From: Clostridia bacterium
GTDB taxonomy: Bacteria; Bacillota; Clostridia; Oscillospirales; Acutalibacteraceae
Direction of reading: 5' to 3'
DNA length: 33,216 bases
Assembly (NCBI GenBank): GCA_017544665.1
Contig: JAFYDS010000069.1
Location: forward strand, 1 to 33,216
Shown here: positions 1 to 33,216 of the stretch, piece after piece
Position numbering within the stretch: position 1 is the first letter of the stretch
Layout: each line of letters opens with the position of its first letter
The notes under the pieces: model-generated
What the model was told of the DNA's origin: nothing
The model's input: only the letters and a program-made list of their open reading frames with translations
Databases searched by the model: none
Program-made: the position numbers and the translations under genes

Positions 1-2
1 CG

Positions 3-683
3 GGCAACAAGATCAAAGAAGTCACCTATTTGAACGACCACATCGTGACCACAACCAGCATCTACGACAAGAAGGGACGGTTGACAAAAGAAACGGTCGT
101 TTCCGCTTATGAGAACAACGAAAGCTTTACGACCGTCACAACTTATACCTACGACAAAGCCGGCAACGAGATCAAGCGGGTCACGAAGTCTGACAACGTC
201 GACGGCGTCACCAAAAGCACCGTCACCTGCGTTTACGACGAAAAGGGACGGCTGATCAAATACACGGAAGCGTATTCCTACAGCCAAGAGACAAGCAAAG
301 AAGTCATCACCTATACCTACGACAAAAACGGCAACAAGATCAAGGAAGTCGATAAGCAGTCGTTCGGTGACGGCGGCAAAGCGACGCGTACCGTCACGTC
401 AACTTACGACGAAAAGGGCAATCTGATCAAAGAAGTGTATACCGACAAAACGCTCTGGGGCTCCAGCAAAAACACGATCAGCTACGTCTATGACGGCAGC
501 GGCAGACTGAAAAAAGAAACGCGCGTTTACAAGGACGGCAACGGCACGGAAAAAACGGTCCAGTCCCTCACCTATGACAAGGCAGGCAATCTGACCAAGG
601 TCGTCTTCACCGTCCAGCCCGCCGGCGACGCACCCGCAAGCAAAGAGGTCACGACCTATACCTATCAGAAAAACGGTACATAA
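3..683 (+). CDS. YD-repeat (RHS-like) protein, C-terminal part
   Basis: The frame is open from the left edge of the window, so the gene starts upstream; a TTG at 30 lies inside a repeat unit and is not the true start. The 226 visible residues are built almost entirely of degenerate YD repeats of roughly 30-36 residues, each with a core like TYTYDKAGN or VYDEKGRLIK followed by a charged strand. Repeats of this kind form beta-rich shells or filaments in RHS and wall-associated proteins, usually exported. The protein stops within a repeat (TTYTYQKNGT) and has no toxin, sorting or membrane domain at its C-terminus. This is unlike polymorphic RHS toxins, where a variable toxin follows the repeats. 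Its role is unknown: it may be a surface or secreted repeat protein. Confidence 0.8.
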   Translation, partial: GNKIKEVTYLNDHIVTTTSIYDKKGRLTKETVVSAYENNESFTTVTTYTYDKAGNEIKRVTKSDNVDGVTKSTVTCVYDEKGRLIKYTEAYSYSQETSKEVITYTYDKNGNKIKEVDKQSFGDGGKATRTVTSTYDEKGNLIKEVYTDKTLWGSSKNTISYVYDGSGRLKKETRVYKDGNGTEKTVQSLTYDKAGNLTKVVFTVQPAGDAPASKEVTTYTYQKNGT

Positions 684-746
684 AAGCAAAGCAATGCGAC
701 ATCGCCCGGTTCGGTCATCACCCCGAACGACGGAAAATAACCAATG

Positions 747-780
747 AAAAAAGCCGCTCGATTGAGCGGCTTCTTCATTT
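747..780. terminator. Bidirectional intrinsic terminator
   Basis: A perfect 9-bp stem (751-759 with 764-772) encloses the 4-nt loop GATT. On the minus strand it is followed by six T residues and on the plus strand by a T-rich tail. It lies between the convergent YD-repeat gene and the tip adhesin gene and serves both, with the better U-tract on the minus strand. Confidence 0.85.
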
Positions 781-810
781 GTTCATGACGCAGGGCAGTT
801 CACCGCACCG

Positions 811-3800
811 TCAGGTTTTTGTTCTCCTGCGCCGGCGTCTGCCGACCGAAAGGAGCAAGCCTGTTCCGGTCAGGACAAGGATGCAGCCCAGGCAGTAGAA
901 CCACACCACGCCGATTCCGCCGACAGACGGCATCTCATAGCCCTGATGGTTCTTGACGGTGACGAGATACGTGCCGTCCTGCTGAATGATCGCGCTTGTG
1001 TAGTTTGAATCCTGCAGAACCTCAACGTTATGCGCATACACAAACAGGCGGACCGGTTCCGTCAGGCATACATAGGTGAATGGCGCGCGGGTTTCCACCA
1101 GCCGGTATTCGCCGATCGTCAGATCGCCGAGCTGCAGGATGCCGTTTTCGTCCGTTTCGCCGCTTGTGATCGCCTGTGCGTTCGGCAGCGGGGTGTTGGT
1201 ACTGTCGTCAAAATCGTTCTTATGATACAGCGAGAACTGCGCGCCGGGCAGATAGAGCGTTCCGTCCATGTTGGTCTTCAACAGCGCGATCGATTTTGTA
1301 CCGCTGTTTTCAATGGTGAAGACATACGTGCGTTCGCCGGTTTGCGGATCGTCGACCGGCGTCAGCCAGGACTGCATGGACTCGTTGTGAACCGTGATCT
1401 CGCCGTTTTCTTCCACCGTAAAGACGAGATCTTCCGACAGCGGCGTATAGCCGCGCGGCGCAACGGTCTCTTCCAGATAATAGGTTCCGGCGGACAGCCA
1501 GTCCGGGAAGCCCGTCAGGTAGCCGTCCATATCGGTCACAAGGTCGCCCATACCCTCGATGGGGAAGTAGTCCTTGCGCGGGCCGTGTACGCCCATCACC
1601 TGCGGATAGAGCGCAAAGTGTACGTCGTCCAGACCAACTGTGTGATCGGCGGCGTCCACCTTCCGAACCAGCATGGAGGTGCGGCGGTTCTTGACATACA
1701 CCGTCTGCATCCCGGAGGGATCGTCCGGTACCACGGTGACCACATCCTGCGGCGCGCCGGTCACGGTCACCGTTCCGTTGTTGAGCGTCATCGTCACGCT
1801 GTCCATCAGCGCGACATACTGGTAGGGCGGACTCTGCTCGGTCAGCGTATACGGTGCATCCGGTTCCAGATACGCGATGGTAACCAGACCGTCGGCGCCC
1901 GACTTGTACCGCGGCTGTCCGACCGGATCGCCGTTTTCGTCCTCCAATGTGAAGTAGGCGTCCGGCAGCGGGTTGCCGAGCCAGTCGGTCTTGACGATCC
2001 GGATACCCGGACGTTCGTTCGTGACGGTATCGGTCCGGATGTTCAGATTGACACCGGTGGGCTGACCGACAGTATAGCGTGCCGAATAGTCATAGTTCAC
2101 GTGGTCATTGCTGTCATACGGAATACCGCCGGATTGCAGGATGCCGCCCGGATTGACCGGCGTGATGCTGGTGTAATCTATCACGTAGCCGTCCGCGTCC
2201 ACAACCGGATCGGTCAGCACCACCTCACGTATGACATAGTCGCTGAATTCCGCGTCATCCTCCAGGTCTTCAAAGTAGTAATACAGCGAGCTGGTTGAAG
2301 CGGTATAGATGCGAATGGTGCCTTCGATCGGCTCGGACGAGCTGTCGATCTGCGGATAGATATGGCTGTTATAAACCGCGATGTAAATATCGTCGTGCGA
2401 CTGCATAAAGTCTTTGTCGGACCAGTTTTTCACTGCGGTCAGACCCCAGCCGCGCTGGTTATTGACAACGACATGCGGATTTTCGCCGTTGCGGATGGTG
2501 CCGGCATTATCCGTATCGCCTTCCGCCGGGGTATAGGAATTGTCGTCCTGTGCCCGCTCATAATTGATCAGGTTGTAGCCGCGCGGGATGTCGGAGAAGC
2601 GCTCTTCCACACAGAATTTTGTATCCCACATCAGGTTGCGGATCTCCACGGTGTAGTCCGCAGGAATCTTGTCAATCGCGCCGGAAGGCGACGTCGTAAA
2701 CGTCACCGACGCCAACTGCGATTCGGGAATCTGCGAGAAATCCGAGATACCGGTCGAGGCGAAAGAGGCCGTAGCGGCGTCATAGTAGCAGTAATTGCCG
2801 TTCGGATCCTTGACATGATACTTGTCCAGCCGGTAATAGTCGAGCGGCTCTTCGCTGCCCATATAGACACGGAAACGGAATCCTGTCGGGTCGTCTTCGT
2901 AGTGCAGCGGATAGCCATCGGCATCAAACAGCTGTTTTGTAATCAGCAGGTGGCTCAGCGAATCTTCATCGACATGGTTGTTGTAGTTGACCACTTTTCG
3001 CTTACCAATGACCTCCGGCTGCGTCTGGAAGTCCTGGAACACAGGATCGTTCGGGTCAACCGGCGTTCCTGTCAGTAAAACGTTATTTGCATGAACTGTG
3101 TCGTAAATGCTCGTGTCAATATAGCACTCCCTGACGAAGTACTCTGTCGTATCGTCCGGGAAGCGGATGTCCGCCATCTGTCCGGGCGTCAGGAAGAATA
3201 CGTTGTTATACAGATTCTCATAGCTGCTCTGATATTCCACAGGCGTCGTGGTGCCAACGTAATTCACAGACGATGCACCGGTGTACTCATAGGTGACTTC
3301 GTCGCCTTCGCCCGGAACCTCCGTACGGGAAACGGTTCTCCACTCGTTGTATTCCTTATCGAAATACCAGATCTGATACGCGAAACGGGCGTTGGAGTAT
3401 TCCTGCTTGTCGGTACCGCTGACCGTTTTTTCCAGCAGCAGCTGACCGTCGGTCGCCGTCGTCAGGTTGAAGCGCATATACAGGTTGGACATGCTCGCGC
3501 CGCGCTCCATGTAGAACATCTTCATCGTGTGCGACGAATAGTCGGGGAAGACGGAGGTGCCCGGCTTGAAGACGGTGTCGAGATAGGCTTCTACGTCAGC
3601 TTCACTCATTTCCGGATTGCGGCCCCAGTAGTTTTCTTTCACCAGCGCGCGCAGTGTGGTGGGCACAGATATTGCAGAGTTGCCGGAAGACTCCGTAGTA
3701 GACGGAATCAACACTTCGCCCGTGCTGAAGTTGATCTTGCCGACCAGCGCGGAATGGATACCGCCGAGGTCGAGGATCAGTTCGCCGTCCACATACAGCC

Positions 3801-6558
3801 ACATGTCGTCGTCGCCGGCGAACTCGAAGATAATGTCGTGTCCCCAGTCGTCGAGACCATCCGGCGGCTGGATAAAGGTTGCTTCCATCTCCATACCGAA
3901 ATGGTACTGCGCTTCCGAGACCGGAATCGAGAGCAGTTCTTCGCCGTAGCGGGGATTATCCAAAGAAATCGGATTGTTATAAACGTCTGAAATATTGACA
4001 TAATCGGAGACCAGATTCGGATTCAGATCATTGTAAGGCATGAACTGTCCGTGTCCCTGGCTTCTCGCATTGACATTGATCGTACCAAGCTGATTATAGA
4101 CCGTGAAGTCGCCATCGTCGCCGAGGGTCGCAAACGTCTGGGTACAGTCGTACTGGAAGTAGCCGCTTTCGTCGTAAACCTTCTGCAGAAACAGATGGTT
4201 TGCGTCGGTCGCGCTGCCGAAGAGATCTTCGAGCGACCGGTTGGTCAGCAGCGCCGTCGGGTAGCCGTTTGCGTCAAGATCGGTCGACACAAGATCCAGC
4301 GTCGGGAATTTCAGTGCATCACCGCTAACATAGTCGGTCCCTGCGCCGATGACGTCGGTCTGCAGGCGGTTACGGCCGCCGTTGGTGCTGGTGTTGCCGT
4401 AAACCTGGTCTGCCGGGAACTTGACCAGTTTCAGATTGATACCGTAATTATTGTTGTCCACCGTGTCTGCCGTCGTCAGTTCCTGCTGTGTCGGCTCCAT
4501 TTTCGCGAAATAGAAGGCCATACCCTGCGACATCGTCACCGGAATAATACGCTCGGTGCCGTCGGTCGCAAAGGAAGCGTAGTCATAGTGCGGATCGTCC
4601 CACGCCATGATAGTGGTATAATAGTCGTTCCAGCGCCGTCCGTTCAGTTTGACGCCGATGGTGTGGTTGTAAAGGATCTGTCCGTCCTGGATCTGCGGGG
4701 CAAGATACTTGTGAGAATAGACGTTCTGCAGTTCGTAGTAGTAGTTCGGCGTTGTGGTGCCGGGATAGTAATACTCCGTGAAGTCCCAGAGTGCCGTGTT
4801 GATCGAGCTGCCCTCCCAGCGGATCGTGTCGCCTTCGTCGTAAGCGGGGATGAGTTTGCCGTTGTGATTGACGATATAGAAATCGTATTTTTTATTCGTC
4901 TCGTTCCAGACACGGGTGTAGATCACGACCTGATCGCCGTTTGAAACTTCGTTTGCGTTGCCGGCAATACTGACCTTTTCCGCCGAGTAACTGACAAGGT
5001 CGTCCAGGTTCAGATTGGAAGGCTCTGCCAGCTTCAGCCAGCAGTTGCTGCTGGTTCCCCCACTGCCGTAGAAATAGGGGTTATTCGAGCTGCCGGCACT
5101 CGTCAGCGTACCACCCGGGCTCGTAAACTTGTAGTAGCCCAGATGACTGCCGGTACCGCTTGTGATGGTGATCTCGCAGTTTTCATCCGGCGTATCGACC
5201 AGCTGCGCGGCGTTGCCGTTGATGCGCAGATATTTTGTAACGCCGTCCACATCGATCGTGATATGATAGGTTTGTTCACCGCACAGATGGAAGCTCCACA
5301 TCGTCAGGTCGCCGTCCGTGACCAGCAGATTGCTCTCGAAATCAAGCGGATTCAAATGCAGTTGAACCGTTTCACCTGCGAGTCTGGCGCTGGTTGACGC
5401 ATACGATGTCAGCGCGTTGACGGTTATGGCGTCGGAACCGGCATACCGCACGATGCCGAAGCTCTTGCCGCTGAGACCAAATGGGTCGTCCGGCAGTTTC
5501 GTATCGTGCCACAGCGTCAGCATACTGCCGCCGGTATTATAGGTGGAGCCGGAGAAGCCTTTTCCGTTATCATCCTTACGGAGATTGAGATAGTAGGTTT
5601 TGTTGCTCTGGACAAAGGACAGATAGAATTTGTCCGGATATTGCGTACCGCAAGGCGCTATCGTCAGCGCAGTCGCCTGTGCCTGCGACGTCACAAGCTC
5701 CGCTTTGGTGTCCTTTGTCAGTTTGACATACTGCCGCACGTTGTTTGCGTCAATATAATAGAGATAGAATTGATCGTTCGTTCCCGTCACCGGCTCGAAG
5801 TAATAACGTTCCGCGCCGGCGGGGTTGTTAGCGGCTGTACGGTTGATGACATAGCCCGCATTGGAGGAGTTCACCGTTCCGGTCGTCATCCAATAGGTAT
5901 TCCCGTTGTTGCTCGTGCCGCTGATAAAGTATCCCTCGCTCCCGAGCTCATCCAGCGAATGCACAATGAGGGCGTCGTTCAAATCGTCTATGGAAGGTGC
6001 ATCCACAAGCGCATAGATTGAGAAGCCCGTTGTCTCAAAGCTGACGGTGTGGCCGTCCGTTAAGCTGTCCAGCACCTCGGGTTCCTCATCTTCGGCAAAG
6101 TGAACAACGCTCATGCCAACGTCCGGCGCCTCTTCCAGCCGGATACTCACCTCAACGCTTGTGCCTTCTGCCGGCTGATACTGTACGGTCGGGTCGTCCC
6201 TGGAAACCAGACTGATATCGAAGAACCGCGCATTTTCAATGCTGTTTTCCGAATCAAACACCGCTTCGACGCGCTCGAGATAGTCGTCGTAGGCTGCGCT
6301 GGCATAGGTCAGTTCTTCGACCTGCAGCACCGCGTCGGCCGGAATCAGCGTTTCGGCCGGGCTGAACACCTGAACCACGAAGCGTTCTCCTTTCGCGTTG
6401 GTGCAGACGCGGGCAAACGTATGGATATCTTCTTCAAACAGTTCCGCACCGCTCAGGAAAGACAGGGAGGTCAAAAGCAGAACAATGCAAAGCAGCGCCG
6501 CAATCAGGCGACGATGGAGCATACCGCGGCTATGCCGCGCAGTCATCGATACAGACAT
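811..6558 (-). CDS. Giant tip-type pilus adhesin: fibro-slime and SpaA/Cna-B domains, MPSVGG sorting signal
   Basis: This 1915-residue exported protein has a basic N-terminus and hydrophobic signal segment ending near residue 38. Next come a beta-domain of about 150 residues, lectin-like repeats rich in Tyr and Asn (about 200-700), and a fibro-slime domain (about 835-985) with the signature FAGDDDMWLYVDGELILDLG. Several Cna-B/SpaA domains follow, the last three beginning near residues 1516, 1626 and 1754, each with a TE(Q)SPP or ETxAPxGY-like E-box. The C-terminus is a sorting signal: MPSVGG near 1875, one membrane segment and a run of Arg. MPSVG departs from LPXTG at two positions. The start has a strong AAAGGAGG site at 6566-6574. 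Its size, position at the end of the pilus operon and lack of a YPKN motif fit a tip adhesin. The ligand is unknown. Confidence 0.88.
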   Translation of the reverse strand: MSVSMTARHSRGMLHRRLIAALLCIVLLLTSLSFLSGAELFEEDIHTFARVCTNAKGERFVVQVFSPAETLIPADAVLQVEELTYASAAYDDYLERVEAVFDSENSIENARFFDISLVSRDDPTVQYQPAEGTSVEVSIRLEEAPDVGMSVVHFAEDEEPEVLDSLTDGHTVSFETTGFSIYALVDAPSIDDLNDALIVHSLDELGSEGYFISGTSNNGNTYWMTTGTVNSSNAGYVINRTAANNPAGAERYYFEPVTGTNDQFYLYYIDANNVRQYVKLTKDTKAELVTSQAQATALTIAPCGTQYPDKFYLSFVQSNKTYYLNLRKDDNGKGFSGSTYNTGGSMLTLWHDTKLPDDPFGLSGKSFGIVRYAGSDAITVNALTSYASTSARLAGETVQLHLNPLDFESNLLVTDGDLTMWSFHLCGEQTYHITIDVDGVTKYLRINGNAAQLVDTPDENCEITITSGTGSHLGYYKFTSPGGTLTSAGSSNNPYFYGSGGTSSNCWLKLAEPSNLNLDDLVSYSAEKVSIAGNANEVSNGDQVVIYTRVWNETNKKYDFYIVNHNGKLIPAYDEGDTIRWEGSSINTALWDFTEYYYPGTTTPNYYYELQNVYSHKYLAPQIQDGQILYNHTIGVKLNGRRWNDYYTTIMAWDDPHYDYASFATDGTERIIPVTMSQGMAFYFAKMEPTQQELTTADTVDNNNYGINLKLVKFPADQVYGNTSTNGGRNRLQTDVIGAGTDYVSGDALKFPTLDLVSTDLDANGYPTALLTNRSLEDLFGSATDANHLFLQKVYDESGYFQYDCTQTFATLGDDGDFTVYNQLGTINVNARSQGHGQFMPYNDLNPNLVSDYVNISDVYNNPISLDNPRYGEELLSIPVSEAQYHFGMEMEATFIQPPDGLDDWGHDIIFEFAGDDDMWLYVDGELILDLGGIHSALVGKINFSTGEVLIPSTTESSGNSAISVPTTLRALVKENYWGRNPEMSEADVEAYLDTVFKPGTSVFPDYSSHTMKMFYMERGASMSNLYMRFNLTTATDGQLLLEKTVSGTDKQEYSNARFAYQIWYFDKEYNEWRTVSRTEVPGEGDEVTYEYTGASSVNYVGTTTPVEYQSSYENLYNNVFFLTPGQMADIRFPDDTTEYFVRECYIDTSIYDTVHANNVLLTGTPVDPNDPVFQDFQTQPEVIGKRKVVNYNNHVDEDSLSHLLITKQLFDADGYPLHYEDDPTGFRFRVYMGSEEPLDYYRLDKYHVKDPNGNYCYYDAATASFASTGISDFSQIPESQLASVTFTTSPSGAIDKIPADYTVEIRNLMWDTKFCVEERFSDIPRGYNLINYERAQDDNSYTPAEGDTDNAGTIRNGENPHVVVNNQRGWGLTAVKNWSDKDFMQSHDDIYIAVYNSHIYPQIDSSSEPIEGTIRIYTASTSSLYYYFEDLEDDAEFSDYVIREVVLTDPVVDADGYVIDYTSITPVNPGGILQSGGIPYDSNDHVNYDYSARYTVGQPTGVNLNIRTDTVTNERPGIRIVKTDWLGNPLPDAYFTLEDENGDPVGQPRYKSGADGLVTIAYLEPDAPYTLTEQSPPYQYVALMDSVTMTLNNGTVTVTGAPQDVVTVVPDDPSGMQTVYVKNRRTSMLVRKVDAADHTVGLDDVHFALYPQVMGVHGPRKDYFPIEGMGDLVTDMDGYLTGFPDWLSAGTYYLEETVAPRGYTPLSEDLVFTVEENGEITVHNESMQSWLTPVDDPQTGERTYVFTIENSGTKSIALLKTNMDGTLYLPGAQFSLYHKNDFDDSTNTPLPNAQAITSGETDENGILQLGDLTIGEYRLVETRAPFTYVCLTEPVRLFVYAHNVEVLQDSNYTSAIIQQDGTYLVTVKNHQGYEMPSVGGIGVVWFYCLGCILVLTGTGLLLSVGRRRRRRTKT

Positions 6559-6616
6559 GCTTTCAACCTCCTTTCTTTCCAGTTTCGTTCAGGTCAGCAG
6601 CCTGTTATTTTTTTTG

Positions 6617-6784
6617 CAGGTACCCGATGATTCATTCGGGGTGTGAAGATTGGCGAGGAAATTTAGCGTCAGATGTTACAGTAATCTCGCAGCCACCCTG
6701 TCGGTTGGCAAGAGATTTCTGTGCAAAATGGCGGGAAATATACCGCCAAGATTTGCGCGCCCGAGTGATTCAGCGGGTACCCTG
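6617..6784 (-). other. Structured intercistronic element with 24-nt imperfect inverted repeats
   Basis: The arms 6617-6640 and 6760-6784 are complementary at about 21 of 24 positions with one bulge, and they share a GGTACCCG core. Two smaller hairpins can form between them: TGGCGG/CCGCCA at 6729-6748, and a GCCAACC/GGGTGGC stem with a GACA loop (minus-strand sense). The right arm covers the last codons and stop of the sortase gene. It could be an mRNA processing or stability element, or a small inverted-repeat insertion; T-rich tracts flank both ends. I see no convincing promoter in this gap. Confidence 0.5.
6725..6748 (-). terminator. Possible weak terminator after the sortase gene
   Basis: A 6-bp GC-rich stem (6729-6734 with 6743-6748) is followed on the minus strand by only four T residues. 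It could partly uncouple the tip adhesin gene from the upstream pilus genes. The T-tract is short, so strong termination is unlikely. Confidence 0.35.
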
Positions 6785-7378
6785 TTTTTCGCAGCGCACC
6801 ACATAACGGGTGCGGCCGCCGTAGGTACAAGTGAAAAGCGTCAGATCGGCGTCGGACTGTTTGACTTCGTCGATTGCCGTAGGCTCCATCACCTCGGATG
6901 CCGTCACCTTATAGCGCGTCACAACATCGCGCACATCTTTGAAGCGGACCTCCGCGCCGACGGCGAGCCGTGACAGGCGTCCGAAGTGGCTGCGGTAGTT
7001 GTGGGCGCAGATCACAAGGTCGTTGCCGTCCGGCGTGCCCGCGTAGCGGCAGGGCGCCGTTTTGAGCTTTTGGTAGCTCCATGTTTTGCATACGGGCAGT
7101 TCCACGCCCAAAGACGGGATCGTCAGATAGCCCACATATTCATACTCCCCGATATAAACGCTGTCCATATCGTCGGGAAACACGCGCGTCCGGTCGGTCG
7201 GCGCGGCGTGGTACTCCCCTGCCGCAACCGCTTCGTCCAGTTCGGAGAGGATCTCAAATCCCGCGTTTTTCGCGTCCCAGTCGCGGTTCAGGTTATACAG
7301 CAGCAGGACGATCGCCGCAAGCAGCAGCACGCCGCCGCAGGCAATCAGGCGCTCGCCGAGTTTTCGTTTCCGGCTCAT
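6770..7378 (-). CDS. Sortase, second (non-class-C) enzyme of the pilus operon
   Basis: This is a 202-residue sortase-fold transpeptidase with an N-terminal signal anchor (about 12-30) and its catalytic domain outside the membrane. The active site is visible: His126 in AHNYRSHFG, Cys184 in LTLFTCTYGG, and an Arg a few residues later in RTRYVVR. It lacks the C-terminal membrane segment of pilin-polymerising class C sortases. It therefore probably anchors finished pili or individual LPXTG-like proteins to the wall; class B or D cannot be decided by eye. The ATG at 7378 overlaps the stop of the preceding gene (ATGA), implying translational coupling. A longer frame upstream to 7471 is only overlap with that gene. 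Its neighbour's odd MPSVGG signal raises the possibility of a dedicated substrate. Confidence 0.87.
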   Translation of the reverse strand: MSRKRKLGERLIACGGVLLLAAIVLLLYNLNRDWDAKNAGFEILSELDEAVAAGEYHAAPTDRTRVFPDDMDSVYIGEYEYVGYLTIPSLGVELPVCKTWSYQKLKTAPCRYAGTPDGNDLVICAHNYRSHFGRLSRLAVGAEVRFKDVRDVVTRYKVTASEVMEPTAIDEVKQSDADLTLFTCTYGGRTRYVVRCEKQGTR

Positions 7379-8322
7379 GGCGCATCCTCTTCCCGCTTCC
7401 CGATGCCGTACAGGATCAGCCCGCAGCAGATCAGCAGCCCTCCCACGCCCGCGCATACGGCAACCGGCCATTTCAGCTGACCCGTATTCGGCAGCTCCGG
7501 CGAGGGCGGCTGCGTGGTCGGCGGCTCAGTTTTGCTGTGGTCGGTGGTATCCTCCGGCACAGATGGTTCCGTCGTCTTTGACGGTTTCGTCGGAGTCGTC
7601 GGTTCGCTTGGGGTCGTTGACCCGGTCGGGACAGTCGGCTCGGTCGGCGTTGTGGGATTCGTCGGTGTTGTAGGATTCGTCGGCATCGTGGGGTTTGTCG
7701 GTGTTGTGGGATTTGTCGGCGTCGTAGGATTCGTCGGCGTCGTCGTTTCAGGTGGAGTGACCGGTACGGTTGGAACAGTCGGAAGAGTCGGAACCGTTGG
7801 GGTCGTCGGCACGCTCGGCACGACCGGCTGCTTCGGCGAAATGTCAACGTCATAGATCCAGTTGTCGCCGTCGCGCATCGGCACCGTTACCAAAAACGGC
7901 GGAATAACTTCGTAGCCTTCAGGCGACACCGTTTGATAGAACAGATAGACGCCCGGTTTCAGACGTTCAAACGTGGCGCGTCCGTCGTTGTTGATCCAGA
8001 CGCGTTCGGCGGTGACGCCGTGCTTCAGCGCCTCGTCACGGATCAGCTTTGCGCTCTCATAGTTGAACGCGTCCTCCGGCTTGATGGTCAGGTGAGACAG
8101 CTCCGGCACCCACTCATAGCGCAGATTGCCGGCTGCGTCGGTCTCAACCGTCGCGACGCGCATCAGCCACAAGTCTCCTCCGGGCACGGGATCGTAATCG
8201 GAGAGAATGCGGAAGCGGATGCTGCCTTCTTTCGTGAGATCCGGCGGTGCGGCGGCAAAGCCGGACAATGCACAGCAAACACACAACAGCACACAAAGCA
8301 GCAGCGCCGTTTTCCTTCGCAT
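7375..8322 (-). CDS. Wall-anchored pilin-like protein with Pro/Thr stalk and LPNTG signal (candidate basal subunit)
   Basis: The 315-residue protein has a signal peptide (about 1-24) and one globular beta-domain (about 30-165) with an SpaA-like ending (LKPGVYLFYQTVSPEGYEV). A long Pro/Thr-rich stalk follows (about 170-275) with tandem NPTTPT units, then LPNTG, a membrane helix and a short charged tail. A single domain on a wall-spanning stalk is typical of basal pilins that tether a pilus to peptidoglycan. I place the start at the ATG at 8322, because AAAGGAG ends 8 nt upstream. The in-frame GTG at 8331 would lie inside that site. The ribosome binding site overlaps the stop of the sortase C gene, and the 3' end overlaps the next sortase by 4 bp. 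Confidence 0.82.
   Translation of the reverse strand: MRRKTALLLCVLLCVCCALSGFAAAPPDLTKEGSIRFRILSDYDPVPGGDLWLMRVATVETDAAGNLRYEWVPELSHLTIKPEDAFNYESAKLIRDEALKHGVTAERVWINNDGRATFERLKPGVYLFYQTVSPEGYEVIPPFLVTVPMRDGDNWIYDVDISPKQPVVPSVPTTPTVPTLPTVPTVPVTPPETTTPTNPTTPTNPTTPTNPTMPTNPTTPTNPTTPTEPTVPTGSTTPSEPTTPTKPSKTTEPSVPEDTTDHSKTEPPTTQPPSPELPNTGQLKWPVAVCAGVGGLLICCGLILYGIGKREEDAP
7642..7746 (-). repeat. 18-bp tandem coding repeat (NPTTPT units)
   Basis: About six degenerate copies of an 18-bp unit encode Asn-Pro-Thr-Thr-Pro-Thr in the stalk of the LPNTG protein. One copy carries Met in place of a Thr. The unit is a multiple of three, so gain or loss of copies would change stalk length without breaking the frame. 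Confidence 0.85.
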
Positions 8323-8327
8323 GGATC

Positions 8328-9257
8328 TCACTCCTTTCCTTCGGTTTCTTTCTTGTCTTCTTGTATCTTAGTGTTTTCCTTTTTTTGCTTTGGTTTCTTC
8401 TTTTTGTTCCCCGGCGTTCGCAGCAGCACGAGGACAAACAGGGCCAGCAGCACCGGCGCCGCGAGGAAGACCGACACAACCGCCGTATTCACGCGCAGCG
8501 CATCGCCCGGCACGCGAATGGTTCTTGCGTCCTCAGGGGTTTCGATCCGGTGGCCGCGGACCAGCAGACGGTGCGTGTTGATGCCGTAGGGTGTGCAGGT
8601 GATCAGTGTACACAGGTCTTCGCCCGGCACGACATCGAGCGCGTCCAGTTCCTGCGGCAGCACCGTCAGGATCTGATCGACCTCATAGGTCAGCACATCG
8701 TTCAGGATGCGCAGCGAAAAGGTGTCGCCGACAAGCATCTTGTCGAGGTCGGTAAACAGTTTGGCAGAGGGAAGCCCTCTGTGCCCGGACAGAACGGTAT
8801 GGGTGTTGACGCCGCCGACCGGCAGGAAACTGCCTTCGATATGACCGACTGCGTTCTGGAGCACGGAGTCGGAGGTGCCGTGATAGATCGGCAGATAGAC
8901 GCCGAGTTTTTTGATTTCGATATAGCCCATGATGCCGGTGCCGGTCACGTCGAGAAGCTTGAAGTAGCTTTCTTTTCGCGGCTCGGGCAGGATGAGCGTA
9001 TAGCCTTCATCAAACAGCTTTTTGTTATACGCCTTCGCTTCTGCAAGCATGGCGTCGATCTTTTCCTGGTCGATCTTGCTCACCGCCTCCTGATAGCTGG
9101 AGATGGCGCGCGAGGAGTGCAGGGAATTCCAATAGTTGCTGACGCTCGGGTACAGCAGCAGGGACAGTCCCACAAGCAGAATCAATATGAAAAGAATTGA
9201 AGTCTTCAGGGAACTTGATTTTGATTTCGATTTCGATTTCTTCGGTTTCGATTTCAT
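8328..9257 (-). CDS. Class C (pilin-polymerising) sortase
   Basis: This 309-residue enzyme joins pilin subunits by transpeptidation at the outer membrane face. The class C layout is clear: an N-terminal transmembrane segment (about 17-38), a catalytic domain with His159 in LSGHRGLP and Cys221 in TLITCTPYG, the Arg in RLLVRG, and a second membrane helix (about 262-282). The usual DP(F/W) lid motif is not obvious in the segment before GIMGYIEI. Both cytoplasmic tails are very Lys-rich. The N-terminal KSKSKS run is encoded by a hexanucleotide tract at 9219-9256. AGGGAG lies 9 nt before the ATG. The gene sits between the backbone pilin and the stalked subunit, which are its likely substrates. Confidence 0.93.
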   Translation of the reverse strand: MKSKPKKSKSKSKSSSLKTSILFILILLVGLSLLLYPSVSNYWNSLHSSRAISSYQEAVSKIDQEKIDAMLAEAKAYNKKLFDEGYTLILPEPRKESYFKLLDVTGTGIMGYIEIKKLGVYLPIYHGTSDSVLQNAVGHIEGSFLPVGGVNTHTVLSGHRGLPSAKLFTDLDKMLVGDTFSLRILNDVLTYEVDQILTVLPQELDALDVVPGEDLCTLITCTPYGINTHRLLVRGHRIETPEDARTIRVPGDALRVNTAVVSVFLAAPVLLALFVLVLLRTPGNKKKKPKQKKENTKIQEDKKETEGKE

Positions 9258-9300
9258 TGCGGGATTCTCCCTGTCGTTGTTGGGTGGCTGAAACGAATCA

Positions 9301-9416
9301 CGGTCATATCCATGAAGCCGGGCAGACCGGGAAGGGCGGGCGATCCGCTCGCCCTTCCGTATTGCGCAAAGACGCCGACATTTGCGGGTCTTGTCACGGC
9401 TTCATGGTTGATACCG
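9301..9416 (-). ncRNA. Branched structured RNA element between backbone pilin and sortase C
   Basis: The gap folds into a multi-branch structure. The closing stems are 9310-9320 with 9397-9407 (11 bp, perfect) and 9324-9328 with 9387-9391. The inner hairpins are 9330-9342 with 9346-9358 (13 bp, one G-U, loop ATC) and 9365-9370 with 9381-9386. There is no U-tract after the large hairpin in the minus direction, so it is not a standard terminator. A role as processing or 3'-protection element that lowers sortase expression relative to pilin is inferred. Confidence 0.5.
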
Positions 9417-9435
9417 GTTCAAGAGAAATCTCCGT

Positions 9436-11292
9436 TTACGCTTCTGCAGCTGCGGAGCGTCTCTTTGCGATCAGGATGATCGCAGCGCCGAGCACGAGGA
9501 CCGCGCCGACAATGTAGAAGATCGTGGTACCGATGCCGCCGGTGGAAGGCAGCTCGGAACCGGTGTTATTGACGACCTCAACAGTGTTGGCAAGGCTCTG
9601 CTGTTCAGCCGAAAGGCTGGCGTTGTTGCTCAGATCAGCCGTCCAGGGCGTAGTAAACGTGGCATCCTGGAACGCGTCACCGGTCGTTGTTGCAACTTTT
9701 CTGGTTTCCTGAGTCGAATACTGATCGCCGTACGGGAATTCGGTCTGATCCTTATCTTCCTTCGTCAGCGGGGAAACATAGATGTGAACGGGATCCTTCA
9801 CCATGTTGTAGCCGGTCGGGGCTTTCGTTTCGGTCAAAAGATAGTCGCCGCCGTCAATACCGTGAATGTGAATCAGGCCGTCCGCGCCGCTGACAAGCGT
9901 CGTTGTGGTGGTTTCCGAAGCATCCACTGCAGGTCTGTAGTAGTTGTTCGTTGCGTCATAGACAAACGCAAGCGGGTTCGTACCGTCGGAAAGGGTGAAT
10001 TCCGCGCCTTGCAGCACGTTGTCGTTGCTGTCGGTCTTGATGATATCGAACGCGTAGGTGTAAACTTCAACCGTGTGGACCACGGAGGTCTGGTTGGCAT
10101 AAGTCAGCCATGCGTCGTTTTCCTGATGCTCGGTCTTGTAGATCTTCGCAGTTTCGTTCAGCTGCGCAGAGTAAATGATCTCCACATAGTCGCCTTCGTT
10201 CATAGCGGCAACGATGTCATCGGCAATCAGAATCTCGAATGTGCAGCTGTCCGTCAATCCGGAAGTGGTCAGGGTGTAGGTGTCATCGCCCGCAGTAAGC
10301 GCTGTAGCAGTGTATTCTGTGGCGCCTTCCGCCTTTTGATAGACTTTCACGATGAAGTTGTCAGGATCCAGCGTCAGTTGGGAATCCAGCTCGTCGTGAA
10401 CGGTGATCGGCAGCGAAGTCGCCTTACCGTCAACAACAGTGATGCGGAACCACGCGTCGTCGCCGATGTCGATGTCGGTACGCTTGCTCCACGGACCTTC
10501 GTCATCGTCGGACACTTCCTTGCAGATGTAAGGAACGTCGTTCTTTTCACGGATGTGCGCAACGGGCTCGGTGGTGTCCAGAGAGCAGATCGTGCCAAGG
10601 GACGTCGTGACGAAATAGTAACCGGCGTCGAGGTCGCTGATCGTAACGGAACCGACGTTATTATCGAGATTGTTCGCCTCGTTGTGGTGCGGTGCATCCG
10701 GATCGTCGGAATTGGCAACATCCGTGTTCTCGTGATAAGCCACGTTGCCGCTCGGCGTCACAGTGCCGTCCGCGGTAAGGGTACCGAGATTTTCACTCAG
10801 ATATGCAGCGAACTCGTCCGCTTTGAATTCTTTGGCTGCATTTTCGTCAACAGCGACTGCATAGACCGTCGAATCCGCCTGGCTCGGCGTAAACGTAAGA
10901 CCGTTCACGGAAATCACGCCGTCCGCTGTGGAGGCAGCCGCATAGGTGCTGTTCATGGCAGCGGTCACAATGCTGAACCACGGGCTGGTGTTGCTGATGG
11001 TGTACGCATAGTTGCTGTGGAAGTGGGTGCCGTCTGCAGCGCCGGGAATGGTGGTCGGCGCAGTCACTGTCGGCGCGGGATCCACATCGTTCGCATAGAT
11101 CACGTCGAAGATCTTGTATGCGTTGTAGGTTTCGCCCTTCAGTGCGTTGTCGATGGTGATGGAGAAGCCGCCGTTGGCAGCGTCGTACGGTTGGTCTGTG
11201 TCAGGCGTGGGGGTGCCGCCTTCCGCGAACGCAAAGACGCTCAGCGAAAGCACCAGCATCATGCTGACAAGGATTGCTAAGAACTTTTTCAT
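9436..11292 (-). CDS. Backbone (major) pilin, isopeptide D2 and Cna-B domains, LPSTGG
   Basis: The 618-residue precursor has a signal peptide ending near residue 24 (FAFA-EGG). The N-terminal pilin domain opens with NAYKIFDVIYAN (about 55) and ends with YYFVTTSLGTICSLDTTEP, then AHIREKN. Lys250 in that IREKN lies where other pilins carry the YPKN lysine, so it is my candidate for the cross-linking residue. A fimbrial isopeptide D2-type domain follows (from WSKRTDIDIGDDAWF, about 267), then a Cna-B domain with DIIKTD and the E-box TETKAPTGYN. LPSTGG is near 580, with a membrane helix and a short tail. AAAGGA lies 9 nt before the start. Its place just before the sortase C gene and the domain order support the backbone role. 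Confidence 0.9.
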   Translation of the reverse strand: MKKFLAILVSMMLVLSLSVFAFAEGGTPTPDTDQPYDAANGGFSITIDNALKGETYNAYKIFDVIYANDVDPAPTVTAPTTIPGAADGTHFHSNYAYTISNTSPWFSIVTAAMNSTYAAASTADGVISVNGLTFTPSQADSTVYAVAVDENAAKEFKADEFAAYLSENLGTLTADGTVTPSGNVAYHENTDVANSDDPDAPHHNEANNLDNNVGSVTISDLDAGYYFVTTSLGTICSLDTTEPVAHIREKNDVPYICKEVSDDDEGPWSKRTDIDIGDDAWFRITVVDGKATSLPITVHDELDSQLTLDPDNFIVKVYQKAEGATEYTATALTAGDDTYTLTTSGLTDSCTFEILIADDIVAAMNEGDYVEIIYSAQLNETAKIYKTEHQENDAWLTYANQTSVVHTVEVYTYAFDIIKTDSNDNVLQGAEFTLSDGTNPLAFVYDATNNYYRPAVDASETTTTTLVSGADGLIHIHGIDGGDYLLTETKAPTGYNMVKDPVHIYVSPLTKEDKDQTEFPYGDQYSTQETRKVATTTGDAFQDATFTTPWTADLSNNASLSAEQQSLANTVEVVNNTGSELPSTGGIGTTIFYIVGAVLVLGAAIILIAKRRSAAAEA

Positions 11293-11458
11293 GGTGATTT
11301 TCCTTTCTGAGATTTTTCTTTTTTCGATTTTTTGTTTGTGGGTTTACGTTTGGATTTACGCGTGGATTTGCTGCGCGGCATTCGGCGTCAACGCCTTGCA
11401 GCATTCGTTTGCTTTATTACATCGGCACAGGCGGACCCGTGTCGGTTATAACCGTGGG
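11293..11458 (-). other. Leader of the backbone pilin gene with palindrome and hairpins
   Basis: The 166-nt gap holds a perfect 12-bp palindrome, CGGTTATAACCG (11443-11454), right after the signal-peptidase stop. A CACGGG/CCTGTG hairpin with one G-U pair and a TGCTGC...GCAGCA stem enclosing GGCG-TTGA-CGCC come next. An A-rich unstructured stretch then leads to the pilin start. No convincing sigma-A promoter was found. Confidence 0.4.
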
Positions 11459-12139
11459 TTAATGAATGGCGCGGACGGTGCGCAGCGGCCAGACCGAGAA
11501 CAGCACCTTGCCCGCAATTTGTTCGCGTGTTACTGTGCCCACCGCGACGGTACGACTGTCGAGCGCTTTGGCGCGGTTGTCGGCCAGGACGAAGTAGTGT
11601 CCTTCCGGCACCTTGAACGGCAGCTCTATGTCTGTGGTGTCATAGGATTTTTCGCTGAGATACGGCTCATCGTAGTATTCCCCGTTCACAAACACATTGC
11701 CCGCTTCGTCAATGTCGAAGCTTTCGCTGCCGACGCAGACCACGCGGCGCAAGAGAATGCGGTTGTTGAAATACAACCCCACAATGTCGCCCGGTTTGTA
11801 GCTTCGCCGTTTGACCAGCGCCACGATCTCCTCCTCGCCGATGGTCGGCTCCATGCCGTTGCCATAGACCTTCATCACCGGCAGCACGAACGTGGAGATC
11901 AGTACCGCCAGCGCGGCGATCACCAGAATGGTGTAGGCGGCGGCGCGCAGGGCGCGGCGGAAACGGTACTTGCCCGATTCGCGCGCGATCTCGCGTTCGA
12001 TCTGCTGCAGGGTCGGTCTTGCGCCGTCCGGCGGTTTAGGCGGTTCGTGCGGCGGTGACGCGCGCGGCGGAGAGGCCGCGGTCTCTTCCGGCAGATCGGT
12101 CACTTCAAAGACCGGTCCGTTCCGGTTTTCTTCAAGCAT
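11459..12139 (-). CDS. Signal peptidase I homologue lacking both catalytic residues (SipA-like pilus assembly factor)
   Basis: The 226-residue protein has a Pro-rich cytoplasmic head, a membrane helix (about 70-88) and an S26-type extracellular domain. Family boxes are recognisable, but the catalytic Ser of the SMxPT box is Gly95 (YGNGMEPTI) and the catalytic Lys of the KRVI box is Arg131 (LLRRVVCVG). The GDNRxxSxDSR box is also altered, to ADNRAKALDSR. Both substitutions are clear in the DNA (GGC and CGC). Streptococcal SipA of pilus islands has likewise lost this dyad yet is needed for assembly, so a chaperone or scaffold role is inferred rather than peptide cleavage. The ATG at 12139 follows AAAGGAGG by 8-9 nt and overlaps the preceding gene by 8 bp (ATGCTTGA). 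Confidence 0.85.
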   Translation of the reverse strand: MLEENRNGPVFEVTDLPEETAASPPRASPPHEPPKPPDGARPTLQQIEREIARESGKYRFRRALRAAAYTILVIAALAVLISTFVLPVMKVYGNGMEPTIGEEEIVALVKRRSYKPGDIVGLYFNNRILLRRVVCVGSESFDIDEAGNVFVNGEYYDEPYLSEKSYDTTDIELPFKVPEGHYFVLADNRAKALDSRTVAVGTVTREQIAGKVLFSVWPLRTVRAIH

Positions 12140-12410
12140 CGCGGTTTCCTCCTTTTTCCTGCTGCGCAGCACGGCGCTGCACGTTATAGACATATTGGTC
12201 GGCGGCCTTCTGCGCTGCTTCAAAAATGCCGTTCAGCTTCAACGCAGCCTCCGCGATCGACCCGCTTTCAGCGAGCTGCAGCTCGCGTTTGCGCATCTTT
12301 TCTTCCAGCTCCTTGTTACGCGCGCGAAGCGTTTCGTTTTCGCGCTCGATCTCCAGCAGCATTTGCAAAAGCTTGCTGCGGTTCAGCCGTTTGAGTTGTT
12401 GATCTGTCAT
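12132..12410 (-). CDS. Small coiled-coil protein, first gene of the pilus operon
   Basis: The 92-residue soluble protein is highly charged. A predicted coiled coil (about 8-48) contains IERENETLRARNKELEEKMR, and an Ala-rich helix follows (SGSIAEAALKLNGIFEAAQKAA). It has no signal peptide or membrane segment. Similar small coiled-coil proteins occur upstream of pilus or signal-peptidase genes in Clostridia as I recall, sometimes mislabelled as DNA repair proteins. Their function is not known to me. GGAGA lies 7 nt before the ATG. The 8-bp overlap with the signal-peptidase homologue suggests coupled translation and perhaps a cytoplasmic partner for that protein's Pro-rich head. Confidence 0.8.
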   Translation of the reverse strand: MTDQQLKRLNRSKLLQMLLEIERENETLRARNKELEEKMRKRELQLAESGSIAEAALKLNGIFEAAQKAADQYVYNVQRRAAQQEKGGNRDA

Positions 12411-12516
12411 AACATCTTCTCCATAGAAAAATAATATAAATAATTATATATACATCGAAGTAGTCCAAAACTAACCTGAAAATGAGGATAAATAGCACTA
12501 TAATCATACAAACTAA

Positions 12517-12546
12517 ATATTAGCACAAATACAACTGTAAAGTCAA
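12517..12546 (-). promoter_or_regulatory. Sigma-A promoter of the pilus operon
   Basis: On the minus strand TTGACT (12541-12546) and TAATAT (12517-12522) are 18 bp apart in AT-rich DNA. Transcription would start near 12510, leaving an untranslated leader of about 100 nt before the coiled-coil gene. Confidence 0.8.
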
Positions 12547-13137
12547 TAGAGAAAAGTAGTTTTTTATTCCAAAATGGAACTTTTTTGGACGAAAATTATC
12601 GGCGCCGCATTTTTCTCAGAGTGAAAATAGGGTTTTTCGGAGTGAACACGAAAAAAAGGGAATCGAAGCGCATTTTGCCGGCGGTTATCGTTTGCCGTCA
12701 GAGAAGGTGGAAAAGAAGAAAAAAGCAGCCGGGCAAACATGATTTTTCGATCGCGTCCGTGCGCAGTCGAAAGCAAAAAAACGACAGCCGCCAAAGTGCT
12801 GCCGCTTTTGAAAAAAGCGTGGGATATCGTCTTCTTTTAAGTGGTATTTTTTCACTTGAAGGTTGTTTGTTCTGGCTTTTGCGTGTTCCGGGCAAAAACA
12901 TCCGGAAATACTTACATTGACTGTTCCGGCGTTTCAACACCGCCATTTGAGATACTTCTTTGCAGATACAGGTAGATTGGAGTTCCCCCTCTCCTGCTGT
13001 ATCATTGAGTCGCAGAAGGACGCCTCTCGGCTTTTCAGACGCGAAGTAAAGCGTGATTAATTTTCACGCTCAAAAAAAGAGAAATCAAGCTGCAATCCGA
13101 AGTGAGCGATTGATCTTATATTGTTATGCCAATACAG
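12547..13137. other. Intergenic stretch without a supported gene; several hairpins
   Basis: This DNA separates the divergent pilus and lipoprotein operons. The only long plus-strand frame starts at a TTG (12585), lacks a ribosome binding site and gives a basic, low-complexity product, so I do not call it. Inverted repeats are present: TTCCGG/CCGGAA around 12887-12908, an irregular stem about 12955-13017 with GATACAG (12965-12971) pairing with CTGTATC (12997-13003), and AGCGTGA/TCACGCT near 13050-13071. No promoter was found for a small RNA. Confidence 0.5.
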
Positions 13138-13166
13138 TTGCAAAACGTGAACTTTTCAGGTATAAT
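13138..13166 (+). promoter_or_regulatory. Sigma-A promoter of the lipoprotein gene
   Basis: TTGCAA (13138-13143) and a consensus TATAAT (13161-13166) are separated by 17 bp. The ATG of the lipoprotein gene lies about 94 nt downstream of the -10 box. Confidence 0.85.
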
Positions 13167-13259
13167 GGATTCAGAAAAAAGAATACTTTCAAAAAACGCA
13201 ACACTTGAGCTCTCCTGCGCGTCTAATAGGATGAAAAGACGAAAAGGAAGGTTTTGGTA

Positions 13260-14048
13260 ATGATGAAAAGAATAATTTCCATTGTTTGTGTTCTCGCGCT
13301 CCTGCTCTCCTGCGCGGCCTGCGGGAGCCGCAAAACGGAACCGGAGACCCCCGAAAACAACGAGGCCCTTGCGCTGCGCCTGATTGACGGCGCGGGAACA
13401 CAGCGATTCGTGTTGGCGGGAGAAGCCGGCGGCGACGTCTATACCGTCGAGACCGCCATGCTGACCGTCTTTCTGGACGGAGAAGCCGCCGCTCCTGCCG
13501 ACCTGGAAAACGGGATGATCCTGACGTTTGACACGGGCTATACGCTGCTGGAAACCTGGCCGATGCAGATCACAAACGCCGTCGTCCGCGCGCAGAGTGA
13601 GACCGAAAATCAAGCGGATCACGGCGATCTTTGCGGGGTCTATCTGCAGGTTTTGGAAGACCTTTGGACAAACGACAGCGGACTGAACGAGAATATCACG
13701 TATATCAGCGTAGATCTCGGCGAAGCGCCGGGCGATCTCACCGACGGCGAAAAAGCGGCGATCGCGTGGCTCTTCTCGGGGCGGCACAACGCGCAGGGGC
13801 TGCAGCTCAGCTTTGAGGCGCTCGCGGAAAACGGCTATTTGAAGGAAGGCATGCTCTATTGGGAAGACGGCGCGCTGTTTTCCATCACAGAACCGGAGCA
13901 CGGAAACAGCACGGCGAACAAGCTCAAGTTCAACGCCAGAAAATGGCGGTCCGGCACCGGCGCGATCTTTTTCGACGACTGTACCGCCAAACGCGGCAAG
14001 GGCGTACAGTGGAAGCCGTATCAAATCGGCGGGTTCGCGATCTCCTGA
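13260..14048 (+). CDS. Putative lipoprotein of unknown function
   Basis: The 262-residue protein begins MMKRIISIVCVLALLLSCAAC, a lipoprotein-like signal with a Cys at the h-region end. The lipobox is imperfect (LLSC or CAAC). A small beta-domain follows (about 40-115) with NGMILTFDTGYTLLETWPMQI, resembling the small OB-like domains of clostridial lipoproteins. A second region has LWTNDSGLNENITYISVDLGE, then LTDGEKAAIAWLF and a C-terminal alpha/beta part. I do not recognise a named family. The ATG at 13260 follows AAGGAAGG by 8 nt. The next gene, 63 bp downstream on the same strand, is also exported, so the two may act together at the cell surface. Confidence 0.75.
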   Translation: MMKRIISIVCVLALLLSCAACGSRKTEPETPENNEALALRLIDGAGTQRFVLAGEAGGDVYTVETAMLTVFLDGEAAAPADLENGMILTFDTGYTLLETWPMQITNAVVRAQSETENQADHGDLCGVYLQVLEDLWTNDSGLNENITYISVDLGEAPGDLTDGEKAAIAWLFSGRHNAQGLQLSFEALAENGYLKEGMLYWEDGALFSITEPEHGNSTANKLKFNARKWRSGTGAIFFDDCTAKRGKGVQWKPYQIGGFAIS

Positions 14049-14111
14049 TCGCGTCCGGCGCCAACGCAACAACAGCAATTCCTGATGAGAGGGAAAAAGG
14101 AGAGAAAACCC

Positions 14112-15032
14112 ATGAACAAAACAAAACGGAATCGTTTCCCAAAGAGAGCCTTGGCGGTCATGCTTGTGCTGACTCTGCTGATCGGCGCCGTGCCGCTTGT
14201 CTGCGCACAGCCCGCGGAAGAAGGCTGGCTGATCTACTGCGCCAACGAGAACAGGCAAACCTTTGACGCGGTCTTTGTGGCGCCGGCGAAGTACACCCGC
14301 GTTGCCGATCGACCGCAGATCGAAACGATCTATGCCCCAGATCAGACGCAAAACAGTGTGCTGACGGCCACTGCCGAACAGATCCAGTTCTCTTTCGGCG
14401 GCAAGACCGAGACCCGCTGGACTTTGACAGCCACCTGTACGATTCCCGACGGGACCTTCTCGGGGCACACGGTGACGTGCGCCGTTTCACCCGGGAGTCT
14501 TTTGGATGACGCCGGCAACGGCAACGCGCGGATCTGGTTCGACGAAGAAGTCGAATACAGGAGCGCCGAAGGCTATGTCGATATCGACGTTTTCAGCGGT
14601 CTGCTTCAAACCGATTATGACCGCGAAGACGACACTGTTGCCGTCGGCGATACCCTGCGCGTGGAATACAGCGGTCTTTACCCCGTTGAGATCTTCGTGA
14701 ACGAACAGCAGGTCGCGGCCTTCCCCGGCGGCGAGATGCAGCAGTTCACCTTTGACGTGGCCGAAACCGGCGCGCTCAACGTCGCCGTCCGTCAGTACGG
14801 AAAAGAAATCGCGGCGAAATCGCTGACGGTCGTCACCTCGCAGGAGATGTACAAACGCAACCTGCGCGGCAGCCTGCTCCTCACCGGTGGTATCCCCACG
14901 GTCAAAGACTTTGTCGAGGTCGGCGTACCGGCCGGCAGTCTCTACATTCCCCTTTTCACTGTCGTCGCCTTTTTCGTCGAGCTCAAGGACTTCTTCCAAA
15001 GGCTGTTCTCCTTCACCCGTATTACGAAATGA
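14112..15032 (+). CDS. Exported protein with beta-sandwich regions and a shared C-terminal module
   Basis: The 306-residue product has a signal peptide (about 1-31), then two beta-rich regions: about 35-150 with TIPDGTFSGHTVTCAVSPG, and about 165-250 with an Ig-like DTLRVEYSGLYPVEIFVNEQ segment. The last about 75 residues run from AAKSLTVVTSQEMYKRNLRG to a hydrophobic/amphipathic end, LYIPLFTVVAFFVELKDFF. The same module, clearly related at DNA level, ends the frameshifted gene at 32013-32455, whose N-terminus is otherwise different. AAAGGAGA precedes the ATG at 14112; an upstream in-frame ATG at 14085 has no ribosome binding site. The function is unknown, but the C-terminal end could be a membrane or protein-interaction anchor. 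Confidence 0.75.
   Translation: MNKTKRNRFPKRALAVMLVLTLLIGAVPLVCAQPAEEGWLIYCANENRQTFDAVFVAPAKYTRVADRPQIETIYAPDQTQNSVLTATAEQIQFSFGGKTETRWTLTATCTIPDGTFSGHTVTCAVSPGSLLDDAGNGNARIWFDEEVEYRSAEGYVDIDVFSGLLQTDYDREDDTVAVGDTLRVEYSGLYPVEIFVNEQQVAAFPGGEMQQFTFDVAETGALNVAVRQYGKEIAAKSLTVVTSQEMYKRNLRGSLLLTGGIPTVKDFVEVGVPAGSLYIPLFTVVAFFVELKDFFQRLFSFTRITK
14803..15029 (+). repeat. Direct repeat copy A (C-terminal module)
   Basis: About 225 bp coding for the C-terminal module match 32221-32452, by eye around 75-80 % identity. The match includes an exact 27-nt stretch at 14988-15014. Copy A is intact in frame. Confidence 0.75.
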
Positions 15033-15051
15033 TCGCTGATAAAACAGCACT

Positions 15052-15100
15052 AAAAAAAGACTGCATTCGCACCCATGAAGTGCGTTTGCAGTCTCTTTTT
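15052..15100. terminator. Strong bidirectional intrinsic terminator
   Basis: An 8-bp stem, a 2x2 internal loop and a further 5-bp stem (15058-15072 with 15080-15094) enclose a 7-nt loop. A7 precedes it and CTTTTT follows, so it works in both directions. It separates the convergent exported-protein and thioester-adhesin genes. Confidence 0.88.
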
Positions 15101-15144
15101 ATATGGACTTTTTTCTCTTTACCAAAGAGTCGTGATTTGACTTT

Positions 15145-17556
15145 TTAGATACTGGCAGCGTGAGAACGCCTTTTCTTTTTCCAGATCAGCGCGCCTGCCG
15201 CAGCAAGAAGCAGCGCAGTCCCCGCCGCGTAAATCGGCACGGTACCGATACCGCCGGTGGAGGGAAGGATGCTGCCCGGGAAGTTGGCTACCTCCAGGTG
15301 ATCGGAAATCTCCACGATTTCGCTGGAGACCACTGTCACGCGGAATATCTCGTCCGAAGCGTAATAGCCTGAGGGCGCCTTGGATTCGACGACGAAGTAC
15401 GATCTGCACGGCAGCGCGGGCGACAGCACCGTACCGTTTTCATCCGTGACCAGCGTCACAAGCTCGCCGTTGTCGTCACAGACGGGCACGACGGCGTAGT
15501 CCACACCGTCCACGGTCAGGATCCTGGTATCGGTATCATCCGCCGTTGCCGGACGGTATAAGATAAACTCTGCGCCTGCCAGCACGGCCGTTTTCTGCTC
15601 TGCCTGATCGTTCCCGTCGTATTTCAGAATACTGAATTGTCCGGTCACGTTATCGGGCGGAGGCGGGGGCGGCGGAGGAGGCGGCGGTGTGACGGGCGTG
15701 TTCTTGGGATAGACGGAGACGATGTCCGTATATTCCACCGTAACAACACCCGTTTCCTCGTCCGTTTTTTCAACGGGGAAGGGAACGCTGATATAGAACG
15801 GATCTGCGGGTTCTTCCACCAGTTCCGGATTCGGCTGCTCAAGCACCATATAGCGTCCGATATCCAGCGTCAGCGACGCGTAGCCGGTTTCGTCCGTCGT
15901 GACGGTATCAACAAGATTCGCAGCAACGGCGTACTGCGTAATCTCTTCCTGCGTGGGGATATCGCTGATTGCAGCGTTTTCGGGGATTCTGTAAATATCG
16001 AACGAGATGCCGCCGATGGGCCGGCCGGTTTCCGCCGCGGTTTTATAGATGCGCAGGCCCTGTTCGATATCCTGGTTGAAAGTGAACTGACGGCTGGCGC
16101 GGATATTGGTCTTGCCTTCGGCGACGCCCACCAGCGTCTGCGAGACCTCACGTCCCTCCTGCGGCTCGTAAAGGTAAACCCCGCGTTCGAGGTTCTGCGT
16201 ACCGGACACCGTAACGGTCACGGTATCCCCCGCTTTGGCGGTGACCGTCATCGGGTATTTGTCGCGCGTGTCCGCCTGGAAGGTGGTGGTCCCGGTCACT
16301 TCGCCGAGTTCGTTCGCCGCGGTCACATTGATCCGCACGTCGTCCCCGGGCTTCACGGTGCCGTTGAGCACAACGTAAACGCCGAGCTCATATGTGTCGT
16401 TCGTGCCGCTTTGCAATTCAGCCCGCGTCACTTCCACGTTCGAAATCACAAGCTGCCGTTCTTCGGCCTGTACGCCGTCAAGCCGCGTCAGGTAGTAAAC
16501 AAGCGTATTCACGCGGTAGGCTTCTTCGGCGTCGGTCGTGATAGCGCGTTTATTTGCGGGTCTGCGGCTGCCCGTGGCGCGCCACCAGTGCGACAGCTCG
16601 TTGGAATAGTCGTGCGCCAGACGGAAAACACTGTTCAGTCCCTGGTCTATGGTGCCGCCGTACTGCATGGCGAGATCCCGTTCGGCCTCGTCGTTCATAT
16701 TGGAATAGCCCCAGATGGCCATCTGGACGCCGGCGATGATATCGCTGCGGGTCAGACTGTTAACAAAATCGGCGTTCAGCCCGCCGGCTTTCAGTTTCGC
16801 CTTCATCTCGTCAATGCTGATAAAGGGATATGCGTTCTGTACGATGGCGCGGATGTGTTCGGCGGCGCCGACAGAATAGTAACCGGCGTCTTCCAGATTC
16901 GAGCGTTTGTAATGCTCGCCGTCCTTCACTGCGGTCTTCACGTCGCAGCAGTAGGTCAGTTCATAGTTGTTTGTACCAAGCTCATAAGGACCGTCGGGGC
17001 TCCAGGTGCCGCTGTATTTGTCCGTATCCACCAGCAGGATGGTCGCGGGCATATCCAGCGCGGGAGAAACGGCCATGCTCATCTCATAAACGTAGTTGTT
17101 CTTGAAAAATGCTTCATAAGGATATTCATCCGTTGTGGTGTGCAGCGTTTTGCTGATATTGAAATTATAAACCGTTTCGGGAACAGCCGTCAGCTTTTCC
17201 ACAAGCGCCGCAGGGATCTGCGATTGCTGTTCGGGGGTAAGGGCGTCGTAGGCGTTCTGCGCGGCCAGTCGCGCGGCAGTCATTTCGGAAACATACGCGT
17301 TATAGCGGCTGCGCGCATCCTCATGCGACGCAATCACGGCAGCGTCCGTTTCGCCGAACCAAGCGTATTCGGTGGTATAGGCGCTGTTTTTTCTCATGTT
17401 CTGCATCGTCTGCAGCGAATCGATCGCCTCCAGCTGCGAGATCACAGCGTCCACCGCATCGTCCGCATACGCCACCGTCACACACATGGAAACAGTCGCC
17501 ATCAACAGAAGAAGCGCCAACACAACCGAAACCGATCTCATGATCCTCGTTTGCAC
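15145..17556 (-). CDS. Thioester-domain adhesin with pilin motif, Cna-B/SpaA domains and LPSTGG
   Basis: The 803-residue precursor has a signal peptide (about 1-31), a helical region and a thioester domain. The candidate thioester pair is Cys203 in YCCDVKT and Gln278 in GVQMAIWGYS, which together match the TQXA-type family of adhesins that bind host amines covalently. A beta-domain follows, then a Cna-B-like domain (about 500-615) ending in VSVYPKN. Lys618 there fits the canonical pilin motif for sortase C cross-linking. An 11-residue polyproline linker, a SpaA domain with ESKAPSGYY, LPSTGG and a basic tail complete it. I use the GTG at 17556, preceded by AAAGGGGGG with 9-nt spacing; ATG at 17541 is the alternative. 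No sortase gene is adjacent, so the enzymes of the pilus operon probably process it. Confidence 0.88.
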   Translation of the reverse strand: MQTRIMRSVSVVLALLLLMATVSMCVTVAYADDAVDAVISQLEAIDSLQTMQNMRKNSAYTTEYAWFGETDAAVIASHEDARSRYNAYVSEMTAARLAAQNAYDALTPEQQSQIPAALVEKLTAVPETVYNFNISKTLHTTTDEYPYEAFFKNNYVYEMSMAVSPALDMPATILLVDTDKYSGTWSPDGPYELGTNNYELTYCCDVKTAVKDGEHYKRSNLEDAGYYSVGAAEHIRAIVQNAYPFISIDEMKAKLKAGGLNADFVNSLTRSDIIAGVQMAIWGYSNMNDEAERDLAMQYGGTIDQGLNSVFRLAHDYSNELSHWWRATGSRRPANKRAITTDAEEAYRVNTLVYYLTRLDGVQAEERQLVISNVEVTRAELQSGTNDTYELGVYVVLNGTVKPGDDVRINVTAANELGEVTGTTTFQADTRDKYPMTVTAKAGDTVTVTVSGTQNLERGVYLYEPQEGREVSQTLVGVAEGKTNIRASRQFTFNQDIEQGLRIYKTAAETGRPIGGISFDIYRIPENAAISDIPTQEEITQYAVAANLVDTVTTDETGYASLTLDIGRYMVLEQPNPELVEEPADPFYISVPFPVEKTDEETGVVTVEYTDIVSVYPKNTPVTPPPPPPPPPPPDNVTGQFSILKYDGNDQAEQKTAVLAGAEFILYRPATADDTDTRILTVDGVDYAVVPVCDDNGELVTLVTDENGTVLSPALPCRSYFVVESKAPSGYYASDEIFRVTVVSSEIVEISDHLEVANFPGSILPSTGGIGTVPIYAAGTALLLAAAGALIWKKKRRSHAASI

Positions 17557-17583
17557 GTTTCAGATCCCCCCTTTCTCTATGTT

Positions 17584-17626
17584 CCGGCGAAAAACGCCGG
17601 TCCGTTTTTACAGGGCAAAAGCCCTG
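17584..17626 (-). promoter_or_regulatory. Two tandem hairpins in the leader of the thioester adhesin
   Basis: CCGGCG/CGCCGG with a five-base loop (17584-17600) and CAGGGC/GCCCTG with a four-base loop (17611-17626) lie between promoter and start codon. Neither is followed by a U-tract on the minus strand, so control of mRNA stability or translation is likelier than termination. Confidence 0.5.
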
Positions 17627-17645
17627 ACGCAATACAGTAAATATT

Positions 17646-17674
17646 ATTATATTATAAATTTCACACAAAATCAA
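17646..17674 (-). promoter_or_regulatory. Sigma-A promoter of the thioester adhesin gene
   Basis: On the minus strand TTGATT (17669-17674) and consensus TATAAT (17646-17651) are 17 bp apart. The leader to the GTG start is about 85 nt. Confidence 0.85.
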
Positions 17675-17867
17675 TACTTTTTTCAATGGATTTTCAAAAA
17701 GTGTTGACCCAACAAGCTTTGGAATCGTACGGCAGTCTTTTTCGGTACTTTTCCACTTTTTTGTGCGCCGATGATCTTCTTTGCTGCAGAGAACCAAAAG
17801 TCGCGAAAGAGAACACAAAAGCACCGGGTTTGAGCTTCACCGCAGCAGCATTTTTTTCAGTCTAAAT

Positions 17868-17881
17868 TGTATAACTATACA
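17868..17881. promoter_or_regulatory. Inverted repeat TGTATA-AC-TATACA, candidate operator
   Basis: This perfect 6+2+6 inverted repeat ends 8 bp before the -35 box of the glycan operon, where a transcription activator or repressor would bind. No regulator gene is present in the window, so the protein is unknown. Confidence 0.5.
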
Positions 17882-17889
17882 TTATAGTC

Positions 17890-17918
17890 TTTACTTCTTT
17901 TCAGATTTCTGATATGAT
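17890..17918 (+). promoter_or_regulatory. Promoter of the glycan-degradation operon
   Basis: TTTACT (17890-17895) and TATGAT (17913-17918) are separated by 17 bp, about 50 bp before the first start codon. The rest of the 17557-17968 gap holds no supported gene. Confidence 0.65.
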
Positions 17919-17968
17919 TAGTTTATACATTCAAAAGCCCCGCTGACAGACTATAGTGAGGAAACGAA

Positions 17969-19786
17969 ATGATACAGTATCTGACTTATGTGGTTTTGGT
18001 ATTCGTCCTGATTTTCAAAACGATCTTCCCCTTTGGCATGATCCGCCAGACGACTGCGGCCGAAACGGGCTCGCTCGCCGCGACGGACGCGCTCGGCCGT
18101 CAGGCGGTCTCCGCCGGGCAGAGTGAAAAGAAGGTGGGGATCTTCTACTTTCTTTGGAACGGCGAACACTCGCAAAGCGGTCCCTATGACATCACGAAGA
18201 TCATCGAAAACGACCCGCTCGCCTACACCTCGGTCGAGCGCTGGGAAGCCGCGGGCGGCGGCCCCTACGCCGTGTGGCACCACTGGGGCGAGCCGCTGTT
18301 CGGCTACTACTTTCAGTCCGACCGCTGGGTCGTCAGCCTTCACTGCCAGATGCTCACGGACGCCGGGGTCGATTTCATGGTGTTCGACACAACGAACGCC
18401 GTGCCATATACAGAACGTGTGCTCGAACTGATCGACGTCTGGTACGGCTACCTGCAGCAGGGCTGGAAGGTGCCGCAGCTGGCGTTCTACACCAACAGCG
18501 CCTCCGGCGCGATCGCGAACCTGCTTTACGATACGCTTTATAACAACGCTGAACTGAAAGCGAAATATCCCGATATCGACAAGCTTTGGTTCCGGATGAA
18601 CGGCAAACCGATGATCGTCGGCAACGCGGACGACCCCGAGATGCGGCCGGAAGTCAAAGACTACTTCCGCATCAAGGCCGTACAGTGGCCCACGGACGAC
18701 AAGCACAGCGACGGCTTCCCGTGGATCGAGTTCGGCACCACGCTGCACACCGTCGGCGGGTACTATAAGAACTCGCTGCAGGACGAGAGCATCATGAACG
18801 TTTCCGTCGCGCAGCACACAGAAAGCTGCCGTTTCAGCGCCTCCGCCTGGTACGGCAGAGCGGACCACGGCCGCAGCTGGCACCTTTGGCACAAGGACAC
18901 GCGCGAGGACGCAGTCTTGCAGGGCTACAACTTCGCGGAGCAGTGGGAATACGCGATCAAGCTCGACCCCGACATCGTCTTTGTCACCGGCTTCAACGAG
19001 TGGACAGCGATGCGCCTCAACGAGCCCGGCGAACCAATCGCCTTTATCGACACCTGCGACGAGGAGTATTCGCGCGACCTGGAGCCCGCGGCGGGCCGGC
19101 TCGGCGACAACTACTATATGCAGATGGTGAACTACATCGCGAAGTACAAGGGCACCACGGCAACCCTTCCGAAGGGCGGCAGCCGGACGATCGACATCGG
19201 CGGCGCCTTTGACCAGTGGGACGACGGCAAAATCACCGCCGTCTATAAGGATTATCAGAACGACACGTTCGACCGTGACCACCGCGGCTACGGAGACACC
19301 TATTACAAAGACGATTCCGGCCGGAACGATATCGTGCGTGCCAAAGTCGCCGAGGACAAGAACAACCTGTATTTCTATGTGGAGACCGCAAGTGACCTGA
19401 CCGCCCCCGCGGACACAGGCTGGATGACGCTGTTCCTCAACAAAAACGGCAGCGAGGGCTACGACTTCTGCGTCAACCGCACGGCACCCAAAGACGGCAA
19501 GACAACTGTGGAAGCGGTCAAAGACGGCGCATACACCGCGCTCGGAGACGCCGAGATCAAGTATGAGGGCAACCGCCTGATGCTCAAAGTAGATAAGTCC
19601 CTTTTGGGCTTCGCGCCGGGCGCGGACGCGTCACTGCAATTCAAATGGGCGGACAATTACACCGATGGCGATCTCTATTCATTCTATACCCGCGGCGACG
19701 CCGCTCCCTACGGCCGGCTGAACTGGATCTATACCAGCATCTACGCTTTGAACCTGCAATCCGTTCGCCTGTTTCTGAATTTCTGA
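17969..19786 (+). CDS. Exported GH99/WbsX-like glycoside hydrolase with C-terminal CBM9-like domain
   Basis: The 605-residue protein starts with a hydrophobic segment (about 3-24) acting as signal peptide or membrane anchor. The catalytic TIM-barrel region (about 55-395) has the GH99/GH71-like marks IFYFLWNGEH, VWHHWGEPLFGYY, AGVDFMVFDTTNA and, around residues 339-345, VTGFNEW. Glu344 there is a plausible catalytic residue. A C-terminal beta-domain (about 410-600) beginning with TIDIGGAFDQWDDGKI resembles the family 9-like carbohydrate-binding or DOMON-type domains found on such enzymes. A GAGG site lies about 7 nt before the ATG. As first gene of the operon and one of three proteins with an export signal, it may act on the intact glycan outside the cell. 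Substrate unknown; mannan-type endo activity is only a family-based guess. Confidence 0.7.
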   Translation: MIQYLTYVVLVFVLIFKTIFPFGMIRQTTAAETGSLAATDALGRQAVSAGQSEKKVGIFYFLWNGEHSQSGPYDITKIIENDPLAYTSVERWEAAGGGPYAVWHHWGEPLFGYYFQSDRWVVSLHCQMLTDAGVDFMVFDTTNAVPYTERVLELIDVWYGYLQQGWKVPQLAFYTNSASGAIANLLYDTLYNNAELKAKYPDIDKLWFRMNGKPMIVGNADDPEMRPEVKDYFRIKAVQWPTDDKHSDGFPWIEFGTTLHTVGGYYKNSLQDESIMNVSVAQHTESCRFSASAWYGRADHGRSWHLWHKDTREDAVLQGYNFAEQWEYAIKLDPDIVFVTGFNEWTAMRLNEPGEPIAFIDTCDEEYSRDLEPAAGRLGDNYYMQMVNYIAKYKGTTATLPKGGSRTIDIGGAFDQWDDGKITAVYKDYQNDTFDRDHRGYGDTYYKDDSGRNDIVRAKVAEDKNNLYFYVETASDLTAPADTGWMTLFLNKNGSEGYDFCVNRTAPKDGKTTVEAVKDGAYTALGDAEIKYEGNRLMLKVDKSLLGFAPGADASLQFKWADNYTDGDLYSFYTRGDAAPYGRLNWIYTSIYALNLQSVRLFLNF

Positions 19787-19812
19787 GCAATCCTGTAAGG
19801 AGGTCAACCGAA

Positions 19813-20661
19813 ATGAAAAAAGACTATCCCGGCATGCCGATGCGCTTTGCCCATACGGGCGTGACCCAGTTTGCGCCGGAAAACACGCTCGAAGCGTTCC
19901 GGAAGGCTGCGGAGCTCGGCTTCGAGGGCATCGAGCTCGATATCCAGATCGCCGGCGACGGCGAAATCATCGTCACGCACAACGGCAACATGGGCTACAT
20001 GACCTTTGAACGGCACCGCGACGTGCTGAAAGAAATGACGACGGAACAGATCAAACAATTTGACATCCCCTACCGCGACGCGCTCAAACTCAAGTACCCG
20101 CCCTATCCCTGGACGGAGCACTTCGGCGGACGGCGCATGATCACCCCGCCGGATTACGTCGAGGACCGCGTGACGCACCTCATCACCTTCCCGGAATTCG
20201 ACGCGTGGCTGGCGACGGTCCCCTACGACCTCACCGTCGAGGTGGAATTCAAAACCACGGGAATGTGCCCGCGCATGGACGAGATTCTTGCCTCCTCTTC
20301 CAACGTGTCGCGCTACATCTTCTTTTCCGGCGACTGGGCCGTGCTCGAGGAGATGCAGGCGTATTACCGCGCGAAGGGCAAGCCGGAAGGTCTGCGCCTC
20401 GGCGCGAACATTCGCTTCATCAACGAGAAAACAATGGCGTTCGTCCGCGCTGCCGATCTCTGGGAAGTCGGGCTGAACGACGGCGCCTTCACCAAAGCGG
20501 ACGTCGATATGTTTGCCGATATGGGAATCAAGGTGTTTTCCAACCTCGGCGATTATCCCGAATGGTGGGCACAGATCTGCGAGATGGGCGTAACGGGCTT
20601 CAAAACGAACTACCCGGACGCCTATACGGAGTGGTGGCACAGCACAAAGGAGACCTCATGA
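19813..20661 (+). CDS. Glycerophosphodiester phosphodiesterase-like protein with altered active site
   Basis: The 282-residue cytoplasmic protein has the GDPD TIM-barrel N-terminus: HTGVTQFAPENTLEAF (His14), GFEGIELDIQIAGDGEIIVTHN (Glu41, Asp43, His56) and a late TNYPD. Both catalytic-type His residues and the metal-binding Glu/Asp are kept. Several otherwise strongly conserved positions differ: HR is HT (Thr15), HD is HN, and TDxP is TNYP. Arg normally contacts the phosphate, so the protein may act on another phosphodiester or on a different sugar linkage. A strong AAGGAGGT site lies 8 nt before the ATG, 26 bp after the preceding gene. The stop overlaps the next start (ATGA), tying its expression to the GH3 enzyme. 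Confidence 0.78.
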   Translation: MKKDYPGMPMRFAHTGVTQFAPENTLEAFRKAAELGFEGIELDIQIAGDGEIIVTHNGNMGYMTFERHRDVLKEMTTEQIKQFDIPYRDALKLKYPPYPWTEHFGGRRMITPPDYVEDRVTHLITFPEFDAWLATVPYDLTVEVEFKTTGMCPRMDEILASSSNVSRYIFFSGDWAVLEEMQAYYRAKGKPEGLRLGANIRFINEKTMAFVRAADLWEVGLNDGAFTKADVDMFADMGIKVFSNLGDYPEWWAQICEMGVTGFKTNYPDAYTEWWHSTKETS

Positions 20662-22844
20662 TCACGAAATCACCCGAAGCGCGCGCGGCGGCGCTGCTGC
20701 GCGATTTGACGCTTGACGAAAAGATCTATCAGGTGACCGCCGACATGTATTTTGACGTGGATGGCGATTACGACGCGCGACGCGACCCTCTCTGCGGCAG
20801 CTACCGCAACCCCGGTCATTTTATGCATCAGGATCGCGAAACCCCGGCCTCACCCGCCGAAGTGGCCGCAAAGATCAACGCCGACGTACAGCGCAGCATC
20901 GACGCGCAGCCGCATCATATCCCGCCGATTGAAAACGGCGAAGCGCTGCACGGCGCGCAGTGGGGCATGTGCACGAACTTTCCGCAGCCGATCGGGCTCG
21001 CGTCGTCGTTCGACCCCGCGCTTGTCGGCCGTGTGGCCGACGCCATCGGCAAAGAGTGCGCCGCGGTCGGCGTACGGCAGGTGTTCGCGCCTGTCATCAA
21101 CCTCGCGCGCGACTGCCGTTGGGGACGCACGGTCGAAACCTTCGGCGAAGACGTGAAGCTCACCTGCGATATGGGCGCGGCCATGTGCCGCGGTCTGGAG
21201 CAAAACGGCGTGATTGCCACGCCCAAGCATTTTGCCGACAACTACAGCTTCGGCGGGCGGGATTCCAACTACAGCGAAACGAGCGAGCGCACTATGCGCG
21301 AGACGATTCTCCCGCCTTTCAAGACCTGCTTCAACGCGGGCGCGCAGTCTGTGATGGCGGCGTACAACGGCTGGGAAGGCGTGCCCTGCAGCGCGAACAA
21401 ACGGCTGCTGACCGATATTCTGCGCAAAGACTGGGGCTTTTCCGGCTTTGTCGTTTCCGATTACTGGGGCGTGGAGGGTTTGCGCGAGGCGCACAATCTT
21501 GTTGATTCCAACGCAAAAGCTGCGGCGCTGGCGCTCAAAGCCGGACTCGATGTGATCTTGCCTTTTAACCGGTTCGAAGCGGTGAAGGAAGCGATCGAAA
21601 AAGGATTTCTGACCGAACAGGAGCTCGACCGAAACGTACTGCGTATATTGACGGCGAAGTTTCGCCTCGGCCTGTTTGACCACCCCTTTGCGGACGGCGA
21701 AGCGGCAAACAAGGTCGTTCGTTGCCGAACACATAAAGCGCTTGCGCTGGAGGCGGCGCGGGAATCTATCGTCCTTTTGAAAAACGAAGGCGTTCTGCCG
21801 CTGCAAAAAGAAAAAGTCCTGCGCATCGGCGTGTTCGGGCAAAACGCAAAGCTGATCCCGATCGGCACAAACTATTCCGGCCCCTACAAAGCCCCGTGGC
21901 AGGGTGAAGACGCGCCGACGCCGCTGGAAGCGCTGCGTGAATACTTCGGCGACAGCGCCGAGGTGCTTTTCGGCGAAAACAGCGAGATCGAACAGATCGC
22001 GCCGACGTGTGACGTCAATCTCTATTTTACAACGATCCTTGAGGGGGAAGGCAGCGACCGCAGCAATCTGCGTCTGCCCTCCGTTGCCGCAGTAAAAGCG
22101 GAAGAAGAAACCGGCGGCCTGATCGTGGACAAGGCCGAACAGCGCGTATGCGAAGATCAGGAACAGTCGATTCTGCGCCTGTGCGCCGCAGACGGGAACG
22201 CCGTCGTCGTTTTGCTCAACGGCGCACCGGTCGATATGACGGCGTGGATCGGTTCCGCAAAGGCTGTTGTGGAGGCATGGTATCCCGGCGAACAGGGAGC
22301 AAGAGCGCTGACCGAGATTCTGTTCGGCGTCACGAACCCATCGGGCAAGCTGCCGATCACGATTCCGAAAACGGTCGGTCAGCTGCCGCTGTTCTATGCT
22401 CACAAGCCATCCGGCCGCGGCTACGCCTATTGCGACAACGACGGCAAGCCGCTCTATCCCTTCGGGTTTGGGCTGAGCTATACGACATTTGCGCTCACAG
22501 GCGCGTCGCTCAGTATATCAGAAGACGGCGCGAAAGTGTCTTTCGACATCATCAACACCGGCGGCCGCGATGGCGCCGAGGTGGTGCAGCTTTATCTTGC
22601 CTCTCATGACTGCGCTGTCGTGCGCCCTGTGAAAGAACTGAAAGCTTATACGCGCGTCTTTTTGAAAAAAGGAGAAACAACGCGCGCTGCGCTTTGCCTG
22701 CCCGTTGACGCGTTTTGCTATTATGACGCCGCGATGTGTTACGGCCTGCACGACGGCTGTCACACGCTGCTGATCGGCACATCGTCGGAAGATATCTGCG
22801 CGCGTTTTGAACTGCAGATCAAAGACACGCGGCTGATGCAGTAA
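20658..22844 (+). CDS. Glycoside hydrolase family 3 enzyme (beta-glucosidase/beta-xylosidase type)
   Basis: The 728-residue protein carries the full GH3 layout: an N-terminal TIM barrel (about 1-300), an alpha/beta sandwich (about 340-560) and a C-terminal fibronectin III-like domain (about 615-715). Visible marks are ENGEALHGAQWG, the K190-H191-F motif, and VVSDYWGVEGL with Asp268 as the nucleophile. NPSGKLPITIPKTVGQLPLFY and the YPFGFGLSYTTF segment also belong to the family. It has no signal peptide, so it likely hydrolyses imported oligosaccharides in the cytoplasm. The ATG at 20658 overlaps the stop of the GDPD-like gene, with AAAGGAG just upstream. The natural substrate cannot be told from sequence; glucose, xylose and arabinose-linked glycosides are possible. 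Confidence 0.93.
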   Translation: MITKSPEARAAALLRDLTLDEKIYQVTADMYFDVDGDYDARRDPLCGSYRNPGHFMHQDRETPASPAEVAAKINADVQRSIDAQPHHIPPIENGEALHGAQWGMCTNFPQPIGLASSFDPALVGRVADAIGKECAAVGVRQVFAPVINLARDCRWGRTVETFGEDVKLTCDMGAAMCRGLEQNGVIATPKHFADNYSFGGRDSNYSETSERTMRETILPPFKTCFNAGAQSVMAAYNGWEGVPCSANKRLLTDILRKDWGFSGFVVSDYWGVEGLREAHNLVDSNAKAAALALKAGLDVILPFNRFEAVKEAIEKGFLTEQELDRNVLRILTAKFRLGLFDHPFADGEAANKVVRCRTHKALALEAARESIVLLKNEGVLPLQKEKVLRIGVFGQNAKLIPIGTNYSGPYKAPWQGEDAPTPLEALREYFGDSAEVLFGENSEIEQIAPTCDVNLYFTTILEGEGSDRSNLRLPSVAAVKAEEETGGLIVDKAEQRVCEDQEQSILRLCAADGNAVVVLLNGAPVDMTAWIGSAKAVVEAWYPGEQGARALTEILFGVTNPSGKLPITIPKTVGQLPLFYAHKPSGRGYAYCDNDGKPLYPFGFGLSYTTFALTGASLSISEDGAKVSFDIINTGGRDGAEVVQLYLASHDCAVVRPVKELKAYTRVFLKKGETTRAALCLPVDAFCYYDAAMCYGLHDGCHTLLIGTSSEDICARFELQIKDTRLMQ

Positions 22845-22908
22845 AGCACGTGGATTTGAAGGAATCAAAACCTGTCGCTTTCGCGTTGAACAAACTGTCG
22901 TTTCATTC

Positions 22909-22927
22909 GTCGGCAAAACCGACTTTT
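22909..22927 (+). terminator. Weak intrinsic terminator or attenuator between GH3 and GH78 genes
   Basis: GTCGG/CCGAC with a CAAAA loop (22909-22923) is followed by TTTT. The 5-bp stem and four T residues suggest partial termination at most. This is the second-longest gap (118 bp) of the glycan operon. Confidence 0.35.
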
Positions 22928-22962
22928 GCAATTCGTGATTAAATCAGGAAAGAGGATGAAGA

Positions 22963-25263
22963 ATGGATCGTTTGTCTGAAATACAAAAGGTAGAAGCGGA
23001 TCTGCTTTTTGCAGAACCTGCGCTGCGGGACGTTCCGGCCTATGAAAAGCGGGGGTATTACCGCTGCTCCGTGGTATTCCCGAAAGATGGCGAAGACCAT
23101 ATCCGGATGGCAAAGTCCACTGCGCTCGAAGGGATCGACTGGGTGGCGTTTGACAGCGCGTACAATGTTGTTCTGTTCCGCAACGACTTCGTCTTTCCCG
23201 ATGAAATCGAAAGCGTTTGCGCGGATATTCTGACCCACGGTTTTTTTGAAGTCTATCTCAACGGCACAAAGATTTCGGACGATTTGTACGTTCCCGCCTG
23301 GACGAACTATAACGCGCAGGATTTTTCAAAACTGAATTATCCGATCCGCGACACGTTATGCCACCGCTCCTATTACCTGCGTTACGACCTGACCGCCGCG
23401 GCAAAAAGCGGCGTCAACGCTTTCGCGGTACAGATCGGCGACGGCTGGTACGGACAGCGGGAAAGCAAAAACGAGGGTGTTTTGCCCTACGGCGAAAAGA
23501 AGCTGTGCTTCAAAATCACGGTAAATACGAAAGACGGCGGCAACGCGGTGTTTACCTCCGGCGACGGCGGCGTGTTCCGTCCGAGCTTTATCACACGCTC
23601 GAGCATGTATTTCGGCGAAGACCAGGATTTTCGCCTTTTGACCGAAGACTATTTCACCTGTCCGCTTGACGCGCCCGCGTGTCTGCCGGTCAGGAAGGTG
23701 CCGCGCCCCTATACGCTTGTACAGCGGCAGCCCTGCCCGCCGGATCGCGTCTTGCGCCGTATCACGGACGCAAAGGTGCTCTCGGTTTTCGGAGACCGGA
23801 CGATCTACGACCTCGGTGAAAACGTGGCGGGCTTTGCCGTGCTGCGTTTCAGCGAAAACGCAAGGTACGGGGAACGCGTCGCGGTGCGTTATGCCGAAAA
23901 CCTGCATGCCGACGGTTCGCTGGATTTCCATTCCACCGGCGGCACGCACCGTCTGAGCGTGGACGTGTTCCGCGCGGGCGACGGCGCAACGCGTCAAAAC
24001 GAGCTGCTCGCGCCGCGTTTTCTTTGGCATGCCGGCCGCTATGTGGAGGTCACGGGCAAAGCGGACTTTGTCTGCTTTTGCGTCGCGGCGTCCGACGTGC
24101 CGGTCACGGCGACGTTCCGCTGTTCCGACGAGGTACTGAACTGGCTGTTTGACGCCTATATCCGCACCCAGCAAAGCAACATCCACACCTGCGTGCCCTC
24201 CGACTGTCCGCACCGCGAACGGCTGGGTTACACCGGAGACGGTCAGCTGACCGCTGAAGCGGTGATGACCGCATTTGACGCAAAAGCGCTCTATCAAAAA
24301 TGGATGCGCGATATTGCGGACTGTCAGGACATTTACGGCGGTCATGTACAGCATACCGCGCCGTTTTACGGCGGGGGCGGCGGTCCCGGCGGCTGGGGCT
24401 GTGCGATCGTTGCCGTACCGTATCAATACTGGAAGTTCTACGGCGACACGTCTGTGCTGCGGGAATACTATCCCCACATGAAAAAGTATCTCGACTATAT
24501 GGAAGCGCACTGCGACGACCATCTTGTCGTGCGCGAGGAACCGCAGGGATGGTGTCTGGGCGACTGGTGCACGCCGCGGCAGGACAAACGCGGCGTTCCG
24601 ATTCCGGAGCCGTTCGTCAACACCTATTTCTATATCCGCTCCCTGCGGCAGGTCATGGAGATCGCGCCGCTCGTCGGCAAAGCGGGCGATCTGCCTGCCT
24701 TGCGGCAGCGGGAGGAAGCCGCGGCCTGCGCCCTGACAAACCGCTATTTTGACCCGGCGACGGGCTCGTTCTGCGGCGAGGTCTGCGGCGCGGACGCCTT
24801 TGCGCTCGATCTCGGCCTCGGCGATGCGCGCACGCTGCAAAACCTCGTTATGCACTACCGCGAGATCAAAGTGTTCGATACCGGCATTTTCGGTACGCCC
24901 CTGGTCGTGAAGGCACTGTTTGAAAACGGCTTTGCAAACGACGCGGTACAGTTGCTCGCGAACCGCGGCGAAGTCTCGTTCTGTCACATGATGCAGTCTG
25001 GCGCAACGACGCTTTGGGAAGAGTGGTTCAACGAAGACTCCTCGAGCCATCCGATGTTCGGCGCCGTCGTGGAATACCTGTTCAAGTATATCCTTGGCAT
25101 CCGGCAAAAAGAAAACAGCGTCGGTTTTTCCGATGTGACGATCGAACCGTGCCCCGCGTCAGTTCTCGACTGGGCCGAAGGCAGCGTCGTACTCGGCGGA
25201 AAGCGCATCTCTGTTCGTGTTGAAAACGGGAAAGCGGTTTTGCTAAACATCACACAGATTTGA
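22963..25263 (+). CDS. GH78-type alpha-L-rhamnosidase
   Basis: The 766-residue cytoplasmic enzyme releases terminal alpha-L-rhamnose. N-terminal beta-domains (about 1-390) contain the family's TAR-like YYLRYDLT, NAFAVQIGDGWYG and YDLGENVAGF segments. The (alpha/alpha)6 catalytic barrel follows (about 395-700). It has the hallmark DCPHRERLGYTGD (Asp414, Glu419, Asp426) and the later TTLWEEW box with Glu686, then SSHPMFGAVVEYLFKYILGI. In characterised GH78 enzymes equivalent acidic residues act as general acid and base. The spacing in the first box is one residue shorter than the DCPQRDERLGWTGD form, a common variant. A short beta C-terminal domain ends the protein. An AGGAAAGAGG site precedes the ATG. 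It points to rhamnose in the operon's target glycan. Confidence 0.9.
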   Translation: MDRLSEIQKVEADLLFAEPALRDVPAYEKRGYYRCSVVFPKDGEDHIRMAKSTALEGIDWVAFDSAYNVVLFRNDFVFPDEIESVCADILTHGFFEVYLNGTKISDDLYVPAWTNYNAQDFSKLNYPIRDTLCHRSYYLRYDLTAAAKSGVNAFAVQIGDGWYGQRESKNEGVLPYGEKKLCFKITVNTKDGGNAVFTSGDGGVFRPSFITRSSMYFGEDQDFRLLTEDYFTCPLDAPACLPVRKVPRPYTLVQRQPCPPDRVLRRITDAKVLSVFGDRTIYDLGENVAGFAVLRFSENARYGERVAVRYAENLHADGSLDFHSTGGTHRLSVDVFRAGDGATRQNELLAPRFLWHAGRYVEVTGKADFVCFCVAASDVPVTATFRCSDEVLNWLFDAYIRTQQSNIHTCVPSDCPHRERLGYTGDGQLTAEAVMTAFDAKALYQKWMRDIADCQDIYGGHVQHTAPFYGGGGGPGGWGCAIVAVPYQYWKFYGDTSVLREYYPHMKKYLDYMEAHCDDHLVVREEPQGWCLGDWCTPRQDKRGVPIPEPFVNTYFYIRSLRQVMEIAPLVGKAGDLPALRQREEAAACALTNRYFDPATGSFCGEVCGADAFALDLGLGDARTLQNLVMHYREIKVFDTGIFGTPLVVKALFENGFANDAVQLLANRGEVSFCHMMQSGATTLWEEWFNEDSSSHPMFGAVVEYLFKYILGIRQKENSVGFSDVTIEPCPASVLDWAEGSVVLGGKRISVRVENGKAVLLNITQI

Positions 25264-25297
25264 GAACGAATAGCGTTTCAATCGGAGAATCAGTAAG

Positions 25298-26584
25298 ATG
25301 AAGGATCAAATTCCGGGACTCAACCCGTTTCTGCCGTTCGATACCTATATCCCCGACGGCGAGCCGAAGGTGTTCGGCGACCGGCTGTATCTCTACGGCT
25401 CCTATGACCGGTTCGGCTGCGGCTATTGCAGCAAGGAATACCACGTTGTGTCCGCCCCGCTTGCCGACCTGACCGACTGGACGGATCACGGCGTCAGTTT
25501 TACGACGCAGGCGGTGCCTTGGTCGGACGCCGACCTGTACGCGCCGGACGCGCTGTATCATAACGGAAATTATTACCTGTTTTTCTGCCTGTCGGACGGC
25601 ACCGAGGGCGTCGCCGAAAGCGCGTTCCCTGCGGGACCGTTCACAAACGCGCGGCAAATCACGCTGAACGGAGAAGCGATCACCGGCATTGACCCCTCCG
25701 TACTGGAGGACGACGGACACGTTTACTATACGTGGGGGCAGTTCCATTTGAACATGGGCGAACTGAACGACGACCTCTGCACGCTGAAACCAGAAAGCGT
25801 ACATACGGACGTGCTTTCCAACGCGCCGGGCAGAGAAGGCTTCCATGAGGGCTCGTCGCTGCGTAAACTCGGCGACCGCTTCTGTCTGATCTACGCCTCC
25901 GAATACACCGAAGCCGCACCCAACAGCGGCGCGCGCCCGACCAAGCTCAACTACGCGCTCAGCGATGCGGTATTCGGTCCCTACGAGCGCCGCGGTACGG
26001 TGATCGACAACGAGGGCTGCGATCCTGCTTCTTGGAACAATCACGGCTCCGTCATTCACGCGGGCGAAGACTGGTACGTATTCTATCACGCATCCTCGAA
26101 CAACAGCGCCTTCTCCCGCCGCGCGCGGGCGGAACGACTGGCCGTGGATGAAGCTGCCGGCGTGATCAAACAGGCAACCCCGACCACCAACGGCTTTGTC
26201 AAAACGCTGCGGCCGGCGCACATTGTCTCGCCGGTGAATGCCTGCCGGTTCTTCGGCGGCGCGTATGTGACACAGACAAAGACCGGCGCGTTCCCCTGCG
26301 TGGGGCTGCAGACCGGTGCGGGCTTCGCGTTCAGCCCGATCTGCTTTGAAAAAGGAACCTATGAGCTGACGCTGCGATACAAGGCGACAGCGCTGACGCG
26401 CGTCCGGCTCTATGTTGATACGGTTTGCGCCGCGGAGCAAACGCTGCCGGCGTGCGCTGAAATACAAAACAAGACGACAGGCTTTTCCGCGGACGCCGAT
26501 TTTGCGCCGCTGCGATTGGAGATTGCGGACGACGGCGGCGGCACGTGTGAAATCCTGACAATCAGACTGAAAAAGGAAGGCTGA
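25298..26584 (+). CDS. Glycoside hydrolase family 43-like enzyme with C-terminal beta-domain
   Basis: The 428-residue protein has the five-bladed propeller pattern of GH43 over about residues 10-300. The three expected acidic residues are visible: Asp20 in the IPDGEPKVFGDRLYLYGSYD region, Asp132 in GIDPSVLEDDG, and Glu184 in FHEGSSLRK as the likely general acid. LYAPDALYHNGNYYLFF matches the APD blade. A C-terminal beta-domain (about 325-425) resembles a CBM6-type module. There is no signal peptide, so it acts on imported oligosaccharides. GH43 members cleave arabinose, xylose or galactose linkages, and the specificity here is open. It lies 34 bp after the rhamnosidase gene with a GGAGA site about 10 nt before the ATG. 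Confidence 0.88.
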   Translation: MKDQIPGLNPFLPFDTYIPDGEPKVFGDRLYLYGSYDRFGCGYCSKEYHVVSAPLADLTDWTDHGVSFTTQAVPWSDADLYAPDALYHNGNYYLFFCLSDGTEGVAESAFPAGPFTNARQITLNGEAITGIDPSVLEDDGHVYYTWGQFHLNMGELNDDLCTLKPESVHTDVLSNAPGREGFHEGSSLRKLGDRFCLIYASEYTEAAPNSGARPTKLNYALSDAVFGPYERRGTVIDNEGCDPASWNNHGSVIHAGEDWYVFYHASSNNSAFSRRARAERLAVDEAAGVIKQATPTTNGFVKTLRPAHIVSPVNACRFFGGAYVTQTKTGAFPCVGLQTGAGFAFSPICFEKGTYELTLRYKATALTRVRLYVDTVCAAEQTLPACAEIQNKTTGFSADADFAPLRLEIADDGGGTCEILTIRLKKEG

Positions 26585-26717
26585 ACGGCATGGACCGCTT
26601 TACAACGCTGCGGCAGCAGACGGAAAGACTTTTACGACGACACGCGAACCCGGTCCGGACGGCATGATCGCCGTCGATCTGGGAGAGACCGATACCGTGT
26701 CTGTCGTGATTGCATAA
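26571..26717 (+). pseudogene. Possible coding remnant between GH43 and the MBL fusion gene
   Basis: A 48-codon open frame in another phase than GH43 reads ...AAAADGKTFTTTREPGP then a C-terminal-looking strand VDLGETDTVSVVIA and a stop at 26715-26717. It has no start codon with a ribosome binding site. It looks like the 3' end of a lost gene, perhaps a beta-domain of a carbohydrate-active enzyme, but may be chance. Confidence 0.3.
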
Positions 26718-26751
26718 ACAGCTGCATGACATTTGAAAGGAAAACCACAAC

Positions 26752-28602
26752 ATGAAAGCAAAACGTTCTTTGAGTATCTTCCTGGTCTGTGTGCTGCTCT
26801 TTGCGGCGGCCATGCCCGTCTTTGCGGCGGGAAGCGGGGAACAACAGAACCTCTTTGTCCAATCGGCGAAGGACTTCGGCAACCGGTTCGTCGCATTCTT
26901 CCGGATGCTGTATCACCGCATCGTCGGTTTGCCGGCGTGGATCAAAGCCTATTACGCAGTCAAACAGGAGAAGGTGAAGTCAACGATGAACCAAAACGCG
27001 ATCCATATGCTGCAATCGGTGGAGAATACGATCTGCGACAGCTTTATCATCACCACGGAGGACGGCAAGGTCATTGCCATCGATGGCGGACATACCGCGG
27101 AAACGGATTACTTTATCGAATATCTGAAAGCCGTCACCGGGCAGCGCGTGCCGCATATCGACGCGTGGTTTTTGTCGCATCCCCATAACGACCATGTGCA
27201 GGTCTTCAATGAGGTCGCGGAATACCGCACGACGCAGGTCACATTCGACAAGGTCATGCTCCACTATGTACCGTATGAGCTTTACGAAGCCCGCGGACAG
27301 CAAGAAGGCATGGAGATGGTCAGCGAATTCAACCGCATCAGCGAGGCCTTCCCGGAGAAGGTGCAGGTCCTCAACACCGGGGACATCTTTAACATCGGCG
27401 CCGCGAAGATCACCGTGCTCTATACCGCGGACACCTCTTTTATCGACGTCAACGAGCACTCTGTCATTTTCCGCATGGATCTGGGCGGCACGAGCATCAT
27501 GTTCACCGGCGACGCGCAGGTAAACGCCGGCAACAAGACGATCGAACAGTGGGGAGACAGCGGTCTGCTCGACTGCGACATCTGCAAGATGGCGCACCAC
27601 GGGCAGGACGGTGTGGACAAAAACTTCTATGAAGCCGTTTCGCCGGAGATCTGTCTCTGGCCGACGCCCAGCTGGGTCTATGAAAACACAAACGGCAATC
27701 TGAAAACGGACGAAACCCGCGCATGGGTCAAGGAACTCGGTGTGAAAAAGGAATACAAATCATTCGAGGGTTCGGCCACAATCGGCATGATCCCGCGCAT
27801 CGTCACCACGACGGACGTGTTTGAAGAGGGATATCCTGCCGAGCAGGCCATCGACCGACTGACCCGTATTGGCTTTGAGGGCATCGACATGGGCTTCGAC
27901 TACTGGGTCTTTGACGGCTCGCCCTTCCTCTCTGACGATTATCTCGACTGGGCGAAGAGCCTCAAGGCGCGCGCCGACGAAACCGGCATCGTCTATACCC
28001 ACGCGCACGCGCCGGGCAACGCGGGTTCCGAATATGTCAGCCGTTCCATTGAAGCGACTGCCGCAATCGGCGCAAGGTATCTTGTCGTACATCCGATTCA
28101 TGAAGACAAGAACGGCAAAATCATTGATAGCAAGCTGCGCTTTCTGGACGTGAACGCCAAAGCGATCAAAAAGTGGCTACCGCTTGCGAAGGAATGCGGC
28201 GTGGTCCTTATTTCGGAAAACATCCTCTGGGGCGCGCCGAAGGACCCGCGCATCATCGCGCAGCTGGTCAAAAAGGTCGATTCCCCGTGGTTCGGCTGGT
28301 GCTTTGACACCGGGCACGCATACTTCTCCGGCTATCAGCCGTCCATACTCAAGGACTGCTGCGTTGTGCCGCTGTCCCTGCATATCCAGGACGGCGACGG
28401 CAGCGGGGATCAGCATCTGATTCCCGGCGACGGAACAATTGACTGGACGCTGTTCACCAGGACGCTGCAGGAGGTCGGCTATCTCGGCGACTGCGTCATG
28501 GAAGCGCACCACCAGTCGCTTGTCGCGCCCGATGAAGAGCGGGACGCAATCCTGACCCGCCTTCTGGACTGCGCAAAAGAACTGCGTGACCAAATGAGAT
28601 AA
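26752..28602 (+). CDS. Exported metallo-beta-lactamase fold hydrolase fused to sugar isomerase/epimerase-type TIM barrel
   Basis: The 616-residue protein joins three parts. First are a signal peptide and linker (1-78). Then comes an MBL-fold hydrolase (about 79-340) with the zinc motif SHPHNDH (142-148), MFTGDA and AHHG, most like the ComEC-type subfamily. From about 346 the start-like segment GMIPRIVTTTDVFEEGYPAEQAIDRL opens an AP-endonuclease/xylose-isomerase-type barrel with VVHPIH, SENILW, CFDTGHAYFSGY and VMEAHH metal-binding segments. The second module normally begins a separate cytoplasmic protein, so an export signal on it is odd. An internal ATG at 26986 with GGAGA upstream could give a cytoplasmic form. 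The main start lies 34 nt after the remnant frame's stop, with GAAAGGAA about 9 nt upstream. Substrate unknown. Confidence 0.82.
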   Translation: MKAKRSLSIFLVCVLLFAAAMPVFAAGSGEQQNLFVQSAKDFGNRFVAFFRMLYHRIVGLPAWIKAYYAVKQEKVKSTMNQNAIHMLQSVENTICDSFIITTEDGKVIAIDGGHTAETDYFIEYLKAVTGQRVPHIDAWFLSHPHNDHVQVFNEVAEYRTTQVTFDKVMLHYVPYELYEARGQQEGMEMVSEFNRISEAFPEKVQVLNTGDIFNIGAAKITVLYTADTSFIDVNEHSVIFRMDLGGTSIMFTGDAQVNAGNKTIEQWGDSGLLDCDICKMAHHGQDGVDKNFYEAVSPEICLWPTPSWVYENTNGNLKTDETRAWVKELGVKKEYKSFEGSATIGMIPRIVTTTDVFEEGYPAEQAIDRLTRIGFEGIDMGFDYWVFDGSPFLSDDYLDWAKSLKARADETGIVYTHAHAPGNAGSEYVSRSIEATAAIGARYLVVHPIHEDKNGKIIDSKLRFLDVNAKAIKKWLPLAKECGVVLISENILWGAPKDPRIIAQLVKKVDSPWFGWCFDTGHAYFSGYQPSILKDCCVVPLSLHIQDGDGSGDQHLIPGDGTIDWTLFTRTLQEVGYLGDCVMEAHHQSLVAPDEERDAILTRLLDCAKELRDQMR

Positions 28603-28639
28603 CAGATAATTAGGAAAAAGCTTTGAGGGAGGCGCCTTT

Positions 28640-30538
28640 ATGTTTCGTAAAATGATTTCCGTGCTGCTCGCCGCAGTAGTCATACTGCTTCCGCTTTGTT
28701 TGACAGCAACAGCGAAAAGCGCTGCAGCGGGCACGCCCGCGCTTGTCACAGCAAACATCCCATCCCGCCAGTGGCAGCTCGACGTCACCTTTCCGGATTG
28801 GAAAGGAAGCATCAACACGTCGTTTGCCGTCAACAACCGGATCGGTTTTTACAGCTACGCCGGGCAGGGCGTGCTGTATCTGCAGCCGGATCGGAATTGC
28901 GGTTCGTTCGCGCTTTATGTCAACGGAACGCGTATTTCCACCAAAAACGCCGTTCCGGGCACTGCTTACAAACTGAACATCGCAAGTCTTACGGTCAACG
29001 GACTGAATTCGCTGCAGGTCAGCAATATCAAAACAGGAACGGTGCGCGTCTGCGTTTCCTATCCGACCGTCAAAAAAGGAAAGCCGGCGGACGTCGGCCT
29101 GTCGCAGTACGCACTGGACACGATCGACCGCATCATCACCAGCGATATCAAAAACGGCTTTTCCAGCGCGCAGCTTGCCGTTGTGAAGGACGGGCGGCTC
29201 GTCTATGAAAACGCCTGGGGCAATGTGCAGACCTACAATAAAAAAGGCAAGCCGGTCAGCGCCGCGCCCGTGACGACGGACACGCTCTATGACCTTGCCT
29301 CGAACACCAAAATGTACAGCGTGAACTACGCGATTCAGTATCTGCTGACGCAGGGAAAAATCGACCTCGATACAAAGATCGTTGACATTCTCGGCAAGGC
29401 TTTCTCCGAAAAAACGATCGATATCCGCTATAACGGCTATGACCATGTCTCGCTCAAAACGAACAAGGTCTGGAAAGCGAAGCTGACGCTCCGGGATCTT
29501 TTGAAGCATCAGGGCGGCTTTCCGGCGGGACCGCAGTATTTCAACGACCGCTATGACTGCGCTGCACAGTATTTCGATTCCGATAACGGCAACGTTCTCT
29601 ATGCCGGGACCGGCGCTGACGCCGCGACGCGGAAGAATACACTGCAGCAGGTTTTCCGCACGCCGCTGATGTATGAGCCCGGCACCAAAACGCTTTACAG
29701 CGACGTGGACTACATGGTGCTTTGCTTCTGCGTGGAAGCGGTCACGGGACAGTCGCTGAGCGCCTTCTTGAAAAAGACGTTTTGGAAGCCCATGGGCCTG
29801 ACGCACATCACTTACAACCCACTGAAGAGCGGCTTTTCCAAAGACGACTGCGCCGCGACGGAGCTGATGGGCAACAGCCGCGACGGCAATCTGCACTATA
29901 CAAACGTGCGCACCAATACGCTGCGGGGCGAGGTGCATGACCCGAACGCCTTCTTCTGCATGAACGGCGTTTCCGGTCACGCCGGTCTGTTTGCCAACGC
30001 CTCCGATCTCGCAAAGCTTGCGTCCGTTATGCTGACCGGCGGCTACGGAAAATACAAATTCTTCTCCCGCGACGTGATCGATATGTTCACCGCGCCGAAG
30101 CACGAGGACTATACCTACTACGGCCTCGGCTGGTGGCGCGAGGGAGAACACCAGTTTGACCGTTACTTCGGCTCCGCGTCACGCACGAACCTGTTCGGTC
30201 ATCAGGGCTTCACCGGAACGCTGACGGTGATCGACCCCGAGGAGAATCTGGTAATCGTGCTGCTGACGAACAAGATCCACAGCCGTCTTGTGCCCGGCGA
30301 TACGACCCTCAACCAATACAGCGGCAATCTCTATACGACGGCGACGCTCGGTTTTGCAACGGAGATCATTGAAATGGGCCTGGAAAAAGGCGGCGATTCT
30401 AAAGAGATCTACGACAGTTTGTTGTTCGATATGGCGGCAGACGCCAAACGAAAACTCGCCAACGACGGTATTACCGACCCGACGCACCCGCAATATAAGG
30501 CCTGCAAAGCGCTGCAGCAGGCAGCGAAAGCATCATAA
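28640..30538 (+). CDS. Exported serine hydrolase of the class C beta-lactamase family
   Basis: The 632-residue protein has a signal peptide (about 1-26), an N-terminal beta-domain of unknown type (about 30-145) and a beta-lactamase/transpeptidase-like domain (about 155-600). Catalytic marks are SNTK with Ser221 and Lys224, YSD with Tyr353, and HQG at 521-523 in place of the KTG triad. This matches the class C/esterase/D-aminopeptidase group rather than true beta-lactamases. Possible roles are deacylation of glycan esters, peptidoglycan amino-peptide cleavage or lactone hydrolysis; the operon context favours the first, by inference. GAGGGAGG precedes the ATG by 7 nt and the gap to the previous gene is 37 bp. 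No sorting signal is present, so it is probably secreted. Confidence 0.85.
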   Translation: MFRKMISVLLAAVVILLPLCLTATAKSAAAGTPALVTANIPSRQWQLDVTFPDWKGSINTSFAVNNRIGFYSYAGQGVLYLQPDRNCGSFALYVNGTRISTKNAVPGTAYKLNIASLTVNGLNSLQVSNIKTGTVRVCVSYPTVKKGKPADVGLSQYALDTIDRIITSDIKNGFSSAQLAVVKDGRLVYENAWGNVQTYNKKGKPVSAAPVTTDTLYDLASNTKMYSVNYAIQYLLTQGKIDLDTKIVDILGKAFSEKTIDIRYNGYDHVSLKTNKVWKAKLTLRDLLKHQGGFPAGPQYFNDRYDCAAQYFDSDNGNVLYAGTGADAATRKNTLQQVFRTPLMYEPGTKTLYSDVDYMVLCFCVEAVTGQSLSAFLKKTFWKPMGLTHITYNPLKSGFSKDDCAATELMGNSRDGNLHYTNVRTNTLRGEVHDPNAFFCMNGVSGHAGLFANASDLAKLASVMLTGGYGKYKFFSRDVIDMFTAPKHEDYTYYGLGWWREGEHQFDRYFGSASRTNLFGHQGFTGTLTVIDPEENLVIVLLTNKIHSRLVPGDTTLNQYSGNLYTTATLGFATEIIEMGLEKGGDSKEIYDSLLFDMAADAKRKLANDGITDPTHPQYKACKALQQAAKAS

Positions 30539-30599
30539 CGGGCAGACAATACATAGAATAGTTGTTTTGTATCAGGCGGAAAAAGGAGGCGCTGCTTGC

Positions 30600-31991
30600 A
30601 TGAAACCCTACCAATGGAACTATGATTACAGTAAAACGCTGTGGATGAAAATGTACCTCGCGGAACCAGATTTTCCGCAGGGCCGCTCCGTCGTTTTCAT
30701 CACGTTCGCGCAGGCGCTCGAGATCATCAAAGCCATGGATCATCTCACACAGGGTATTCCGAAGATCGTCTATCTTGTCGGTTGGCAGGGTCTCGGGCAC
30801 GACGACTGCTACCCGGAAATGGAGATCGTCAACGAAGCGCTCAAACGGCCCGAAGACGAAACCGCGTGCGACAGCCTCTGGTGGCTCTTTGAAGAAGCCA
30901 AAAAGTACCACACTATCGTCAGTTTTCACGTCAACCAATCCGACGCCTACACCCAGACGCCGTGCTTTCCCGATCTGGTCAAAGGCAACGCCGTTGTAAA
31001 AGACGCCGCGGGCAAAGCGACGCCGATCGAAATCTTCAACGGCCGCGACGGCTACAAGGTTTCGTATAAAGGCTATTATGAAAGCGGCTTGTTCCAAAAG
31101 AACTGGGACCGCTTCTGCGCCGTGACGCCTGTGCGCGAAAGCGGCACCGTGCATCTCGACAATTTCTGCATCGCGCAGAGTCTGGGTCCACGCACGAGCG
31201 TGGAGGAAGAGGACGCGGCGCGCAACAACATGCTCGACTATATCCAGTCGCTTGGCATCGACGTGACCACGGAATACACCTACCGCGAGCTGCAGTGGCG
31301 CGCGGATTCGCCCGAGCATCCGATCCGCAGATTCTACGGGACGGCGATCTCTCCGCTGCCTGACGGCGACTGGCGCGACGCGCCCTTGCGTACGCTCGGC
31401 CGGATCCCCGCCTCGTGGTGGACGAGCAATATGACGATGGAAGACTGCATGGAGATCCCGCCCGCGATTTACGCCGGCCACCTGACCGACGCGGCGCAGA
31501 TGAAGGTGTTCTACGGCACCATGCACGGTGAGGAAATCTGGCGGAAATACGGCAACTGCGCCGCCGACTGGGCGCCCGCGTTTTTGCGCGACTTCTGTAC
31601 CTATCATGTGCCCTACGTGTACCTGAACCGCTATCAGCGCCTGCGCTATGAAGACAATCCGGCGCTGGAGAGCGGCCGCTACACCGTATGTTTCTCCGAC
31701 GGCGTTGTCAGCCGCGGGGAAGACTTGTCCATCGCAAAGAACGGTATTCTGCTCAAACAGGGCGGCGACGTGCTGCTGCCGCTGGACGAAACGAACGAGG
31801 TCTTTGTCGCCTATTCCGAAACCGGTAAATCGGGCGAATGGAACATCCCGGACGCCGCATTTTCGAGTGCGGACGTCTTTGAGATCACCCCGAACGGCAA
31901 CGTGCCGCGCGGCAGTGCGGAGATCCGGAACGGCAAAGTACAGCTGACCGTTTTGCCCGGACAGGCGCTCGCACTGAAAGAGAAGAAATAA
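30600..31991 (+). CDS. GH101-like (endo-alpha-N-acetylgalactosaminidase family) protein
   Basis: The 463-residue protein has the segment KIVYLVGWQGLGHDDCYPEM (about 55-74). It closely recalls the GH101/GH129 group, where it lies early in the catalytic barrel. VSFHVNQSDAY (about 107-117) and TVHLDNFCIA (Asp187, possible nucleophile) lie on following strands. A late beta-domain (about 365-463) with GKVQLTVLPGQALALK closes it. It has no signal peptide and is much shorter than secreted GH101 enzymes with their carbohydrate-binding modules. It may therefore cleave imported O-glycan fragments or have another exo-activity. The ATG at 30600 follows AAAGGAGG by about 10 nt; the frame upstream to 30288 only overlaps the hydrolase gene. 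Family assignment rests on motif memory, so it is tentative. Confidence 0.65.
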   Translation: MKPYQWNYDYSKTLWMKMYLAEPDFPQGRSVVFITFAQALEIIKAMDHLTQGIPKIVYLVGWQGLGHDDCYPEMEIVNEALKRPEDETACDSLWWLFEEAKKYHTIVSFHVNQSDAYTQTPCFPDLVKGNAVVKDAAGKATPIEIFNGRDGYKVSYKGYYESGLFQKNWDRFCAVTPVRESGTVHLDNFCIAQSLGPRTSVEEEDAARNNMLDYIQSLGIDVTTEYTYRELQWRADSPEHPIRRFYGTAISPLPDGDWRDAPLRTLGRIPASWWTSNMTMEDCMEIPPAIYAGHLTDAAQMKVFYGTMHGEEIWRKYGNCAADWAPAFLRDFCTYHVPYVYLNRYQRLRYEDNPALESGRYTVCFSDGVVSRGEDLSIAKNGILLKQGGDVLLPLDETNEVFVAYSETGKSGEWNIPDAAFSSADVFEITPNGNVPRGSAEIRNGKVQLTVLPGQALALKEKK

Positions 31992-32012
31992 CTGCAGAAG
32001 AGAGGAATCTCC

Positions 32013-32455
32013 ATGAACCCCACGAACCTACTGATTGACGATCTGGTTTTGGACAAAGCGGGCGTGGATCAGGTCTCCGGCGTTTTGCAGGATTGGATGA
32101 CGCAGGCGAAGGTCAACCGCAAAAACGTGCTGCGCTGCCGGCTTGCCGCGGAAAGTCTGCTCGAAGATATCTGCTTTCATTTTGAACGCAAACTGCACGT
32201 TTCAGTGGAGGCCCGCCGGCAGGGCGAAACAATCGCGGCGCGGCAGATGACGGTCATTTTCTCAAAGGAGATGTATCGGCGCAACCTGCGCGAGAGCCTG
32301 CTTTTCACCGGGGTCTGCCCACGGTGGAAGACTATGTAGAAATCGGCGTGCCGCGATTCAGCCTCTATATCCCACTCTTTACCGTCGTCGCCTTTTTTGT
32401 CGAGCTCAAAGACTTCTTCCAAAGGCTGTTCTCCTTCCCCCGCATCACGCGGTAA
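32013..32455 (+). pseudogene. Frameshifted gene: N-terminal domain plus C-terminal module shared with 14112-15032
   Basis: The first frame (32013-32339) encodes 108 residues beginning MNPTNLLIDDLVLDKAGVDQ with RLAAESLLEDICFHF, weakly like the N-terminal helices of histidine-kinase-type ATPase domains. At about 32308-32320 one base is missing relative to copy A (ACCGGGGTC against ACCGGTGGT). The homologous sequence continues in the other frame as PTVEDYVEIGVPRFSLYIPL to RITR and stops at 32453-32455. Adding one base would give about 147 residues. An AGAGGAA site precedes the ATG. It may be a true decayed gene, a sequencing error or, less likely, a frameshift product; no good slippery heptamer is seen. 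Confidence 0.7.
32221..32452 (+). repeat. Direct repeat copy B (C-terminal module, frameshifted)
   Basis: This copy matches 14803-15029 in the same orientation, with the exact 27-nt stretch at 32411-32437. The single-base deletion near 32310 breaks its frame. Confidence 0.75.
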
Positions 32456-32476
32456 CCAAACGATTCGGACACAAAG

Positions 32477-32503
32477 CAGCCCCGCCGGTGATTGGCGGGG
32501 CTG
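32477..32503. terminator. Intrinsic terminator at the end of the glycan operon
   Basis: A perfect 10-bp GC-rich stem (32477-32486 with 32494-32503) with a 7-nt loop is followed by TTCTTTG on the plus strand and by TTTG on the minus strand. It lies between convergent genes and probably serves both. Confidence 0.75.
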
Positions 32504-32531
32504 TTCTTTGCGTTTCTGTCAAATTGTTTGG

Positions 32532-33050
32532 TTAAACCCGATAAACGTAGTCGGATTTGCGCGGCTTCGGTTCGGCTTCGGGCTGCGCGGCATAGCCGAG
32601 GATCAGGTGGCCGATGCCCTCATAGTCGCCCTCGATGCCGAGCGATTTCAAAATGGCCTTGCCTTCGGCGCTCTCGAACTCTTCCTTTGCGCGATGGATC
32701 CAGCAGCTGGCAACGCCGAGATCGGCCGCTGCGTTCATCAGGTTGCCCATGACGAGGCTGCCGTCATAGAGATAGGTCGGCACGCTCTTGTCGGCCAGCA
32801 CGATCAGCAGCTCCGGCGCGCCGTAAAAGGGGTCGCTCTGCGCACCCATCACGGCGGCGTTCATTTTTGAAAGCTTGTCGCGCAGCGCCCGGTCCGTCAC
32901 CGCGATGATGATCGGCGACTGTCTGCCCATCCCGGTCGCGGCATAGGTGCCGGCTTCGATGATGGCGTTCAGCTTTTCTTCTTCGATCAGGTCTTCTTTG
33001 TAGGCGCGGCAGCTGCGCCGCGTTTTGAGGGTTGTCAGGGTTTCTGCCAT
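32532..33050 (-). CDS. Nitroreductase family protein (FMN-dependent)
   Basis: This 172-residue cytoplasmic flavoprotein would use FMN and NAD(P)H to reduce nitro compounds, quinones or similar acceptors. RRSCRAYKEDLI near the N-terminus matches the family's RRSxRxF/Y phosphate-binding start. TYAATGMGRQSP is the following FMN loop, and DGSLVMGNLMNAAADLGVASCWI is the dimer-interface helix. HLILGYAAQPEAEPKPRK is the usual C-terminal ending. The length is typical of the short subfamily. AAGGAGG lies about 9 nt before the ATG, inside the 13-bp gap after the upstream ferritin-like gene, so the two are almost certainly co-transcribed and may share a redox or oxygen-stress role. Confidence 0.92.
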   Translation of the reverse strand: MAETLTTLKTRRSCRAYKEDLIEEEKLNAIIEAGTYAATGMGRQSPIIIAVTDRALRDKLSKMNAAVMGAQSDPFYGAPELLIVLADKSVPTYLYDGSLVMGNLMNAAADLGVASCWIHRAKEEFESAEGKAILKSLGIEGDYEGIGHLILGYAAQPEAEPKPRKSDYVYRV

Positions 33051-33063
33051 GGTTGTTTCCTCC

Positions 33064-33216
33064 TTAATGCTCCAGTAATGCCATCACGGTATCGCCGTGC
33101 CGTTTTTCGTCGTCTTTCACGCTTTGCACCTCCGGAAAGCTTTTTGCAACCGGCGCATAGGTGTTGACCGCCGCGTATTCAAACTTGGCAATGATCGGAT
33201 AAAGACGTTTTTTGCC
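33064..33216 (-). CDS. C-terminal end of a ferritin-like/rubrerythrin-type protein (partial)
   Basis: Fifty codons are visible before the TAA at 33064-33066, and the gene runs off the right edge. The fragment contains KFEYAAVNTYAPVAKSFPEV and DDEKRHGDTVMALLEH. The ExxH in EKRHGD is the second-half diiron ligand motif of ferritin-like four-helix proteins such as rubrerythrin, which reduce peroxide in anaerobes. The assignment rests on this short piece only. It precedes the nitroreductase gene by 13 bp. Confidence 0.5.
   Translation of the reverse strand, partial: GKKRLYPIIAKFEYAAVNTYAPVAKSFPEVQSVKDDEKRHGDTVMALLEH

What the first reader, a model, noticed from the sequence alone, without database searches (positions are those of the whole stretch)
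11459..12139. Signal peptidase homologue with both catalytic residues lost inside a clostridial pilus operon
Gly95 replaces the Ser nucleophile (GNGMEPT) and Arg131 replaces the general-base Lys (RRVV). The DNR box is also altered, while the fold and operon position are kept. In Streptococcus pyogenes, SipA without this dyad is required for pilus assembly. This looks like a parallel case with different substitutions, and with an added Pro-rich cytoplasmic head and a coupled coiled-coil gene.
Basis: partly seen in the sequence, partly recalled or inferred. Interest (0 to 1): 0.75.

Follow-up and report, generated by a model that had tools for sequence, protein, structure and literature searches.

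The report
Dead signal peptidase in pilus operon
A bacterium's pilus operon keeps a signal-peptidase-like protein whose cutting site has decayed while the gene stayed intact, which points to a non-cutting role in building pili, as already known for one streptococcal protein.

Summary
Confirmed and extended. The gene (12139..11459, minus strand, 226 aa) is an S26 signal peptidase homologue with Gly95 and Arg131 where the Ser nucleophile and Lys base belong. Two further active-site residues are changed (Gly272-equivalent to Ala186, Ser278-equivalent to Ala192). Streptococcus pyogenes SipA, essential for pilus assembly and without detectable peptidase activity, is altered at the same four positions. 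The gene sits in the order cc-sip-pilin-class C sortase-basal pilin-sortase-adhesin; cc to second sortase recurs in five other genomes read. Of 150 similar sequences from Clostridia, 129 keep Ser/Lys, 19 lost Lys, 7 lost Ser, 5 both. In the window's genus 23 places were read: 19 Ser/Lys, two Ser/Arg, two with the same Gly/Arg/Ala/Ala set (window, G1033), so a sequencing error is very unlikely. On the tree Arg131 is shared by the window's group, while Ser was lost twice or regained. Most other conserved positions are kept and dN/dS is about 0.12-0.32 within the genus group, so the protein seems still selected. Best reading: a non-proteolytic pilus-assembly factor working like SipA, but beside a class C sortase lacking the usual lid motif. 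Orthology to SipA is unresolved and function untested. New variant of a known kind.

The parts
11459..12139 (-). sip: S26 signal-peptidase homologue, 226 aa, no Ser/Lys dyad
11855..11857 (-). codon 95, GGC (Gly) at the place of the nucleophile Ser (E. coli Ser90)
11747..11749 (-). codon 131, CGC (Arg) at the place of the general base Lys (E. coli Lys145)
11582..11584 (-). codon 186, Ala at the place of E. coli Gly272 (Asn140 in SipA)
11564..11566 (-). codon 192, Ala at the place of E. coli Ser278 (Arg145 in SipA)
11876..11941 (-). single membrane helix, residues about 67-88 (read by eye); residues 1-66, with a Pro-rich head, would be cytoplasmic
   Evidence: topology inferred, no predictor run
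12132..12410 (-). cc: 92-aa charged, coiled-coil-like protein (by eye), overlaps the start of sip; no Pfam or NCBIfam match
   Evidence: match upstream of sip in 71 of 80 named loci
9436..11292 (-). major pilin, 618 aa, SpaA domain, LPSTG anchor, no YPK motif
8328..9257 (-). class C sortase, 309 aa, without the DP-aromatic lid motif
   Evidence: NF033745, 263.7 bits, cut-off 160
7375..8331 (-). basal-type pilin, 318 aa, Pro/Thr-rich tail, LPNTG anchor; family matches only below cut-off
6770..7471 (-). second sortase, 233 aa, class not assigned
811..6558 (-). large adhesin-like protein, 1915 aa, SpaA domains; no LPxTG pattern found, C-terminal MPSVGG by eye

Best explanation
The protein is a membrane-anchored pseudo-signal-peptidase that helps build the pilus without cutting peptides. 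Shown by sequence: S26 family membership, loss of nucleophile, base and two supporting active-site residues, an intact reading frame, and retention beside pilin and sortase genes in several species. Inferred: as proposed for SipA, its peptide cleft holds a segment of a pilin (end of the signal peptide, or region of the sorting signal) at the membrane and presents it to the class C sortase. That sortase lacks the usual lid motif and may need such a partner. The cc protein and the Pro-rich head may tether the complex on the cytoplasmic side. Signal peptides would then be cut by the housekeeping LepB, which is intact in this genome (L001). Evolution: Arg131 is common to the window's group; Ser95 and Gly186 changed later or more than once.
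For: Four active-site positions changed, the same four as in SipA. The own genome (74% complete) shows one other S26 gene, with Ser/Lys intact. Survey: 21 of 150 rows lack the full dyad. Lys loss goes with loss of the Ser278 equivalent: 16 of 19 Lys-less rows have Ala there and 3 Ser; of 131 Lys-bearing rows 128 have Ser, 2 Ala, 1 a gap. cc to second sortase in the window's order is found in G1052, G1033, G1054 and G1060 and G087 (L258), all with Arg at 131. dN/dS (NG86): window-G1052 0.25, window-G1033 0.31, window-G1054 piece 0.32, G1052-G1054 piece 0.12; Ser/Arg clade L124/L127/L195 0.066-0.074. Sip tree: window + G1052 + G1054 99/97, with G1033 99/96. SipA precedent from PMC4049620 (passages, section 8, Discussion part 1).
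Against: Nothing was tested at the bench. Orthology to SipA was not shown: SipA has a very long branch and grouping it with the pilus Sips is neither supported nor rejected (p-AU 0.245). P0001 scores about equally against SipA (39.0 bits) and SpsB (41.2 bits). In pull-downs and peptide assays SipA bound neither pilin, sortase nor pilin peptides. In S. suis, deletion of SipF (intact dyad) left polymers, though weaker. The window has a class C sortase, not the class B enzyme tied to SipA. dN/dS of 0.25-0.32 at dS near 1 is only a rough sign of constraint. One orthologue (G1054) has a broken frame.
Confidence: 0.7

Rival explanations
1. A substrate-holding inhibitor or retention factor: it binds pilin signal peptides without cutting, delaying LepB cleavage so that pilins stay at the membrane near the sortase. 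The effect would be on timing, not on presentation.
For: Most conserved non-catalytic positions are kept (26 of 35 in all); a LepB is present.
Against: No binding data here; for SipA no binding to pilin or its peptides could be detected.
Confidence: 0.14
2. It is still a peptidase using other residues, for example Arg131 with a displaced nucleophile.
For: Arg at the base position occurs in 18 of 150 survey rows, 13 of them with Ser kept.
Against: No Ser, Thr or Cys in residues 93-97; Gly272 and Ser278 equivalents also gone; SipA showed no peptidase activity. No Ser/Arg signal peptidase is known to me (recalled).
Confidence: 0.06
3. A decaying gene with no function, carried along in the operon.
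For: Frame broken in one close orthologue (G1054). In the 65-row tree the end branches of P0001, L026 and L158 (1.24-1.38) exceed the Ser/Lys median (0.61); the other two double-loss rows are 1.03 (L143) and 0.57 (L235). With close relatives added the window's end branch is 0.22.
Against: Open frame, 26 of 35 conserved positions kept, dN/dS below 1 in every pair for which it could be computed, cc to second sortase kept in five other genomes.
Confidence: 0.08
4. Sequencing or assembly error.
For: The genome is a 74% complete assembly in 259 contigs.
Against: Three base changes at codon 131; the same four residues occur in G1033, and Arg131 also in G1052, G1054, G1060 and G087.
Confidence: 0.01

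Closest known systems
Streptococcus pyogenes SipA (PDB 4n31)
   Same: S26 fold family, no Ser/Lys dyad, Gly272 and Ser278 positions also changed, gene order sip - major pilin - sortase - basal pilin
   Different: Different residues (D/G/N/R there; G/R/A/A here); SipA works with a class B sortase, here class C; orthology unresolved; a cc gene precedes sip here
Streptococcus suis SipF (srtF cluster)
   Same: Pilus-cluster signal peptidase homologue beside a class C sortase
   Different: Dyad reported intact; followed by the ancillary pilin gene; its deletion left polymers, though weaker (PMC2797073 passages)
Housekeeping type I signal peptidase (LepB/SpsB)
   Same: Family and overall motifs
   Different: Catalytic residues present; the own-genome LepB (L001) lies between rplS-like and rbgA-like genes (read by eye)
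Pilus-type Ser/Lys signal peptidases of Clostridia (this survey)
   Same: cc-sip pair, pilins, class C sortase, second sortase
   Different: Dyad intact; sip is usually followed by a frame of 800 aa or more (48 of the 61 named loci that could be classed, of 80)

Membership tests
Type I signal peptidase (S26A), catalytic | S26 family by profile | tested here: met
   PF10502 and TIGR02227 above cut-off
Type I signal peptidase (S26A), catalytic | Ser nucleophile and Lys base | tested here: not met
   Gly95, Arg131
Type I signal peptidase (S26A), catalytic | Peptidase activity | not testable with these tools
   needs a bench assay
SipA (S. pyogenes pilus factor) | Dyad absent in an S26 homologue | tested here: met
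SipA (S. pyogenes pilus factor) | Gene inside a sortase pilus operon | tested here: met
SipA (S. pyogenes pilus factor) | Common descent with SipA to the exclusion of housekeeping signal peptidases | tested here: inconclusive
   p-AU 0.245, SipA end branch 2.73
SipA (S. pyogenes pilus factor) | Works with a class B pilin polymerase | tested here: not met
   the operon's sortase is class C, NF033745 263.7 bits
SipA (S. pyogenes pilus factor) | Required for pilus polymerisation | not testable with these tools
   needs gene removal
Class C sortase pilus operon | Class C sortase with LPXTG pilins | tested here: met
Class C sortase pilus operon | Lid with DP-aromatic motif in the sortase (motif recalled; lid described) | tested here: not met
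Class C sortase pilus operon | YPKN motif in the major pilin | tested here: not met
   no YPK in the 618-aa pilin

The most novel reading that the evidence does not exclude
Sip proteins, with or without a live active site, are non-cutting partners that lid-less pilin polymerases need to handle pilins without the YPKN motif. Peptidase activity is then incidental to the pilus role, which is why the dyad has decayed repeatedly in operons that still keep the gene.
Probability: 0.35. Interest if true: 0.75.

Novelty: new variant of a known kind. Interest (0 to 1): 0.6.

Why it matters
How SipA helps sortases build pili was left open when its structure was solved, and that work ties SipA to a class B sortase. 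Here natural variants (Ser/Lys, Ser/Arg, Ala/Arg, Gly/Arg) in Clostridia, three of these states within one genus, suggest that a pilus-linked signal peptidase can lose catalysis and stay under selection beside a class C sortase. That makes the question testable by comparing natural orthologues: is the shared job binding rather than cutting? The link between Sip, sortases without a lid motif and pilins without YPKN gives a concrete prediction, but so far it is a correlation with shared ancestry.

Tried and rejected
Sequencing error, pseudogene, unconventional peptidase: see rivals. Single origin of the double losses: a clade of P0001, L026 and L158 is neither supported nor rejected (p-AU 0.582); FastTree joined P0001 with L158 (SH 0.86), a mixture-model tree did not. 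Holding P0001, L026, L123 and L142 together gave a better likelihood than the free quick search (p-AU 0.768; with L059 added 0.751), in line with the sortase tree, where WIN, L258, L123, L142 and L059 (a Ser/Lys locus) group at 93/97; but the 30-row Sip tree did not put L123, L142 or L059 in the window's group. One Lys-loss event for all is therefore not shown. Window + G1033 as a clade was rejected (p-AU 0.028).

Idea that dyad loss follows from pilin-first gene order: window, G1052, G1033, G1054, G1060, G087, L123 and L028 are pilin-first, but 5 named Lys-bearing loci also have an LPXTG protein under 800 aa next, and L143, L158, L235 and the six Ser/Arg-clade loci with enough flank have a frame of 906 aa or more next. 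Dropped.

Lid correlation: DP-aromatic motif in 2 of 55 Sip-linked and 15 of 24 Sip-less sortases (Fisher p 2.5e-8). Only 3 independent pairs lie on supported branches and none goes the expected way (same call), so no tree support. Left out there: L262 (duplicate of the window), L320-L322 (weak matches), L086, L092, L243 (dropped as near-duplicates). Sip-less status was taken per genome at E <= 1e-33; G667, whose sortase resembles those of the Ser/Arg clade by eye, may be misfiled, though no sip was found in the 12 kb fetched.

YPKN: no YPK in 21 of 21 major pilins of named Sip loci, nor in the pilin-sized LPXTG proteins of four further Sip loci (L339-L342; one 1629-aa protein there has YPKK). 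YPKN in 8 of 21 Sip-less loci, where any LPXTG protein was counted, so the two counts are not strictly alike. Against a strict rule, the window's own 803-aa thioester protein, outside the operon, has YPKN.

The Lys/Ser278 coupling is a raw count (Fisher p 1.2e-16); the tree test had only two supported pairs.

Survey limits: the genome-contig scan used a pattern that requires Lys, so it served for context only. Genomic context was not checked for every survey row. In one search only places with E 3.7e-28 or better were read, plus one housekeeping gene; its list was cut. Rows dropped: L125 (same protein as L124). L117 and L118 are identical and count twice. L010 and L179 were read after an upstream stop, L011, L124, L172 and L233 up to their stop. 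In one search one of 82 named rows (L103, first hit) was a different S26-like protein, and the context counts used that wrong gene for L103. SipA tree: long branch, no answer.

Papers: PMC4049620 (outline with abstract, passages, section 8, Discussion part 1), PMC3019223, PMC2797073, PMC12984324 (passages); others only in listings. That no report on dyad-less Sip in Clostridia was seen rests, in this open-access library only.

Full report
Observation. Window 11459-12139 read on the minus strand is an open frame of 226 codons, one S26 signal peptidase domain by Pfam and NCBIfam. Against solved signal peptidases and SipA, Gly95 stands at the place of the Ser nucleophile and Arg131 at the place of the Lys base. 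The Gly just before DNR (E. coli Gly272) is Ala186 and the Ser after it (Ser278) is Ala192. In SipA the same four positions read Asp, Gly, Asn and Arg; its authors explain that Gly272 must be small only while Lys145 is there, and that Ser278 stabilises Lys145. The codons (GGC, CGC) make a simple sequencing error unlikely.

Operon. Reading down the minus strand: cc (92 aa, charged, no family match), sip, major pilin with LPSTG, class C sortase (NF033745, 263.7 bits, cut-off 160), basal-type pilin with LPNTG, a second sortase, a 1915-aa SpaA-domain adhesin-like protein. The only other S26 gene found in the own genome (74% complete) is an intact LepB.

Survey. Searches of 300, 394 and 391 genomes, partly the same ones, gave 150 sequences of the pilus type by similarity, read here with two housekeeping ones. 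Of the 150, 129 have Ser/Lys, 13 Ser/Arg, 3 Gly/Arg (window, L143, L235), 2 Ala/Arg (L026, L158), 1 Ala/Lys, 1 Gly/Lys and 1 Ser/Ser (second copy of a tandem pair, L149). Of the 19 Lys-less rows 16 have Ala at the Ser278 place and 3 Ser; of the 131 Lys-bearing rows 128 have Ser, 2 Ala and 1 a gap. The window protein departs from 9 of 35 positions conserved in at least 90% of the Ser/Lys rows; the four active-site positions are among them. In 80 named loci, chosen by a pattern that requires Lys, a cc match lies upstream in 71, a match to the window's class C sortase is seen in 35 and an LPXTG-type protein in 43. Of 21 loci with at least 3 kb downstream but no pilin, sortase or anchor detected, 15 are followed within 250 bases by a frame of 1187 aa or more, 14 of these running off the locus.

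Close relatives. In 34 genomes of the window's genus the search lists 23 places in 20 genomes, all read: 19 are Ser/Lys. The four others are the window; G1052 (67% identity) Ser/Arg/Gly/Thr; G1054, the same residues but with a broken frame; and G1033 (59%) Gly/Arg/Ala/Ala, the window's own set. G1060, in the genus of G087, is Ala/Arg like G087. G1052, G1033, G1054 and G1060 share the window's gene order from cc to the second sortase, as does G087 (L258). The adhesin follows in G1052 (as two frames, the basal pilin too), G1054 and G1060; in G1033 the contig ends first; in G087 no match to it was seen in the 6.3 kb fetched beyond the second sortase. On a mixture-model tree without the four columns, the window joins G1052 and G1054 (99/97), then G1033 (99/96), then G1060 and G087 (81/70); window plus G1033 alone is rejected (p-AU 0.028). 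So Arg131 is common to this group, and Ser95 and Gly186 were lost twice, or regained in the G1052/G1054 line. NG86 dN/dS is 0.25 (window-G1052), 0.31 (window-G1033), 0.32 (window-G1054 piece) and 0.12 (G1052-G1054 piece), and 0.066-0.074 among three near relatives of the separate Ser/Arg clade. These are rough values, yet they point to selection on a gene without the dyad.

Mechanism. SipA is needed for pilus polymerisation, shows no peptidase activity, and mutation of the Asp at the Ser place and of a nearby Lys had no visible effect. Its authors note that SipA occurs with a class B sortase, which has no lid, and with pilins without YPKN. Here the sortase is class C by profile, but the DP-aromatic lid motif is missing, as in 53 of 55 Sip-linked sortases examined; in Sip-less genomes 15 of 24 have it. 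No YPK was found in 21 of 21 major pilins of named Sip loci, whereas 8 of 21 Sip-less loci held a YPKN protein; the window's separate thioester protein does have YPKN. These patterns fit a Sip that supplies substrate recognition to a lid-less polymerase, but the tree test of the lid pattern gave no support. I hold the non-cutting assembly role at 0.7 and the lid-partner reading at 0.35.

Standing. It works like SipA as far as sequence can tell; membership in a SipA clade is unresolved, and the class B sortase feature is not met. Ten searches of an open-access library (listed in Tried and rejected) showed no report of dyad-less Sip in Clostridia, which is weak evidence of novelty. I rate it a new variant of a known kind.

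Noticed in passing
L103:3292-3996: A second kind of S26-like protein (234 aa) upstream of the sortase, with Asp at the Ser place and Ser at the aligned Lys place, in the same locus as a cc-sip pair with Ser/Lys.
   Followed up: partly
L241:9882-10475 and 10552-11145 (G568; also L149): Tandem, closely related sip genes; the first Ser/Lys, the second Ser/Ser.
   Followed up: partly
L129:6034-6621 and 12370-13017 (G125): Two sip genes in one pilus locus: a Ser/Lys copy before a 1566-aa LPXTG protein and an Ala/Lys copy before the 535-aa pilin.
   Followed up: partly
window 15145-17556 (-): 803-aa protein with thioester domain, pilin D1 domain, SpaA domains, a YPKN motif and an LPSTG anchor, apart from the pilus operon.
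   Followed up: partly
window 14085-15032 (+) and 32013-32339 (+): Two otherwise different frames share a similar C-terminal stretch (EMY-RNLR-SLL-TG), seen by eye.
   Followed up: no
window 26752-28602 (+): 616-aa frame joins a metallo-beta-lactamase-fold domain and a xylose-isomerase-like TIM barrel.
   Followed up: partly
window 19645-26584 (+): Run of GDPD, GH3, alpha-L-rhamnosidase and GH43 genes.
   Followed up: partly
L361:4647-5314 (G1054): The sip gene of this relative is split into two overlapping frames; real or assembly error not decided, not mended.
   Followed up: no
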